The notes beneath the pieces were generated by a model. The model was not told the DNA's origin and did no database searches. It worked only from the letters and a program-made list of their open reading frames with translations. From the NCBI RefSeq assembly GCF_001753675.2, contig NZ_MJUW02000117.1, positions 1-64,000 on the forward strand: a DNA stretch of 64,000 bases, given 5' to 3'. The stretch's first letter is position 1. Each line of letters opens with the position of its first letter. This document shows, piece by piece, positions 1 through 64,000 of the stretch. Source of the DNA: Candidatus Brocadia sapporoensis. GTDB taxonomy: Bacteria; Planctomycetota; Brocadiia; Brocadiales; Brocadiaceae. Made by a program: the position numbers and the translations under genes.

Positions 1-1
1 C

Positions 2-533
2 ACTCTCAAGCACATTCCCCATGCTCAAATCATCTACGACAAATTTCATATCCTTCGCCATCTCGGTGACGCTATGGACACAGTCCGTAAACAAGAATAT
101 CGTCGTGTAAGTGAGAAAGAACGAATATTTATCAAGGGACAGAAGTATACGCTTCTGTCACACAAAGCCAATTTGGATATAAAGGGCAAGCGGGCATTGA
201 AGCTGCTTTTCAAAGCCAATGGGCTTACCTCTTGAAAGAATCCTTTGGTAATCTCTGGGATTACAAAAGCTCCGGCAACGCCGAAAGATTCTTTACCAAC
301 GGGAAATCCCAGCTTCATGGTCAAGGCTTAAACCATTTCACCAATCTGTAAAAATGATTGAACGACACGGGGACAGTATCGTGAGTTACTGTAATTCCAG
401 CAACAAGGTCTCTCCTGGACTGGTTGAAGGTATCAATAACAAAGTCTGTGTTATTCAACGCAGAGCCTATGGTATTAAAGATCGTGAATATCTCAAACTT
501 AAAATACTATCGTCTTTCTTACCAGAATTATGA
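2..533 (+). pseudogene. ISL3-family transposase remnant, frameshifted
   Basis: The C-terminal part of a DDE transposase of the ISL3 type, broken into three frames. Frame one reads from the window edge to a TGA at 233-235 and contains HAQIIYDKFHILRHL, typical of ISL3 transposases. Frame two (229-351) continues with LLKESFGNLWDYKSSGNAER. Frame three (342-533) contains NKVSPGLVEGINNKVCVIQR and ends LSSFLPEL. The pieces join in the expected order with small indels at about 220-235 and 340-350, so the gene is decayed and not expressed as one protein. The element extends left beyond the window. The sequence at about 551-564 ends GAAGACCCC; on the other strand this begins GGGGTCTTC, resembling ISL3 terminal repeats, so the right end may lie near 564. 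Family assignment is from recalled motifs; the boundary is an inference. Confidence 0.8.
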
Positions 534-628
534 AAATTTACCCACATAAAACTTAGAAGACCCCGGAAATAAAAAAATGCAAACTTTATTCACTCATTTC
601 CACGATGATACAAAAAGTATATCCTCAA

Positions 629-672
629 CAAAAAAAGCCGTTAAATCCAAAAATGGAATTAACGGCCTTTTG
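629..672 (-). terminator. Intrinsic terminator downstream of ssrA
   Basis: Read on the minus strand, a 12-bp stem (GCCGTTAATTCC with GGATTTAACGGC, one mismatch) closes a short A/T loop and is followed directly by a run of T residues. It lies about 50 nt past the CCA end of the tmRNA, where a transcription stop is expected. The T-run is on the minus-strand side, which fixes the direction. Confidence 0.8.
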
Positions 673-719
673 TCATAAAGATCTCTTTTTTACGAAACAA
701 ATCAAAAGAAAGATTTATT

Positions 720-1075
720 TGGTGGAGGCGGCGGGAATTGAACCCGCGTCCCTAGACATTTCAGCATAGGCTTCTACGTACATAGTCTATTTTTTAAGTC
801 TCGTCATCCAGAACCCCAATAGACAGGGTTTCCAATGACCAGTTAGGTTAAAGGTTTCATTCAGCCCCCACCTATCAAAAGGACTAAACTAACCTGCTAG
901 TCGTCGTTTCATTAATCTCGCAGGTAAGAATAATGAAACGTGGCTGTTAATTAAGCAGCCAGTGCCATTGGATATTCGGCATTTAAATCATTTTGCCAGG
1001 TTTTTAATGAGGCCGCCTGACAACCTCAATACGCCACCTGTACCTCAACTTGTCCGGTCGAATCCTTTCGCCCCC
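720..1075 (-). ncRNA. ssrA: Transfer-messenger RNA (tmRNA)
   Basis: tmRNA rescues stalled ribosomes and tags the nascent peptide for proteolysis. The 5' end (minus strand from 1075) reads GGGGGCGAAAGGATTCGACC, the classic tmRNA start. The 3' end reads GGGTTCAATTCCCGCCGCC and then TCCACCA, giving a T-arm and an encoded CCA. The two ends pair as a 7-bp acceptor stem (GGGGGCG with CGCCTCC, one G-U). The tag frame ends NAEYPMALAA and then TAA at 953-951, matching the usual ALAA degron. An open frame extends back through GCG-GCC (1016-1011), allowing a tag of up to about 21 residues; the exact resume codon cannot be fixed by eye. Upstream (1076 onward) is AT-rich with a TTATAA -10-like box just before the 5' end. 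A terminator follows at 629-672. One-piece type, about 356 nt. Confidence 0.97.
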
Positions 1076-1548
1076 TGTTTTTATAAGATTCTGTCTTTAT
1101 TATTAATCTTGTCACCAATACAATTTAATTTTACACATTTTTGGAAATTATATCGACTTTTGTATGAAAATGCAATTCATCATTCTATAATTATACGATT
1201 GGTTAATTTCACAACGAATTTTGCATAGACTTGTAGGAATTCTGTTATACATGACGATTTATAACAACCTTTTTTTAAATTATTTTTATCATAATTAACA
1301 GGACAAATTTAATTTCTGTGTAAAAAAATTATTTGTTATCTGCTAAACGGTATGTCATTTTTTGTAAGATACGAATAACACAATGGTTAAAAAAACGAGA
1401 TCCTCGTTTTCAAACGAATTGACGCAAAGGCCTAAAAGCAACATTATAATACAAAGTTTTTGTCTTAAGTAGTAATATTTAGGTATAGAAATAGCTTGTT
1501 CTACGTTTGCACATTAATTGTTTATAAGGTATTTATAGGAGATGTCTC
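1076..1548. other. AT-rich intergenic region
   Basis: No convincing gene. The left part carries the ssrA promoter region (minus strand). At 1392-1410 there is a perfect 8-bp inverted repeat, AAAACGAG-ATC-CTCGTTTT, of unknown role (operator or short hairpin). A TATAAT at 1445-1450, with a loosely spaced TTGACG at 1419-1424 (20-nt spacer), is a weak promoter candidate for the small gene that starts at 1549. The open frame across 962-1228 is an artefact overlapping tmRNA. Confidence 0.5.
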
Positions 1549-1881
1549 ATGATAAACAATGTAAATCCTAATACATCAAAACTTTTAAACCAGATAAAAA
1601 GATTGTCAATACATACAACGAAGAAAGACGAGGATCATACTGATTTCAAACTTGACGTAGTGAATAATACTCATACTACTAAAGAACTGAAAAGAACAAA
1701 CTTAATAAACTCTATTGAAAGGATAAAAAAAAAAAGTAATATACCTATAGAGCCATTAGGAAATAACAAAATGAAAATTATCGCGAACAATGTTCAAACA
1801 TCGGAACTGACTAAAATCGTTGATATGCAAAAAAAACATCGGAGAGAGCCCGTCGGATCACTTCTCGATGTTTATTTTTAA
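1549..1881 (+). CDS. Small basic hypothetical protein
   Basis: A 110-residue protein that I do not recognise. The ATG has a good ribosome site (AGGAG, 7-8 nt upstream), which supports translation. It is rich in Lys, Asn and Thr, has no signal peptide or membrane segment, and looks largely polar and perhaps disordered in the first 60 residues. The C-terminus, KKHRREPVGSLLDVYF, is more ordered and basic. It stands alone, preceded by a 470-bp non-coding stretch and followed by a perfect stem-loop at 1892-1942. No function is assigned. Confidence 0.6.
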   Translation: MINNVNPNTSKLLNQIKRLSIHTTKKDEDHTDFKLDVVNNTHTTKELKRTNLINSIERIKKKSNIPIEPLGNNKMKIIANNVQTSELTKIVDMQKKHRREPVGSLLDVYF

Positions 1882-1891
1882 AGAAAAAGGG

Positions 1892-1942
1892 TAGCAAGCT
1901 GATTCTCGAAGAAAAGGAGGAAAGCGAAAAACCAGCTTGCTA
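1892..1942 (+). other. Perfect 10-bp inverted repeat with AGGAGG in the loop
   Basis: TAGCAAGCTG (1892-1901) is the exact reverse complement of CAGCTTGCTA (1933-1942). The 31-nt purine-rich loop contains AAGGAGGAAAG, and AAAAGGAG follows the stem. No T-run follows on the plus strand, so it is a poor intrinsic terminator. It lies just past the stop of the 110-residue gene. It may be an mRNA 3' structure or an RNA-protein site; exposed GGA in a hairpin loop is what CsrA-type proteins bind, and csrA is in this window. That link is inference only. Confidence 0.5.
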
Positions 1943-2100
1943 AAAGGAGAACAATTGTACCCATTAAAACATATAGAACCTAAAAATAGTTCCCGCATCA
2001 TCAAAAATATTTTTGTTTTTATTTATAATTGAATTATAATTGCAGATATGGTGAGTTGCAAAGTTACACGCGCATTGATATTGACACTTGAGTTTCTTAC

Positions 2101-2319
2101 ATGAAGACCTTCAAAAAAGTGCTTTTACTTTTTGGCATTGGTTTGACATATATTATTATGATCTACTTAACTTTTCACGCCGTCACCAATGTATACAAGA
2201 CAAACAACCCTATATTTGCGAAAAAAGTTGTCATTTTAACGTTCTTTACGAATATATCAATGTTTGCTGTCAGTGGGTATTTAATTTACAAACTGAAAAT
2301 TCCCGTGGAAAAAAAATGA
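2101..2319 (+). CDS. Small two-helix membrane protein
   Basis: A 72-residue hydrophobic peptide with two predicted membrane helices, at about residues 6-28 (VLLLFGIGLTYIIMIYL) and 43-65 (VVILTFFTNISMFAVSGYLI), and a basic C-terminus. Its stop overlaps the start of the following protease gene as ATGA (2316-2319), indicating translational coupling. No obvious Shine-Dalgarno precedes the ATG. I do not recognise the family. Because it is coupled to an HtrA protease it may be a membrane partner or anchor, but that is only an inference from position. A longer frame opening at 2088 in another reading frame covers the same DNA and is less likely to be the true protease start. Confidence 0.6.
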   Translation: MKTFKKVLLLFGIGLTYIIMIYLTFHAVTNVYKTNNPIFAKKVVILTFFTNISMFAVSGYLIYKLKIPVEKK

Positions 2320-3827
2320 AACGTTTACGAGGTTTAATTTTTTGGTGGTCGTTCGTTAGCGCCTTATCTCTATTTTATGTTCATTTTGTTTTTGCAACTG
2401 GAAATGATGAGATCAGCAGATTAAGACAAGAACTTCTCGATCTCGAAAAGATTACAAAACCACTGATTTTAACCTTTAGAAAAGTCGCAGAACTCGTCAG
2501 CCCGTCCGTAGTGAGTTTAAGCACAGAAAAAAAGGAATACCCGGGTAAAAGAAATGAAATAGAACCTTCACCGCCATCTCAAAATTTTCCACCCAAGCAT
2601 GAACCTCACATCGACAGTATGCCCAAAAAAGGTCTCGGCTCAGGAATTATCATTGACGAACGTGGTTATATTTTAACAAATAACCATGTTATCAGCGGTT
2701 TTTCTGAGGATGAAATCTCGGTAGTCACCCACAACGGAGAACAGTATAATCACGTAAAAATCATTGGTATTGATATGAATACAGACCTTGCAGTTATTAA
2801 GATAGAGGGTGAAGGTTTTATCCCGATTACCTTTGGCGCTTCTGAAGAAGTTCAGGTGGGTGATTGGGTTATTGCTATAGGCAGCCCTTTCGGATATCAA
2901 CAAACCGTTTCTACAGGTATAATTAGTGCTAAAGGGAGGACTCATGTTATTCCTTTTGAAATTCCCTTTGTTTATGAAGATTTTTTTCAAACGGACACGG
3001 CTATTAATCCCGGCAACAGCGGAGGACCGCTGGTAAATCTTCGAGGTGAGTTAATTGGGGTGAATACGGCTATAGCAACCCGATCAGGCGGATTCCAGGG
3101 AGTAGGATTTGCAATCTCTGCCAGTATTGTAAAAGAAACCGTTGAAAACATTATGGCCACAGGGGCTGTGGTGCGAGGGTATCTAGGAGTCGGAACACAC
3201 GATATTAATACTGAGTTAGCAAAAATACTTGGCCTTAAGGACAAAAAAGAAATTGCCAGCCGATTTGGCTTACCGTCAGAGAAAGGAGCGTTTGTTCTTG
3301 AGGTGTGGAGTGATACCCCTGCATCAAAGGCCGGCATCTCCCCTGGTGATGTAATTTTTGAAATAGGTGGAAGAAAAATTGAGAATACTATAGACCTTCA
3401 ACATGCTATCCGTCGGGCAAAGGTGGATGCGACTGTCATTGTAAGGGTTATGCGTAGCGGTGCCGAAAGTGCACTAGAAGTACTGGTAGAGCGTCAACCC
3501 CAGGACTTAGGGGGTAAAACGTATATTGCCATTCGGAAACTCGACGAACCTTCGAAATTTTCTTTAGGTCTGGTAGTCAATGATCTAACTCCTGAAATTG
3601 CAAAATCTTTAGGGATCGAGGATGATCAGGGAGTTCTGGTTGTTGATGTAGAAACAGACAGTTCTTCGGACCGAGCAGGTATTCAACCTGGTGACGTAAT
3701 TACAAAAGTGGGAACAAAAGAGGTTCGATCTGTTTTAGAATTTATGACGCTTATGGAAGAGTTTTTAGAAACAAATAAACCGGTTAGTGTCTTCGTAAAG
3801 AATAAGGGTTTTATAACACTTAAATAG
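2316..3827 (+). CDS. degP: HtrA/DegP-type periplasmic serine protease
   Basis: A 503-residue envelope protease/chaperone of the trypsin-like S1C family. The N-terminus (MKRLRGLIFWWSFVSALSLF) is a signal peptide or membrane anchor. The catalytic triad is visible: His124 (TNNHVISG), Asp157 (MNTDLAVIKI) and Ser235 (NPGNSGGPL). Two PDZ domains follow, at about 285-390 and 410-500, each with the PGDVI loop (SPGDVIFEIG and QPGDVITKVG). A region of about 30 residues rich in Pro, Lys and Glu (72-105) precedes the protease core. The start at 2316 is chosen because it gives a proper signal peptide and overlaps the previous stop by ATGA; the reading frame itself is open back to 2088. It probably degrades or refolds misfolded exported proteins. 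Confidence 0.93.
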   Translation: MKRLRGLIFWWSFVSALSLFYVHFVFATGNDEISRLRQELLDLEKITKPLILTFRKVAELVSPSVVSLSTEKKEYPGKRNEIEPSPPSQNFPPKHEPHIDSMPKKGLGSGIIIDERGYILTNNHVISGFSEDEISVVTHNGEQYNHVKIIGIDMNTDLAVIKIEGEGFIPITFGASEEVQVGDWVIAIGSPFGYQQTVSTGIISAKGRTHVIPFEIPFVYEDFFQTDTAINPGNSGGPLVNLRGELIGVNTAIATRSGGFQGVGFAISASIVKETVENIMATGAVVRGYLGVGTHDINTELAKILGLKDKKEIASRFGLPSEKGAFVLEVWSDTPASKAGISPGDVIFEIGGRKIENTIDLQHAIRRAKVDATVIVRVMRSGAESALEVLVERQPQDLGGKTYIAIRKLDEPSKFSLGLVVNDLTPEIAKSLGIEDDQGVLVVDVETDSSSDRAGIQPGDVITKVGTKEVRSVLEFMTLMEEFLETNKPVSVFVKNKGFITLK

Positions 3828-3883
3828 AACAGATAAATTTGAATTACATTGTAAATCTTTTTTGCTACGCCCGTTGGTTAAAA

Positions 3884-4999
3884 CTATAGTTTCTTCAAAA
3901 TCCCTCTTTCCAACGCAAGAGGATAAAATGCCATGCTTTGGCCATAATAGTTTTGAAGAAAAACTTTTTCATTCAGTCGTTTTTTAAAAGAGATTTTTAT
4001 TGCATCTGATTTATCAACCAATATTTGTGCCATAAAATACAATATCGCATCTGAAGCTAAACCACCGTATGCCACAGACGGCTCTCCTGTATAATAATAT
4101 GCTGCCTTTATTTCTCCTGTCCGAGAAAATGAGGATTGCAGGAATTGATACATCTTCGCAATAATTCTGTTTCCCTCTTCTGTCTTATACCAGAGTATGT
4201 CAAGCCCTATCCGCACGGGAATCCTAACCGACTCCCACCCGTAATCAGCTGATCTGTCTTCGACTTTTAAAATATTTCCATGAACATCTACCATACACCA
4301 GTCCGGTATCAAACCGCAACCATTTACTGTATCTAACCGGACACCTGCCTGGCTGAAAAGCCAATAGCTCGTCTCAACTAAATGCAACCAATGGTTGTCT
4401 CGCGTCGTTTCATAAAACCGACGGAAAGCTGCAGGATTATAATAAGATGGGTTTTGTATAAGGTACCCATTCGTTTCATTACCCCATAATCCCGGCAGTA
4501 AAAAAAGACGATTATCTCCCCCCCGCACCGTCTCATGCCCCATGATGTCGTTGATTATCTGCATAGCTTTTTCGCGATACCCCTGATCATTCCACTGGCG
4601 TGAAGCTAGCAATAAAGCAAAGGCATAATCACAATCGGCATCTGATGCTGGCATCCAGTCGTCGACATCCCCATTTTTCCAATGCCAGGCAAGGAGATGG
4701 TCTCCATATTTTTTACCCCTGCTCAGGTGGTCCTCTGTCCAATGAAAAATCAAATCAAACGTCTTTTTGTCATTTATAAAAACAGAGGATATCATCGCAT
4801 AAGCTTGTCCTTCACTTACCGTGTCACATGCATGTTCCGGACGTTGAATGCGTCCGTCAGGAAGAAGAAAGTGTTTTTTGTATGATTTCCACCAGATTTC
4901 TAATTGCTTTTCAGCAGGTATTTTCACACCGGAGCAGCCATGAAAGAAGAGGCAAGTGATACCGATAACGAAAACAATCTTATGATAACTCGATAGCAT
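3884..4999 (-). CDS. Glycoside hydrolase family 8 glycanase, putative lipoprotein
   Basis: A 371-residue GH8 enzyme of the BcsZ/endoglucanase type, hydrolysing beta-1,4-glycan links. The likely general acid is Glu63 in VSEGQAYAM and the likely base Asp120 or Asp122 in MPASDADCDYAFALLLA; both motifs are hallmarks of GH8. The N-terminus is hydrophobic and ends FFHGC (Cys22), so it is plausibly a lipoprotein, though the lipobox is imperfect. It starts 28 bp after the TPR exporter gene and closes the synthase operon, as bcsZ does in cellulose operons; such enzymes trim the polymer during secretion. It is convergent with the protease gene on its other side. The true substrate (cellulose or another beta-glucan) is not shown by sequence. 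Confidence 0.88.
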   Translation of the reverse strand: MLSSYHKIVFVIGITCLFFHGCSGVKIPAEKQLEIWWKSYKKHFLLPDGRIQRPEHACDTVSEGQAYAMISSVFINDKKTFDLIFHWTEDHLSRGKKYGDHLLAWHWKNGDVDDWMPASDADCDYAFALLLASRQWNDQGYREKAMQIINDIMGHETVRGGDNRLFLLPGLWGNETNGYLIQNPSYYNPAAFRRFYETTRDNHWLHLVETSYWLFSQAGVRLDTVNGCGLIPDWCMVDVHGNILKVEDRSADYGWESVRIPVRIGLDILWYKTEEGNRIIAKMYQFLQSSFSRTGEIKAAYYYTGEPSVAYGGLASDAILYFMAQILVDKSDAIKISFKKRLNEKVFLQNYYGQSMAFYPLALERGILKKL

Positions 5000-5027
5000 G
5001 GAAATTCACATTTAAACAGAGTCCTTT

Positions 5028-8000
5028 TTAGAGACGAATGTTACAAAACAAAACAGCCTGTTCTTCATCAAAAACCGTTGACCGCACAGGCTTTATTTCA
5101 AGTCCTATATTCCATCGTCTCTGATCATCCCATCCAAATTCAAGTTTCGGTTCAGTAAAATCAACACCGCTTGAATCCACACCTTGTTTTACGGCAACCT
5201 CATAGTACATTTTTTTGGCGCCGCTGAAATGCTCCTTTCCCAGATAATGTCTCCAAATAACCCCCCCCATATACTTCCGGTAATTATGAGGAGACCAATA
5301 TTCATCCTTTCGTGAATGCATGTCAAATCCATAGGTTTCTAAGACAATTTTCAGAATTTTAGGATATAACGATAGTTTATAACCGATGGCGGTATAATCC
5401 TCGATACCATTATTACCATCATTATACCAATACTTTTTAACCTGACTCAAGATATCAATGCGTTGAGATACATCCCAGGCAAAACGTCCGCCCGTGTAGT
5501 AACGTCCCCTGCTATTCTCCAGGGTATTAAAATTTTGCAGGACATCCTTCCGCCCGCCTAATAATGTAACATCAAACATGTCATAAAAACGATAGGCACC
5601 GCCAGCCTCAAACTGTGCTGTTTCATGACGCTCCTCGGAATACGTGGACAATTCTCCATTAAGATAGGTTGATATCCCTTTCTCAAAATATTTATTTAAC
5701 CGTAAGGTGAGATGCTCCGCCGACGAACCACCGTGTTCTGTGAATTTAAATATCGTATGCCCAAGACCCAGAGACAAGTCCATAGCCTCAGAAATCCTTG
5801 CGGGAGCATATGCGGCATCCGTTCTGAACATGGTAATCTCATAATTCCCGTAATTATCACCACTACCTTTTTGATGGATATATGATTGTTTCAGCCATAC
5901 TGACTGCCTGCGTCTCCATTGTTCCGATTCCTGAGCAAACTGTGCGCGATTGTGTTCTGGTGCAGCTACCAGTATTTTATGATATGCTTCTTCTGCCGGT
6001 GTACTCAAATTAAGCTGGGAGTACATTTGGCCTAAGTCAAACAACGCTTCGGTGTTTTCAGGATGCCATTCTGTCAGCATGCTATAAAACGATGCTGCAG
6101 TCCGTTTTCTTCCTAACCAATTATTCCTTTTTGCCTTCCATTCCACGGGTGTTTCATAATCTTCCGGGTAATCCTCGCAAAGCTTTTTGTAGGCTTCATT
6201 TGCCTCACGAAAATGCAATGCCCAGCCATATACCCTTGCTACTTCACGGCGTCGCTCAAAATCGGATGGACGTTCTCTGAGATATTCGTCGTACCACTTT
6301 ATCGAATCATCATATTCTTGCCTCCAGGCTTTTACCTGTGCCAGCCATCGTATGACCCTCACATCGGTTGGGTCATTCTTTTCAAGCACCAGGAATTGAT
6401 CACTGGCTAATTCATAATCATTGTGAGTGGCCAGCAATTTCGCATACTGATACCGAAGTCCTGTGTCACTGTGAAACTGTTCAACCGCCTGATATAACCA
6501 ATCCTTTGCAAATTTATAGTTCTGACTTTGTCTCTCTCTATCGAAATATCCTATTCTTTCTATAATTGCTTGAAAGATGGCAAGATTTTCCTGTTGATTT
6601 GTAAGATATTGGCTTATATCTTCATCCGCAATTGCGCGATCACCAGATTGAATGTTTGCAATTGCCATGATCGCTTTGATAGGGATCTTTTGTGCAATAT
6701 CATCCGGAAACATTGACAATCCGGCCATAAGCGCTGTTTTATCTTTCAACTTAACTATGGTCTCAAAGTATCGTGCTATTTCTTTTTCCGGTAAATTGTG
6801 CAATTGAATCTCATTAAATATTCTGTTTGCTTCCTCTGAATTATTCAGATTCAGATAACATTCCACTATACCAAGTTTACACGCCGGGTCTTTTTTGTTT
6901 TTATCCAGTTCCATGTATAGCTTTAACGATTGCTGAAAATTACCAGACTTAAACTCAGCCTTCGCCAATTGAGTCCCTACTTCCGGATTTTGGTGCATAG
7001 ACATCTCATCAGCAATTTTCCATGCGGAAAGTGTCACTTCATCCAGGAGTTGGGGTCTTACCATTTCTGTTTCAACTGTAAGCTCCGATAATAATTTACC
7101 CAAATCCCGATTCGCTTTTTCATACGCTTCTAGTTGTCTTTCTGCAGCCAGCAATAAGGCCGTAAGAATTGCCGGACAGACATCTTTTCTACCTATTTTT
7201 GCCAACAATTCAATTTCTGCATTGGCTTCTTCATAAAGTCCCAAACGTATTTGAGAAAGAATGCACAACGTCAACACCTTAGACCTATCAACCATTTCTT
7301 CACGGGGCAATTTTTGTAAAATGGATGACGTTTTTTCCAGGAGCCTTTCGTCTTTTTCCAGAGCATAACAACATTCCAACTCCAACATTTGCAAACGTAG
7401 TCCGATTTCTTTTCCTCCTTCCAGCGTCGGGAGGATTGATAACACATGATCATATCGCCCGGTTAAAGTAAATATTTCAGCTTTTGTGGCCTCAAGAATG
7501 GATTTTGATTGAGGAGAGACGGAAATTTGGTTTAGGATTTCAAATCCCTTTCCTGGCATTTCCCGGTAGGCATACAGAATTGCCAGTTTTGCTAACAGGT
7601 AAATTTCGGGGACGGGTTTGCTGTAAGACACAATTTTTTCGAGGATATTTGTTGCTGCCGCAAGTTTTCTCTGAGAAAGGAGTTTGTCCACCATCGTTAA
7701 GGCAGAAGTTCTCCAGACATCGGATTCTCTGCTGATTGTTTTCCATACATCAATTGCCTTTTCTTCTTTCCCCACGGTTAAGTACGCATCAACTAAAAGG
7801 GCGCGGATGTCATCGGTAATTTCAATATGGTTCTTTCCCAGTTGTATAGTATTCAGGAGTAAAGGCCATTTCTTGGCCCATGACAATACTTTAATCAGTT
7901 GAGTCCACAGTTCACGATTTTCAGGAAACTGTTGAAGCAGTATTTGATATTTTTCAATTGCTTTGTCGTAATTTCCCGACCATGCATCAACATCTGCGGA

Positions 8001-8666
8001 AAGTTTTTGCAATTTCAGATCATTTTCTTTATCGGGAACTTTTGCAAGTATTTCCTCTGCTTCTGCATATTTCTTCAAACGTACTAATAGATTGGTTTTG
8101 AGAGCCACTACTTCCGTATTTTGTGGATCTTGAAATAAGACCTTCTCACACAATTCAAGGGCTTCTTCAAATCTTTCCAACCCAGCCAAGACCCCGGCTG
8201 CTTCCTCGACAACCTTTGAATCTCTCCCGTCATATAATAGCGTCTGCTTATAATACTCTATAGCACGGTCGTTATTCTTATTTTTTATGGCATTTCTGGC
8301 TGCACTCAGCAGAAGTTTTTTGGCAAAATCCTTTTGCCCGGGAGCCACACTTCCCATCTTTTGCACTAAAATATTATAATGAAATTCTGCCTTATCACCT
8401 TGCCCCTTCTCCTGCAGATAATCAGCAAATTCCAGCTCAACAATATGATCTTCGGGATAATTTATGAGGTAGGTTTCGTACCGCTGAATGGCTTTCTTTG
8501 TCCATCCTGCCTTCGCTGCGTTCCGTGCAGCCATCAGTAGGAGTGTTGCGGCATCTTGCTTCTCTTCCTGTGCGGAAACGGGGGCCTTAAGGTTCAAAAA
8601 AATCAAAATTCCCGCAATAAAAAACAACCGTATCTTTTTACTTATTTCTGCTTTTTGTATTTTCAC
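5028..8666 (-). CDS. TPR-rich outer-membrane polysaccharide exporter (BcsC-like)
   Basis: A 1212-residue protein with an N-terminal signal peptide (IRLFFIAGILIFLNL, ending near APVSAQ). Most of residues 40-900 is repeated helix pairs of TPR type, for example AIEYYKQTLLYDGRDSKVVE and DSIKWYDEYLRERPSDFERR. The last 310 or so residues change to alternating aromatic/polar strands ending in QAVLFCNIRL, consistent with an outer-membrane beta-barrel. This is the architecture of BcsC and PelB/AlgK-type exporters: periplasmic TPR scaffold plus export pore. Its place between the BcsA-like synthase and GH8 gene supports export of that polymer. The annotated start is GTG and no clear ribosome site is seen, so the exact start is uncertain. 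BcsC identity is inferred from architecture. Confidence 0.82.
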   Translation of the reverse strand: MKIQKAEISKKIRLFFIAGILIFLNLKAPVSAQEEKQDAATLLLMAARNAAKAGWTKKAIQRYETYLINYPEDHIVELEFADYLQEKGQGDKAEFHYNILVQKMGSVAPGQKDFAKKLLLSAARNAIKNKNNDRAIEYYKQTLLYDGRDSKVVEEAAGVLAGLERFEEALELCEKVLFQDPQNTEVVALKTNLLVRLKKYAEAEEILAKVPDKENDLKLQKLSADVDAWSGNYDKAIEKYQILLQQFPENRELWTQLIKVLSWAKKWPLLLNTIQLGKNHIEITDDIRALLVDAYLTVGKEEKAIDVWKTISRESDVWRTSALTMVDKLLSQRKLAAATNILEKIVSYSKPVPEIYLLAKLAILYAYREMPGKGFEILNQISVSPQSKSILEATKAEIFTLTGRYDHVLSILPTLEGGKEIGLRLQMLELECCYALEKDERLLEKTSSILQKLPREEMVDRSKVLTLCILSQIRLGLYEEANAEIELLAKIGRKDVCPAILTALLLAAERQLEAYEKANRDLGKLLSELTVETEMVRPQLLDEVTLSAWKIADEMSMHQNPEVGTQLAKAEFKSGNFQQSLKLYMELDKNKKDPACKLGIVECYLNLNNSEEANRIFNEIQLHNLPEKEIARYFETIVKLKDKTALMAGLSMFPDDIAQKIPIKAIMAIANIQSGDRAIADEDISQYLTNQQENLAIFQAIIERIGYFDRERQSQNYKFAKDWLYQAVEQFHSDTGLRYQYAKLLATHNDYELASDQFLVLEKNDPTDVRVIRWLAQVKAWRQEYDDSIKWYDEYLRERPSDFERRREVARVYGWALHFREANEAYKKLCEDYPEDYETPVEWKAKRNNWLGRKRTAASFYSMLTEWHPENTEALFDLGQMYSQLNLSTPAEEAYHKILVAAPEHNRAQFAQESEQWRRRQSVWLKQSYIHQKGSGDNYGNYEITMFRTDAAYAPARISEAMDLSLGLGHTIFKFTEHGGSSAEHLTLRLNKYFEKGISTYLNGELSTYSEERHETAQFEAGGAYRFYDMFDVTLLGGRKDVLQNFNTLENSRGRYYTGGRFAWDVSQRIDILSQVKKYWYNDGNNGIEDYTAIGYKLSLYPKILKIVLETYGFDMHSRKDEYWSPHNYRKYMGGVIWRHYLGKEHFSGAKKMYYEVAVKQGVDSSGVDFTEPKLEFGWDDQRRWNIGLEIKPVRSTVFDEEQAVLFCNIRL

Positions 8667-8926
8667 AGAATATTACAAGAAGGAGGATTTTCTGATAGTA
8701 TTTCATAAGGACTGATGTTATCCGTTAAACACTTTTGCTCAGGAAAACATAGAGACCAAGACAAACAGAGCGGGTAGACTACCAGAAACATTTGAGCTTT
8801 TCAAGGAATTTGTATAGTTGTTGAATTATTTTGATTATGCTTAAATATGCAAGGAAATGCAAAGAAGATGTTGTCTTCGTATGTTTGCAACAGATAGTTA
8901 TTTAGAGACGGCTATTTAGAAGAGAA

Positions 8927-9403
8927 TTACCCAGTTTTGTTTCGAAGGAGGATAACAAAATGTTTTTCCGCCTCTCTGTATCTCTGCTGGTTATAAAGTT
9001 CTATAGCGAGCCACAACCTTATCCTTTGATTTTCCGGGGTCGTTTTGATTATTTTATCTAAGACTTTTATTGCTTCTTTCCTTTTTTCCGCCTTTGTCAG
9101 AATTTTCCCAAGACGATAATATGCATTGACGTCCTGACGGCCTGGTACCTTTTTCATCATAGAATTGTATAGCATCACGACCTGGTCAGAATCAGGCGGC
9201 CCGTTACTCTTGTAAAGAGACCGCAGAAGGATCTCACTTTTATAAACCCATTGAAAAAATCCCCATAATATTCCAAAATAGAAGAAAAAGAATGTTGCAA
9301 TGAACCATTTGCTGCGAATGAGTTTGGTCGAATTCATAGGTAATGTTTCAAACCGATTTGCGTCTTTCTTTGCATAATTTTCTTTAATTATTTCCCGTTG
9401 CAA
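8927..9403 (-). CDS. Small TPR protein with one membrane helix
   Basis: A 158-residue protein with one membrane helix at about 33-53 (KWFIATFFFFYFGILWGFF), followed by a region with at least two TPR units (YYRLGKILTKAEKRKEAIKV and AIELYNQQRYREAEKHF). It opens with TTG and overlaps the end of the synthase gene by 20 bp, so it is co-translated; an in-frame ATG at 9337 is an alternative start. It sits between synthase and exporter, where BcsB or other accessory proteins usually lie, but has no similarity to BcsB that I can see. It may bridge the inner-membrane synthase and the periplasmic exporter. A 260-bp non-coding stretch follows. Confidence 0.7.
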   Translation of the reverse strand: MQREIIKENYAKKDANRFETLPMNSTKLIRSKWFIATFFFFYFGILWGFFQWVYKSEILLRSLYKSNGPPDSDQVVMLYNSMMKKVPGRQDVNAYYRLGKILTKAEKRKEAIKVLDKIIKTTPENQRIRLWLAIELYNQQRYREAEKHFVILLRNKTG

Positions 9404-11627
9404 CTATTTTCAACCACCTTTCAAGGCTCTCCTTATCATCCTTCCTGACAGACATTGAACAAACATATTCTTGATTGCGGAAAAAGTGAGAAAATTTAAT
9501 GCCAACGAAATAAGAATTCTCAGCCACAATTTCCCTCATCTGTTTTATCTCACCTTCCACAAAACATTTTCCAAATGGAGTAAAGATCTCCATACTCAGG
9601 ATCGTGCCCGACTCTAATGGCACGTAACTCGTAAACGAAAGACCCACAACACTAATATCATTTGTAACCGCGGTAAGAAAAGGTTTACCATTATTGTAAA
9701 TAATGAGAGGAATCGTTATTTTTTTTCTAACATGTTTCCGGAATCGCTCATGATTGCAAAACTTATAAAATATTTTTAAGAATACGGATGATTTTTTCCC
9801 AAACTTCTGAAGAAATCTGGGAATGATGGTGTCAAAGCAGTATCTGTTAATCAGATCCATTTCATCTCTGCTTAAATCTTCGAACTTCAGCCCGTAAATA
9901 AACATTTTATTGTGAAGGTAATTAGGCATATTACCTTCATGAGCTGTATAAAGAGCGGTGGCATTACATGACAAAATATTTTCGTTCAGGTAGAGAGAAA
10001 GCGAGATTTTTTTGTCCATTGGCAAGGGACTGAACGTGACCAAAGAAATACCATGTTCGTTAAGGTCTCTGCTAACTCCTACGTTGCTTATCGAATCGGA
10101 AACGGACGGTATTGAATACCGCACCGGAATGGCGCCGACGAATCGGAACTCTTTACGTTTAAAGTACGGCCTTGTTACCAGCTCAATTCCAGATATTGCC
10201 AGAAACCCATTCACAAAGCTCCAAAAGATAGCAACACCAATACCCATAAAATCCGGTGATACACCATAATAGAGTTTTAACCACCCCCAAGCTATTCCGC
10301 CAAAACAGATAAGACATACAAGAGACTGAGGAATAATTTCCACAAGATTGGCAGATGCCTGCAAACCTTTCCCGGTAACTTTAAACACCGATCTCATTCG
10401 TAAAATATTCTTCAAAGCTGCTTTAATGAAGATAAAGAAATTCATCATAAGGTAAGACTCGTCATATCGTATTTTGCCATATCCACGACAGGCGAATTTG
10501 AATCCTATGAGAATAACACCAAGGAACATCGCATATCTCCATATGAAACAAAAATCAAATGATCCGATAGGATAACCTCCGGAGAGGAGCATAATGGGCG
10601 GCAAAATAAAGTAGATGAGTTTTGGAAAACCTATAAGCCAGCCAAAAATAACGGCAAAAAAACATACTCTCTGAGAAAACGTTAAACCTTTGATAAACAA
10701 AGGATTGTTCACAAACAACAACCCGATATTCCCTTCAGCCCAGCGAAGTAACTGGGTGTGGTAGTTTTTCAGATCCTTTGCAGCAAGTCCGTTTGACAGG
10801 ACCTCATTATGATAAATTCCCTTCCAGCCACGCGAATAAAGCAGGATCGTCGTGTTGATGTCCTCCGTGATGTTTCCCGTAGCAATACCGCCAATATCTT
10901 CTAAAGCCTGCCTTCTGAATACGGCAGCACTGCCAGTAAAAAAAGTAGAATTCCAATAATCTCTGCATGGCATCATGAGCTTATAAAAGATATCCTGTTC
11001 ATTCCAGAACTGCTCTTTTTTCTTATTAATCCTGAATTGAAATGAATCAACATTGTAATAGTTATGAGGGGTTTGAACGAAGGCGACCTTTGGATCCCGA
11101 AAATAACCAATCGTTTTGTCGAGAAAATTCGGTTGAGGAACGAAATCAGCATCAAAGATAACAACATAGTCTGCGTTAGTACTGCGAAGCGCATTATTTA
11201 AATTCCCAGCCTTGGCATCTTTTCTCTCCTGCCTGGTAATGTATTTACAACCCCAACTTTCAGCAATCTTTGCTAATTCCGGGCGATTCCCATCATCTAA
11301 AATATACGTTGTATGTGGGTACCGCATATTAACACAACCAAGTGCCGTTTTACGCAGAATTGAAATATCTTCATTATAGGTAGGAATGTATACATCTACA
11401 GATAATCCAAAGTTGGGCGGAGGGGCCTTTCTCGCCGCAGGCTGCCATATTTGAAAGAAAAAGAGAAACAGGGCAAGAAAACCATGCGCTTCTGCATAAA
11501 GAAAACTCAGGGAAAGAATCAAAGATTCTGGATTTATCGTATATCGAATACGATAAATAAGATAATAAAGGTACACCCCTAAGGTGATAATAATAGCTGC
11601 CTGATATGGTATATGTCGAACTTTCAA
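9384..11627 (-). CDS. bcsA: Cellulose-synthase-like GT2 with C-terminal PilZ domains
   Basis: A 747-residue processive beta-glycosyltransferase of the inner membrane. Two N-terminal helices (about 10-30 and 36-60) lead into a GT2 domain with IPTYNED (81-87), DDG (111-113), the metal-binding DAD (159-161), TED (254-256) and the QLLRW motif (292-296) that marks processive synthases. Further membrane helices cover about 318-500. The C-terminal part has two PilZ-like units: the first, near residue 540, reads DLNEHGISL with Asn for the usual Ser, and the second, near 650, has RKHVRKKITIPL and NDISVVGLSF, matching RxxxR and DxSxxG. Activation by c-di-GMP is therefore likely. The start is TTG, with no better codon seen. 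It heads the operon. Product sugar is unproven. Confidence 0.87.
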   Translation of the reverse strand: MKVRHIPYQAAIIITLGVYLYYLIYRIRYTINPESLILSLSFLYAEAHGFLALFLFFFQIWQPAARKAPPPNFGLSVDVYIPTYNEDISILRKTALGCVNMRYPHTTYILDDGNRPELAKIAESWGCKYITRQERKDAKAGNLNNALRSTNADYVVIFDADFVPQPNFLDKTIGYFRDPKVAFVQTPHNYYNVDSFQFRINKKKEQFWNEQDIFYKLMMPCRDYWNSTFFTGSAAVFRRQALEDIGGIATGNITEDINTTILLYSRGWKGIYHNEVLSNGLAAKDLKNYHTQLLRWAEGNIGLLFVNNPLFIKGLTFSQRVCFFAVIFGWLIGFPKLIYFILPPIMLLSGGYPIGSFDFCFIWRYAMFLGVILIGFKFACRGYGKIRYDESYLMMNFFIFIKAALKNILRMRSVFKVTGKGLQASANLVEIIPQSLVCLICFGGIAWGWLKLYYGVSPDFMGIGVAIFWSFVNGFLAISGIELVTRPYFKRKEFRFVGAIPVRYSIPSVSDSISNVGVSRDLNEHGISLVTFSPLPMDKKISLSLYLNENILSCNATALYTAHEGNMPNYLHNKMFIYGLKFEDLSRDEMDLINRYCFDTIIPRFLQKFGKKSSVFLKIFYKFCNHERFRKHVRKKITIPLIIYNNGKPFLTAVTNDISVVGLSFTSYVPLESGTILSMEIFTPFGKCFVEGEIKQMREIVAENSYFVGIKFSHFFRNQEYVCSMSVRKDDKESLERWLKIVATGNN

Positions 11628-11705
11628 ACGCTGTTGTTTTCTTTTTAGACGTATTTTCGAACGAACAGTTTATCAATTGTATGAAATTGATAACAATCTA
11701 CCGTT

Positions 11706-12977
11706 GTGTTTAATATCTATGCAAATGGAAGTCCTAACTTCTGCAGTAACCTGCAGTGGTGTATTTCTCGAATACCTATAAATATGATAGAAAAATGGTA
11801 TGTTTTGTTTTATACTCGTAAGCAAATGATCCTTTTATCATTTTTGATGGGGTTATCTTACCGTGCACCGCCCTATCAGGAACTTATAAATTCTGTTCCA
11901 CAAATTGGGAGACCTTCCGAGTTGACGCTTGAATACGATGTGATAATTGTCGGGGCCGGGCCATCTGGCGCTGCAGCAGCCAGGGGATTGATAAATGGAG
12001 GATTGAAAGTCCTCGTGATCGAAAAAAAGAAACTTCCCCGATATAAGATCTGTTCCGGCATTATCTTCAAAAAATCGCAAGAGATCACAAAAAAATATTT
12101 TGGTCAAATTCCACATTCCGCGTACGCGGCGCCGAATTTTTTAAAAGGGGTAAGGTTCTGGGATAATAATGAATATTTTACTGACTGGCCGTTTAGTAAA
12201 GATGGCAATGGTGCACCCAACATATGGCGATCCGAATATGATTACTGGCTTATTAAAAATTCCGGGGCGGAGGTTTTGGATTGCTGGAATGTAACGGGAT
12301 TTACAGATTCAAACCATCATGTATCCCTGGAATGTTATCACACAAACAGAAATGAAAAGAAAGAAATAAAATGTAAATACTTAATAAGCGCTGAAGGCAG
12401 CCAATCGTTAATCAGGAGCAGACTAGATCCACCGTTTGAAAAAAGCCTAAAATGGTTTATCGCATATCAGAATTATTATGAAGGTTATTCCGATATAGAC
12501 CCCTATTTTTATCACGGTTTCCTCAACTCTCAATACGGTGATGTATATGCATGGTTCAGCATGAAGGACGGGCTGCAGGTTTTTGGCACTGCGGTGAAAA
12601 TGGGTAATAAACTCTCTTTCTGTCTGGATCACTACACAAAAATGCTGGAAAATAAATTTGGCTTACGGCTCACAAAGCTGATAAGAAAAACTGCCTGCCT
12701 GGGTAATGATATGTGCACAACAGACAGGTTTTATTTGGGAAAAGGAAATGTATTTCTGGTGGGTGAAGCAGCGGGATTTCTCAATGCCTTTGGTGAAGGG
12801 ATTTCATGCGCATTATCGACCGGCCTATCTGCAGCAGAGGCTATCTGTAAAAGCGTATCATCCGGAGGTGATTCGCTTGCTTTGTATACCGAATTAACCA
12901 AGCAGGAGAGAAAGCAGGTTACCATATCATGGAAGTTGGGAGCTAAGATTGCCGGCAGAAATCTGATGCCCGTATAA
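11706..12977 (+). CDS. FAD-dependent geranylgeranyl-reductase-family oxidoreductase
   Basis: A flavoprotein of the geranylgeranyl reductase/PHBH-like fold. The FAD-binding motif DVIIVGAGPSGAAAA lies at about residues 78-92, then LPRYKICSG, which matches the family's substrate/flavin loop, and the second FAD motif NVFLVGEAAGFLNAFGEG near 345-362. Members reduce isoprenoid double bonds, for example in chlorophyll phytol, archaeal lipids or polyprenols. The frame opens at a GTG at 11706, but the family normally starts just before the GAG motif, so the true start is probably further in (ATG 11826 or 11847, or TTG near 11922 preceded by GGGAG). It is divergent from the synthase operon and 54 bp upstream of uppP, suggesting a role in modifying a polyprenyl lipid. 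That role is inferred. Confidence 0.78.
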   Translation: MFNIYANGSPNFCSNLQWCISRIPINMIEKWYVLFYTRKQMILLSFLMGLSYRAPPYQELINSVPQIGRPSELTLEYDVIIVGAGPSGAAAARGLINGGLKVLVIEKKKLPRYKICSGIIFKKSQEITKKYFGQIPHSAYAAPNFLKGVRFWDNNEYFTDWPFSKDGNGAPNIWRSEYDYWLIKNSGAEVLDCWNVTGFTDSNHHVSLECYHTNRNEKKEIKCKYLISAEGSQSLIRSRLDPPFEKSLKWFIAYQNYYEGYSDIDPYFYHGFLNSQYGDVYAWFSMKDGLQVFGTAVKMGNKLSFCLDHYTKMLENKFGLRLTKLIRKTACLGNDMCTTDRFYLGKGNVFLVGEAAGFLNAFGEGISCALSTGLSAAEAICKSVSSGGDSLALYTELTKQERKQVTISWKLGAKIAGRNLMPV

Positions 12978-13031
12978 TGGCAAATGGCACACATTCCAAT
13001 AATTGACCTACATGAATAAAGGAAATAAAAA

Positions 13032-13805
13032 ATGACTTATATCGAAGCGTTGATTCTTGCAATTATCGAAGGGGTTACTGAGTTTTTGCCAATTTCATCC
13101 ACCGGCCATATGGTCATTGCCTCTACCTTTATGGGCATCAGCAATAATGCGCTTACCAAGAATTTTGAAATCGTCATTCAGCTTGGTGCAATTGTGTCTG
13201 TAGTAGTATTATACTGGAGAAAATTTTTCACCTCCTTCCGGTTTTACCTGAAGCTCGGCTTTGCCTTTCTCCCTGCCGCAGTTGCAGGTTTTTTTCTGAA
13301 AAACCATATCGATCTTTTACTGGAAAATATCTGGGTAGTTGTTGCCGCACTGATTTTTGGGGGAATTATCCTGATCTTTACCGACCGATGGTTTCGGCAT
13401 GCTGAAGGGACGGAGGAACAGGAGATATCATGGTTCCAGGGCTTACGAATCGGCTGTTTTCAATGTATTGCGATGATTCCCGGGATATCGAGGGCAGCAG
13501 CCACGATCATCGGTGGAATGGCGGTGGGGCTTAATAGGAGAACCGCTGCCGAATTTTCCTTTTTTCTCGCCGTTCCAACCATGCTGGGGGCCAGCGCAAA
13601 GGAGATGATGGATACTTACCAGACTATCGAAAAACACGATGCCGCCATCCTTGTCTTTGGGAGTTTTGTGGCATTTCTTGTGGCCATGGTTGCCATCAGA
13701 ACGTTTATCGGCTTTCTAAAGCAACACGGCTTTAAATGGTTTGGATACTATCGCATTGTTTTTGGTATAGCAATAGCTTTTATTGCATTCCTCAGAAATC
13801 TTTAA
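13032..13805 (+). CDS. uppP: Undecaprenyl-diphosphatase UppP (BacA)
   Basis: A 257-residue polytopic membrane enzyme that converts undecaprenyl diphosphate to the monophosphate, recycling the carrier for peptidoglycan and surface polysaccharides. Both family signatures are clear: EGVTEFLPISSTGHM (about 14-28) and PGISRAAATIIGGM (about 149-162), whose Glu, Ser and Arg form the active site. Length fits the family. The start has a good ribosome site (AAAGGAAA). It follows the flavoprotein gene in the same direction and borders the exopolysaccharide operon, a sensible setting for carrier recycling. Confidence 0.96.
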   Translation: MTYIEALILAIIEGVTEFLPISSTGHMVIASTFMGISNNALTKNFEIVIQLGAIVSVVVLYWRKFFTSFRFYLKLGFAFLPAAVAGFFLKNHIDLLLENIWVVVAALIFGGIILIFTDRWFRHAEGTEEQEISWFQGLRIGCFQCIAMIPGISRAAATIIGGMAVGLNRRTAAEFSFFLAVPTMLGASAKEMMDTYQTIEKHDAAILVFGSFVAFLVAMVAIRTFIGFLKQHGFKWFGYYRIVFGIAIAFIAFLRNL

Positions 13806-13836
13806 TTCAGAGCAAACGTACCATCCGTACCGCAAA

Positions 13837-14067
13837 CTACAAGGATTCAATCCTGCCGTAAATGTCTGAGAGCGGAGTCGATGGTTCCGGCCCGATTATG
13901 GAAAGATTTGCCTGCGTTTCGTCTTCTCTGTGAGGAGTAAATTTATGCCGGCGAATGCCCTTTTTCTCCGCTGAGGTCCCCCCCCTCTTTTTTATCCAAT
14001 CCGTAAATCTCCTTACTTCCGTAACTGCCACTGAAAATATCTCTTCCATATGTTTTATTAACTCCAT
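13837..14067 (-). CDS. Small hypothetical protein
   Basis: A possible 76-residue protein, not recognised. It begins MELIKHMEEIFSVAVTEVRR, a likely amphipathic helix, then a basic, Gly/Lys/Arg-rich middle and ends DIYGRIESL. The first ATG has AGGG too close to it; the second ATG (codon 7) has GGAG 12 nt upstream, so the real protein may be 70 residues. It is convergent with uppP. No membrane segment or known domain is seen. Evidence is limited to an open frame and plausible helix content. Confidence 0.35.
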   Translation of the reverse strand: MELIKHMEEIFSVAVTEVRRFTDWIKKRGGTSAEKKGIRRHKFTPHREDETQANLSIIGPEPSTPLSDIYGRIESL

Positions 14068-14381
14068 TTCCCTAACAATTTATTGACACACGATCTCAAT
14101 CTGGAAAATAATTGAAAATAACTATTAAAACACTAGCGACAGATGTACCTTTTACAGCTAAAAATAACAAATAATTTGTAACAAATGTTATTCTTGTGAC
14201 TTATGATAAAATACAAAAAATGCCAGATATATAAATGGTAAGCATTCGACGGGGAATGTTGTTAATTTCGTTATTTCGTTGCATAATTAAACAGCAAATC
14301 ATCTGCAGCAGTTAGTCTGGATTACGACAGGCATTTAATCAGGCAGGCACTACGACAATTATTCAGTAACGAAACGGTTCA
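14068..14381. other. Intergenic region, nothing clear
   Basis: About 310 bp, AT-rich in its first half. It should hold the promoter of the small minus-strand gene before it and the 3' end of the NosL-like operon after it. I see no hairpin with a T-run, no RNA gene and no supported frame. Confidence 0.4.
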
Positions 14382-14798
14382 TTAATCATCTATGGTAAAT
14401 GGATCGTCAGTTATCTCTCCACGAAATTTTTCTGCATGGGTGAGGGCATCCTGTCGCTGCTGAAAGACATGGATACGATTTTTGTTCGTCTCGTTTGTAA
14501 TAAGTTCGCTCTTAACAAAATAGGCTATGTATGAATCGAGCTTTGTGCCCCTGATTTCATCAGTAACGAGAACATGATCAATCCGTTGATTATTCTTTTT
14601 AAACCATTGTACGGCGCAATAGATTGAACAAAATCTTTTTACTGAATGATCCTTAAGGACAATATCCACCTCATAAATAGGTGGCACTGCAGAACCGTCA
14701 AAGGCACAGTGAGGGTTTTTTAAAAATTTTTGATATGTTACCCCTATAAACGCAACTGCAATACTAATAACGAGTCCGACCCACAATTTATTTTTCAT
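14382..14798 (-). CDS. NosL-like cysteine protein, membrane anchored
   Basis: A 138-residue protein with an N-terminal helix (LWVGLVISIAVAFIGVTY) that exports and probably anchors it. The outer domain has three Cys (31, 57, 61) in HCAFDGS and RFCSIYCA, then a segment HVFQQRQDALTHAEKFRGEI that resembles the region of NosL where a short beta-alpha unit packs on the metal site. NosL proteins bind Cu(I) for delivery to N2O reductase, but relatives occur in other metal and redox clusters. It is the last gene of a four-gene operon with an ABC transporter. The NosL link is moderate; the metal, if any, is unknown. Confidence 0.6.
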   Translation of the reverse strand: MKNKLWVGLVISIAVAFIGVTYQKFLKNPHCAFDGSAVPPIYEVDIVLKDHSVKRFCSIYCAVQWFKKNNQRIDHVLVTDEIRGTKLDSYIAYFVKSELITNETNKNRIHVFQQRQDALTHAEKFRGEITDDPFTIDD

Positions 14799-14849
14799 AT
14801 GAAAACCCGGCGAGATTACTTAAGCAAATTTCCGCTATTTATATTTTAC

Positions 14850-14867
14850 GGACAAACAAGTTTGCCC
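14850..14867. repeat. Short dispersed palindrome, copy 1
   Basis: GGACAAACAAGTTTGCCC, a near-perfect palindrome between the NosL-like gene and the upstream membrane gene. The same core is perfect at 28126-28143 and looser at 29752-29773. On all three the right flank reads CAT/GCG then a CAC-rich tract (CATGCCAC, CATATCAC, CGCGCCAC), so the copies share more than the palindrome. Confidence 0.6.
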
Positions 14868-14888
14868 ATGCCACTCAGCTAACATGAA

Positions 14889-15914
14889 TCAGGTAAATAA
14901 CAGATGTATCGTTACCATCACAAGAGAAGCCAGCAGGCAAAAGATAGACAAACCATTTATCTTCTTTATAAGATGTTCCGTAATAGATTGCGTTTCTGCT
15001 TGTATGCAGAGCATCCGTAAGATGCCCACCCATCCAATGGCAAAAGTGCCAATCACAAATAATCCAAGTATAATCGGTGCGTCAGGCACCACTCCTTTAC
15101 CCATAAAGCAATATATACAATGATGATAAGGGAGTTGCATGAGTCTCGGAACGATATTTTCAATGAATGCATAAATAACTACCGGAACATTGAAAACCCC
15201 TGCTACCGTAAGACCAGAGAGGATAATCTTCCTGGTAAATGCTGTGAAGAAAAGCCATTTTTTGGAAAGCATTACAAATAGTAAAATAACTAAAAAGATA
15301 TTTATCAGGTAATAGAGGACAAACAAAATCTCCTGAAAATGCTTGCCAAAGACGGCCAGCGGGATCATAGCTGAAGGTCTCAGGGGTACATCAAAAAACG
15401 TGGCGCAGCATGATACGGACATCAGGGGCTTCATCCGAAGCACATAAGAGATGTCGGTGATACTGTCGATAAGCAGTACGATACAAGCGATGAGAAGAAA
15501 ATACAAGTTCCTCCTGATGAGCGGAGACGTAGGAACCGCTTTGTCAACAGAATAACACAGCAGCCAGCCACCCATGATAAAAAAAGAGATGGGCTTAATG
15601 ATCTGTAAAAAGGTAACCGTAAACGGGAGAATTTGCGTAACGCCAAACATACACATTGCCCCGGGCACCTCAGGCACAAAACTCTGAAGCATGAAGTAGA
15701 ACCATGGCCAGGCAAGCATCCTCACCGACAGAATTACACATGCTGTGAGAAAGACCAGATAACCAGCCTGCTCATAAGTATTTTTTGTCTCTAACGGTAC
15801 CGTTGGTTTAAAACCAAGCAACATCTTTATAGTGGCGTAAAATAAAAATACGCCAAGGAAGAGAGACAAAAAGGCGACAAACAACATGATCAGGGTGTAA
15901 ATATTGATAATCAT
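14889..15914 (-). CDS. Polytopic membrane protein with His/Cys motif, unknown
   Basis: A 341-residue inner-membrane protein with about eight hydrophobic helices from residue 5 to the C-terminus. Conserved-looking polar sites stand out: SVSCCATFFD near residue 166 and PYHHCIYCFMGKG near 260-272, a His-His-Cys-x2-Cys set suited to metal or heme binding. Its ATG overlaps the stop of the ATPase gene (ATGA, 15911-15914), so it is co-translated with the transporter. I do not recognise a named family. Its partners (ABC ATPase, FtsX permease, NosL-like protein) suggest a membrane-bound metal or redox-protein maturation role, which is inference. Confidence 0.7.
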   Translation of the reverse strand: MIINIYTLIMLFVAFLSLFLGVFLFYATIKMLLGFKPTVPLETKNTYEQAGYLVFLTACVILSVRMLAWPWFYFMLQSFVPEVPGAMCMFGVTQILPFTVTFLQIIKPISFFIMGGWLLCYSVDKAVPTSPLIRRNLYFLLIACIVLLIDSITDISYVLRMKPLMSVSCCATFFDVPLRPSAMIPLAVFGKHFQEILFVLYYLINIFLVILLFVMLSKKWLFFTAFTRKIILSGLTVAGVFNVPVVIYAFIENIVPRLMQLPYHHCIYCFMGKGVVPDAPIILGLFVIGTFAIGWVGILRMLCIQAETQSITEHLIKKINGLSIFCLLASLVMVTIHLLFT

Positions 15915-16573
15915 TCAATCCTGCCGTTTTTCATTTTATAGACGGTATCGGCAATCTTTTCAAAAATCGCACTGTGGGTGGCAACGAGAATGGTTACACC
16001 ACGGATTTTGAGTTCTTCAAAATATTGTAATATATGCGCACTGGTTTCTTCATCAATGTTTGATGTTGGTTCGTCAGCAATAATAATTTCAGGATCATTT
16101 ATCATCGCCCGTGCAATAGCCACACGCTGTTGTTGCCCACCGCTGAGTTCCTCCGGAGTGTGGCTTAATCGATCACCAAGCCCCATCTTCTCTAAAAAAA
16201 ATTGTGCCCTTTCAAAACGTTCCTTTAAACTGATCCCTAACGGAATAAGCGGATAAGCAACATTTTCCCAGCTCGTGAGTCTTGGAATCAGATGAAAATT
16301 TTGAAAGATGAAGCCGATCTTCTCGCGCCGCAGCCGTGCGAATGCAATATCAGAAAACGAAGTAATCTCTTTGTCATACAGGAACACCTTACCAGCAGTG
16401 GGCCTATCCAACGTACCTATAATATTCAGGAGGGTAGTTTTTCCGGAACCAGATGGACCTCTAAATACCACAAAACAATTTTTAGCAATGTTTACATTAA
16501 TATCATGAATAGCCCGTACCTCGTATTGTGAATGATGGCCGTAGGATTTACAAAGATTCTCTGTCCGGATCAT
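15911..16573 (-). CDS. ABC transporter ATPase, LolD/MacB type
   Basis: A 220-residue nucleotide-binding subunit. Walker A is GPSGSGKTT, the Q-loop lies in FIFQNFHLIPRL, the signature is LSGGQQQRVAIARAM, Walker B is IIIADEPTSNID and the switch His is in ATHS. Sequence type matches LolD/MacB/FtsE proteins that pair with FtsX-fold permeases and do mechanical work rather than bulk transport. The start is placed at ATG 16573 (MIRTENLCKSYG) because it overlaps the permease stop as ATGA; the frame itself is open 14 codons further upstream. It is the second gene of a four-gene operon. Confidence 0.93.
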   Translation of the reverse strand: MIRTENLCKSYGHHSQYEVRAIHDINVNIAKNCFVVFRGPSGSGKTTLLNIIGTLDRPTAGKVFLYDKEITSFSDIAFARLRREKIGFIFQNFHLIPRLTSWENVAYPLIPLGISLKERFERAQFFLEKMGLGDRLSHTPEELSGGQQQRVAIARAMINDPEIIIADEPTSNIDEETSAHILQYFEELKIRGVTILVATHSAIFEKIADTVYKMKNGRIE

Positions 16574-17721
16574 GATTGCAACGACACAACCGGTGATACT
16601 GTTGATGCCCTCCACGAAGAATAGATACTTCCAACCATGGTCAGGAGAAAAGCAAAGAAAAAACTGATGAAACAGGGCAGGGGTAAAAACCTTGCAGGAA
16701 GAGCAAAATTAGGCAACATGGTTATCTCTGCAATAAAAAATTGAGCGATAAACGCACCGCGAAAACCTCTGACCCAGAGAATGGCTAATACGATGGCAAT
16801 CGTGGCGCCCAAAAGGCTGATGAGTAATTGTTCAAAGGAAATGAGTTCTAATACCTCCAGTGTCTGCCATCCCGTTGCCTTCATTATGCCAACCTCCTTT
16901 TTGCGTTCAGACAATCCGAAACCTGAGGTAACCAGAATGGCGGGCACACCAAGGGCAATAGCCACAATATATAAGGCACTAAAGACACCTTCTTTAAGCA
17001 TAAATCCTTTTTTAACATATAATTCTATCATCTGTTTGTCTTGCAGCCTGTAGGCTTCGTTCTGAAATATATCATACAGATCGGTCGCAATCTCAGAATT
17101 GTGCCCCGGCAGGCTATAAATTTGAATATCTGTAGCAACGTTCTCTTTACCAAACAAGTCACCTGCATCGTTGAAAGGCATGAATATCATGGACGCCCCC
17201 CAGATACCGGAATCAGCAGAAAAGATGCCCACAACAGTAAAGACCTTACGCTGCTGGCAGCGCATACTAAACTGGTCACCGATATTTAGATGGAAGTACT
17301 TTGCCAATTCATGTCCAACAATCACTTCATTTGTATTCTCAAATACCCTGCCTGAAATACAGGTTACTGGTTCAGGGATATCTTCCTTATGGATACCAAC
17401 AATAACTGTCAGCTTATTTTGCAAAAATCCCCGCCCGACAATCCGCGGTACTATCTTTGTTACCCCAAAGATTTTTTTAATTTCATCCAGATATTTCAGA
17501 GAAATAGCTGCATTCCTGCCAAATTCGTCAGAGGTCAGATAGAGATCTGCGCCGGCGTTTACGGAGTTGAGTGATTGTGAACGAATCCCTTCTGAAATGG
17601 CAATAGCTGTTATAAAAGGCGTGAGAATAGCAATAATGCATAGGCAAACGACAACGGTTTTTGTCCTGTGCCGTAACAAATTTTCGGTTGCAAGAAAGAG
17701 GAGATTTAAATGCTTATGCAT
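16570..17721 (-). CDS. FtsX/MacB-type ABC permease
   Basis: A 383-residue permease with the type VII ABC layout: one N-terminal helix (about 20-42), a periplasmic domain of about 200 residues, and three C-terminal helices (about 250-275, 300-325 and 350-375). The segment LSERKKEVGIMKATGWQ, between the first and second C-terminal helices, is the coupling motif typical of FtsX-domain permeases. It is first in the operon and partners the adjoining ATPase. Such pairs act in lipoprotein release, efflux or envelope signalling; here, with the NosL-like and His/Cys membrane proteins, a metal- or cofactor-related task is plausible. The upstream region carries the operon promoter, not identified. Confidence 0.88.
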   Translation of the reverse strand: MHKHLNLLFLATENLLRHRTKTVVVCLCIIAILTPFITAIAISEGIRSQSLNSVNAGADLYLTSDEFGRNAAISLKYLDEIKKIFGVTKIVPRIVGRGFLQNKLTVIVGIHKEDIPEPVTCISGRVFENTNEVIVGHELAKYFHLNIGDQFSMRCQQRKVFTVVGIFSADSGIWGASMIFMPFNDAGDLFGKENVATDIQIYSLPGHNSEIATDLYDIFQNEAYRLQDKQMIELYVKKGFMLKEGVFSALYIVAIALGVPAILVTSGFGLSERKKEVGIMKATGWQTLEVLELISFEQLLISLLGATIAIVLAILWVRGFRGAFIAQFFIAEITMLPNFALPARFLPLPCFISFFFAFLLTMVGSIYSSWRASTVSPVVSLQS

Positions 17722-18331
17722 TATTTAAGGCTAAGATGGTATTTATAAGAAATTCATATTTGCCGTAAAATTACCGAAACACGAATTCATCTCTATCAAG
17801 AGGGCTTGGGGGGTGTCTTGGTAGTTTCGAGACAAAAGTTGTCAAATTTTAAAATAATATTATATCGATAATATTCTCGTCTATTCAATGTAATTATACC
17901 TGTTTCAGCAGAAAATATATTTTAGTATTTTGTTTTATTCCCGGAACTTTTCTGTATAATAAGCTTATACTTTAATCGTTAAGCGGCATTGTTATCAGGT
18001 ATTTCAGATTCAGATTACCTGCTACGCAGAAACAGCAATTCGTAACCATTCATACCTTATACTCATTGAACATTGTGTTCGGTAGTATGGGCAGAACTAC
18101 GGAATAGTCGCTAACTGAAGTAGATAATTGGCTATTCGTGGTTTCCCAATATCAATCAGACCGGACAAGAGTCTCTGACCCAAAATACTGGTTTATAGCA
18201 CACATTCAAATTGTCTCCCCCAACTTTTGAATAATCGCGGCTGATTCGTTCTGGGTACCACAAACAGGACTTGGGCTATCATTTATCAGAGGGCCGTGAA
18301 CTGGCTCATATTTTAACTATAAGGAGTTTTC
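17722..18331. other. Intergenic region with candidate rhlE promoter and long leader
   Basis: About 610 bp between the divergent permease operon and the helicase gene. A consensus TATAAT lies at 17955-17960, with only a poor -35 (TTGTTT, spacing about 19). If used, the helicase mRNA would carry a leader of about 360 nt. No supported open frame or RNA gene was found. The AAGGAG ribosome site at the end belongs to the helicase. Confidence 0.4.
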
Positions 18332-19663
18332 GTGAATTTTAAATCATTTCATTTCCATCCGCACATAGCGGCTGGTGTGCAGGCGGCCGGGTACACTACT
18401 CCCACGCCCGTACAACTTCAATCTATTCCGCCGATTCTTCAGGGACATGATATTATGGCCCTGGCTCAGACCGGAACCGGCAAAACCGCTGCATTTGTGT
18501 TACCGATTTTACAGCGTTTGATGCAAGGGCCACGCGGACGTCTTCGCGCCCTCATAATTGCACCCACGCGTGAGCTGGCAGAGCAAATACATGACACGAT
18601 CGGAGAAATGGGCGGGCAAACAGGATTAAGCAGCGTTACTATTTATGGGGGTGTGGCTATAAACCCACAAATCCAGAAACTGCGGAGCGGTGCGGAAATT
18701 GCCGTAGCGTGCCCCGGTCGTCTCCTCGACCATATCAGACAGGGCACGATCAATACATCAACGATAGAAATTCTCGTGCTGGATGAGGCAGACCGCATGT
18801 TCGACATGGGCTTTCTGCCCGATGTACGGAAGATATTACGGCACCTGCCGGCGCAGCGGCAGACACTGTTTTTCTCGGCCACGATGCCTTCCGACATCCG
18901 GCATCTGGCACACGACATCTTGCGTACCCCGGTTACTATACAAATCGACCACACCGTACCATTAACCACCGTCTCACATGCGTTATATCCGGTCGATCAA
19001 CACCTGAAAACTGCAATGCTGATGGAGATTTTGCACCACACCGATACAGAGTCTGTACTCGTTTTCACCCGTACCAAGCATCGCGCCAGACAGATAGCAC
19101 GGCACTTAGGAAAAGCGGGCTACCGTGCAACCTCGCTGCAGGGTAATTTATCGCAAAACCAGCGACAAGCTGCACTCGATGGTTTCCGTGACGGGTCTTT
19201 TAAGATACTGGTGGCAACCGATATCGCTGCTCGTGGTATTGATGTTTCACAGATCTCCCATGTAATTAACTACGACATACCCGATACCGCCGAAGCTTAT
19301 ACCCATCGCATTGGTCGTACCGGCCGTGCAAGCAAAACCGGAGATGCTTTTACGCTCATTACTCGGGAAGACGCCTCTATGGTGCGCACCATAGAGAACG
19401 CCCTTGGCGTTAAACTGGAACGGCGGACCCTGAAGAACTTCAACTACAATGCACCTGCGCAGAAGACGGCATCTTCGCATCACCAGACACAGCAAAGCCA
19501 TAAACAGACTACAGCACGGCGGACAAGACAAAAAACAACCGCTTTCGGCTCCACAACCCGATCGGCTTCAACCTCAGGGACAAAAAAACGGAGCCACCCA
19601 CATTTTTTCTCTGTGACCAATTCCTCAACACGCAAGTCTCATCCTTCGCGCGGTGCACATTGA
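18332..19663 (+). CDS. rhlE: DEAD-box RNA helicase, RhlE type
   Basis: A 443-residue ATP-dependent RNA helicase. Visible motifs in order: Q motif (TPTPVQLQSIPPIL), I (AQTGTGKT), Ia (PTRELAEQ), II (DEAD), III (SAT), IV (VLVFTRTK), V (ATDIAARGID) and VI (HRIGRTGR). A basic, Ser/Thr/His-rich tail of about 70 residues follows the core, as in RhlE proteins, and probably binds RNA. The start is GTG with a strong AAGGAG site. The gene looks noticeably more GC-rich than its neighbours, which may mean acquisition from another lineage. Long leader and an intrinsic terminator (19727-19762) make it a single-gene unit. Such helicases remodel ribosome precursors or mRNA, often in the cold. Confidence 0.95.
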   Translation: MNFKSFHFHPHIAAGVQAAGYTTPTPVQLQSIPPILQGHDIMALAQTGTGKTAAFVLPILQRLMQGPRGRLRALIIAPTRELAEQIHDTIGEMGGQTGLSSVTIYGGVAINPQIQKLRSGAEIAVACPGRLLDHIRQGTINTSTIEILVLDEADRMFDMGFLPDVRKILRHLPAQRQTLFFSATMPSDIRHLAHDILRTPVTIQIDHTVPLTTVSHALYPVDQHLKTAMLMEILHHTDTESVLVFTRTKHRARQIARHLGKAGYRATSLQGNLSQNQRQAALDGFRDGSFKILVATDIAARGIDVSQISHVINYDIPDTAEAYTHRIGRTGRASKTGDAFTLITREDASMVRTIENALGVKLERRTLKNFNYNAPAQKTASSHHQTQQSHKQTTARRTRQKTTAFGSTTRSASTSGTKKRSHPHFFSVTNSSTRKSHPSRGAH

Positions 19664-19726
19664 CACTTGACAACGTTTAACTAATAATCTATTGCGATAA
19701 AAAGAGGAACACGTTTATAAAAACAA

Positions 19727-19762
19727 AAAGCCCCAATATCCTTTTACCGATATCGGGGCTTT
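19727..19762. terminator. Intrinsic terminator after rhlE
   Basis: AAAGCCCCAATATC (19727-19740) pairs with GATATCGGGGCTTT (19749-19762), one mismatch in 14 bp, with an 8-nt loop. A-runs on the left and T on the right make it usable from either strand, so it probably also stops transcription entering from the minus-strand genes beyond. Confidence 0.85.
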
Positions 19763-19865
19763 CGTGGTGTAATTATAACGACGCGTTACATAACCACTCG
19801 ATATTTTTATACATTGCATCCCTTGCCAACCTGCTTTTTTCCAGTAGATCGTGATATGCAATATT

Positions 19866-20177
19866 TTATTTCATGAGGGAGTGGATCCTCTGTGTGTCAA
19901 GCAGTGCCTTTTCCATCGGAACAAGGGGTGTAATTTCTATATCAGTAAAAAACGGGAAGAGGGGTAACTTTGCAACGATTTCATCCATTTCCTCGCCGGA
20001 CTCAGCGTCAATAATAGCAGCAGCCCCCCGTTTGCCCGCCAGCTTTCCTCCGGCCAGAATTTTTCCCCGCCGTTGATAACGCGAAAAATATTCCCACTCT
20101 TTTATCACATAACCCAGAAAGTCCTTTACCGGCATCTGGGGCATCTGTTTTATTTCAACCTTTAAGAGAAATAACAT
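19866..20177 (-). CDS. Muconolactone-isomerase-like (MIase/YCII fold) small protein
   Basis: A 103-residue protein that resembles muconolactone delta-isomerase: an N-terminal strand MLFLLKVEIKQMP, a helix with EWEYFSRYQRRGKI, then GKRGAAAIIDAESGEEMDEIVAKLPLFPFFTDIEITPLVP. The last segment is the most characteristic of the family. It would form a ferredoxin-like alpha/beta barrel. There is no catechol-degradation gene nearby, so a role in aromatic breakdown is unlikely; many relatives have unknown function. It has its own AAAGG site and lies downstream of fabG on the same strand, 262 bp away. Confidence 0.7.
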   Translation of the reverse strand: MLFLLKVEIKQMPQMPVKDFLGYVIKEWEYFSRYQRRGKILAGGKLAGKRGAAAIIDAESGEEMDEIVAKLPLFPFFTDIEITPLVPMEKALLDTQRIHSLMK

Positions 20178-20439
20178 GCTTGGCGCCTTTCATCTCGTAT
20201 TCAACCATTTAATTTTAAGAGGATTTCGCGTAACTCCCCGCTTTTCCCTTCCTTTAAAAGATAATGGTGCCCTTTCATCGCAAAAATAGTATCAAATTCT
20301 TATCCCAGAACTGCCGCCCCCGGCTATACTCTGTCAGTCATCCTGGTTTCACCTCGAAGAGGAAATCTCTCCGGTTTAATTCAATAGTATTGCATCGAAA
20401 GATAGGCGAAAGCCCCCTTTTTGAGCAATTACCCTTTTT

Positions 20440-21183
20440 CTACATCGCTAAACCACCATCTACGCTGATGACCTGTCCTGTGATATATTTAGCATCATCC
20501 GATAGAAGAAACGCAGCTACCTTTGCAATTTCCTCTGGTTTGCCGAATCTCCTTACCGGGATCATTTCGATCATCTTGTCTTTATATTCCTGAGGCAGGC
20601 CGGACGTCATATCCGTTTCAATAAAACCGCAGGCAATGGCATTCACCGTAATATTAGCCTTCCCTACCTCTTTTGCCAGGGCTTTTGTGAAACCAACCAT
20701 GCCTGCCTTTGACGAAGAATAGTTCACCTGTCCTGCCATTCCCATCAAACCACTCACCGAGGTTATATTGAGAATACTGCCAGCCTTTTGTTTAATCATC
20801 AGGGTAATAACCGATTTGGAAAAATTATAAACACTCTTGAGATTCGTACTGATGACCTCGTCCCAATCGTTCTCTCCCATAAGAGCAAGGAGTTTATCCC
20901 GGGTGATACCCGCATTATTTATCAGGAAATCGACCTTTCCGAATGTATCTTTAATCTCCTTTACCATGTTCTTTGCACCTTCAAAACTGGCTGCATTTAC
21001 CTGGAACGAAACCGCCTTTCGACCCAAGGACTCTATCTCTTTTATCAATGCATTTGCCGCATCGGTATTTTTATTATAATTGAAAGCCACATGACAACCG
21101 TTCTTTGCCAGCTCCAGAACAATTGCTTTTCCAATACCACGCGTTCCTCCCGTAACTATCGCTATCTTCTCCTTGAATTGCAT
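20440..21183 (-). CDS. fabG: 3-oxoacyl-ACP reductase FabG
   Basis: A 247-residue short-chain dehydrogenase/reductase of the classical type, reducing 3-oxoacyl-ACP with NADPH in fatty-acid synthesis. Motifs: TGGTRGIG cofactor loop (11-18), NNAG (about 90), Ser in ITSVSG (about 140) and YSSSK giving Tyr and Lys of the active site (about 155-159). The tail, AKYITGQVISVDGGLAM, is the standard FabG ending. The ATG has a strong AAGGAGG site. It is not in a fab cluster here; it stands alone, divergent from a small gene with a consensus promoter. Anammox bacteria encode several FabG paralogues, so substrate choice is open. Confidence 0.92.
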   Translation of the reverse strand: MQFKEKIAIVTGGTRGIGKAIVLELAKNGCHVAFNYNKNTDAANALIKEIESLGRKAVSFQVNAASFEGAKNMVKEIKDTFGKVDFLINNAGITRDKLLALMGENDWDEVISTNLKSVYNFSKSVITLMIKQKAGSILNITSVSGLMGMAGQVNYSSSKAGMVGFTKALAKEVGKANITVNAIACGFIETDMTSGLPQEYKDKMIEMIPVRRFGKPEEIAKVAAFLLSDDAKYITGQVISVDGGLAM

Positions 21184-21325
21184 CCATTTTCCTCCTTCCG
21201 GGGAGTTTTTTAAAAAACTAAATTCTGTAAATTTTTAATGTACAACGCTAAAAGCGAGTTTATACTAAAGAAATAAATTTTGAAATGCAAGGTAAAAAAT
21301 GTTAAATAATTTATTTAGTTTGATC

Positions 21326-21353
21326 TTGACATTAGGTAAGCCGAATATATAAT
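21326..21353 (+). promoter_or_regulatory. Perfect-consensus sigma-70 promoter
   Basis: TTGACA at 21326-21331, a 16-nt spacer, and TATAAT at 21348-21353. Both hexamers match consensus exactly. Transcription would start near 21360, about 60 nt before the ATG of the 55-residue gene at 21419. Confidence 0.8.
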
Positions 21354-21418
21354 TTTTTTGTTTTAATTATTTGCCTTTATTTTGCACTCCCAGGAAACAG
21401 GTAAGGAGAACGGAGAAA

Positions 21419-21586
21419 ATGATTTTTGATGTAACCTATTCGACAGACAATCAACGAAAAAAAACGGAACGTCTTGCTTTTATTAAAGAGAGATACAAGA
21501 AGCTGGTGCTTGAACCAAGAAGAGAGATTGAGTTTGAAATTGAAAAAGCGTTAGATGACGAGGACGGCGATCTTGATAATTTATAA
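21419..21586 (+). CDS. Small acidic-tailed hypothetical protein
   Basis: A 55-residue protein, charged and probably helical: MIFDVTYSTDNQRKKTERL, then a Lys/Arg/Glu-rich helix, ending DDEDGDLDNL. No membrane segment or known domain. The ATG at 21419 is chosen because purine-rich AAGGAG and GGAG sites precede it; a TTG 48 nt further upstream would add 16 residues with an unlikely sequence. A perfect-consensus promoter lies just upstream, so it is probably well expressed. It is convergent with ribD. I do not recognise it. Confidence 0.65.
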   Translation: MIFDVTYSTDNQRKKTERLAFIKERYKKLVLEPRREIEFEIEKALDDEDGDLDNL

Positions 21587-21637
21587 CTACCGGTTACCTG
21601 GTCTCTCTTATTCCCCGACGTTCCTCTCCAGGCATTC

Positions 21638-22753
21638 TTAAGCATAAAAACCGTATTCCGGAACACCTTCAATAGCAGTATCATTTAAAAACCTTTTTAT
21701 GCTAATCTCACGCAGTTTTACTGCTCTGCACATCATATCAACCCCTTTTCCAAGAACGGGAGGCAATGCACCTTCACCACCGATAATAACGGGGGCAATA
21801 AATACGATAATTTTATCTGCCAAATGACCTTCGATCATCGAGGTAATAATTCTGCTCCCACCCTCCACAAGGATATTGGTCAATTTCATCTCCCCGAGAT
21901 AACGGAAGAAGTCGTGTAAGTCTACACGACCACTTATATCCTTCGTTTGAATTATTTTACAGCCTACTTGCTTTAACCTCTCAATGCGCTCCTGAGGTGC
22001 ATTCATGGTAACAGCAACAATGATTTCGCATTCGCTGATTGTCTTAATAAGCCGGGAAGATAACGGCAGGATAGCATTGCCATCGACAATGATCCTTCTC
22101 GGATTTCTTCCCCCTTTTAAACGGCAGGTCAACAAAGGATCATCGCGAATTACGGTGTTGATTCCCACGACAATTCCGTCCATCCATCCGCGTATCTTAT
22201 GCACATACGCACGCGACTCCTCAGACGTAATCCACCGGGAGTCCCCTCCGTGTGTGGCAATCTTACCATCGAGTGACATCGCCCATTTTACAATAATGTA
22301 AGGGAGTCCTGTTTGCATCAATTTAAAAAAAGGGGCATTCAGCTTTTTAGCCTGCGATTCCATAACACCCAATCTTACTTCAATCCCTGCCTCTTTCAAT
22401 TTTTGCATCCCCTTGCCAGAAGTAACAGGATTGGGATCAATAATCGGTATTATTACCTTTGTAATTCCAGCCTTTATGATGGCATCAACACATGGCGCAG
22501 TCTTACCATAATGTGCACAGGGCTCCATGGAGATATAGAGTGTCGATCCCTTACAGTTTTCTCCCCCCTCATTGATCGCATGTATCTCAGCATGCGCTCC
22601 GCCAAAAATCTGGTGATACCCTTTTCCTATAATCTCACCATTTTTTATCAGCACTGCCCCCACCATGGGATTGGGCTCTACCTTTCCACGCGCTTTTTCT
22701 GCCAATTCCAAGGCAAGCATCATATATTTTTCATCGGTATCAGGCGCAGTCAT
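21638..22753 (-). CDS. ribD: Riboflavin deaminase/reductase RibD
   Basis: A 371-residue bifunctional enzyme for the second and third steps of riboflavin synthesis. The N-terminal deaminase has the zinc site HAEIHAI and EPCAHYGKTAPC (about 50-90). The C-terminal reductase starts near residue 150 (PYIIVKWAMSLDGKIA), with SRWITSEESRAYVH and the NADPH region ILVEGGSRIITSM. Length is normal. Not linked to other rib genes; ribBA is about 7 kb away on the same strand. Confidence 0.95.
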   Translation of the reverse strand: MTAPDTDEKYMMLALELAEKARGKVEPNPMVGAVLIKNGEIIGKGYHQIFGGAHAEIHAINEGGENCKGSTLYISMEPCAHYGKTAPCVDAIIKAGITKVIIPIIDPNPVTSGKGMQKLKEAGIEVRLGVMESQAKKLNAPFFKLMQTGLPYIIVKWAMSLDGKIATHGGDSRWITSEESRAYVHKIRGWMDGIVVGINTVIRDDPLLTCRLKGGRNPRRIIVDGNAILPLSSRLIKTISECEIIVAVTMNAPQERIERLKQVGCKIIQTKDISGRVDLHDFFRYLGEMKLTNILVEGGSRIITSMIEGHLADKIIVFIAPVIIGGEGALPPVLGKGVDMMCRAVKLREISIKRFLNDTAIEGVPEYGFYA

Positions 22754-22878
22754 AGGATTTTATGAAATATCTTTGCTTCATTATCAACGACCACAGAGTT
22801 TACAAAACACGATACCATCTGACGGATACAAAATACTATGAATTCTTTAGCAGGAGAGTCTGTTACACACCAGATGCT

Positions 22879-24201
22879 CTAAATATGCAGATTAACGGTG
22901 TCAGGGTTTATTTTTCCACTCCGTAAGGCTTCTAACTTCTGAAAATAATCGGGAAACGTCTTTGCAACACACTCGGGATTTTTGATGGCAATACCAGATG
23001 CGCGCAGTCCAATTAACGCAAAACTCATAGCCATCCTGTGATCATCATAGGTTTCTATCACGGCCGGACATGGTGGAGACGGTTCAATTTCAAAACCATC
23101 CTCATATTCCAACGCAGAAATCCTCAATCTTCGTAATTCATTTACCACCGCAGCAATCCGGTCGGTTTCCTTGATGCGCATATTTTTTACATTACGGACC
23201 CGTGTCTTCCCCTGTGCAAATACCGATACCGCAGCAAGGGTCTGGGCGACATCCGGCATATCACCCATGTCGACGTCTATGCCATGTAGCGTCCCGCCCT
23301 GTACCTCAGTCCAGTTGCTGCCCATCGCAACCTTGCAACCCATACTTTTTAAAACATCCACAAAATGAATGTCACCTTGCAAGGAATTGTTTCCAATGCC
23401 CTCAACTCTTACTTTACCGCCGGTAATAGCGGCAGCGGCAAAAAAATATGAAGCAGCCGATGCGTCCCCCTCTACTTCATAATGCCTCGCATGGTAATGC
23501 TGTCCGGATTTTACCACGAACATTTTATATTCATGGTTCTCCACATTTACCCCAAACTGGCGCATCAGTGCCACCGTCATATCCACATACCGTTTTGAAA
23601 CCAGATTGCCCTTCACTTCAACAATTACATCCTTTTTTGCATAGGGAGATGTCATCAATAAAGCGCTGAAATATTGACTGCTCAAATCACCTTTTACCAC
23701 GGCGAATCCTCCCTGCAATCCTTTCCCGTGGATCAACACCGGCGGACAACCATCATGGTTTTTTGACACGACATCCGCCCCCAATTGCCTTAAACCATCA
23801 AGCAAATCCTGTATAGGCCTTTGTCGCATGCGCACCACGCCGTCTATTTCATACTCCCCGTTGCCCAGGGTCAACATAGCTGTCAAAAATCTCATCGCAG
23901 TCCCTGCATTCCCAACGAACAAATTTGCCCGTTTTACAGGAATAATCCCTCTTTTCCCTTGTATCACAAACCTGTTGGCATTTTGTCGCTCCTCGATGGG
24001 GATCCCCAATGTATTTAAGCTGGATGCCATGTATTTGGTATCATCGCTAAAAAGAGCATTGGTAATCGTGGATTCTCCGTCAGCCAATGCCGCCGTAATA
24101 AACGCACGGTTTGTATAACTCTTCGAGCCAGGAACCGTGATAACTGCATCAATTGTTCCGACTATAGGTTTTATCTCTATCACCTTAAGACTTTCCTGCA
24201 A
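22879..24201 (-). CDS. aroA: 3-phosphoshikimate 1-carboxyvinyltransferase (EPSP synthase)
   Basis: A 440-residue enzyme of the shikimate pathway joining PEP to shikimate 3-phosphate. Motifs: PGSKSYTNRAFITAALA (substrate loop, about 24-40), LFVGNAGTAMRFLTA (PEP loop), and IETYDDHRMAMSFAL near the C-terminus. The frame starts at a TTG; an in-frame GTG six codons later (24183) has AGGAAAG 8 nt upstream and may be the true start, giving 434 residues. Stands alone between ribD and a repeat-bearing intergenic region. Confidence 0.95.
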   Translation of the reverse strand: MQESLKVIEIKPIVGTIDAVITVPGSKSYTNRAFITAALADGESTITNALFSDDTKYMASSLNTLGIPIEERQNANRFVIQGKRGIIPVKRANLFVGNAGTAMRFLTAMLTLGNGEYEIDGVVRMRQRPIQDLLDGLRQLGADVVSKNHDGCPPVLIHGKGLQGGFAVVKGDLSSQYFSALLMTSPYAKKDVIVEVKGNLVSKRYVDMTVALMRQFGVNVENHEYKMFVVKSGQHYHARHYEVEGDASAASYFFAAAAITGGKVRVEGIGNNSLQGDIHFVDVLKSMGCKVAMGSNWTEVQGGTLHGIDVDMGDMPDVAQTLAAVSVFAQGKTRVRNVKNMRIKETDRIAAVVNELRRLRISALEYEDGFEIEPSPPCPAVIETYDDHRMAMSFALIGLRASGIAIKNPECVAKTFPDYFQKLEALRSGKINPDTVNLHI

Positions 24202-24762
24202 AAATAATAACCCATATTTTCAACAATATACATGAACCATTATTACAAGCATCGGCGAAGCAATGCTGGTATGAAATTGATTTGTTGCACTGTTCTTTGT
24301 AATGACAACTCATTTTTCAGGTGGACAGGCTGATCACTATTATTGTCGAGTCTGGTGTGCATGGCAGCGTTTTAATCACGCCCTTGGCAACTTCGTCTCC
24401 CTGTATTCTCCATTTTGCGGCTTGATTATAAGCTGGCTCATAATTTCCGTATGTTGAAATATCTGGTAATGCTGAATATTTCGACGAGTTCCCCTGTCAA
24501 AACAACATGAATCCAAACGTCAAAAAAGAGTCTGGAATCATAGACGGGAAATTTCTTGCATCAGAGCGCTCTGAAATATCAGATATCAAATCTATTTCAC
24601 GAAATTCATACTTCAACTCTGTCAGGGTTTGAAACCCTGACAGAGTTTATTTTATTCATATCTTTGCTAAATCTTTACGAAGTCCTTCCCTCGTAAATTC
24701 GGAACAGATCCAACCCTCTCAGTTGAGAAATTGCAGAAGCAAGATGGTCCTGTGCAGCCCGA
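24202..24762. other. Intergenic region with palindromic repeat
   Basis: About 560 bp with no supported gene. The middle looks like featureless spacer. The last third carries a dispersed palindromic element (24590-24673). The region should also include the aroA promoter. Confidence 0.5.
24590..24673. repeat. Dispersed palindromic element, copy A
   Basis: The core 24615-24647 is a perfect palindrome: arms of 16 bp (AACTCTGTCAGGGTTT and its complement) around one G. A second copy lies inverted at 43112-43196. Similarity extends outside the core: TTTCACGAAATTCATACTTC on the left and ATTTTATTCATATCTTTGC on the right of this copy match the other copy with a few changes. This marks an intergenic repeat family of roughly 80 bp. 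Confidence 0.8.
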
Positions 24763-26133
24763 CTACCAGCGATATAAGACTGTGTATTTTACAACGGTCT
24801 CTGCATCCTTCTTCACCGGTATTACAAATTCGATAGTGCGGGCGTCCTTTTTATTATAGGCATGAGATGATTCTCGTATTTCCCAGTCACCCCAGAGATG
24901 CTCCGTTACTAATACTTCAATGTCCTCTTTTTTATGATTGCGCAATTTGATTTCCCATGTTTCTTCCCGAGCCCGGTCGCCCAATTGTTTATTGCTCGTT
25001 TGTTTTCGTTCCCCTACCACATCAAAGGCATCTCCGACATATAAACGGATTTTTTCATCCTTCGGGGTATGGTCGATCTGATCTTCTCCAACAAAAATCT
25101 GCGATTGATCCTCGTCTGACTTATAGACTCGCACCTTCCCCGCAGGAATAGGGAGTCCCAGCCCATTTTTTTCAGAATTTTCAAATTCTAATTTTACATT
25201 AATTTTCTTTTCGTTTTTCGATCCGTCATATTCATAAATCTTTTTCACAGGTGTTGTGGCCGTGGGGAAAAGCGAGAGCTGTTTTATCTGGTTATTTTTA
25301 ATTGTAGCAACACGTTGGAGCGTATAGAGATGGTATTCGAAAAATGCTTTTTCCTCAAATTGTCTGACCGATGCGGCCTTCGCCATTACCCGCTCCTCAT
25401 ACTCCGCGTAACGTGGTAACGGCGGAGATACCCGATGGACATCACCGGCTATCAATTTTAGCCTGGCGTTCTCGTAATCGGTACCCGATTGATTATCAAC
25501 GGAAACCCATGCAGACAAATCTAGTTTTGTATCATCATGGTTTACCAGAGCAACGTATTCTGCATGCCAACCAATCCCTTCCGTTACATAGCTCGTTTCC
25601 ATATGATGCTTACCGCTTTTTTCGCTCGAGAGATACCACACCAGAGTTGGGCGGGTGATTAAACCTGCAGGCAGCTTGGGAAAGTCAATATTCTGAATGT
25701 TCGCCATTGCAATGGCTTGAATTCCGCCATCCTTTTTCTCAAGAACCACGTTTCCACCGACGCTCAGTAACTTTCCCTCAAAAATCTTGCCCTCTTTGGT
25801 AAAGAGCTGAACAGCCTGATCGATATATTTCTGCAATATTTTTTCTGCACTCACCAGGTCATATTCATAGTTCTGTTCGAGAATTGCAACCTGATCAGTA
25901 GCTGTCAGTGATTTAAAATGGACTGAAGTGGGATCGATCTTTGAGGCGACGTCTGTAAAACGAATCTCTTGAGTACCAGCCTTTAACTCCATCTCACGAA
26001 CGTCGCGAACGAGACCGAAATTATTCTGATAGATAGTAATGGATACTTGTTTCTCCTGCGCCGTAGAATCGGCATTCAAAACCAGAAAAAGCGCCAAACC
26101 GGATAAAAGGACACCGAGAATCTTTTTTTTCAT
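24763..26133 (-). CDS. Exported DUF4139-domain protein
   Basis: A 456-residue protein with a signal peptide (MKKKILGVLLSGLALFLVL, cleavage near TAQ). The rest is beta-rich and matches DUF4139/MuiA-type proteins: IYQNNFGLVRDVREMELKAG near the start, ENYEYDLVSAEKILQKYID, a central WHAEYVALVN, and a C-terminal WEIKLRNHKKEDIEVLVTEH. The function of the family is unknown; a relative was named mucoidy inhibitor A, but that role is not established here. The ATG has a strong GGGAGGGG site. Possible single-gene unit between aroA and ampG. Confidence 0.85.
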   Translation of the reverse strand: MKKKILGVLLSGLALFLVLNADSTAQEKQVSITIYQNNFGLVRDVREMELKAGTQEIRFTDVASKIDPTSVHFKSLTATDQVAILEQNYEYDLVSAEKILQKYIDQAVQLFTKEGKIFEGKLLSVGGNVVLEKKDGGIQAIAMANIQNIDFPKLPAGLITRPTLVWYLSSEKSGKHHMETSYVTEGIGWHAEYVALVNHDDTKLDLSAWVSVDNQSGTDYENARLKLIAGDVHRVSPPLPRYAEYEERVMAKAASVRQFEEKAFFEYHLYTLQRVATIKNNQIKQLSLFPTATTPVKKIYEYDGSKNEKKINVKLEFENSEKNGLGLPIPAGKVRVYKSDEDQSQIFVGEDQIDHTPKDEKIRLYVGDAFDVVGERKQTSNKQLGDRAREETWEIKLRNHKKEDIEVLVTEHLWGDWEIRESSHAYNKKDARTIEFVIPVKKDAETVVKYTVLYRW

Positions 26134-26225
26134 TTTACCGCCCCTCCCTTGTTAAATACTGTAAATGCATATCACAAACTCCCCGACAAAATGACATTGT
26201 AATGCTAATTGAAACGGATAGCAAG

Positions 26226-27506
26226 TTAAGATTCAGCCGAAAACTCCCTGTTTGTCTGAGAAATGTTTGTTCCATGAAAAGAACGCATTCCATCCTGCCA
26301 TACCCTGAACCGAAAAAGAAATGCTAGACCGGGAATCGCCGCTAACGTACAAAAGACAAAAAAATAAACCCAACCAATCCTCTCTGCTAAAAAACCTGTT
26401 GGAGCAGAAACAATCACCCGCGGAATACCCATAAGACTGCTTAAAAGTGCGTATTGCGTAGCAGTAAACTTTTTATTGCAAAGGCTTGCCATAAACGCCG
26501 TAAAAGCCGCGGTACCCATACCGCTGGTTAAATTTTCAAAGGTAACCGTAGCCGTCAATACGGAGCTATAGGCACCCAGAGAAGCAAGTGCAGAAAAGGA
26601 AAGGGTTGATACTGCCTGAAGGATTCCAAAGATCCAGAGTCCTTTACAAAGCCCAAGCCTTATCAAGAGGACACCGCCGGCGAGACCTCCTGCGATCGTG
26701 GCAAATATTCCAAAGGTCTTTACCACAGCAGCCAGTTCCGTTTTGGTAAATCCCATCTTTAAAATAAACGGGATTGTCATGCTGTTTGCCATAACATCGC
26801 CAATTTTATAAAAGAGAATGAAAGCCAAAATCTCAAAGGCCCCTGCCCGCTTAAAGTAATCAAAAAAAGGACCAACAACCGCTTCGTGAAGGGATTTTGG
26901 AGAAATCACTTGTCCTCCAGTATTCGGTGCCAAACAGGTAGTAACGATACCGATAAGAAGCGAGATAGCCAGCAGCAGATACACGTAATGCCAGGGAATA
27001 TGGTCCGCAAGAAACAGGGCAAACGCCCCGGAGATGAGCATGCCTATGCGATAACCATTTACAGCCAGAGAAGAGCCTAAACCCAATTCTTCCTCCCGTA
27101 AAAGCTCACGCCGATATGCATCAACAACAATATCCTGGCTTGCACTGAAAAAAGACACGAGCGCTGCAAGAATGGCCACAATCCAAGGGGATTGAGCGGG
27201 TCTCACCAGAGAAAAGGCGCCAACGGCAAACATTAGAAGAATTTGGAAGATCAGCATCCATCCACGTCGCCTCCCCAAAAATGGAGGGAGATAGCGATCC
27301 ATAAATGGCGCCCAGAGGAACTTAACCGTGTAGGGAAGCCCCACGAGAGAAAACAAGCCAATTACGGCAAGATCAACCTTTTCATCGGTCATCCATGCCT
27401 GAAGGGTGGAACCTGTAACGAGGAGGGGAATACCTGAGCTTACTCCCAAAAAGAACGTAACCAGCATCCGCCAGTTGAAGATACTCCGTAAGATAGAGAC
27501 CTGCAT
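26226..27506 (-). CDS. ampG: AmpG-like muropeptide MFS permease
   Basis: A 426-residue major facilitator with 12 or so helices. The N-terminus FLGVSSGIPLLVTGSTLQAW, followed by VGLPYTVKFLWAPFMDRYLP and LGRRRGWML, is characteristic of AmpG, which takes up anhydro-muropeptides for peptidoglycan recycling. DIVVDAYRRELL (about 125) is also conserved in this family. No recycling partner (nagZ, ampD) is nearby. Some related PAT-family carriers move other solutes, so the substrate is likely but not certain. Same direction as the DUF4139 gene, 92 bp apart. Confidence 0.87.
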   Translation of the reverse strand: MQVSILRSIFNWRMLVTFFLGVSSGIPLLVTGSTLQAWMTDEKVDLAVIGLFSLVGLPYTVKFLWAPFMDRYLPPFLGRRRGWMLIFQILLMFAVGAFSLVRPAQSPWIVAILAALVSFFSASQDIVVDAYRRELLREEELGLGSSLAVNGYRIGMLISGAFALFLADHIPWHYVYLLLAISLLIGIVTTCLAPNTGGQVISPKSLHEAVVGPFFDYFKRAGAFEILAFILFYKIGDVMANSMTIPFILKMGFTKTELAAVVKTFGIFATIAGGLAGGVLLIRLGLCKGLWIFGILQAVSTLSFSALASLGAYSSVLTATVTFENLTSGMGTAAFTAFMASLCNKKFTATQYALLSSLMGIPRVIVSAPTGFLAERIGWVYFFVFCTLAAIPGLAFLFRFRVWQDGMRSFHGTNISQTNREFSAES

Positions 27507-27839
27507 GTTAATTATTGGATGATATTTTTGCTCGTATAATCTTTAGGTCAAGCTTTTTAGCCATGTTTTTGTTATCTTACGAGTTTTTTAATAAGCTCAT
27601 GTGCAGAAAGAGTTTTCGTGCCATAGCCAGTGTAACATCTTTTATTCTTTAGCGCCGACAAGCAAGCAGTTCCACTTCCTTAAAATGGATCAAGAACTAC
27701 GTCTCTTTTCAAACAAAAGCTTCTTTCGTGCTTCCTTCAATAGCTTTTTGATATGCCCTGCTGCTCAACAAACAGCTTTAGCAATAGGACAAAGAGTTCT
27801 CTGGCGTTCTAAGGATGAAAAGCAAATTGCACTGTACCG

Positions 27840-27965
27840 TCACAAGTCACTCTTATCCAACTCCGCCAGCAACCCATTTTGTTTTTCCATTTGGGCATAT
27901 TTTCTTGCCAGTTTGTTATGATGTCTACCGTAGACGGCATGTATAATAGTGCCAGCGTCAACCAT
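27840..27965 (-). pseudogene. C-terminal remnant of a second APC permease
   Basis: Reading the minus strand gives 41 codons: AGTIIHAVYGRHHNKLARKY, and further on LLAELDKSDL, then a stop. This matches the end of the intact permease next door (GAIIYAAYGRRYSKLARKH and LMELNKSYL) in the same frame and order. DNA identity is visible too (CTTGCCAGTTTG, CCGTAG.CGGCAT). No permease sequence is found upstream of the ATG at 27965, so only the tail survives. It lies 3' of the intact gene, on the same strand, and probably records a tandem duplication followed by deletion of one copy. Confidence 0.75.
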
Positions 27966-28125
27966 GCAACAAGTCTTCATTGCGGGTTCAGGTTTGTAAT
28001 CTGAATCCCAGATTTCACCCGTTATAAAATATTCGAATTCACACTACAAATTCGATTCCGCAAAGTGTATGTCTCGTGGCGATCTTATTTTTGCGATTTG
28101 TTTTTTCATTCACCAAGCAAGGCAC

Positions 28126-28143
28126 GGACAAACAAGTTTGTCC
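28126..28143. repeat. Short dispersed palindrome, copy 2
   Basis: GGACAAACAAGTTTGTCC, a perfect palindrome, followed by ATATCACC. Copies at 14850-14867 and 29752-29773. This copy and the third flank the intact APC permease gene on both sides. Confidence 0.65.
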
Positions 28144-28207
28144 ATATCACCCTTTAATTACTGAAATTCCTGAACGTCAAGAGCGGAGGGCATATTACCA
28201 TACGATC

Positions 28208-29734
28208 CTACAGATAACTCTTGTTTAACTCCATAAGTGCTTCGTTTTTCTTCACCACAAGGGCGTGTTTCCTTGCCAGTTTGCTATAACGTCTTCCGTA
28301 GGCGGCATAAATAATGGCGCCGAGCGCCAGCCATATAATAAGCCTGAGCCAGGTGGAGAATTCGAGCCGTATCATCATGTATCCGCAGGAGAGAATGCCC
28401 AAAACAGGTATTACCGGCACGAAGGGACACTTAAATGCACGGGGATGATGGGGGTCCTTAATACGCAGGATAATGACCGCGGCACTGACGAGACAAAAGG
28501 CAAGGAGTGTCCCGATATTGACCAGTTTTGCAATCTCCTCTATAGGAAAGCAACTGGCGGTAAGTGCAACGCAGACTCCGACAATGATGGTAGAAACGTG
28601 GGGGGTACCAAACCTGGGATGGACGGCTGCGAAGATTCGTTCAGGCAGGAGGCCATCTCCGGCTATGGACCAGAATATCCTGGATTGACTTAAGAGTAAT
28701 ACCAGAAGCACACTCGTCAGCCCGGCTACGGCACCAACCGAAATAAAAAAAGATACCTTGGTCAGCCCATATCGGGTAAAGGCATCCGCCAGAGGGGCGT
28801 CAATGTTAATATTTTTGTAATAAACCATCCCGGTAAGGACGGCTGTAACGGCAATATATAACAGGGTACACAGAACTAATGATACAATGATACCTATCGG
28901 CAGATCCCTCTTCGGATTTTGTGCCTCCTGTGCAGTGGTTGAAACTGCATCAAAGCCGATATAGGCAAAAAATACGTAAGCAGCACCTTTTCCGATACCG
29001 CCAATACCGAAAGGCGCAAAGGCGCTAAAATTACTGCCCCAGTTGTCCTCCTTCACGTAAAACCATCCAACACAAATCACCAGGAGAATTACCGCCAGTT
29101 TTACTCCCACGATGATGCTGTTGAAACGGGCGCTTTCCTTTATGCCAATAACGAGCAGGGTCGTAATAGCAACGATAATTAATGCAGCAGGTAAATTGAA
29201 TACAATAGGAATACCATAAAAACAGGGAACACTTTGAGTAAAGAGGTCTCCGGCCTGACGAGACAACGTCCAATAGTCATTGATAAGCCATGAAGGAATA
29301 TGAAGGCCAAAGGTTTCTAATAATTTTACAAAATAGTGTGACCACCCTACAGCAACAAGGCTTGAAGCAAGCGAATATTCCAGGATGAGATCCCATCCAA
29401 TAATCCAGGCAAAAATTTCCCCAAGGGCTGCATAGGAATAAGTATAAGCGCTGCCTGCCAACGGGATCATCGAAGCGAATTCAGCATAACAGAGGGCAAC
29501 AAAAATACAGGCAAGACCAGAAAGAACAAAAGAAAGGACTAAACTGGGACCGGCAAATTCTTTGGCTGCCAGACCGGTTAAAACAAAGATCCCGGCGCCA
29601 ATGACAGCGCCGATTCCTAAGGCAATGAGTGAGAACGGGCCTAATACTCGTTTGAAATGATGATGATTTGATTCTTCGGAGAGGTCATTCAAGGCCTTTT
29701 TCGCGAATAATTTTTTCATCGTTTTCCGGAACAT
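28208..29734 (-). CDS. APC-superfamily amino acid permease (CAT/YfnA type)
   Basis: A 508-residue transporter with about 12 membrane helices. The first helix has the unwound substrate motif IGAVIGAGIFVLTGLAA (about 41-57), typical of the cationic amino acid transporter branch of the APC superfamily. GYDAVSTTAQEAQNP-type sequence is present as FIGFDAVSTTAQEAQNPKRD near 265. The tail is charged and cytoplasmic. Substrate cannot be read from sequence. The gene is bracketed by two copies of a short palindrome, and a remnant of a paralogue lies just downstream. Confidence 0.9.
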   Translation of the reverse strand: MFRKTMKKLFAKKALNDLSEESNHHHFKRVLGPFSLIALGIGAVIGAGIFVLTGLAAKEFAGPSLVLSFVLSGLACIFVALCYAEFASMIPLAGSAYTYSYAALGEIFAWIIGWDLILEYSLASSLVAVGWSHYFVKLLETFGLHIPSWLINDYWTLSRQAGDLFTQSVPCFYGIPIVFNLPAALIIVAITTLLVIGIKESARFNSIIVGVKLAVILLVICVGWFYVKEDNWGSNFSAFAPFGIGGIGKGAAYVFFAYIGFDAVSTTAQEAQNPKRDLPIGIIVSLVLCTLLYIAVTAVLTGMVYYKNINIDAPLADAFTRYGLTKVSFFISVGAVAGLTSVLLVLLLSQSRIFWSIAGDGLLPERIFAAVHPRFGTPHVSTIIVGVCVALTASCFPIEEIAKLVNIGTLLAFCLVSAAVIILRIKDPHHPRAFKCPFVPVIPVLGILSCGYMMIRLEFSTWLRLIIWLALGAIIYAAYGRRYSKLARKHALVVKKNEALMELNKSYL

Positions 29735-29751
29735 CCTTTAATCACAGAGGA

Positions 29752-29773
29752 CACAGACAAATTCATTTGTCCG
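29752..29773. repeat. Short dispersed palindrome, copy 3 (diverged)
   Basis: CAGACAAATTCATTTGTCCG, followed by CGCCACC, in the spacer between the permease and ribBA. Same layout as copies 1 and 2 but with changes in both arms; some arm changes are compensating, which suggests the hairpin is kept. Confidence 0.45.
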
Positions 29774-29800
29774 CGCCACCCCGCTACCGCCATATACGGC

Positions 29801-31030
29801 TTATATTTTTTCTATAAAGTGTCCTAATTTTTCCTTCTTTGTACGCAGGTAATCCTTGTTTTCATCTTTTGGCTCCATAACGATGGGTATCCGTTCCACA
29901 ATTTCCAGACCATAACCGGCAAGAGCAGCAAACTTTTTCGGGTTATTGGTAAGTAGCCGCATCTTTGTTACCCCCAAGTCTCTGAGAATTTGCGCACCAA
30001 TGCCATAATCGCGTTTGTCTGCGGGAAAACCAAGCCTTTCATTAGCCTCAACGGTATCGAGACCCTTTTCCTGTAACAGATAAGCATGTAATTTATTTTC
30101 CAGGCCAATCCCGCGACCCTCCTGCCTCATATACAGCAGGATGCCCTTTCCTGCCTCCTGTATGATCCTGAGGGCATTGTGCAACTGTTCTCCACAATCA
30201 CACCGCAAAGAGCCAAAGATGTCTCCCGTCAGACATTCATCATGTACTCTTACTAGCACCGGCTCGTTATGTAAGGGAGAAGGGGCGTTTCCACTTTCAC
30301 TGCCTACCCCTAAACACAGTGCCAGATGGAGATAGTCATCAACAAAGGAACGATAAAGATGAAGCGTAAAGTTCCCATAGACCGTAGGCAATTTTACCGT
30401 AACGCGTTTTTCGATGAGGCGCTCTTGTTCATGCCGAAACTTAATGAGATCAGCAATCGTGCAAATTTTAAGATGATGTTTATCAGCAAACTTCTTGAGA
30501 TCAGGAAGTTTAGCCATATTTCCGTCTTCCGTCATAATCTCACAAATAACCGCGGCAGGTTTAAGACCAGCAATACGGGTAAGATCCACTGCGCCTTCGG
30601 TGTGTCCCGTCCGAACTAACACCCCGCCTCGTTGTGCTTTGAGCGGGAATACGTGACCCGGCCTCACAAGGTCATCAGCGGTTGCATTGTCTTCAATAGC
30701 AGTCAAAATCGTTGTGGTACGGTCTTTTGAAGATACCCCTGTTGTGATACCATTTCTCGCATCAATGGATACGGTAAAAGGTGTCTGAAAGTTTGATGTA
30801 TTATGAGACACCATGGGCTGCAGATCGAGCTCTTCAGCCCGTTCTGCATGAATTGCAAGACAGATAATGCCTCGTGCATGGGTAAGCATAAAATTGATTA
30901 CCTCTGGGGTGATCTTTTCTGCAGCAACGGTGATATCTCCTTCGTTTTCACGATTTGCGTCATCCACTAAAATGATCATTTTGCCGTTTTTCAGATCCTC
31001 TACGGTCTCTTGTATCGTATTAAATTGCAT
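29801..31030 (-). CDS. ribBA: Bifunctional RibBA (DHBP synthase / GTP cyclohydrolase II)
   Basis: A 409-residue enzyme carrying both entry steps of riboflavin synthesis. The N-terminal RibB domain (1-205) has DDANRENEGDITVAAE and RTGHTEGAVDLTR. The C-terminal RibA domain (about 210-400) has the zinc-binding Cys set in VHDECLTGDIFGSLRCDCGEQL and MRQEGRGIGLENKLHAY. Length and layout are standard. The ATG has a GAGAGG site. A hairpin terminator lies 60-95 bp upstream (31089-31124) and most simply ends the pgsA transcript; I see no FMN riboswitch motif. Confidence 0.96.
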   Translation of the reverse strand: MQFNTIQETVEDLKNGKMIILVDDANRENEGDITVAAEKITPEVINFMLTHARGIICLAIHAERAEELDLQPMVSHNTSNFQTPFTVSIDARNGITTGVSSKDRTTTILTAIEDNATADDLVRPGHVFPLKAQRGGVLVRTGHTEGAVDLTRIAGLKPAAVICEIMTEDGNMAKLPDLKKFADKHHLKICTIADLIKFRHEQERLIEKRVTVKLPTVYGNFTLHLYRSFVDDYLHLALCLGVGSESGNAPSPLHNEPVLVRVHDECLTGDIFGSLRCDCGEQLHNALRIIQEAGKGILLYMRQEGRGIGLENKLHAYLLQEKGLDTVEANERLGFPADKRDYGIGAQILRDLGVTKMRLLTNNPKKFAALAGYGLEIVERIPIVMEPKDENKDYLRTKKEKLGHFIEKI

Positions 31031-31088
31031 GAAGACCTCTCATAGTTCAAATTTCATTGAGTTCTCTTTAAAGTACAATTTAGTTTTT

Positions 31089-31124
31089 AAAAAAATTCGT
31101 GCACTTCTATGTAGTCAGCACGAA
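31089..31124 (-). terminator. Intrinsic terminator between pgsA and ribBA
   Basis: On the minus strand TTCGTGC and GCACGAA form a perfect 7-bp stem with a 15-nt loop, followed at once by seven T residues. It lies downstream of pgsA and upstream of ribBA. A third GCACGAA copy at about 31137-31143 could compete for the stem, so a role in attenuating ribBA cannot be excluded. Confidence 0.65.
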
Positions 31125-31382
31125 ATAAAATACGGGGCACGAATGGTTTATCCCCCCATACAGGCCAAATACAAGAGGCCGATGTTATCTTTTTCAGAAA
31201 ACTAAATTGTTACCCCTTCATAAGGATTCAACAATCGGTAGTCAACCCGTTCATAACAGAGAATACAGAATGTTGCAGACCGATCGATTCCGAAAATTTT
31301 TATGCACAAATAGTATTAAAAAAAGTGGTTAATGTAAAGCCTTTTTGTATAAATATAATACAGAAGGAATTGAGCGCAACCA

Positions 31383-31931
31383 TCATAATTGTTTTACACC
31401 TCTGTATATATACAGAAGCCCGGAAGTGAAGGTCAAAATAACAACCAGCCACCAGATTGCAACAAGTACCGTCAAAGGAATAAGATTTCCCATAATTACG
31501 GATATGATAGCAATAATTTGAAAGGCCGTCGCAGCTTTACCCAACATTGTTGGCTGGCAGTCCATTCTACCGGTGATGATAAGCAAGGCAACCGTTCCAA
31601 ACATAAGCACAAGATCTCTGCTAACAATCACAGTCATGATCCAATTGGGAAATCTTGGTTCAGGCCATACTTGGTCGGAGGAAAGTATGATACAAGAAAC
31701 CATCAGGACGAGTTTGTCTGCGACTGGATCCAGATACCTTCCCAAATTTGTTATTTCATTTCTCCTTCGTGCAAAGTAACCATCCAGCATATCGCTTAGA
31801 CCAATCATTATCATGATAAGAAGACAAGCATATCGATAATGATTGTTATGTTGTACTTGCATTATGCAAAATACCAGGGGTGGGATAAAAAATATTCTGC
31901 TCAGACTGATTTTGTTAGAGAGGTTAAGCAT
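31383..31931 (-). CDS. pgsA: CDP-diacylglycerol-glycerol-3-phosphate phosphatidyltransferase
   Basis: A 182-residue membrane enzyme making phosphatidylglycerol phosphate. The CDP-alcohol phosphotransferase signature is complete: DGYFARRRNEITNLGRYLDP, then VADK. Four to five further helices follow. The ATG at 31931 (MLNLSNKISLSRI) is preferred over the frame's first ATG at 31988 because it has a strong AGGAGG six nt upstream and gives the normal PgsA start. Head-group specificity is inferred from overall similarity; phosphatidylinositol or other CDP-alcohol enzymes share the motif. Confidence 0.85.
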   Translation of the reverse strand: MLNLSNKISLSRIFFIPPLVFCIMQVQHNNHYRYACLLIMIMIGLSDMLDGYFARRRNEITNLGRYLDPVADKLVLMVSCIILSSDQVWPEPRFPNWIMTVIVSRDLVLMFGTVALLIITGRMDCQPTMLGKAATAFQIIAIISVIMGNLIPLTVLVAIWWLVVILTFTSGLLYIYRGVKQL

Positions 31932-32232
31932 GAAAAACCTCCTGAATGTGATTTTATAACGACGCATAGTCGCGCTCAAATTTATCATCCCACATTCCTC
32001 TTCAATAAAGATGGCGCTTCATGATGAATCTTCAGTGTGAAATTTTCGGCTACGTTTACGCCAAGAGCGCAGACAATCACTCCGCTGAATGACATAAGGC
32101 GGCAAAATGTGTCTGCACAAAAACGGAAAATGGGATAAAGAAAATTGCATACTGAAACACTATGATAAACCACGGTTTGCATCGTAAGAGTTCCAGCCAT
32201 GATACCTTTTTTTGAAGAAGAGATCTGTCCTT
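31932..32232 (-). other. Spacer between epimerase and pgsA
   Basis: About 300 bp. A 71-codon minus-strand frame (32200-31985) lies here with a weak ribosome site, overlapping the alternative pgsA start. Its sequence (YPIFRFCADTFCRLMSF) is hydrophobic at the start and not recognised. I do not accept it as a gene, though a decayed membrane-protein gene is possible. Confidence 0.3.
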
Positions 32233-33183
32233 TTATTTTTTACGCCCTTTATACCAAGCTATGAACAAGCAGATACCCTGCTCAATCGGTATTTCCGGTT
32301 TGTAATGTAAAAACTGCTCCGCTTTCTTTATATCTGCATAAGTCCTGTGTACATCTCCTGGCTGCTCCGGAAGTTTTTTAATCTTCGCTTTTTTGCCTAA
32401 TTCCTGTTCTATGAGTTCAACAAGCCTTGCCAACCGAATGGGAATTGAATTGCCTAAATTAATAATCTCGAAAGTAAATTGTCTTTTCACGACAGACACA
32501 ATCCCGCTGATAATGTCAGAAACAAAAGTATAATCCCTCTGTGTCGTTCCGTCACCATACATAGGGATCAACTGATCATGATCGATGAGTTCCGTGAATT
32601 TACGTATGGCAAGGTCCGGTCGTTGTCGCGGTCCGTAAACCGTGAAAAATCGCAGACAGACGACTGGTATTTTATAGAGGTGATGATAATTATAACAGTA
32701 AAGTTCTCCCGCCCGTTTGGTTGCTGCGTAAGGAGATATCGGCTCGTTTACCGCATCGTCTTCTGAAAACGGGATTTTTTTATTATTCCCGTAAACAGAA
32801 GAAGACGAACCAAAGATAAATTGTTTGATCTTATATATCCGGGAGAGTTCGAGCAGATTTAAAGTGCCCCTGCAATTAACTTCTTCGTAGAGCAAGGGAC
32901 GTTCAATAGATGGCCTCACCCCGGCATAGGCCGCTAAATGAATAATTTTTTCAATACCGTGCTTCTCAAATATTTCCCGGCATGAAGCGGTATTACATAT
33001 ATCTGTTTCATATAACGTTAAATTTGGATTACCCATAACAGCAGAAAGATTTTCCCGTTTATATGCGGGTAGATAGAAATCGTTGAAGTTATCGATGATG
33101 ACTACCTGTTCACCTTCAGATAACAATCTTTCTACCACATGAGAACCAATAAAACCAGCACCACCCGTAACGAGAATTGTCAT
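32233..33183 (-). CDS. NAD-dependent nucleotide-sugar epimerase
   Basis: A 316-residue extended SDR enzyme. NAD-binding loop GGAGFIGSH (7-15), IIHLAAYAGVRPSIERP (about 80-97), SSSSVYG and the catalytic YAATK (Tyr and Lys, about 152-156), then LRFFTVYGPRQRPDLA. The AGVRPSIE segment and overall pattern are closest to UDP-glucuronate 4-epimerase-type enzymes, producing UDP-galacturonate or a related sugar. It would supply activated sugars for surface polysaccharides. Divergent from carAB. Confidence 0.88.
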   Translation of the reverse strand: MTILVTGGAGFIGSHVVERLLSEGEQVVIIDNFNDFYLPAYKRENLSAVMGNPNLTLYETDICNTASCREIFEKHGIEKIIHLAAYAGVRPSIERPLLYEEVNCRGTLNLLELSRIYKIKQFIFGSSSSVYGNNKKIPFSEDDAVNEPISPYAATKRAGELYCYNYHHLYKIPVVCLRFFTVYGPRQRPDLAIRKFTELIDHDQLIPMYGDGTTQRDYTFVSDIISGIVSVVKRQFTFEIINLGNSIPIRLARLVELIEQELGKKAKIKKLPEQPGDVHRTYADIKKAEQFLHYKPEIPIEQGICLFIAWYKGRKK

Positions 33184-33276
33184 TATATAATTGTCCTTTC
33201 ATGCCACCAAGGTATTGTGTATTAAAATTTAATATAGCAAAGGCATTGTCTTAGTCAAGTGAAAAACAACTTTAAC

Positions 33277-33305
33277 TTGACACGTTTAACTTTTATGTGT
33301 ACGAT
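33277..33305 (+). promoter_or_regulatory. Candidate sigma-70 promoter for carAB
   Basis: TTGACA at 33277-33282, 17-nt spacer, TACGAT at 33300-33305 (four of six matches). It lies about 135 bp before the carA ATG, with the right orientation and spacing. Confidence 0.5.
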
Positions 33306-33438
33306 TTATCGACTTTAAAATGGCTACCAGAATACAAAGGCAACGAAGAAACATTGGTCGCACGACCACTCGTCACCAGTCTCTGTGATTTTGTGGCATA
33401 TGGTCATATATTTTCCTTTATAATTCTAAAAGTACTTT

Positions 33439-34566
33439 ATGGATAAAAAACGGGCAATCCTTGTCCTGGCAGACGGAACAAGTTTTAAAGGATACTCCTT
33501 AGGTGCCTCTGGCGAGACGACCGGCGAAGTCGTTTTTAACACGAGCATGATGGGATATCAGGAAATCCTCACCGATCCATCATACAAAGGTCAAATGGTA
33601 GTTATGACCTATCCCATGATTGGCAATTACGGGATTAATGAAAAAGATTACGAGTCCCGTACCCCCTTTTTAGAAGGTTTTATTATTAAAGAATATAGCC
33701 CTTTCCCCAGCAATTGGCGTTCACAAACAAGTCTGGATGTCTTTCTGAAAAGTAAAAAAGTTGTCGGTATCCAGGGAATTGATACCAGGGAACTGACGAG
33801 GCGTTTACGAGATTTCGGAGCTCAGCGGGGTGTTGTTTCTACTGAGGACTTTGACGTTTCGCGACTCACCAAAAAGGCAAATTCATCTTCTGGATTAGAT
33901 GGCAAAGACCTCGTAAAGGAAGTTACGTGCAATGATTTGTATGAATGGAAAGATCTTGATACAGACACGAAAAAACCAAAAAGATTCACCGTTATTGTCT
34001 ACGACTGTGGCGTAAAATATAATATTCTGAGAAAACTGAGCAGCGCCCGTTGCTCGGTGATGGTAGTTCCTGCAAAAACAAAGTTCCAGGCCGTATTGGA
34101 CATGAATCCCGACGGCATCGTCCTTTCCAATGGTCCCGGCGACCCCGCAGGCGTTCCTTATATGATTGAAAACATTAGAGGCTTGCTGGGAAAAAAGCCA
34201 GTATTTGGCATTTGTCTTGGTCATCAATTGCTGGCGCTTGCGTTAGGGCTGAATACCTACAAGCTGAAATTTGGTCACCACGGAGGAAACCAGCCTGTTG
34301 TGGATTTATCCACCGGAAAAGTGGAGATTACGGCACAGAATCATAATTTCGCTGTAACATCACCGCAGGAAGGAGCGGTACATAAAAGCCCGTACGGAAA
34401 CGTGGAAATTACCCACATCAATCTTAATGACAAATCGGTAGAGGGATTGAAATGCCACTCGATACCAGCCTTTTCAGTCCAATATCATCCCGAAGCATCA
34501 CCCGGTCCTCACGACTCTGGCTATTTGTTTGAGCGACTTATTGAGATGATGGAACACAAGAGCTAA
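33439..34566 (+). CDS. carA: Carbamoyl-phosphate synthase small subunit
   Basis: A 375-residue glutaminase subunit that supplies ammonia for carbamoyl phosphate (arginine and pyrimidine synthesis). N-terminal domain: [20 protein letters not shown] and [10 protein letters not shown]-terminal class I amidotransferase: nucleophile Cys in [15 protein letters not shown], then [11 protein letters not shown] and His-Glu in [12 protein letters not shown]. Length is standard. First gene of a plus-strand run with carB 61 bp downstream. Confidence 0.97.
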
Positions 34567-34627
34567 TGTTAATTAGAGAGACTGTATAACTTGGAGTTAA
34601 AAGTTATAAATTAGAATTAAATAAACT

Positions 34628-37600
34628 ATGCCCAAGAGAAAAGATATACAAAAAATTATGATCATCGGCTCAGGTCCGATTGTCATAGGTCAAGCCTGTG
34701 AATTTGACTATTCTGGCACACAAGCATGCAAGGCACTCCGTGAAGAGGGATACGAGGTTGTTTTAGTGAACAGCAATCCCGCCACCATTATGACAGACCC
34801 GGAAATTGCTGATAAGACGTATATCGAACCGATAACGACGGAAATGGTGGCAAAGATCATTGCAAAGGAACGCCCGCAGGCAATACTCCCGACCCTGGGT
34901 GGACAGACCGGTTTAAATACCGCTGTGAGTCTTGCAGAAAAAGGGATCCTGGATGAATACCAGGTAGAGTTAATCGGTGCCAAGCTGAATGCGATCAAGA
35001 AGGCGGAGGACAGGTCGCTCTTTAAGTCCGCGATGAAGCAGATTGGCATTGCAGTCCCTGAAAGCGCTTATGTGCGTTCGTACGATGAGGCAATGAAGAT
35101 CATAGAAACAATAGGCTTCCCCGCCATCATCAGGCCTTCTTTCACCCTGGCGGGCACCGGTGGCAATGCGGCATACAATATCGAAGAATACCAGGAATAT
35201 ATCAAGGTGGCACTGGAAGCCAGTCCTGTCCATGAGGTGCTGGTGGAGCGTTCTGTACTGGGCTGGAAAGAATATGAACTTGAGGTGATGCGCGACATAA
35301 AAGACAATGTGGTTATCATCTGCTCCATTGAAAATTTTGATCCCATGGGTGTGCATACCGGTGACAGCATAACGGTTGCTCCTGCTCAGACACTCACAGA
35401 TGTCGAATATCAAATAATGCGGAATGCGGCAATAAAGGTCATCCGGGAGATTGGAGTGGAAACCGGTGGATCAAATATCCAGTTTGCTGTTAATCCGGAA
35501 AATGGGGAAATGCTGGCGATAGAAATGAATCCCAGGGTTTCAAGAAGTTCTGCACTGGCTTCAAAGGCTACAGGTTTTCCTATTGCCAAGATTGCTGCAA
35601 AATTGGCCGTTGGTTATACCCTTGACGAAATTCCAAATGACATCACTCGTTATACCCCAGCCTGTTTTGAGCCAACCATTGATTATTGTGTTGTAAAAAT
35701 ACCAAGATTTAATTTTGAAAAATTCCCCGATACGGATCAAACTCTTACCATCCACATGAAATCTGTTGGAGAGGTAATGGCCATCGGACGTACCTTCAAA
35801 GAGGCCATTGGCAAAGCTATCCGTTCCTTAGAATCAGGCCGTTACGGATTTGATTCCTTATGGCCATCTGGAAGTGAAAAATGGTCCACGGAACAAAAAT
35901 ACGAGTTCTTGAGAGGAAAACTCATAACTCCGAATCCCGACAGACTCTGGCATATTGCCGATGCGATCAGGTATGGCATAGAGCTGGAGGAAATTTTTAA
36001 ATGGACTCACATCGACCGATGGTTTCTTTACAACATAAAGCAGGTGCTCGATATAGAAGCAGAAATAAAACGGTACTGTGTGAAAGATCCCCATACTTCA
36101 CAAACCAATAATCTATTTGCAATGGATACGGACACGCTTGCAGTAGCCAAACAATCGGGCTATTCAGATAGATATCTTGCATCCTTGTGTGGAGTTGATG
36201 AGAAGACAATACGGACATATCGTCAAAAGAATGCGGTAAAACCTGTCTTCAAACATGTAGATACCTGCGCAGCGGAATTTAAGGCTTTTACCCCCTATTT
36301 GTATTCCACGTATGAAAGTGCTTGTGAAGCAGAATCAACCCGGAAAAAAAAGATACTTATCCTTGGAAGCGGTCCCAATCGCATTGGGCAGGGTATTGAG
36401 TTCGATTACTGTTGTGTACACGGGGTCTTTGCATTAAAAGAATTGGGCTACGAAACCATCATGGTTAATTGTAATCCTGAGACGGTAAGTACGGATTACG
36501 ATACCTCAGACCGTCTTTATTTTGAACCACTCACTCTGGAAGACATCCTTGAAATTGTTACACGGGAAAAGCCAGAAGGTGTTATTGTACAATTTGGCGG
36601 ACAAACTCCTTTAAAGCTGGCTATCCCCCTGGAAAAAGAAGGGGTAAAAATCCTTGGAACATCTCCGGAAAATATTGATATTGCGGAAGACCGGGAACGG
36701 TTTGCAGCTCTGTTAAACCGGTTACATTTAAGACAACCTGACAACGGATGCGCCCGTTCAGCCAGCGAGGCAAAAGGTATTGCCTCCAGAATAGGTTATC
36801 CGGTACTCCTGCGCCCTTCCTATGTACTGGGGGGAAGGGCTATGAGGATTGTTTACGATGAAGCTGGTGTGGAGGAATATATTGCTCATGCAACACATGT
36901 TTCGCCGGAACACCCTGTTTTAATTGACCGGTTTTTAGAAGACGCTATAGAAGTCGATGTAGATGCGATCTGCGACGGAAACGAAGTGTTCATCGGAGGC
37001 ATCATGGAACACATAGAGGAAGCGGGCATCCATTCAGGAGATAGCGCCTGCTCGCTTCCACCGTATTCCATCAGTCCCGAGATTATGAATGAATTAAAAA
37101 AACAAACCCAAATCATCGCTCTGGCATTGAACGTCATTGGTCTCATCAATATACAATATGCGGTTAAAGATAATGTCGTATATGTTCTGGAGGTCAACCC
37201 CCGCGCATCAAGAACCGTACCTTTTGTGAGCAAAGCGATCGGTGTTCCACTGGCAAAGATTGCAACACAGGTGATCATGGGAAAAAAACTCTGCAGTTTA
37301 AACTGCTCTGAGAACTCGAGACTAAAACACATTGCCATCAAGGAAGCGGTGTTTCCTTTTATCAAGTTTAAGGGAGTAGATACTATCCTGGGGCCGGAGA
37401 TGAAATCAACAGGGGAGGTCATGGGAATAGATAAAGACTTTGGCCGTGCCTATGCAAAATCCCAAATGGCTGCTGACAGCAGCCTTCCACTAAAGGGCAC
37501 GGTTTTCATAAGCGTGAGAGACAGGGACAAAACGCTCATCATTCCCATCGCAAAAAAACTTTCACAAATGGGTTTCGGGCTGGTTGCTACCGGTGGCACT

Positions 37601-37900
37601 GCGAAAGTGTTTAATGAAAACAATATCCCCGTCACGCCCGTCTTAAAAGTAATTGAAGGGCGCCCCAATATTGTCGATCATATCAAAAGCAACGAAATCC
37701 AGCTCGTTATCAATACCACAGAAGGTAAAGCCGCCCAGGAGGCCTCTTATTCCATCCGACGTACGGCGCTTGTTCACCGCGTCCCCTATTTTACAACACT
37801 CGCCGGCGCCACGGCGGCAACAAGGGCAATCGAAGCGCTGAGAGATGGAAACCTCGACGTGAAACCCATGCAGGAGTATTATACATTCAATTCAGTTTGA
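34628..37900 (+). CDS. carB: Carbamoyl-phosphate synthase large subunit
   Basis: A 1090-residue synthetase with two homologous ATP-grasp halves. First half starts [20 protein letters not shown] and includes [10 protein letters not shown]; second half repeats with [20 protein letters not shown] (about 578) and [16 protein letters not shown]. The C-terminal MGS-like regulatory domain (about 955-1090) includes [20 protein letters not shown] and the allosteric region. Length is slightly above the usual 1070. Pairs with carA. Confidence 0.97.
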
Positions 37901-37936
37901 TATTATTTCATGGATAAATCAATCATTTAAAATGCC

Positions 37937-39277
37937 ATGGACTACATCCCAAACACCGAAGGTGACCGGAAAAAAATGCTCCAAGAAATGGGGTTACACT
38001 CCATTGAGCCGTTTCTGGCGGACATTCCGAAAACCCTGAGAAATTTTTCATTGAAATTATCACACGGCCTTTCAGAACCACAGGTGTTCAAATTCCTAAA
38101 ACATTTAAGTAAAGAAAATACGAACACAGAACAATACTCCTCATTTCTAGGTGCAGGCGCCTATGAACATTATATCCCTTCTCTGGTTGATCATCTGGCT
38201 TCAAGGAGTGAATTTTATACCTGTTACACACCCTATCAGCCGGAAGTAAGCCAAGGTACCCTTCAAGCAATTTACGAATTCCAAACATTGATGTGCGAAC
38301 TTACCGAAATGGATGTGGCCAATGCCTCCATGTACGACGGTTCTACTGCATTTGCCGAAGCAGCGCTGTTATCCATACGCTTCAAGGAAAAAAACAAAAT
38401 TATTTGTTCACGGGCAACCCATCCAGAATACCGGCAAGTACTCAATACCTATTTAAAAGGAATGCATACAGAAATTGTGGAAATAGACGCTTCTGAAGGA
38501 ATAACCGACATAAATCAATTGGAAAAGGCTATTGACGGCAATACCGCTTCTGTCCTAATTCAGAATCCAAACTTCTTTGGCTGTGTAGAAGATATGGAAA
38601 CTATTTCGCAGATCGTGCACCGGCACAATTGCCTTTTTGTAGCCTGCGTAAACCCCATTTCTCTCGGTATGCTGAAACCGCCAGGTGAATATAACGCTGA
38701 TATTGCCGTTGGCGAAGCACAGATTTTAGGAAATGATCTGAATTATGGCGGCCCCTATCTTGGTTTCTTCACCGTAAAGAAGGATTTTTTACGCAAGATT
38801 CCCGGGAGGATAGCAGGAGAAACGGTTGATCATCACGGGAACAGATGTTTTGTCCTCACCCTACAAGCCCGAGAGCAGCATATCAGAAGGGAGAAGGCAA
38901 CCTCTAATATTTGCACTAACCAGGCCCTCCTTGCATTGAGGGCATGCATCTACCTTTGTACCTTGGGGAAAAAAGGCCTGGCAGAACTATCCATGCTGAA
39001 TATCCAAAAAAGTCATTATGCGTATGAAAAGCTTTGTGCCCTGGATATCTTTGAACCTACATTTGAACAACCATTCTTTCATGAGTTTGCCATGAAATCC
39101 AAAGGTATTCTGCCAATACGAAAAATCAATGAACATCTGTTAAGAAAAGGTATTATTGGCGGATTAGAACTCGATGAATTTTACCCTGAGTTAGCCAATA
39201 GTATGCTTTTGTGCGTAACAGAAACGAAGAGCAAAGAGTCGATTGACCAATTGATTGCTGAATTGGCCAATCTATAA
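37937..39277 (+). CDS. gcvPA: Glycine dehydrogenase (decarboxylating) subunit 1
   Basis: A 446-residue N-terminal half of the split glycine cleavage P protein, a PLP-fold enzyme that decarboxylates glycine with GcvPB. Typical sequence: SFLGAGAYEHYIPSLVDHLA, FYTCYTPYQPEVSQGTLQA, MDVANASMYDGSTAFAEAAL and TSNICTNQALLALRACIYL. It begins 36 bp after carB with no strong ribosome site. The partner gcvPB lies 2.3 kb downstream, separated by a diguanylate cyclase gene. gcvH, gcvT and lpd are not in the window. Confidence 0.95.
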   Translation: MDYIPNTEGDRKKMLQEMGLHSIEPFLADIPKTLRNFSLKLSHGLSEPQVFKFLKHLSKENTNTEQYSSFLGAGAYEHYIPSLVDHLASRSEFYTCYTPYQPEVSQGTLQAIYEFQTLMCELTEMDVANASMYDGSTAFAEAALLSIRFKEKNKIICSRATHPEYRQVLNTYLKGMHTEIVEIDASEGITDINQLEKAIDGNTASVLIQNPNFFGCVEDMETISQIVHRHNCLFVACVNPISLGMLKPPGEYNADIAVGEAQILGNDLNYGGPYLGFFTVKKDFLRKIPGRIAGETVDHHGNRCFVLTLQAREQHIRREKATSNICTNQALLALRACIYLCTLGKKGLAELSMLNIQKSHYAYEKLCALDIFEPTFEQPFFHEFAMKSKGILPIRKINEHLLRKGIIGGLELDEFYPELANSMLLCVTETKSKESIDQLIAELANL

Positions 39278-39330
39278 TTTGTTGACATCTGGAATATTGA
39301 CAGACTATAAAACGCAGTGGATTTCACAAA

Positions 39331-41535
39331 ATGTTTCAAAAAAGAAGCGTAAGAAATAAATTCATTTTATTCACTTCATTACTCACGATTTTACCAGTAG
39401 GAATCCTTGCTGGTTTCAAAACAAATTTTTTCCGACAGCGTCTCACCACGATAGAACAAACAAACACAAACCCCATGAATACTGTCACCAAGAATGAATG
39501 GGAGGAAAAAGCGCATAGCCAGGTACATCTTTCAGCCAGAGAGATTACACGCACTACGAATGAACTTGACTATTCGGAGATTAACTATCTTCCAAACCTG
39601 AACATGGAAGGAAAGGGTTTCCGTTACGTTTCCGCCCGGAACGACAAGGGGCAGACCTTAAGTGATTCATCAAAAAGGTTAGGGTTACAAAGAAATATCT
39701 CTACCGGCGAACCTGCACAATATGCATCCGGTTCAGAAGAATTAACCAGACAAAGACAGAACGATGCTGTTGATGTAGTCGCACCCATCCCCGATGGGTC
39801 CAAGGTGCCTGGTATTGTCACAATTGGCTTTTCTCTCAATGAAACGAAAACAACCCCTGATGCGCTTCATAATGGGAAGACCAATAACCTTATTAAGCAA
39901 TCGGCAACGATCTTTAAACAACACACCATCCTCTTCTTACCGGCAATTACGATTCCTGTCATGGTCATAGGATGGATCTTCATACGTGGATTAAGTTTAC
40001 CCATACAGAGGCTGGTGATGGAGATGGAAAAGATAGCCAAAGGAGGTTTTCGACGCAGAGTAGAGATAAATTCTGAAGACGGTGCTGACAAGATTGGTCA
40101 ATCTTTTAACGAGATGACCACAGATTTGCGAAAGGTTATCATTTCAAAAGAATATGCAAATGCTATTATAAAAAGTATGGATGTCTCAATTGTGCTCACA
40201 TCTCCTGACTTCACAATACTGATGGTCAATCGGGCTACCTGCGAACTCTTAGGTTATCTTGAAAAGGATCTCATCGGTAAATCTCTTGCGGTATTGTTTT
40301 CGGATGAAGACGTATTCATCCTGTCACTGTTGGATTTGATTAAAAACAACCTCGTTCATAAAATTGAAAAGACTTTTTTATCAAAAGATGGAAGAAAAAT
40401 ACCGGTTCTTTTTTCTGGCACCGAAATTCGACAAAATAACGATGTTCTTCTGGGTATTGTATGTGTGGCACACGACATTACCGAGCGTAAACAAATAGAG
40501 GCGGAATTGAAGAGAGCGGTGGCACAAAGGGACATGAACATCAAAGACCTGGGATATCTTATGTATTTTTCCACCCTTATGAACGAAGAGGTACGGGAGG
40601 AAATATTAATTCATCATATGGCAAATGCCTTACAGGTGCACTTTCAACCGGAACTCCTGGCCGTACTCACCATAAACAAAACAAAGAATGTGTTTGATGC
40701 AGCACTCATAACGCCGCCAATGCCTCTCAATAAACTCATCAGAGATGAAGTGATTGTTGACCCATCACTATGCCAGGTAATAAGAACTGGTCGTGAAATT
40801 ATTATAGACAATAATGCAAAAGATATCCTCTGTGAATGTAATATCTACAAAATTGAAGAAGGAGGATTTGCTTGCCTTCCTTTGATAACTGGCGGTACCA
40901 TCTCCGGAATGGTCATCATAGGAAAAAAGGATAAGGAATACTGGTATAACGAAGATGTTCGCAAGCTGATCTTGGTATATGTAGGGTTGACAGCGTCCGC
41001 TCTCCAACGAGTCAGATTAATCGATTTAACCAGACGTGCAGCCATAACAGATTCACTCACGGGAGCATATAACAGGCGGTTTTTTGATGAGATGCTGAAG
41101 AAGCAAATTGCATTGGCAAAAAGACGCAGCGAATCACTTGGGCTTGTCATTGCTGACCTGGATCACTTCAAAAATATAAATGACACCTACGGACATATGA
41201 CAGGAGACCGGGCGTTGCAACAAATCGCTTCTATTATGAAAAATTCTATTCGATCATCAGATGTTCTGGCGCGGTATGGCGGAGAGGAATTTATTATTAT
41301 CATGCCTTCTATAGACATAACGAACACCCTTAAGAAGGCAGAGAGTCTTCGCCAACAAGTGGAATCATTTCAATTTCAAATTGACTCTGTTGGGCGGTCT
41401 CCACAAATAACAATAAGTATCGGAGTGGCTTCCTTTCCGGATCATGGTATCGATTACGATTCCCTGATATCGGCTGCTGATCTTGCCCTTTATAAGGCAA
41501 AGAAGAACGGAAGAAACAGGGTCGAAACCGTATAA
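39331..41535 (+). CDS. HAMP-PAS-GAF-GGDEF diguanylate cyclase
   Basis: A 734-residue membrane sensor that makes c-di-GMP. Helix 1 (about 11-27) and helix 2 (about 196-216) frame a periplasmic sensing domain of about 165 residues. Then HAMP (LPIQRLVMEMEKIAKGGF), a PAS domain (about 270-390; KSMDVSIVLTSPDFTILMVN, CVAHDITERK), a GAF-like domain (about 410-560), and GGDEF (about 570-734). The active site is RYGGEEFIII (GGEEF), and RSSD five residues before it is a complete inhibitory I-site, so product feedback is expected. It lies between gcvPA and gcvPB (53 bp and 43 bp spacers), same strand. The likely target is the PilZ-bearing synthase elsewhere in the window, an inference. Confidence 0.92.
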   Translation: MFQKRSVRNKFILFTSLLTILPVGILAGFKTNFFRQRLTTIEQTNTNPMNTVTKNEWEEKAHSQVHLSAREITRTTNELDYSEINYLPNLNMEGKGFRYVSARNDKGQTLSDSSKRLGLQRNISTGEPAQYASGSEELTRQRQNDAVDVVAPIPDGSKVPGIVTIGFSLNETKTTPDALHNGKTNNLIKQSATIFKQHTILFLPAITIPVMVIGWIFIRGLSLPIQRLVMEMEKIAKGGFRRRVEINSEDGADKIGQSFNEMTTDLRKVIISKEYANAIIKSMDVSIVLTSPDFTILMVNRATCELLGYLEKDLIGKSLAVLFSDEDVFILSLLDLIKNNLVHKIEKTFLSKDGRKIPVLFSGTEIRQNNDVLLGIVCVAHDITERKQIEAELKRAVAQRDMNIKDLGYLMYFSTLMNEEVREEILIHHMANALQVHFQPELLAVLTINKTKNVFDAALITPPMPLNKLIRDEVIVDPSLCQVIRTGREIIIDNNAKDILCECNIYKIEEGGFACLPLITGGTISGMVIIGKKDKEYWYNEDVRKLILVYVGLTASALQRVRLIDLTRRAAITDSLTGAYNRRFFDEMLKKQIALAKRRSESLGLVIADLDHFKNINDTYGHMTGDRALQQIASIMKNSIRSSDVLARYGGEEFIIIMPSIDITNTLKKAESLRQQVESFQFQIDSVGRSPQITISIGVASFPDHGIDYDSLISAADLALYKAKKNGRNRVETV

Positions 41536-41578
41536 ATATTTCGTTACAAATATCTAGCTTTTTTAAAAGAGAAAAACC

Positions 41579-43102
41579 ATGCACCAGAATGAACCACTCA
41601 TCTTTGAAAAATCGTCACCTGGCAGACGCTGCTTCGTCCCTCCCGATTGTGATATACCAGAAAAACCCGTGACCAACTTTATTCCCCTAAAGATGTTACG
41701 GAAACAGGAGTTAAAATTACCGGAGGTTTCAGAGATCGACGTTGTTCGTCATTTTACAAGACTCTCCCAAAAGAACTTCTGTGTGGATACTAATTTTTAC
41801 CCCCTGGGTTCATGTACCATGAAATACAATCCCAAAATCAACGAAGACACCGCACGTCTGGAAGGTTTCACAAAACTACATCCCTATCAGCCTATCGAAC
41901 AATGTCAGGGCATCATGGAACTCCTATACAATCTCGAGCAAATTCTTATAGACATTTCCGGGATGAATGCCTTTACGTTACAACCTGCAGCGGGTGCGCA
42001 TGGCGAATTAACAGGGATGCTGATAATTCGAGCCTATATGGAGAAACACGGTGAAAAGAGACACAAGATTATTATTCCTGATTCTGCACATGGTACCAAT
42101 CCTGCCTCTGCTTCCCTTTGTAGTTATGAGGTCGAATCTATTCAGTCAAATACAGACGGTCTTATCGACTTAAAAAAACTAAAGGCCGTCTTTACACGAG
42201 ATACTGCTGCACTTATGATTACCAACCCCAATACCCTTGGATTATTTGAAAAAGATATTCTGGAAATATGCAAGATAGTTCACGATGCTGGTGGACTTGT
42301 TTATTGTGACGGGGCTAATATGAATGCCCTCCTGGGCATTGCAAGACCAGGAGATATGGGCATAGACATTTTACATTTGAATTTGCACAAGACCTTTTCA
42401 ACTCCCCACGGTGGAGGAGGCCCCGGCGCAGGTCCTGTTGGTGTTACTGAAAAGCTAAAACCATTTTTGCCGGTTCCAAGAATTGAAATAGCAAAGAAAT
42501 CAGTAACAGAGCGCGTTCATGACATGGAAAAAGATACTTCCATGCCTAAATTATTACCGAATGATTATATCTTAAATTATGCTTATCCTGATTCCATAGG
42601 AAGAGTAAGGGCATTTTACGGTCATATAGGCATGATGATCCGCGCGTATACCTATCTGCTGTCCCTTGGCAAAGAAGGTGTTTGTAAGGTGGGAGAATAT
42701 TCCATCTTAAACGCTAACTATCTGCAACATAAACTTAAAAGATATTTTGAAATTCCCTATGGAAAAACCTGTATGCACGAATTTGTCATTTCTGCAAAAA
42801 AACAAAAGCAAAAAGGTGTCTCCGCGTTGAATATTGCCAAGAGACTACTGGATTACGGTTTCCATGCCCCCACGGTTTATTTTCCACTCATCGTAGAGGA
42901 AGCTTTAATGATCGAACCTACGGAGACTGAATCGATGGAGACACTCCATGTCTTTGCTGATGCAATGATTCAGATAGCCATAGACATAGAACAACGGCCA
43001 GAGGTAGTGTGCAACGCCCCACAAACAACTCCCATTGGCCGTCCTGATGAAGTGAAGGCAGCACGGGAGCCGAAATTGAAGTGGCAGGACTTTCAAAGAT
43101 AA
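41579..43102 (+). CDS. gcvPB: Glycine dehydrogenase (decarboxylating) subunit 2
   Basis: A 507-residue C-terminal half of the glycine cleavage P protein, carrying PLP on the Lys in LNLHKTFSTPHGGGGPGAGP (about residue 270). Other family signatures: FYPLGSCTMKYNPKIN, LQPAAGAHGELTGMLIIRAY and PDSAHGTNPASASL. The C-terminus (to 507) is slightly longer than in many homologues. Forms a heterotetramer with GcvPA. It is last in the plus-strand run, followed by a palindromic repeat. Confidence 0.95.
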   Translation: MHQNEPLIFEKSSPGRRCFVPPDCDIPEKPVTNFIPLKMLRKQELKLPEVSEIDVVRHFTRLSQKNFCVDTNFYPLGSCTMKYNPKINEDTARLEGFTKLHPYQPIEQCQGIMELLYNLEQILIDISGMNAFTLQPAAGAHGELTGMLIIRAYMEKHGEKRHKIIIPDSAHGTNPASASLCSYEVESIQSNTDGLIDLKKLKAVFTRDTAALMITNPNTLGLFEKDILEICKIVHDAGGLVYCDGANMNALLGIARPGDMGIDILHLNLHKTFSTPHGGGGPGAGPVGVTEKLKPFLPVPRIEIAKKSVTERVHDMEKDTSMPKLLPNDYILNYAYPDSIGRVRAFYGHIGMMIRAYTYLLSLGKEGVCKVGEYSILNANYLQHKLKRYFEIPYGKTCMHEFVISAKKQKQKGVSALNIAKRLLDYGFHAPTVYFPLIVEEALMIEPTETESMETLHVFADAMIQIAIDIEQRPEVVCNAPQTTPIGRPDEVKAAREPKLKWQDFQR

Positions 43103-43111
43103 TTCTGACAT

Positions 43112-43196
43112 CTTTAGCAAGGATATGAACAAAATTCACTCCGTCTGGGTGTGAAACCCTGACAGAGTTGAAATATGGATTTCGTGATTCAGATAT
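43112..43196. repeat. Dispersed palindromic element, copy B (inverted)
   Basis: Inverted copy of the element at 24590-24673. The right arm AACCCTGACAGAGTTG is intact; the left arm CACTCCGTCTGGGT carries changes, so the hairpin is weaker than copy A. Flanks TTTAGCAAGGATATGAAC and GGATTTCGTGATT match the complement of copy A's flanks. It lies just past gcvPB, where it might act in 3' end formation. Confidence 0.75.
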
Positions 43197-43356
43197 AATT
43201 GCCGGAAGCATTGCAGTGACAGAAGATACGGATAGTCACTTAGTGCATGACGTGAAAGCCAATGAATACAAGATTTTCATAGCTTTTTATTTTTTCCTCG
43301 CAGTGAACATACATTATATAATCAACATTTTCTCATTTTTCTGTGACAAGATAGTT

Positions 43357-46300
43357 CTATGATACCTTTTTGAGATTTCGTTGCGCTTCCTGATAATTCA
43401 CATCTATAGACAATGCCTTTTCAAAACACATTCTTGCATCGAGGTGCTTATTGTTTTTGAAATACAATACCCCCAAATTATTATATACCGTGGCATCCTT
43501 GCTGTTTAATTCAACTGCCTTTTTAAGTGTAGAAATGGCATCATCCGTTTGATTCATACCCGCATACATCAGTGCAAGGCTGTAATAAACAGAAAAAACA
43601 TTTGGGTTAGCTTTCAATGCCTCTTTGTATGCATCAATGGCTTCGGATGTTTTTTTCTTCGTTTCAAATGCACATCCAATTCCATATAAAGCAAATTCAT
43701 CAATGGGGTTCGTAGTCAGTATTTTCGAATATAATGCAATAGCCTCATCTATGTTTCCCGAGTTTAATGCCTCTTGCCCTTGCGTCAGCAGGGAAGCGTT
43801 CAGATCAACTAAACTCTTATGTAACTCAAGCAACTCATCATAATCAACATCAGGCCACTTTTCTCTGAACCGGGACCCATTAACCGAAATACTATCCTGG
43901 TAATCGATTTGATTCTCAAGGAATGTCTTACTCCTGTAATGATGAATAAATACACTCTCATCCACCATAATAGCAAAACCTTTTTTTCTTACCTTGAGAC
44001 ATAAGTCATCGTCTTCATAATTTCCTGTGCCAAAGGATTCATCTAAACCTCCCACCTCCTCATAAAGCGATTTTTTCATCAGAATCGCAAAACCGGCAAT
44101 GCGGTATCGAGGAGTCAGCCGCCCGTTGTATACCTTTCTTATCTTTTGAGCAAAACAATGGAATCCGTTTTCATCCGTATAGGGAATATCCTTTACCATT
44201 TGTCTGCCACTGATAGAATTGGTTATTGGTCCTACCATGCCAATTTTTTCGCTCCTTGCGAGACTTTCCACAAGATTATCCAGCCAGCCGTCAGAAACCA
44301 GGATGTCATTATTGAGCAATATTATGTAATCTCCACTTGCCGCTGATACTCCCTGGTTATTGCCGGCGGCAAAACCCTTGTTTTCTTGATTCTCAATAAG
44401 TTTGTAGCCTGCGTGACTTGGACATGAATTTGTTTGTTCTTCAAGCAATTTGCGGAGGTATCCTACGGTACCATCTGTTGATCCATTATCCACGAAAATG
44501 ATCTCGTGTGGGTAGTTTGTGTGTTGCCGGATTGAACTGACGCACTGTTGAGTATATTTTAAGGCATTATAAGTAAGAATGATTATAGAGACAAGACTTC
44601 GAGGTTTACAAGCGAACGACCCGGCAGAAATCGTATTGGATATGTGATAACGCTGTATTTTATTATTTTCAGCAATTATCGTTGAGCCGTCTTCCCTGAT
44701 AATAATATCCGGTTTAATCTTACTAATCCACTTGCTATGCAATCGTTGAATATTTTCTGAAACTTTTGAAAAACGCTCCGGGCCGCTTTTTGACTCATGA
44801 TGAGTTACAACACTCTCAGGCTGGTAAACAAGTTTCCATCCCTTCTCCTGAAGTTTAAAGCATAAATCGACATCTTCGTATCCATTCCAATAGTTTTCAT
44901 CAAATCCGCCGGTTTGAGTGAATGCAGATTTACGCATTAATAAGCAAGCGCCGGTTAAGGCCTGATACCGGCGTAATTGGTTCGCTTCTGCAGCATCTCC
45001 TGGTTCTCCGTAATAAATATGCCTGGCAACCAGCGGGTCTGGTAATTTTTGATCATCGATAATTACTACCCCTGCATGCTGAATGGTTCCGTCTGGAAAC
45101 AAGAGTTTCGCCCCCACTGCCCCTACGGAACTATCTTGGGTAAGGATATTCAGAAGCGGTTCCAGCCAGTCTTTTCGTGGTTCCGTATCGTTGTTTAAAA
45201 AGAGGAGATAATCCGTAGAAGCCATTCGTGCCCCCTGATTGCAAGCCGTGGAAAATCCCAGATTCATATTATTAACGATAATTTTAATATCACCTTCTAA
45301 GCTCTTCAGAAATTCTCCGGTGCCATCCGTTGATGCGTTATCAATAATGATGACGTCGTATAATTCTCCCGGTGTATTTTTTATTATTGCCTCAAGGCAT
45401 TTTTGTGTGAATTCAACTTTGTTGAAGACAGGAATAATGATAGAAACCTTCTGAAGCTGCTTAATCCATGCAGTTTGTAAATGTAAAACACGCTGCTTAC
45501 CTTTTGAATACATTCCGTATCTTTCATAAATAATATTTAGTGTTCTCAGAAAATCATTCCGCTTCTCCCCCGACATACTGGTACTGTCGGCTCTCCATGT
45601 AAACTCACCAGTGATCTTTGGTATATGGACAAAATGATATTTTCTGGACATGCGGATCCATAAATCCCAGTCTTCATGGGTGGTAAGTGATTCATCAAAA
45701 AATCCCACTTCGTCCAAACATGATTTTTTATGCATAATACAGAGAACTGGAAAGAGGTTTTGTGCCAATATGAGGTCGGAATCGAAATCAAAGGAATAAG
45801 GGACATCTTTTTGCTTTACGATATACCTTCCATTCTCCGTATCCTGGCACACACGGAACGCATCGGTATAGGCTACTTTATCTTCGTGTGTTTCCAGATA
45901 TGTTACAAGGGTTTCTATATGATCCTGATAAAATCTGTCGTCGTCATCGAGATAGGCAATATACTCACCCGAGGCATGCCTGATAGCAGTATTCCTTGCT
46001 GCCGCAAGCCCTTTATTCTCGGGGTGAACAAGATATTGAATACACAACCGATCATGAAACAGGTCGACAACCGCAGACACATCTTCTCCTGCATCATTCA
46101 CCACAATAACCTCAAAATGTTCATACGTCTGTGAAGCAATGCTTTCCAGGGTAACTTTCAGGGTATCCGGCCTGTTAAAAGTTGGAACAATGACAGAAAC
46201 AAGAGGGTTGTTTTTTAAGGGAAGCGAACAATCCTGAGATAATATTTTTTTAGCCTCTAAAAGGGATTTTGAATCGTAAAGGTTTGGGTGATTGAGAACA

Positions 46301-48006
46301 ATTTGAGCCATTAACTCCCGATGATGTTCGAGGGCATTGGTATACATACTCCTCTCTTTCACCCGGTAGAGAAACAAAGGTTCAGGAATTCTCTTTCCAT
46401 AATGTCCTTTTTCTCCGCAAGATATCCAGAAGTCCCAGTCTTCGTAACCCCAGGTCATGTTGGGATTATATCCTCCTGCAGACTCCCAGGCTTTTCGTCT
46501 ATACAAGGAACCATAGTTAAGATGATTTTGAAAACGCAATCGATTAAAATCATACTCATCTGCACAAATAATCTGATTCACACTGCCAAATTGTTTTACA
46601 TCAGTATAGGCAATTGCAATCTCTGACTGGGCTTCCAAGAGCGCAACCGTCTTCTTTAACATTTCAGAATGTACTAAATCATCTGCATCGAGCGGAAGAA
46701 TGAATTTTCCCTTAGAAACTTTGATTCCCGCATTCCGTGCGCATGACAGACCCTGGTTAACCTGATTAATAAGCTGGATTTGATTGTCTGAATATTTTTT
46801 AATTAACGATTTGGCAACTTGTGTTGTATTGTCGGTGCTGCCATCATTAACAATAATACACTCCCAGTTTTTATAGTTTTGATTAACCACGCTTTCAACT
46901 GCTTCTGGTAAGAAGTTCGCCTGGTTGTAACAAGGAATTATTACCGAGACTAGTGGCTCGGAAGTTTGAATCGTTCGTGTCTGCTTCGCATCATTATTTT
47001 GATTCAAAATACTTTTTCCAGCCATGTTTGTGTTAATCTGCTTTAAATTCATATAATTAAATATCGTTTCAAAACGATGTTGCCAGGTATGTTCAGTTAT
47101 AGTTCGTTTATATCCATTTGTTGCAATTTCGTTTCGTTCATCTTCATTTTTAAGGTAATATTTAGCCTTTTCTATTAATTCATCTACTGAATTGAATATT
47201 ACTATCTCTTTTTCCTCCTCGTAGTAATCCTTGAGATTATCAGCATTGCTGGACAATTGAAAACTTCTTGTTCCCGGGATCTCAAAATTCCTTCCTTTAA
47301 TCTGCTGCCCGATTAACGTTGATGAATTTGATAAATTAAGATTAATTTTACTCCGCGAAAATATCCTCACCATTTGATGAAAAGGGATGCGCGGCCGGTT
47401 TTCCCATCCAAAACCGAAGACCTCTAGCTTGTATCCATTTTGCAGTAATTTTGCCAAGACTTCTACACGATTACCATGAGGTTGTCCTACAAAACCCATC
47501 TCTATATCTTTTGGAATATCATAAGGAATATACAATTCATGGTTGCATGCCCATTGAGTCTTTATGACTTTATGGGATATACCCATATTTTTATATTTTG
47601 GAATAGCGTCATTCGCCGTTGTGCAAATAACATCAAAATGTGGAGCAACTACGGAGCTATATTTTTCAAACCTCCAGTGATCGTCACAAAACCAATGAAC
47701 CGTTGCCGTACCCAATGACGATATTTGTTTAAATACCTCATAGCATGGATCACGGTTAAAATCGAATAACACGGCAAACAGACACGTTGGCCTTTCTCTC
47801 TTAGCTAATTCATACAAATCTTGCGTCATTAAATCTAACCCAAGGTTCAATCCCTGCTCCATAAAATCGAAGTGAACAAAATCCCAATGGTGTTTTTCGG
47901 AATAGCTTTTCAGTGGATGATAAAAATTCCGATGCTCAAACGAAAAGCCTCTTGCTTTATCGCCGTAATCATACCTCATTCCAACATATAACAATTTCTG
48001 CTTCAT
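43357..48006 (-). CDS. Giant modular glycosyltransferase: CgeB-like, four GT2, TPR
   Basis: A 1549-residue cytoplasmic protein. Residues 1-325 resemble CgeB/YkvP-type glycosyltransferases (VHWFCDDHWRFEKY, KGRNFEIPGTRSFQLS, AKYYLKNEDERNEIA). Four GT2 modules follow, each opening with the GT2 start and nucleotide motif: about 345-580 (VSVIIPCYNQANFLPEAVES), 600-840 (VSVIVPTFNRPDTLKVTLES), 850-1120 (VSIIIPVFNKVEFTQKCLEA) and 1135-1390 (VSIIILTYNALKYTQQCVSS). Metal motifs are DADD, DDDD, NNDTEP and NNDI. About four TPRs end it (1415-1549; YGIGCAFETKKKTSEAIDAY). Its ATG is 3 bp after the stop of the larger glycosyltransferase gene, so the two are co-translated. Likely adds several sugars in sequence to one acceptor, perhaps flagellin or a surface glycan. 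Confidence 0.85.
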   Translation of the reverse strand: MKQKLLYVGMRYDYGDKARGFSFEHRNFYHPLKSYSEKHHWDFVHFDFMEQGLNLGLDLMTQDLYELAKRERPTCLFAVLFDFNRDPCYEVFKQISSLGTATVHWFCDDHWRFEKYSSVVAPHFDVICTTANDAIPKYKNMGISHKVIKTQWACNHELYIPYDIPKDIEMGFVGQPHGNRVEVLAKLLQNGYKLEVFGFGWENRPRIPFHQMVRIFSRSKINLNLSNSSTLIGQQIKGRNFEIPGTRSFQLSSNADNLKDYYEEEKEIVIFNSVDELIEKAKYYLKNEDERNEIATNGYKRTITEHTWQHRFETIFNYMNLKQINTNMAGKSILNQNNDAKQTRTIQTSEPLVSVIIPCYNQANFLPEAVESVVNQNYKNWECIIVNDGSTDNTTQVAKSLIKKYSDNQIQLINQVNQGLSCARNAGIKVSKGKFILPLDADDLVHSEMLKKTVALLEAQSEIAIAYTDVKQFGSVNQIICADEYDFNRLRFQNHLNYGSLYRRKAWESAGGYNPNMTWGYEDWDFWISCGEKGHYGKRIPEPLFLYRVKERSMYTNALEHHRELMAQIVLNHPNLYDSKSLLEAKKILSQDCSLPLKNNPLVSVIVPTFNRPDTLKVTLESIASQTYEHFEVIVVNDAGEDVSAVVDLFHDRLCIQYLVHPENKGLAAARNTAIRHASGEYIAYLDDDDRFYQDHIETLVTYLETHEDKVAYTDAFRVCQDTENGRYIVKQKDVPYSFDFDSDLILAQNLFPVLCIMHKKSCLDEVGFFDESLTTHEDWDLWIRMSRKYHFVHIPKITGEFTWRADSTSMSGEKRNDFLRTLNIIYERYGMYSKGKQRVLHLQTAWIKQLQKVSIIIPVFNKVEFTQKCLEAIIKNTPGELYDVIIIDNASTDGTGEFLKSLEGDIKIIVNNMNLGFSTACNQGARMASTDYLLFLNNDTEPRKDWLEPLLNILTQDSSVGAVGAKLLFPDGTIQHAGVVIIDDQKLPDPLVARHIYYGEPGDAAEANQLRRYQALTGACLLMRKSAFTQTGGFDENYWNGYEDVDLCFKLQEKGWKLVYQPESVVTHHESKSGPERFSKVSENIQRLHSKWISKIKPDIIIREDGSTIIAENNKIQRYHISNTISAGSFACKPRSLVSIIILTYNALKYTQQCVSSIRQHTNYPHEIIFVDNGSTDGTVGYLRKLLEEQTNSCPSHAGYKLIENQENKGFAAGNNQGVSAASGDYIILLNNDILVSDGWLDNLVESLARSEKIGMVGPITNSISGRQMVKDIPYTDENGFHCFAQKIRKVYNGRLTPRYRIAGFAILMKKSLYEEVGGLDESFGTGNYEDDDLCLKVRKKGFAIMVDESVFIHHYRSKTFLENQIDYQDSISVNGSRFREKWPDVDYDELLELHKSLVDLNASLLTQGQEALNSGNIDEAIALYSKILTTNPIDEFALYGIGCAFETKKKTSEAIDAYKEALKANPNVFSVYYSLALMYAGMNQTDDAISTLKKAVELNSKDATVYNNLGVLYFKNNKHLDARMCFEKALSIDVNYQEAQRNLKKVS

Positions 48007-48009
48007 GGT

Positions 48010-51000
48010 CTATTTTGATAATTGCTGATATACATCATTTAGAGTAGGGTTATTACCGTCTAATTCTAACGCGTCTTCTATATATTTTTTTGCTTCAGAA
48101 ACTTCACCATTTTTTAAAAGAATTTCAGCGGCATGAAGGTAGTGAGTACTGTCCGCGTAGTTAGCTTCGATTTGCCTTTGAATATCGAATAATTTGCGTT
48201 TCCATAAGTTATCTGATATATCGTTTTCTTGTGTGCCTGTCTTTCCATGATAAAGCTGTAAATAAAGATTTTCGTACTTATCTATTATAGATTCCCAGGT
48301 AAGTTTTTCCTTCCATTCTTGCCATCCTTCCCTGACAAGTTGTTTTCGAAAACATTCGTCATCCAATATTTTATTGGCATTAACAGCCATTTCATCAGGC
48401 TTACAAACGATTCCACCTTTCCATTCACGTACATTCCCACAATCTGTAGAGACAAAGGGCGTCTTCGATGCCTTAGCCTCAATAATCACCAATGGTGATG
48501 CTTCCCGATATGAACCAAATAAAAATATATCCGCCTCGTGAAAAGCTGCAAGGATATCTTCGCGCGGAACATCAACGTGAAATTGGATATTCATGCCTTG
48601 TGATTGTGCTTTAAGGTTACTTATTTGATCGCCTCCTTTACCAATAAAAACCATAGTAAAATCGTTGCGATTCATAAGCCGGACACACTCGATAACTCTA
48701 TCGTGTCCTTTTTCGACATAATAATTTGCAACACATAATCCGTAAAATGGAGTATTTACCAGGTATTTTTCACGGAATTTTACCAGAGGAGGTTTCGTGA
48801 ATTCTTCTTCATCAACACCGTTAGGAATGACGAGACTATTTACAAACCCATGATTCCTTGCATATTCATAATCCTGATAGCATGACGAGTGATAGATTGA
48901 CGCATCATATTGAGGAAGAACTGCAGGAATCATACAATTAAAGTAATCTGCAAATTGGGGCCAGCGAATGGTACGGCTATCTGAAAGTGCAGAATAACCA
49001 CACGGCGCTATGATATTAACCTTAGGTTTCCTTACTGATTGCACCGCTTCAAAAGCCAGATCGGTTGCCCATTGCTGAGCAGCATAGTTCATCATAATAT
49101 CTGACGGATGGCTTCTTAAAAAATCCTTGTATCGGCCGACATCATTACCCCATATACCATTTCCAAAAGATCCTTTCACTGAAAATTCTTCAATATGAAC
49201 GCCATTCAGTTCACGAGTATTGCGACAATCAAGTTTTGCAGTAGCAACGGTAACACGATATCCGCGGCTTACAAGTCGTTCTGATATTTGCTGAACCACG
49301 GTTTGAGCGCCACCCGTATGAGGATAATAAAACTCAACGGTGTGAAGGATCGAGGGTTTCTTATGCGGACGACTCACAAGAACCTGAGGTAGCGATTGTT
49401 TCGTATTTTTCTGTTCCTCTGTTATGTAATATTGTTGGATCTTTTTAGCAAGCATTTTCTGCGTCTTCATCCGTGTATTTCCAATGCTTTCCGAATGCAA
49501 CCGAATCCTGTGCAGTACTTCCGGAACATTTGCTAATTCAAATCCAGCAATTAATGCACGTGCAAAAAAATCATAATCATCAACACTACGATATTCTTCA
49601 CGATAGCCACCAATTTTATGAAATACCTCACGACGAATCAGCGCAGCGCTGTTGATCATTGAATTTACGTCACCGAAAGTTTCACGAATGCGCCAGGACT
49701 GCCATTCTATCGGAGGTTGACCTCTTGTATTACCTGTATCATCAAAATATTCGGCAAAGCAGCCCACAATCGCTATTTCCGGATGAGTTTCAAGACATTC
49801 AACCAATTTTTCCAGTTTTATTGGTAATGAGATGTCGTCGCTATCATGATTAAGCAAATATTTTGAATTGGGATTTGTGTGCTTTATTGCCTCATTTCTG
49901 GTTTTAACCTCACCGTTGTGCATTAATGCCAGGACTCTGATTCTCTTTTCACGGCTTGAATAAGTATTTGCAATTTCAAGTGATTTATCGGTAGAGCCAT
50001 CATCAGCAATAACGATCTCAAAATCACGAAAGGTTTGTGCAAGAATTGAATCCAGGGTTTCGGTAAGGTATTTTGCACCGTTATATACCGGCATAAAAAT
50101 GGATACTTTTGGCGCTGTGTCGTCGTTCGCTTTTATTAATACTTTATCTAACTTAGAACACATTACCTGCCATAGTCTTTCCTCACTTCCAGACTCATCA
50201 ATCATACTATTGCGTAACAAATTCTTTGCATTCTGTTGCAGTTCCGAAAAATCAACGACTCGTTTCTTTTTAGCCTGAACTATAATGTTCCTTGTCATCT
50301 GCCATTGGGCAAAATTATACTCGATGTCATCAAACCCTAATTTGTCCAAGACCTCTTGAAATTTATCTTTGTACCATCCATCCTTGTGTACCGCCCATTC
50401 CGCTTCATGGGATCCAAAGATGTGTCGTATAACTTCTTGCTTCTGTTTGGACGAACATTGTAATGATGCCAGGAGTGCTACGCTTAACTCGAAATCAGGC
50501 GTTTCAATGAAAAGGCTTCCACCTACTTTCAACCACTGATTCCAATTACAGAGTAACGCCAGCGCCGTCGGACGGTCAAAATGTTCAAACACATGATGCA
50601 AACGAATTTCTTCAACTGTTTGATTTGGAAAGCATAAGGTAGTAATGTCGGAGTACGCCTCTGCACCCGATTGTATCTGCACCGTATGCTCAAATACCGG
50701 ATAATCGATATTTATGTATCCTTTAAGGTTTCGTTCACCACACCCAAGATGTAGCCGTACCGGCTGCCCGCCAGCCAAAACACCTTCCTTTCGCAACTGA
50801 TCAAGGGTATTTACACCCGGACTGAGCGCCATCCGTCGCCTTGCTTCCACTCTATCAGAGGACATATCTGTATTCGCAAGATTTATTACATCTGCATTGC
50901 TTTCTTCCAGGTACATACGTCTCGGTTCCGGAATCTTTGTAGCAACGAAATGTTTCCATTTATCTTGATACAATTTAATATCCAGCACACTATCATTCAG

Positions 51001-54000
51001 GTTTGATTTCTTTTGTTCATCGAGAATGTTGTTATGAATAACCAGGCTTTGTGGTAATGGAATGAGTACTTTGCCCTTTTCATAGAGCTTGAGGCATATA
51101 TCACCATCGGCGCAATAAAACTTGTAATCTTCATTCAGACCACAAACACCTCTCAGATCTTCTAATCTCAATAACCCATAGTTCATGAGCAACTTTTGTC
51201 CATAGGTATAATCGATGCCATATTTTTCCCATCCTGGTTCAGCACTTATATTTTTGTAAAAGAATATCCCTCCAGCCACTTCAGGATTTTGCCTATTCAG
51301 ATGCTCGACTGCTTTGGAAATACAATCCTCATGAAAGGCAATATCATCACTTGCGTACATTCCCCATATGCCCTTGGCCTTTGAAAATCCATAGTTATAG
51401 AGCTGCGGCCATGAATGCCTTCCCTCACCTAAGCATGCCTTTTCATTGTAAATTTGCCGGATATTATGTTTTCGTAATATTTCCAAGGTATTATCTGAAG
51501 AGTTGCCCTCAATGACGATTACCTCATACTGTACACCGCGAGTTGCCTTTGCCAGGCTTGTAAGCATCTCATCAAGAAGCCTGGCTCGATTTTTTGTGGC
51601 AATGATAATACTAACGTCAATTGTGCCGGTTGACTCTATTGTTTTAGAAACTGATGAGGTACCGGACTCTTGAAGTTGATCAAGATATTTAAGGTTTTCT
51701 TTTGCTATTACATTTGTATTATCAGTACTCAGCACCGTTTCTAAAAAGTATCTGGCCGAGTTAAAGTTGTTTTCAAGAATGCTGATAACCGCGAGACTGT
51801 TTAATGCATTACACTGTTTGTCATCAATCTTTAAAATATTTTCCAGTAATTCACGGGCTTGCGCATACTCTCCCAATTGGATTAAATTCTCAGCTTTTGA
51901 AAGTGATTTAGAATGAGTAACTCGGTCGCCAAGGTATTTGACATTTTGATGTGCAACCTCATTCTGTGGGTCAATATGCAGAACCTTTGCCAGAATTTCC
52001 TCCGCAGATCTCCAATTTTCTTGCATAATTTCTGTAACGGCAAGATTATTCAAGGCTTTTATATTGTTCGGTGATTGACTAAGAATCTTTGATAGAAGTT
52101 CTTTCGCCTCTTGTGTTTTTCCATTTATTAATGCTTGTTTCGCCTGATGGTTTGAAATATCTACAGACTGTTGCAAATCTCTGACTGGCATATCATGTGA
52201 TGTTTCCTTACAGAATAGAATATCACTAACCATAGCGGTTTCAACGGACTCGGCATCTATAAAATTGCTAAACAACCGCCACTTTGGTTGATCTATTTGT
52301 GGATTCCACAATGTACTGTTCTGAACAAACATCCGTGGCTTTTTTGATCTGTTCATGAGAGTTTGTTCTACTGCTTTTGTCATAACTTCTGGATTTACAC
52401 CCTTGATACAATATTCGGTCTGATATTTACATTTCCAATTACAACCATAGCATTCCAGTGGAAGGCATACTACAGATGTAAGTGGTGAATATGGCATAAA
52501 ACGTCCAAAGTGTCCGCCTCCTAGCAATATAACATTTTTTATACCAACGGCGCACGAAATATGAGCTGTTCCGGTTTCTGCACCAACTGCCAGAATGCAA
52601 CGTTTTAGCAAAGCCGCTGTCTGCCGGAGTGTAGTTTTTCCACTCAGATTTATTGTTTTGGAACCGATATCATTAAGATTCTGCTGGTTGATTGTATGAT
52701 CTCTATCAGTACCAAAGGCAAGGACAGTGAATTGGTTTTCTTTACAAATTTGCGACAGGGCTTTTCCGTAATGTTGATAGAGACGTTCATCGCATTGTGC
52801 ACCAGCAAAAATCGCAATTGTTTTTTCTGGCTGCAGGTCATGGTTACTAAAATAGCTATCAGCAAATTGCTCATCTGCCGATGTTAACCAGACAGTCGGC
52901 TGTAAAGTTGGCACTTCAATTCCAATACCTTTTAAAAAATCTTTATGTCGGTCAAGTTCAAGCTTAGATTCTTGGTTATCGGGTAATATATGTGTATAAT
53001 ACTTATTGTGTTCATCCCTGAGTTCACCTGAAATATTGCATAGATTGCCGTTAAATGCGAGTCTCTCTTTGGCTCCGCTACCTAATGTAAACACATCTGT
53101 TAACGGTTCTCGGGAATATACAGAGTTCAAGGCATGGTCTGCGTTTACTGACTTTAACTTTCGTAAAATATCGGCTCTGTATTGCTCATTTTCATATGCC
53201 AACGACTTGTTGTAACGAATGACATCAAACACAAACGGACACGACTCGTAAAGTTCTGCTATGTGTTCCTGACAGACGACAGTAATATTTGCATTATTAT
53301 ATTTCTCGTGAATATAAGGCAGCATTGATGAGGCAAGTACATTGTCGCCAATTGAATCAGTGCGAATCCAGAGCACATTTTGTACTTCGGTTGTGGCTGT
53401 ATTATTTTTTTTAAAGTGCCATTGTCCACCAATACTCCGTTGAGCAATAGGGTGAATGTTTTGCGATTGGACAGTATTAACCTGGGCGGAGTCCTTTACC
53501 CAGGTAAAGTAATTATTCAGTGCCACCGGGAAACTAGATTCTCGCTGAAGCTCCTTCCATTGCTCTACCGCGTTTCTATAACCGTAATAAACCTCTTTGA
53601 AACGAAGTTGTTTCTCAAGCGTGTAGGCATAATGCTGAAAAATTATATTTTGCGCTTCAGTTTCTTTATGCATGAATGGGTTCTTTGTTGCCACGTCTAT
53701 CAATTGGCCATCCCGTGTCTGTTGACAAAGACGGGGTGGTTCATGTGAACTCCAGCGAAAGCCTGGTTGAAATTTCCATGTACGAAGCCATTCATAACTT
53801 GTGTTGTTTCCATAGGTATCACGAGTTGTTATTACAAGGTTTTCACCGACAAAAAAGTGGCATAAAAAATAAGCAGATGTTTTATCTGGATGCTGTAAGA
53901 ACAAGGAACGCATAGTACAAATTTGCTCCATTGTCCAGAGTTCATCGGCATCCACTTGCCAAAGCAGGCATTCTTCATTAATATTTAATAAAGGTGCGTT

Positions 54001-56181
54001 AATCATCTCAAGCTTGCCGTCCCAAAAGACGCCGTTTGGCTTGCGGTATATTGTTATATTTTCTGAATATTGTTCCTTGAGTTCGTTAAGATATTCGGTA
54101 GTACCATCATTGCTTAGACCGTTTTGGTGTATCTCGTCTGTAATGCGTCCGCCAAATTGTAAGCTCCACGCAGTGTCGTGCTTCAAGTCTGCCACACCTT
54201 CTACGATATGCCAATGCCATTTAAATGGCAATTGTCTGAAGACCTCGATATGATGGCGAATGAATGGTTCGCCATTCAGCACAATGGTAAAAAAATTGAT
54301 TGACATATTTGATGAATTGTTGTGCTCCGATTCTAAGTGATTCATCGGAAAAGCAATGTAATTTTCATAAAAAGAATTTGAATCTGTTACTTTATCACCG
54401 ATAGTACCGTCCTTGAAAATGGTATGGCATTCGTAACCGTTGGCAATAAGCAGATCAAACACATATTGCGCCTTAGTGCTTAGCCCCTCCAGCATTTTTT
54501 GAGAAATTTCAAACTGTAAATAGCGAATCGCCTTATTTTTGAGAAGTTCCAGAGCTCCTTCAAGCGCAAACACCTCCGCCCCCTCCACATCTAATTTTAA
54601 ATAGTCAATCCTGCTGATGTGGTTTTCTTTACAAAATGAGTCCAGGGTAATGGCTTCGACTTCAACAGATTTTATGATAGGAACAAATTCTTTCTCGTTC
54701 TTCGGATCTACCATCCGTGGTTTGCCCAAACTATTCCACGAACAATACAGATCGGGAAATTCATTCAATATAACTTTCGTGTTTTTTGAATAGACTGCCT
54801 TTAGGAAAAGGTTCACGTTAGAGCACCTACTCTTATTTAATGCTGAAGAAATTATATTAAAAGAATTTTGTGATGGTTCGAATGCGTAAACCTTCCCTTT
54901 TTCCCCAACGAGAAGACTAAATAATTTCGTGTATTTACCAATATTTGCACCGACATCAAAAACTACCATCCCTTTTTTTACTATATTTCTGACGAGTATT
55001 TGTTCGCTTAGCTCAGAATCAAACTGATAATCATCATTGGAATTATCTGTCGAATTGAGTTGCTTCGAAGCAGTACAGCTCGACAAGTCGTTAGTCTTGC
55101 TATCTATTTCAATGGAATTGTCTCCCTTGATACCATTGATACCAAAGGCTTTTGAAAGGATTAAAGTATATTGCTGGAGGACCGATTTCTTAAACTCATC
55201 CGCATCCTGAGCGATCTTGTGCAGACTAATCTCTGAAATTGCATCTAATGCTTGATAGAATTTATCTATATTATTTACCCAGACTGAGTGCGGAAATCCT
55301 TCCAGTGTATGAGTATGTCTATCAGTATCATTGATAATAACTCCTGGAATCCCATGCCCGTTGGCAAAAAGGCTTGAATGAAGCCTTGTTGTTACAACAA
55401 GATCATATCTTGAATAGATCTCGAATAGATCTTGATAAAATGAAGAGAAGATAACGGGGATATCATAGCCTTTTAGCAAGTCGAGAAAATGAAAATACTC
55501 CGTTTTGTGATGGGCAATAACCTCAACCACATACTTCCGAGACAATTCACGAAGAATGCATAGCGCCAGTTCGTGCATTGACTTGTCACAGCACTGGTTT
55601 GTTATACCGATTTCGTGTGGAAGTTGAATTGAAAAAACGATCTTTTCAATTGTTTTATCAGGGGGAACAATTTTTACCTTATCAACAGACAAGATAGAGG
55701 GACAGTTTATATGATAGTACGGGAGATTTAAGTTCGAAATAAATTTAGGCGTTTTTTTTGTTCTTCCAATGATTACCTTTGCATTCTTAAAGATAGTAGC
55801 TTCTGGCTCTTCATTGATATATTTTTCCACGTAATCATTTTCATAACCACCACCTATCAGGTATACACGGTCTTGAAGACTGTTAGCAATGACCCAGTTA
55901 TATAAGTCTTTAATTTCTAATCCCGCAGATAACCCAACCACAACCACGGCATCAACAGAATGACAATATTTCCCGATATCTCCCTTTGCTACAGTGTTAC
56001 TAATGCCGCGGAATTTACTCGACGGGAAATAATCGGCATTGAAATTATAGAATAATAAGTTAATGATGGATTCACCAAAAAGCCTTTTTAGAATGTTTAT
56101 TGTGCCGTCTCGTTCAAAATCATCTCCGGGGTTCCAAAAGCTTGTTCCGGAAATTACAATATTTTTTGTTATTTCTTTCAT
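48010..56181 (-). CDS. Giant multidomain glycan-assembly protein, 2723 residues
   Basis: Modules in order: polysaccharide pyruvyltransferase-like (1-360; VVVVGLSAGLEIKDLY, RLHSSLFANGHGIPGVI); FkbM methyltransferase (about 395-605; VFDVGANIGKYTKLF, YLKLDVEGAEVFALEGA); a glycosyltransferase with WQVDADELW (about 625-925); GT9 heptosyltransferase-like (about 930-1260; LWIRTDSIGDNVLASSMLP, VGAETGTAHISCAVG); TPRs (about 1340-1500); GT2 (about 1520-1790; VSIIIATKNRARLLDEMLTS); SAM methyltransferase (about 1800-1960; VRLHLGCGERNLKGYINID); GT2 (about 2020-2260; VSIFMPVYNGAKYLTETLDS, NHDSDD); GT4 (about 2275-2640; FYYPHTGGAQTVVQQISERL, FGSYREASPLVIIEAKA); terminal TPR (2660-2723). No signal peptide or membrane helix is apparent. 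The frame is uninterrupted for 8.2 kb, so the fusion is real unless the assembly is wrong. It precedes the second giant enzyme and lies about 800 bp from the flagellar cluster on the same strand. Confidence 0.85.
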   Translation of the reverse strand: MKEITKNIVISGTSFWNPGDDFERDGTINILKRLFGESIINLLFYNFNADYFPSSKFRGISNTVAKGDIGKYCHSVDAVVVVGLSAGLEIKDLYNWVIANSLQDRVYLIGGGYENDYVEKYINEEPEATIFKNAKVIIGRTKKTPKFISNLNLPYYHINCPSILSVDKVKIVPPDKTIEKIVFSIQLPHEIGITNQCCDKSMHELALCILRELSRKYVVEVIAHHKTEYFHFLDLLKGYDIPVIFSSFYQDLFEIYSRYDLVVTTRLHSSLFANGHGIPGVIINDTDRHTHTLEGFPHSVWVNNIDKFYQALDAISEISLHKIAQDADEFKKSVLQQYTLILSKAFGINGIKGDNSIEIDSKTNDLSSCTASKQLNSTDNSNDDYQFDSELSEQILVRNIVKKGMVVFDVGANIGKYTKLFSLLVGEKGKVYAFEPSQNSFNIISSALNKSRCSNVNLFLKAVYSKNTKVILNEFPDLYCSWNSLGKPRMVDPKNEKEFVPIIKSVEVEAITLDSFCKENHISRIDYLKLDVEGAEVFALEGALELLKNKAIRYLQFEISQKMLEGLSTKAQYVFDLLIANGYECHTIFKDGTIGDKVTDSNSFYENYIAFPMNHLESEHNNSSNMSINFFTIVLNGEPFIRHHIEVFRQLPFKWHWHIVEGVADLKHDTAWSLQFGGRITDEIHQNGLSNDGTTEYLNELKEQYSENITIYRKPNGVFWDGKLEMINAPLLNINEECLLWQVDADELWTMEQICTMRSLFLQHPDKTSAYFLCHFFVGENLVITTRDTYGNNTSYEWLRTWKFQPGFRWSSHEPPRLCQQTRDGQLIDVATKNPFMHKETEAQNIIFQHYAYTLEKQLRFKEVYYGYRNAVEQWKELQRESSFPVALNNYFTWVKDSAQVNTVQSQNIHPIAQRSIGGQWHFKKNNTATTEVQNVLWIRTDSIGDNVLASSMLPYIHEKYNNANITVVCQEHIAELYESCPFVFDVIRYNKSLAYENEQYRADILRKLKSVNADHALNSVYSREPLTDVFTLGSGAKERLAFNGNLCNISGELRDEHNKYYTHILPDNQESKLELDRHKDFLKGIGIEVPTLQPTVWLTSADEQFADSYFSNHDLQPEKTIAIFAGAQCDERLYQHYGKALSQICKENQFTVLAFGTDRDHTINQQNLNDIGSKTINLSGKTTLRQTAALLKRCILAVGAETGTAHISCAVGIKNVILLGGGHFGRFMPYSPLTSVVCLPLECYGCNWKCKYQTEYCIKGVNPEVMTKAVEQTLMNRSKKPRMFVQNSTLWNPQIDQPKWRLFSNFIDAESVETAMVSDILFCKETSHDMPVRDLQQSVDISNHQAKQALINGKTQEAKELLSKILSQSPNNIKALNNLAVTEIMQENWRSAEEILAKVLHIDPQNEVAHQNVKYLGDRVTHSKSLSKAENLIQLGEYAQARELLENILKIDDKQCNALNSLAVISILENNFNSARYFLETVLSTDNTNVIAKENLKYLDQLQESGTSSVSKTIESTGTIDVSIIIATKNRARLLDEMLTSLAKATRGVQYEVIVIEGNSSDNTLEILRKHNIRQIYNEKACLGEGRHSWPQLYNYGFSKAKGIWGMYASDDIAFHEDCISKAVEHLNRQNPEVAGGIFFYKNISAEPGWEKYGIDYTYGQKLLMNYGLLRLEDLRGVCGLNEDYKFYCADGDICLKLYEKGKVLIPLPQSLVIHNNILDEQKKSNLNDSVLDIKLYQDKWKHFVATKIPEPRRMYLEESNADVINLANTDMSSDRVEARRRMALSPGVNTLDQLRKEGVLAGGQPVRLHLGCGERNLKGYINIDYPVFEHTVQIQSGAEAYSDITTLCFPNQTVEEIRLHHVFEHFDRPTALALLCNWNQWLKVGGSLFIETPDFELSVALLASLQCSSKQKQEVIRHIFGSHEAEWAVHKDGWYKDKFQEVLDKLGFDDIEYNFAQWQMTRNIIVQAKKKRVVDFSELQQNAKNLLRNSMIDESGSEERLWQVMCSKLDKVLIKANDDTAPKVSIFMPVYNGAKYLTETLDSILAQTFRDFEIVIADDGSTDKSLEIANTYSSREKRIRVLALMHNGEVKTRNEAIKHTNPNSKYLLNHDSDDISLPIKLEKLVECLETHPEIAIVGCFAEYFDDTGNTRGQPPIEWQSWRIRETFGDVNSMINSAALIRREVFHKIGGYREEYRSVDDYDFFARALIAGFELANVPEVLHRIRLHSESIGNTRMKTQKMLAKKIQQYYITEEQKNTKQSLPQVLVSRPHKKPSILHTVEFYYPHTGGAQTVVQQISERLVSRGYRVTVATAKLDCRNTRELNGVHIEEFSVKGSFGNGIWGNDVGRYKDFLRSHPSDIMMNYAAQQWATDLAFEAVQSVRKPKVNIIAPCGYSALSDSRTIRWPQFADYFNCMIPAVLPQYDASIYHSSCYQDYEYARNHGFVNSLVIPNGVDEEEFTKPPLVKFREKYLVNTPFYGLCVANYYVEKGHDRVIECVRLMNRNDFTMVFIGKGGDQISNLKAQSQGMNIQFHVDVPREDILAAFHEADIFLFGSYREASPLVIIEAKASKTPFVSTDCGNVREWKGGIVCKPDEMAVNANKILDDECFRKQLVREGWQEWKEKLTWESIIDKYENLYLQLYHGKTGTQENDISDNLWKRKLFDIQRQIEANYADSTHYLHAAEILLKNGEVSEAKKYIEDALELDGNNPTLNDVYQQLSK

Positions 56182-56973
56182 ATCTGTCTCGCTCCAGTCC
56201 AGAACACCCGCGATATTTCTCTATCTAATTTATTAGTAGAGAATTTCTTATGTCCCGGTTCCTGTCTATTGCTCGCATCAAAAGTATTAGCTTTTTATCT
56301 GGTTGAAAAACTGAATAATTAAAATATGAACAACTACAAACATTAATGAGGACATCAGAACGCAGCAAAGTCGCAACCAGATACCTACTATCAAAGGCGG
56401 CGATGAGGATTGTAAATCTTCCAAAAATGAAAGATTTTACACGGTAACACTACACTGACTAATAAGAATGCGCAGGGTGGCGCACAACGGAGTAAGGAAT
56501 TAAGTAAAATAGATAGCTACCGGAAATGAAAAGTTTGTTCTGAAATACTTCATTCACATTGTCAGTTATCATACTGAAAAGAAGGAGTCCCACATTTGTT
56601 ACATCATAATAAATATGAAAATACTTTTATGAGTTGTTTTTTCCCGGACATAACCTGTTTATCGGTGGGCAATAAACCATAAATATTTCGTTGTGTTTTA
56701 AAACTACTTTATACAAATTATATTGTAAAGATACCGGGAAACACTTATTAATGTTTGTAAAAATACAATGTAACATAGAAATATCTTTAAGATTAGATAG
56801 GTTTACTTTGATAAAGAAATAATTGCAGCTATGGTTGTAAGTGAGCCGTTTGCTAAAACGGCTTTATACGTCATATAAAGGATTTTATTCTTCTCGTAAC
56901 GATCATAAACCGTTTGAGGATATTTTGAATTCATGATGTCACTTCGGGAACCGGGGATTTGAAAGATCGTAAT
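56182..56973. other. Long intergenic region before the glycan operon
   Basis: About 790 bp, AT-rich, without a supported gene. It contains a stem-loop at 56844-56863 (AGCCGTTT, loop GCTA, AAACGGCT). That hairpin has no T-run on the minus strand and only TTTATA on the plus strand, so it is a weak terminator for the TPR-csrA transcript. The promoter of the giant glycosyltransferase operon should be here; no clear sigma-70, sigma-54 or sigma-28 site was found by eye. Confidence 0.45.
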
Positions 56974-58092
56974 CTAATCAATAACCAGACTAATCCGTTT
57001 GTGTAATGGTTGTGGCAACTCAGCTAATGCATTTTTTATGTCCTGTTGTTGGGATTGTATGGCTAACGATTTTTCCCATATAGCGCGTGCTTTATTTGGA
57101 TTTTTTATCGCCTTATAACAATACCCCAATAAATTATAGAGCGACATAACTATTTTATCGTCTATCCCGGTGTTTTCAGTCCACAGGGAGTTGATCGTAT
57201 CGGATGCTTCTTTGGTTTTGATGTATTCTTCCAGAGTATAAATGGCATTCTCATATTTATTTTGTCTGTAATAAATATTTCCAAGATTGTAAAACGCTTC
57301 CGTGTAGAAGCAATCGAGTTTAATTGCCATAGAAAAAAAGGTTTCGGCCTGTTTATCCATGCCTGTTTCCACACAACATTCTCCAATTAGATTGTAAGCT
57401 TCAGTATTATTTTTATCTTTGAGTAACGTTTTTCTCAGATAATCCATTGCTCTGGTATATTTCTTTTGCAGTTTATAAATAATTCCGAGAAGAAGATTTG
57501 CTTCAGGAAGAGATGGATCACTCATGTGTGTATACAGAAGTATATTTTTTGCCTTTGAGTAGTCACCTTTTTTAATCAAGAGTTTACAAAGTTTCATTGC
57601 CGTTGATACATGTTCCGGTTTCAACCGATAAGCCTCAGATAAGAAAGCCTCAGCCTCTTCTTCCATATTACTCTGGATACAGCATACACCCATGAGATAA
57701 TAAGTTTCGTAATCGTCGGGATTCACCAGAACAACTTCTTTCAGATAGGAAAGCGCTGTGGTATATTCCTTACGATCCATATGCAGATAAGCAAGATTAT
57801 AATGAGCTTCTGTCAATGAAAAATCAATCTGCAATGCCTTTTTAAAATTATTAATCGCCTCTTGATATTTTTTATTTCTGGTATAATAGACCCCCAAATG
57901 ATTGTACCCTTGTGCATAATTAGGGTTCATTTCGACTGCAGACTTTAAGTAGGGATACGCCGCATTCCAGTCACCTTTTTCTATGGCGTTATTTGCAAGA
58001 TTGATGTTGTATTCAAAATTTTCGTGATTGTTTATGGTATTCTGGTTACTGGTAACTGTATTGAACAACGCATCTTTTTTAATATTTATCAT
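56974..58092 (-). CDS. TPR-repeat protein downstream of csrA
   Basis: A 372-residue protein made almost wholly of about eight to nine TPR units from residue 25 to 350, such as [40 protein letters not shown] and [20 protein letters not shown]. No signal peptide, so probably cytoplasmic. Its ATG lies inside the end of csrA (14-bp overlap), giving translational coupling. TPR arrays bind protein partners. TPRs also end both giant glycosyltransferases, so it could dock them to filament subunits or act as a flagellar chaperone; both are speculation. Confidence 0.8.
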
Positions 58093-58393
58093 GGTTATTT
58101 TCCTTCTTTATCGAATTTTCACATGAAGAAGCTGTATCTTTCCAAATCGTATTTGACCTTATATCATTTTTTTTTAAATTCTGAGCAACTTCTGCGAGTG
58201 CGCGTTTAGATACCTTTGCAGCCTTTATGTTTTCTTGCTGAATCTTTTCAAAAATCTCTTCTCTGTGGACTTTAACATGCTTTGGCGCAACAATTCCCAC
58301 TTTAACTTGTTTACCCTGACAATCCACAATGGTAATTTTTACTTCATCACCGATGGTAATGCTTTCACCCAACTTCCGTGTTAATACCAACAA
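58079..58393 (-). CDS. csrA: CsrA RNA-binding regulator with extended tail
   Basis: A 104-residue homologue of the global post-transcriptional repressor. The first 60 residues are classic: [40 protein letters not shown] tail of about 40 residues follows (to NNHDKY), longer than the usual 61-75-residue CsrA. The start codon is TTG, with AAAGGGA ahead of it. CsrA binds GGA in mRNA leaders, commonly repressing flagellin translation. It is 27 bp after fliW, whose product antagonises CsrA in other bacteria, and overlaps the TPR gene. Confidence 0.95.
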
Positions 58394-58420
58394 GGCATTT
58401 CCCTTTCTGAAAATGATATC

Positions 58421-58888
58421 CTATGCTCGTAGGAGCGGATGATGTAAACTGTAGTAGTCTTCAGTCAAAACACATTGCTTTCCCTTTTTATTTTTCATGT
58501 TAACAAATATGGGGCCTTTGAGATTTATGGTAACATCAGTGGGACTATTGCCCAGGGTTACCATACAAAATATTTCTAAATCCTCCTTATCATTGCTCGC
58601 TAGCGGCGCCAAATCAAATAAGAATTTCATCGGATTATAATCAGTAAAGAAAGGCATTGGGTTAAGAATTGGAAAAGCAATAAGAGGGTCTTCTACAGAC
58701 ACCAACCATTCAAAAGGAAGACACTCTTCAATATTAACTATGACAAACTGCCTCAAGTCTTCAAATCCTAATACACCATTATCGAAGGCTATTATATTCT
58801 TTTTTTTAATATGCAAATTACCAAACTTTTCTGTAGATAAATTGACAATGCTATCATTCTCGTTCACTTTTTCTTTCATTTTTAGCAT
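58421..58888 (-). CDS. fliW: Flagellar assembly factor FliW
   Basis: A 155-residue FliW. Family marks: IIAFDNGVLGFEDLRQFVIV and LPFEWLVSVEDPLIAFPILNP, then DVTINLKGPIFVNMKNKKGKQCVL near the C-terminus. FliW binds CsrA or flagellin and so ties flagellin translation to export. The ATG has an AGGAG site. A hexanucleotide tandem repeat lies 30-54 nt upstream. It is transcribed ahead of csrA. Confidence 0.95.
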   Translation of the reverse strand: MLKMKEKVNENDSIVNLSTEKFGNLHIKKKNIIAFDNGVLGFEDLRQFVIVNIEECLPFEWLVSVEDPLIAFPILNPMPFFTDYNPMKFLFDLAPLASNDKEDLEIFCMVTLGNSPTDVTINLKGPIFVNMKNKKGKQCVLTEDYYSLHHPLLRA

Positions 58889-58917
58889 TTTATAGCTCCT
58901 ATTTTTAAAGTTAATTT

Positions 58918-58941
58918 GTGCAAGTGCAAGTGCAAGTGCAA
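58918..58941. repeat. Hexanucleotide tandem repeat upstream of fliW
   Basis: Four exact tandem copies of GTGCAA, followed by a further GTG. On the fliW strand this reads as repeated TTGCAC. It lies 30-54 nt before the fliW ATG, outside any gene, in the 280-bp spacer after flgL. Copy number could change by slipped replication and alter the fliW leader or promoter spacing. Confidence 0.85.
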
Positions 58942-59168
58942 GTGAACAAAAGCAAACAATATACCAACTATAATGATCAACCTTTATTAGAGAACAACAT
59001 AATCCTATAATATTACGATACTAAGAGTTAAGAGCTTTCTCTTGTTTTGATTGTTTTTATAAATACAGACATGGTAAAAAACGAGGGAAAATTGTTCTCC
59101 GTAGATACTTGATGTGTTTAAGTCGGATACAATTTTTTACGAAATGTGATTATTTTTTAAACAGCTTC

Positions 59169-60080
59169 TTATCTTAAAAAATCAAGAAGAGTAGGCTGGA
59201 TAATTCTTGCTCCTGTATTTAAGGAGGATTGCAGGATATTTTCCTGATTTTTTAAATCCATAATCAGGGATGCTACATCAACTTCTTCTGTATATGATAT
59301 TAATTCTTTTAAGGTTATTTGTAAGTTATCAAGACTCTGTGAAGTTAAATCTAATCTATTTGTTTTTGCCCCAAACCTGGTAATCTCTGTTGATATAGTA
59401 TCAGTTGCAACGTCTAAGGATTTCCTTAAATGTAAAAATGCAGCAGAATCAAAGGTGTCCGATGCAAGTTCGTTTCTCATGGATACCAAGGTTGTAAATA
59501 GACCAGTATCCTGAAAGATAGTTCCACCAGGCGTATTGATTTGTACATAGGTTTTTGGACCTATTTGATAGGCAATTTCTTCTTGATTACCATCATAGGT
59601 TACTGATGAAATCTTCCCGAAGCTATCTCGCGTTGCGGAAAATGGTATTGTAGAAGTTTTTGTGCCTGCAAAAATAAATCGACCACCGTTATCAGTATTA
59701 CTATATTGCAATACAGATTCTAACAACTCATTCATTTCGTTTGAGATTACTTTACGTTCTGATTGACCTATCTCGTCGTTACTGCCTTGTATACCTAATT
59801 CTTTGATCTTAGTAAGAATTTCTTGAATATTCTCAAGGGAGTTGAAGGTATAATTCATGCGTTCTTTAGCAACTTCCGCGTTCTCTGAAAATTGCTGAAA
59901 TTTAAGCTCCTCAGCCTTTAATCCAAGCACTTTTCGTGCACCCGAGGGGTCATCTGATGGCCGGTTTATTCGTTTTCCCGTAGACAGTTTTTCCTGTATT
60001 TCCTGCATTTTTTTTAAGTTAAAACTTATATTCGCAAGGGTCGTACGGCTCATACTTTCCTGGGTTATCCTAAATGACAT
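59169..60080 (-). CDS. flgL: Flagellar hook-filament junction protein FlgL
   Basis: A 303-residue flagellin-fold protein (HAP3) forming the second junction ring. Starts SFRITQESMSRTTLANISFN and has the conserved KLSTGKRINRPSDDPSGARK (about 33-52). The C-terminus, VDVASLIMDLKNQENILQSSLNTGARI, matches the D0/D1 coiled coil. Its ATG has an AAGGAG site. Follows flgK by 104 bp in the same direction. Confidence 0.95.
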   Translation of the reverse strand: MSFRITQESMSRTTLANISFNLKKMQEIQEKLSTGKRINRPSDDPSGARKVLGLKAEELKFQQFSENAEVAKERMNYTFNSLENIQEILTKIKELGIQGSNDEIGQSERKVISNEMNELLESVLQYSNTDNGGRFIFAGTKTSTIPFSATRDSFGKISSVTYDGNQEEIAYQIGPKTYVQINTPGGTIFQDTGLFTTLVSMRNELASDTFDSAAFLHLRKSLDVATDTISTEITRFGAKTNRLDLTSQSLDNLQITLKELISYTEEVDVASLIMDLKNQENILQSSLNTGARIIQPTLLDFLR

Positions 60081-60184
60081 AAATACTCCGCTCCTTTCTA
60101 GTAAAAACGGACAAACTAGTTATTCCAGACAGGAAACAACCCGATATCTGCAGCAGGTTGACTATTACAAATTGCGATACCAAA

Positions 60185-62146
60185 TTAGCCAATTGAGATT
60201 AGAAGCTTATCTATAAGCCCATCAACAATAGAAATGTATTTTGCAGAAGCTTGGTATGCCTGCTGAAATCTTACCAGGTTGACCAATTCTTCATCCGTTG
60301 AGACCCCTGATATTTCATCCCTGCGATTTTTTAAGTTTGTCTCCAGGTCCGTAAAACTGTCCTCTGCTTTGAAAGCATTACTGGCTTCTTCCCCCAGCGA
60401 TGACGCAATCCGATGCAAGTAGTCCGTAAAGGTCGTATTATCGACAGCAGTAGTTTTATATTGCAAAGCAACGAGTCGTAACGCATTTGTAATATTTCCT
60501 ACTTCCCCTGTAGAAGCTGCAATCCGTGAAACATCCCCTGCAATGTCTGAATTAACGAGAATATCTGATGCGCCCGTCCCATTAAAAAAAGTATTTATTC
60601 CCAGAGCAGCAAGTAAATCAGTTTTATCGGAATCGGATACAACATCTAATGAAAACGTATCGCCTGCTGTGACGGTACCGCTGGAAAGAGCAAGAGAAAC
60701 TCCATTACCAACGGAAATAATATTCCCGGGTGTATAATTGTCTCCAACATCGAGCGTTGCTACCACTGCCCCGATGTTATTTTTTACTTCGATTTGGAGA
60801 CCCGCCGTGCTTCCAATCATACCAGTACCTAACGCAGTAAACGTATATACATCATTTGCCTGACCCGAGTAGATGCCAGACACTGAAGCTGTAGATGTCC
60901 CCATATTCCCGGGATTTGGATCCAAGGCATAAGAAAAATTAAATTGATAACCTGTATCAGCAAGAATTCTTAGTCTATTATCGGCAATAGACGCCGATAT
61001 ATTTGCAATGCCATCTATGGCAGTTTGTAAATCAGCGAGCGAATCCGTGGAAACATCGACAGAGATAACGTTTTTAGTAACCTCACCGGTACTCTTATTT
61101 ATTACCGTAAGAAAAATATCACCGTCCGATGGTGCTATTTTCAAGCCGGCATCGTTTAACTTTGCGGTTACGCTTGACACTGCATTTGTCGACATCAGGC
61201 TGGTAAAACCACCGGACAATCCCACTCCCTCACTATGAATCTTATTAACTTCAGCAATCAGATTAGATGCAAACGTATCGAGTTTATCTTTATACCGTGT
61301 CACCGTAACATTATAAAAGTCCTGTAATCCTTTTATTTCACCTGTATAAAAAACGTATTTCGAGTTCTTATTTCCGGAATTTACAATTTCTATCTCTCCG
61401 GAGGGATCTTGCTCTAAAGTAAAACTTATCGAAGAGGTACCGGACACTAAAGTTCCGCTTGGTGTAGAGACATTCACCATGCCATTATTTTCAGATGTCA
61501 CTGTGATATTCACCAGCTTACTGAGATCCTGGAGTAATGCCTCACGCGCATCTAATAAGTCGTTTGATTCTATGCCACGCACATGAATTGCTGATATCTC
61601 ATTATTTAAGTCTGCGATATTTTCGGCAATTTTATTAACATCGGATATTTTGCTTTCAATGCTTTGTTTAACAAATATTTCCATTTGATTTAGCTCATCA
61701 TCTATTCTGTGAAAGGTATCTGTCATAGTATTTGTCTTTTCCAGCAGTGTCGCACGGGAACTCATGTCCTCCGGGTTTTGCGTCAGATCATTTATACCTT
61801 TAAAAAAAGACGCCAGTGCGTTGTTGAGGCTCGCCTCTGAAGTTTCATTAAATACCGTTTCTAATTCCCTGAGATATTGGCTTTTTACCGATGCACTGCC
61901 AAGAGATGATGAAATATCCCTCAACCGGCTATTAATGTAATCGTCCTTATGTCTGATTATCCTGACAATGTCTACCCCTTGTCCGATTGTACCCGCATTG
62001 GTAACGAAAGGTGGCCTGGCGGCCATAATGGTTGATTGTCTGGTGTAACCTTTTGTATTTGCATTGGAAATATTGTGGGCCGTTACCAGCATGGCACGCT
62101 GGGCAGCTAATAATCCACTTAAACCAATTTGTAAATCAGAAGACAT
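60185..62146 (-). CDS. flgK: Flagellar hook-associated protein FlgK
   Basis: A 653-residue HAP1. The N-terminus, LQIGLSGLLAAQRAMLVTAH and NISNANTKGYTRQ, and the C-terminus, ELVNLVRFQQAYQASAKYIS, are the standard D0/D1 signatures. A beta-rich variable middle (about 290-560), rich in Ser, Thr, Gly and Val, makes it longer than the typical 450-550. Its ATG has a G-rich site (AGGGGGG). Next to flgN, whose product chaperones FlgK and FlgL. Confidence 0.95.
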   Translation of the reverse strand: MSSDLQIGLSGLLAAQRAMLVTAHNISNANTKGYTRQSTIMAARPPFVTNAGTIGQGVDIVRIIRHKDDYINSRLRDISSSLGSASVKSQYLRELETVFNETSEASLNNALASFFKGINDLTQNPEDMSSRATLLEKTNTMTDTFHRIDDELNQMEIFVKQSIESKISDVNKIAENIADLNNEISAIHVRGIESNDLLDAREALLQDLSKLVNITVTSENNGMVNVSTPSGTLVSGTSSISFTLEQDPSGEIEIVNSGNKNSKYVFYTGEIKGLQDFYNVTVTRYKDKLDTFASNLIAEVNKIHSEGVGLSGGFTSLMSTNAVSSVTAKLNDAGLKIAPSDGDIFLTVINKSTGEVTKNVISVDVSTDSLADLQTAIDGIANISASIADNRLRILADTGYQFNFSYALDPNPGNMGTSTASVSGIYSGQANDVYTFTALGTGMIGSTAGLQIEVKNNIGAVVATLDVGDNYTPGNIISVGNGVSLALSSGTVTAGDTFSLDVVSDSDKTDLLAALGINTFFNGTGASDILVNSDIAGDVSRIAASTGEVGNITNALRLVALQYKTTAVDNTTFTDYLHRIASSLGEEASNAFKAEDSFTDLETNLKNRRDEISGVSTDEELVNLVRFQQAYQASAKYISIVDGLIDKLLISIG

Positions 62147-62157
62147 AGAACCCCCCT

Positions 62158-62658
62158 CTACATTTCTGTGTCGATGAAGATCTTTGGAAATTTATTGTCT
62201 TGCTTTTTTCCTGTATGCTGGTAAACAGGGTATTGATATGCGGAAGGACAAAATATTTTCATGACGTCTTCCGTAATTTCAAGTGAATAATGAATGAGAG
62301 TCATATTCGTCTGGTTTATCTCCTGCAATTCTTTGATTACGTGCTTTAGATTATCTAAACAACTGCAGATTTTTTCCCTGCAAATATTGTCTATCTTGCT
62401 TATCAACGATGTTACGGTAATATTTTTCTCTTGTATGTCATAGAACTGACAATAATGATTCACGATATTCTGCCTTTTCTCTTCAAGAAGTTGTGCGATT
62501 TCTACCTGATTCTTTTCCCGGTAAATAAGCATTTCAAGCTCAGCAATATGACCAGACACCAAGCAATGGTATTTTATTTTTGCGGTTTCAAGTAGCTCGC
62601 GATAGGTGGCAAGTAATCGGTCAAATGTTTCAATGAGCTCGTCGAACCATATATTCAT
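62158..62658 (-). CDS. flgN: FlgN-type flagellar export chaperone
   Basis: A 166-residue, almost entirely helical protein: LIETFDRLLATYRELLETAK, then LEMLIYREKNQVEIAQLLEE. This matches FlgN-like chaperones, which hold FlgK and FlgL before secretion. Sequence similarity across the family is low, so position (between flgJ and flgK) carries much weight. Its ATG overlaps the flgJ stop as ATGA (62655-62658). Confidence 0.8.
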   Translation of the reverse strand: MNIWFDELIETFDRLLATYRELLETAKIKYHCLVSGHIAELEMLIYREKNQVEIAQLLEEKRQNIVNHYCQFYDIQEKNITVTSLISKIDNICREKICSCLDNLKHVIKELQEINQTNMTLIHYSLEITEDVMKIFCPSAYQYPVYQHTGKKQDNKFPKIFIDTEM

Positions 62659-63113
62659 GGTTGAATAACTCCCCGTGTTTCCTTCTCGCTTCTCCCGTAA
62701 GGCAGTTTGTCTTTACCCGTTTCTGATGATTCTTGCATAGAGTAAGCATGCTTTAACGCGGAAATTGTTGATGTTTCCTCAGAGAGCTCCTTCTTTCGCA
62801 GCAATTGTTCATAAATAATCGGCGCTACTCCAAAACCTCCCTTAGATGCGATGTCTTGTGAAAGGGTGGTATGCATTATTTCTGTATATGTCTCCATGCC
62901 CCCATCGTTCTCATCGCTGAGATCTGATTTTTGTATGGTTTTCCACATAGCGCTAACAACAATATTGACAAGGATCGACTCGAAATCCTGTGATATCTTT
63001 TTCAAAGCGAGATCATCTTTCTTTATGCCATCCTGCTCGCTGAGTTTTTTGACCGTTTCAAAGCAGGAAGGTTGAGAAAGTATCAAAGAATTTATGGGAA
63101 AGCAGTGTTCCAT
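62655..63113 (-). CDS. flgJ: FlgJ-like rod-binding protein, no muramidase domain
   Basis: A 152-residue protein with the rod-binding domain seen in FlgJ N-termini: DFESILVNIVVSAMWKTIQK, GGMETYTEIMHTTLSQDIAS and KGGFGVAPIIYEQLLRK (about 47-120). The C-terminal glucosaminidase of enteric FlgJ is absent, as in many bacteria. It would cap the growing rod. Overlaps flgN by ATGA and follows flgI by 72 bp. Confidence 0.88.
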   Translation of the reverse strand: MEHCFPINSLILSQPSCFETVKKLSEQDGIKKDDLALKKISQDFESILVNIVVSAMWKTIQKSDLSDENDGGMETYTEIMHTTLSQDIASKGGFGVAPIIYEQLLRKKELSEETSTISALKHAYSMQESSETGKDKLPYGRSEKETRGVIQP

Positions 63114-63185
63114 AAAAACTCCATGTTAAACGATAAAGTAATGGAAAATCTTAGCTTAAATGCCTTATATTTTTCATACACGGTT

Positions 63186-64000
63186 TCACATAATAATCAG
63201 TTCTGCGTGAAGAGCCCCGGCTCTTTTAATTGCCTGAAAAATAGAGATCAGATCTCTGGGGGTTACCCCCAATATATTCAGAGCACGTGCAACGTCAGCA
63301 ATGGTAGCTCCTTCCTGAATAATATTTAATTTTTTTTCTGCTTCTTCTGCTTGAATTTCAGTTCTTGGCACTATTGCTGTTTGCCCCGATGAAAAAACCC
63401 CGGGTTGTGACACCTCTGGTTTTTCCGTGATGGTAATACTTAAATTCCCGTGTGCGACGGCTACTGTAGAAATTCGTACATTTTCACCTGCAACGATGGT
63501 ACCTGTGCGTTCATTAATAATGACCCTGGCAATACTATCAGGTTTAACATATAATTCTTCGATGTTTGCAACAAATTGTATAACAGCAGACTCTGACTGA
63601 AATTCTCCGGGCGGAACGATAGTAACAACAGCAGCATCTATCGCCCGTGCGGCATTGGGATAGTGGGCATTAATTGCTTCTACCATACGATTTGCTGTTG
63701 TAAAATCCGGATCACGCAGAACAACGCTTAATGATTTTCCTTGCATAATAGAAAATTGAATCTCCTTTTCAACAATTGCACCATTTGAAATATATGCAGT
63801 AGTAGATATATTTTTACGAAGGCTTTGAGACTGACCTTCAACATTGTATCCGCCAATAGATAAAGGCCCCTGTGCTACCGCATAAACTTCATTATCGGCA
63901 CCTTGCAGCGCTGTCTGAAGCAAAACTCCACCTTCGAGGCTTTTGGCATCTCCAATAGAAGAAACAACAACATCGAGCTTGTCTCCTGGTCGTGCAAATG
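63186..64000 (-). CDS. flgI: Flagellar P-ring protein FlgI (partial)
   Basis: About 271 C-terminal residues of the periplasmic P-ring subunit; the frame is open to the window edge, so the N-terminus and signal peptide lie outside. Typical sequence: RPGDKLDVVVSSIGDAKSLE, LLQTALQGADNEVYAVAQGP, VIINERTGTIVAGENVRIS and ATIADVARALNILGVTPRDL. The last stretch, DLISIFQAIKRAGALHAELI, is the standard FlgI end. It leads the visible flagellar operon flgI-flgJ-flgN-flgK-flgL. Confidence 0.95.
   Translation of the reverse strand, partial: FARPGDKLDVVVSSIGDAKSLEGGVLLQTALQGADNEVYAVAQGPLSIGGYNVEGQSQSLRKNISTTAYISNGAIVEKEIQFSIMQGKSLSVVLRDPDFTTANRMVEAINAHYPNAARAIDAAVVTIVPPGEFQSESAVIQFVANIEELYVKPDSIARVIINERTGTIVAGENVRISTVAVAHGNLSITITEKPEVSQPGVFSSGQTAIVPRTEIQAEEAEKKLNIIQEGATIADVARALNILGVTPRDLISIFQAIKRAGALHAELIIM

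Follow-up and report, generated by a model that had tools for sequence, protein, structure and literature searches.

Genes and reading frame of the locus

The window, i.e., the whole 64,000-nucleotide stretch of Candidatus Brocadia sapporoensis DNA that was analysed, contains a very large glycan enzyme gene within a string of flagellar genes. In the order of transcription these are flgI, a flgJ-like gene, flgN, flgK, flgL, fliW, a TPR gene, the megaenzyme gene P0001, and its partner P0002, with flgN to P0002 on one strand. The main features are:

60185..62146, minus strand: flgK (TIGR02492, 335 bits)
59169..60080, minus strand: flgL, hook-filament junction protein (TIGR02550, 224.9 bits, cut-off 127.2)
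58421..58888, minus strand: fliW (PF02623, 112.6 bits)
56974..58092, minus strand: TPR protein, 372 aa, conserved upstream neighbour (domain scan and congeners)
48010..56181, minus strand: P0001, megaenzyme gene, 2723 aa (ORF and Pfam)
43357..48006, minus strand: P0002, partner with a GT-B-type glycosyltransferase (GT), four GT2 and TPR, 1549 aa (Pfam)

P0001 begins with an ATG at 56181, stops at 48010, and comprises 2723 uninterrupted codons. The single open frame reported in the preliminary description is thus reproduced exactly, with the minus strand added; the plus-strand reading is ruled out by stops throughout. In 200 shuffles of its 8172 bp, no stop-free run exceeds 182 aa, which rules out a chance origin, and the frame is genuine, well past chance expectation. 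Assembly fusion is unlikely, and the fusion is taken as real because other assemblies also encode large relatives whose module runs overlap, among them two Nitrospira-type proteins of matching architecture. Recent tandem duplication within P0001 is ruled out by the absence of tandem repeats. The GC3 of its modules (0.27-0.42) overlaps that of the other window genes (0.36-0.46), so composition gives no clear signal of foreign DNA. The maximum 19-residue hydropathy is 1.33, and a membrane span is unlikely.

P0002 starts 3 nt past the P0001 stop, combines GTs with TPR, and is 77-79% identical in four congeners; the operon and the TPR-containing, modular style said to be common to both genes therefore stand. 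Between the TPR gene and P0001 lie 790 bp without a long frame (56182-56973). The Pfam label "flagellin" at 59169-60080 is ruled out, as TIGR02550 identifies the gene as FlgL and not FliC, and it is the sole Flagellin_N match in this assembly. Neither fliC nor fliD was found in the assembly, which is rated 99% complete, while both are present in all 10 congeners; either an assembly gap or real loss may account for this. Hydrazine synthase alpha is encoded in this genome, which marks its host as an anammox bacterium, and in five of the 10 congeners.

Other genes were observed in passing. A second, shorter P0002-like GT2 protein is encoded close to the start of another contig (G000:C111, 124-5483), followed by GDP-mannose dehydratase-like and mannose-1-phosphate guanylyltransferase-like genes, which are named by sequence motifs only. 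In the window, a PAS-HAMP-GGDEF gene (39331-41535) separates the two subunit genes of glycine dehydrogenase, and all three share a strand (37937-43102).

Module composition of P0001

P0001 comprises eight catalytic modules (five GTs, one pyruvyltransferase-like module, and two methyltransferases) and two TPR blocks. From the N- to the C-terminus, all on the minus strand, these are:

55147..56181, minus strand: module 1, PS_pyruv_trans-like, residues 1-345 (PF04230; RLHS motif)
54337..55044, minus strand: module 2, FkbM-family methyltransferase, residues 380-615 (Pfam, TIGR01444; VFDVGANIG and LDVEG motifs)
53407..54324, minus strand: module 3, WQVDADELW glycosyltransferase, residues 620-925 (GT-A-like, unnamed family)
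52342..53394, minus strand: module 4, GT9 heptosyltransferase-like, residues 930-1280, approximately (Pfam; PDB)
51682..52170, minus strand: TPR block a, residues 1338-1500 (Pfam TPR_19; TPR at 1346-1500)
50887..51639, minus strand: module 5, GT2a, residues 1515-1765 (Pfam, 62.7 bits; ASDD motif)
50137..50838, minus strand: module 6, class-I SAM methyltransferase, residues 1782-2015 (weak Pfam Methyltransf_23/11; LHLGCG motif)
49417..50118, minus strand: module 7, GT2b, residues 2022-2255 (strong Pfam match; ADDGSTD and DSDD motifs)
48247..49356, minus strand: module 8, GT4, residues 2276-2645 (Pfam, 68.8 bits; EX7E motif; GT4 matches in PDB)
48013..48204, minus strand: TPR block c, residues 2660-2723 (Pfam TPR; conserved flank starting with the last ~30 codons)

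Module 1 matches PF04230 over residues 17-284 with 36.9 bits against a cut-off of 25.3; it has no close relative in 294 genomes of the phylum, and a sequence search of PDB gave nothing useful. Module 2 reaches 81.9 bits with Pfam FkbM (residues 409-584) and 93.2 bits with TIGR01444, above the cut-off, and its motifs are mostly retained across 20 homologues. Module 4 scores 64 bits with Pfam GT9 (residues 1085-1248), has the RTDSIGD and ETGTAH signatures, and matches heptosyltransferase II in PDB (1psw, E 2.8e-5). Module 6 is below the Pfam cut-offs, yet its SAM motif LHLGCGE is present, and this motif is retained in 13 homologues. Modules 1 and 6 are the weakest-scoring of the protein.

The earlier list of modules is confirmed by Pfam, NCBIfam, and module-wise scans, and for the WQVDADELW module by AlphaFold and Foldseek. 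Loss of catalytic residues in most modules had been named as evidence against the preliminary description; since signatures are readable in every catalytic module, no such loss is found. The statement that no named enzyme has this combination also agrees with the data, as the generic FkbM domain model is the sole pass among the best 25 of 82 matched NCBIfam families. A carrier-protein domain for chain tethering, as in PKS/NRPS, is absent from the listed Pfam matches of P0001. For the putative assembly line on a tethered acceptor that the preliminary description proposed, the TPR blocks are, by analogy with FlmG and Maf-1, the sole candidate tether.

Module 3 matches no Pfam family above cut-off: GT2 (PF00535) reaches 12.3 bits where 23.3 are required, the other match also falls short, and PDB has no match by sequence. 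Its AlphaFold model has a pLDDT of 89. The top Foldseek matches in PDB are nearly all GT-A enzymes, including SunS/ThuS, SpsA, K4CP, and WrtF, with E values of about 2e-5 to 5e-4 but TM scores of only 0.3-0.45. The predicted structure thus points to a distant GT-A family. Mean column identity is 77% over 41 sequences from anammox bacteria, cyanobacteria, Nitrospira-type bacteria, and Bacteroidetes, and the DxDE motif (D125/D127/E128) is invariant in all of them.

The WQVDADELW module occurs in two of 392 Planctomycetota genomes, the P0001 host included. Many cyanobacteria have it after an FkbM domain, with 57-66% identity, and two cyanobacterial genomes that contain the module and were tested for flagellin have none. 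In Azospirillum, it is the N-terminal part of a 642-residue protein annotated as GT9, and other copies are within polysaccharide clusters. Its presence in cyanobacteria and in the Azospirillum polysaccharide clusters indicates that the module is not flagellum-specific. Cyanobacterial proteins of about 800-2300 aa (L048-L093) carry the module, often behind FkbM; many lack the other recognised P0001 modules, which suggests that uncharacterised large GT proteins are common in cyanobacteria.

Counterparts in congeners and distant phyla

Congeners: The flanks of P0001 are conserved and P0001 itself is not. In DNA comparisons with G002, G005, G009, and G008, P0002 together with the final 70-100 bp of P0001 is 78-81% identical, and on the other side the TPR gene, fliW, flgL, and flgK are 72-81% identical. 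A DNA match to G002, G005, and G009 is absent across nearly all of P0001, and homology with congeners resumes near 48078-48110, inside the end of TPR block c. The megaenzymes that these three genomes encode at this site differ in module content and are 1207-1445 aa long. G002 additionally has about 12 kb between the TPR gene and the megaenzyme, mostly nucleotide-sugar genes, comprising epimerases, GHMP kinase, nucleotidyltransferase, HAD phosphatase, DegT aminotransferase, and two B12-binding radical-SAM enzymes. G008 has a degraded P0001-like remnant (L031, 9354-11776), with GT2a in pieces over three frames and an internal gap; its TPR block is intact and 78% identical to block a. G001 encodes a 2492-residue megaenzyme on its flagellin contig, with the TPR-GT2a-methyltransferase run in common with P0001. 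A single contig of G001, and likewise of G005, has the megaenzyme-partner pair flanked by flgK-flgL-fliW on one side and fliC-fliD on the other. A partner-type gene also occurs on the fliC-fliD contig in G010 and in the sister genome G030. Module combinations at this position thus differ among close relatives, and P0001 therefore looks exchangeable. These comparisons suggest that P0001 is the variable cassette of the locus and one member of a recombining family, both of which the preliminary description had missed.

Sister genus: G020, G025, and G028 have related megaenzyme-partner pairs without flagellar genes nearby. In the one-contig genome of G020, which we infer to be Kuenenia, the pair is about 1 Mb from the nearest flagellin. 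The partner protein in this genus is without the N-terminal GT of P0002. A 2582-residue relative in G025 (L030, 9122-16870) contains sulfotransferase, TylF-type and further methyltransferases, GT4, TPR, and GT2a.

Distant phyla: The best relatives found differ by module. They are 71% identical for WQVDADELW (Thermodesulfovibrionales), 60% for FkbM (Oscillatoria), 53% for GT9 (a Nitrospira-type genome), 78% for TPR block a (G008), 72% for GT2a (G001), and 52% for module 6 (Verrucomicrobium). GT2b is 69% identical to a Verrucomicrobia flagellar locus and about 33% to congeners, and GT4 is 68% identical in G028 and 59% in Verrucomicrobia. Relatives of 2,200-3,200 residues whose module runs overlap are encoded by other anammox bacteria, by Nitrospira-type bacteria, and by Bacteroidetes and Verrucomicrobia. 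L044 (Thermodesulfovibrionales) has the WQVDADELW-GT9-TPR-GT2a-methyltransferase run in the same order as P0001. L047 (Bacteroidetes) has the run FkbM-WQVDADELW-GT9-TPR about 8 kb from a flagellin. The two Nitrospira-type proteins L045 and L046 (2533 and 2532 aa) have the same architecture as each other. L094 (Verrucomicrobia) consists of two genes, of 1216 and 3231 aa; it starts 136 bp after a flagellin gene with methyltransferase-GT2b-GT4, 52/69/59% identical and in the same order, and the 3231-residue GT/TPR protein stands behind this trio. Like P0001, these are large multi-GT chains (2234-2696 aa; L094 as two genes) with module runs in common. Unlike P0001, none has the full order, other modules are present, and they are uncharacterised. 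The exact module order of P0001, for which a search had been proposed, is absent in 392 sampled Planctomycetota genomes and in the loci returned by a scan of one genome per GTDB species. The runs common in order fit an evolution of P0001 by exchange of multi-module cassettes.

Proposed function and its alternatives

P0001 probably belongs to a flagellar glycosylation island as its variable component, building with P0002 a methylated glycan on flagellin before export and evolving by cassette exchange. We infer cytosolic action, flagellin as the acceptor, docking by TPR, the sugar identities, and the order of action. P0001 would be a soluble, cytosolic enzyme with several active sites, and its TPR blocks most likely dock the acceptor (flagellin) or partner proteins. 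Together with P0002, which adds five more GT modules and TPR, it may use nucleotide sugars to build up a short hetero-oligosaccharide one residue at a time, and its methyltransferases would methylate this product. The glycan would be made on flagellin in the cytoplasm, ahead of export. Where the flanks stay and in-frame module sets are swapped, the glycan would be altered.

Sequential transfer and methylation on flagellin is favoured because of the FlmG and Maf-1 precedents and the Verrucomicrobial trio behind a flagellin gene. FlmG uses its TPR to bind flagellin, which it glycosylates in the cytoplasm (PMC7591256); the TPR of Maf-1 is C-terminal, and in Clostridium, proteins with GT2+TPR are predicted to glycosylate flagellin (PMC13317340). 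FlmG of Caulobacter and the Maf-type or GT2+TPR enzymes are required for cytoplasmic O-glycosylation of flagellin and, compared by features, resemble P0001 in joining soluble GTs and a TPR block in a flagellar gene context (PMC7591256, PMC13317340). P0001 has five GT modules with motifs and two TPR blocks on the same chain and adjoins flgK-flgL-fliW; fliC and fliD, absent from this assembly, are near the island in several congeners. In contrast, FlmG has one catalytic domain in 596 residues against eight modules in 2723, and the sugar of P0001 is not evidently nonulosonic acid. The flagellin glycosylation islands of Geobacillus and Dickeya are likewise variable clusters that adjoin flagellin and contain GTs, FkbM methyltransferases, and genes for sugars (PMC5109656, PMC7575072). 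Their activities are separate genes, whereas those of P0001 are fused and swapped as modules in one frame.

The main rival to the flagellin acceptor is a glycoprotein of the S-layer or extracellular matrix, or a set of surface proteins, whose O-glycan P0001 would build, the flagellar position being an easy site for cassette exchange. A surface-protein acceptor would fit the absence of flagellin and FliD from the assembly and the location of the sister-genus pairs, with their GT-methyltransferase-TPR megaenzymes, far from flagellin genes. The S-layer glycan of Kuenenia, a short and highly methylated hexasaccharide (PMC5088730), also speaks for it. However, the congeners retain the pair within the flagellar island, the distant relatives in Verrucomicrobia and Bacteroidetes adjoin flagellin genes, and the sister-genus partner differs in its missing N-terminal GT, so this explanation appears rather unlikely. 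An inactive or largely inactive recombination product is most improbable: the G008 counterpart is visibly degraded and two modules score weakly, but the 8.2 kb frame is uninterrupted, every catalytic module has its signatures, and P0001 is tightly coupled to P0002.

A lipid-linked glycan of the LPS O-antigen or capsule type is very unlikely, although GT9 is a heptosyltransferase family, and Azospirillum WQVDADELW-GT9 and WQVDADELW proteins occur in polysaccharide clusters, one with ABC transporter genes. The comparison here is with WbbB, WbdA, and Klebsiella O7 ORF6, which like P0001 have several GT modules per chain, some with a methyltransferase (PMC11231755). Like WbbB and WbdA, P0001 carries more than one GT module per chain. 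These known enzymes have two to a few modules, a coiled coil, ABC-transporter export, and a lipid-linked acceptor, whereas P0001 has eight catalytic modules and, by Pfam, TPR blocks where WbdD/WbbB carry a coiled-coil ruler (PMC11231755). It also lies in a flagellar gene string, and no polysaccharide ABC-exporter, other export, or polymerase genes occur among the neighbours scanned.

Flagellar glycosylation islands and multi-module glycan enzymes are already known; P0001 is unusual in its size and module count, and its exchangeability as a cassette is of greater interest than the protein taken alone. Flagellar glycan diversity is usually explained by the swapping of whole genes. The swapped unit here is an in-frame module set within one very large enzyme, the nearest module relatives being in different phyla. 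A wider reading, which is doubtful, is that in anammox bacteria and some distant ones the flagellar islands encode modular glycan megasynthases that trade in-frame cassettes across lineages, even across phyla, with conserved TPR/methyltransferase anchors as the exchange points; module content and order would then set the sugar sequence, as in modular polyketide synthases. The WQVDADELW module represents a conserved family of glycosyltransferases that has no Pfam model and is widespread in cyanobacteria. The surface of anammox cells is important when biofilms form in wastewater treatment, and P0001 suggests candidates for the enzymes behind the methylated glycans of these bacteria. If the glycan follows the modules, a testable link would exist between gene architecture and glycan structure, and the modules may serve as parts for glycan engineering.
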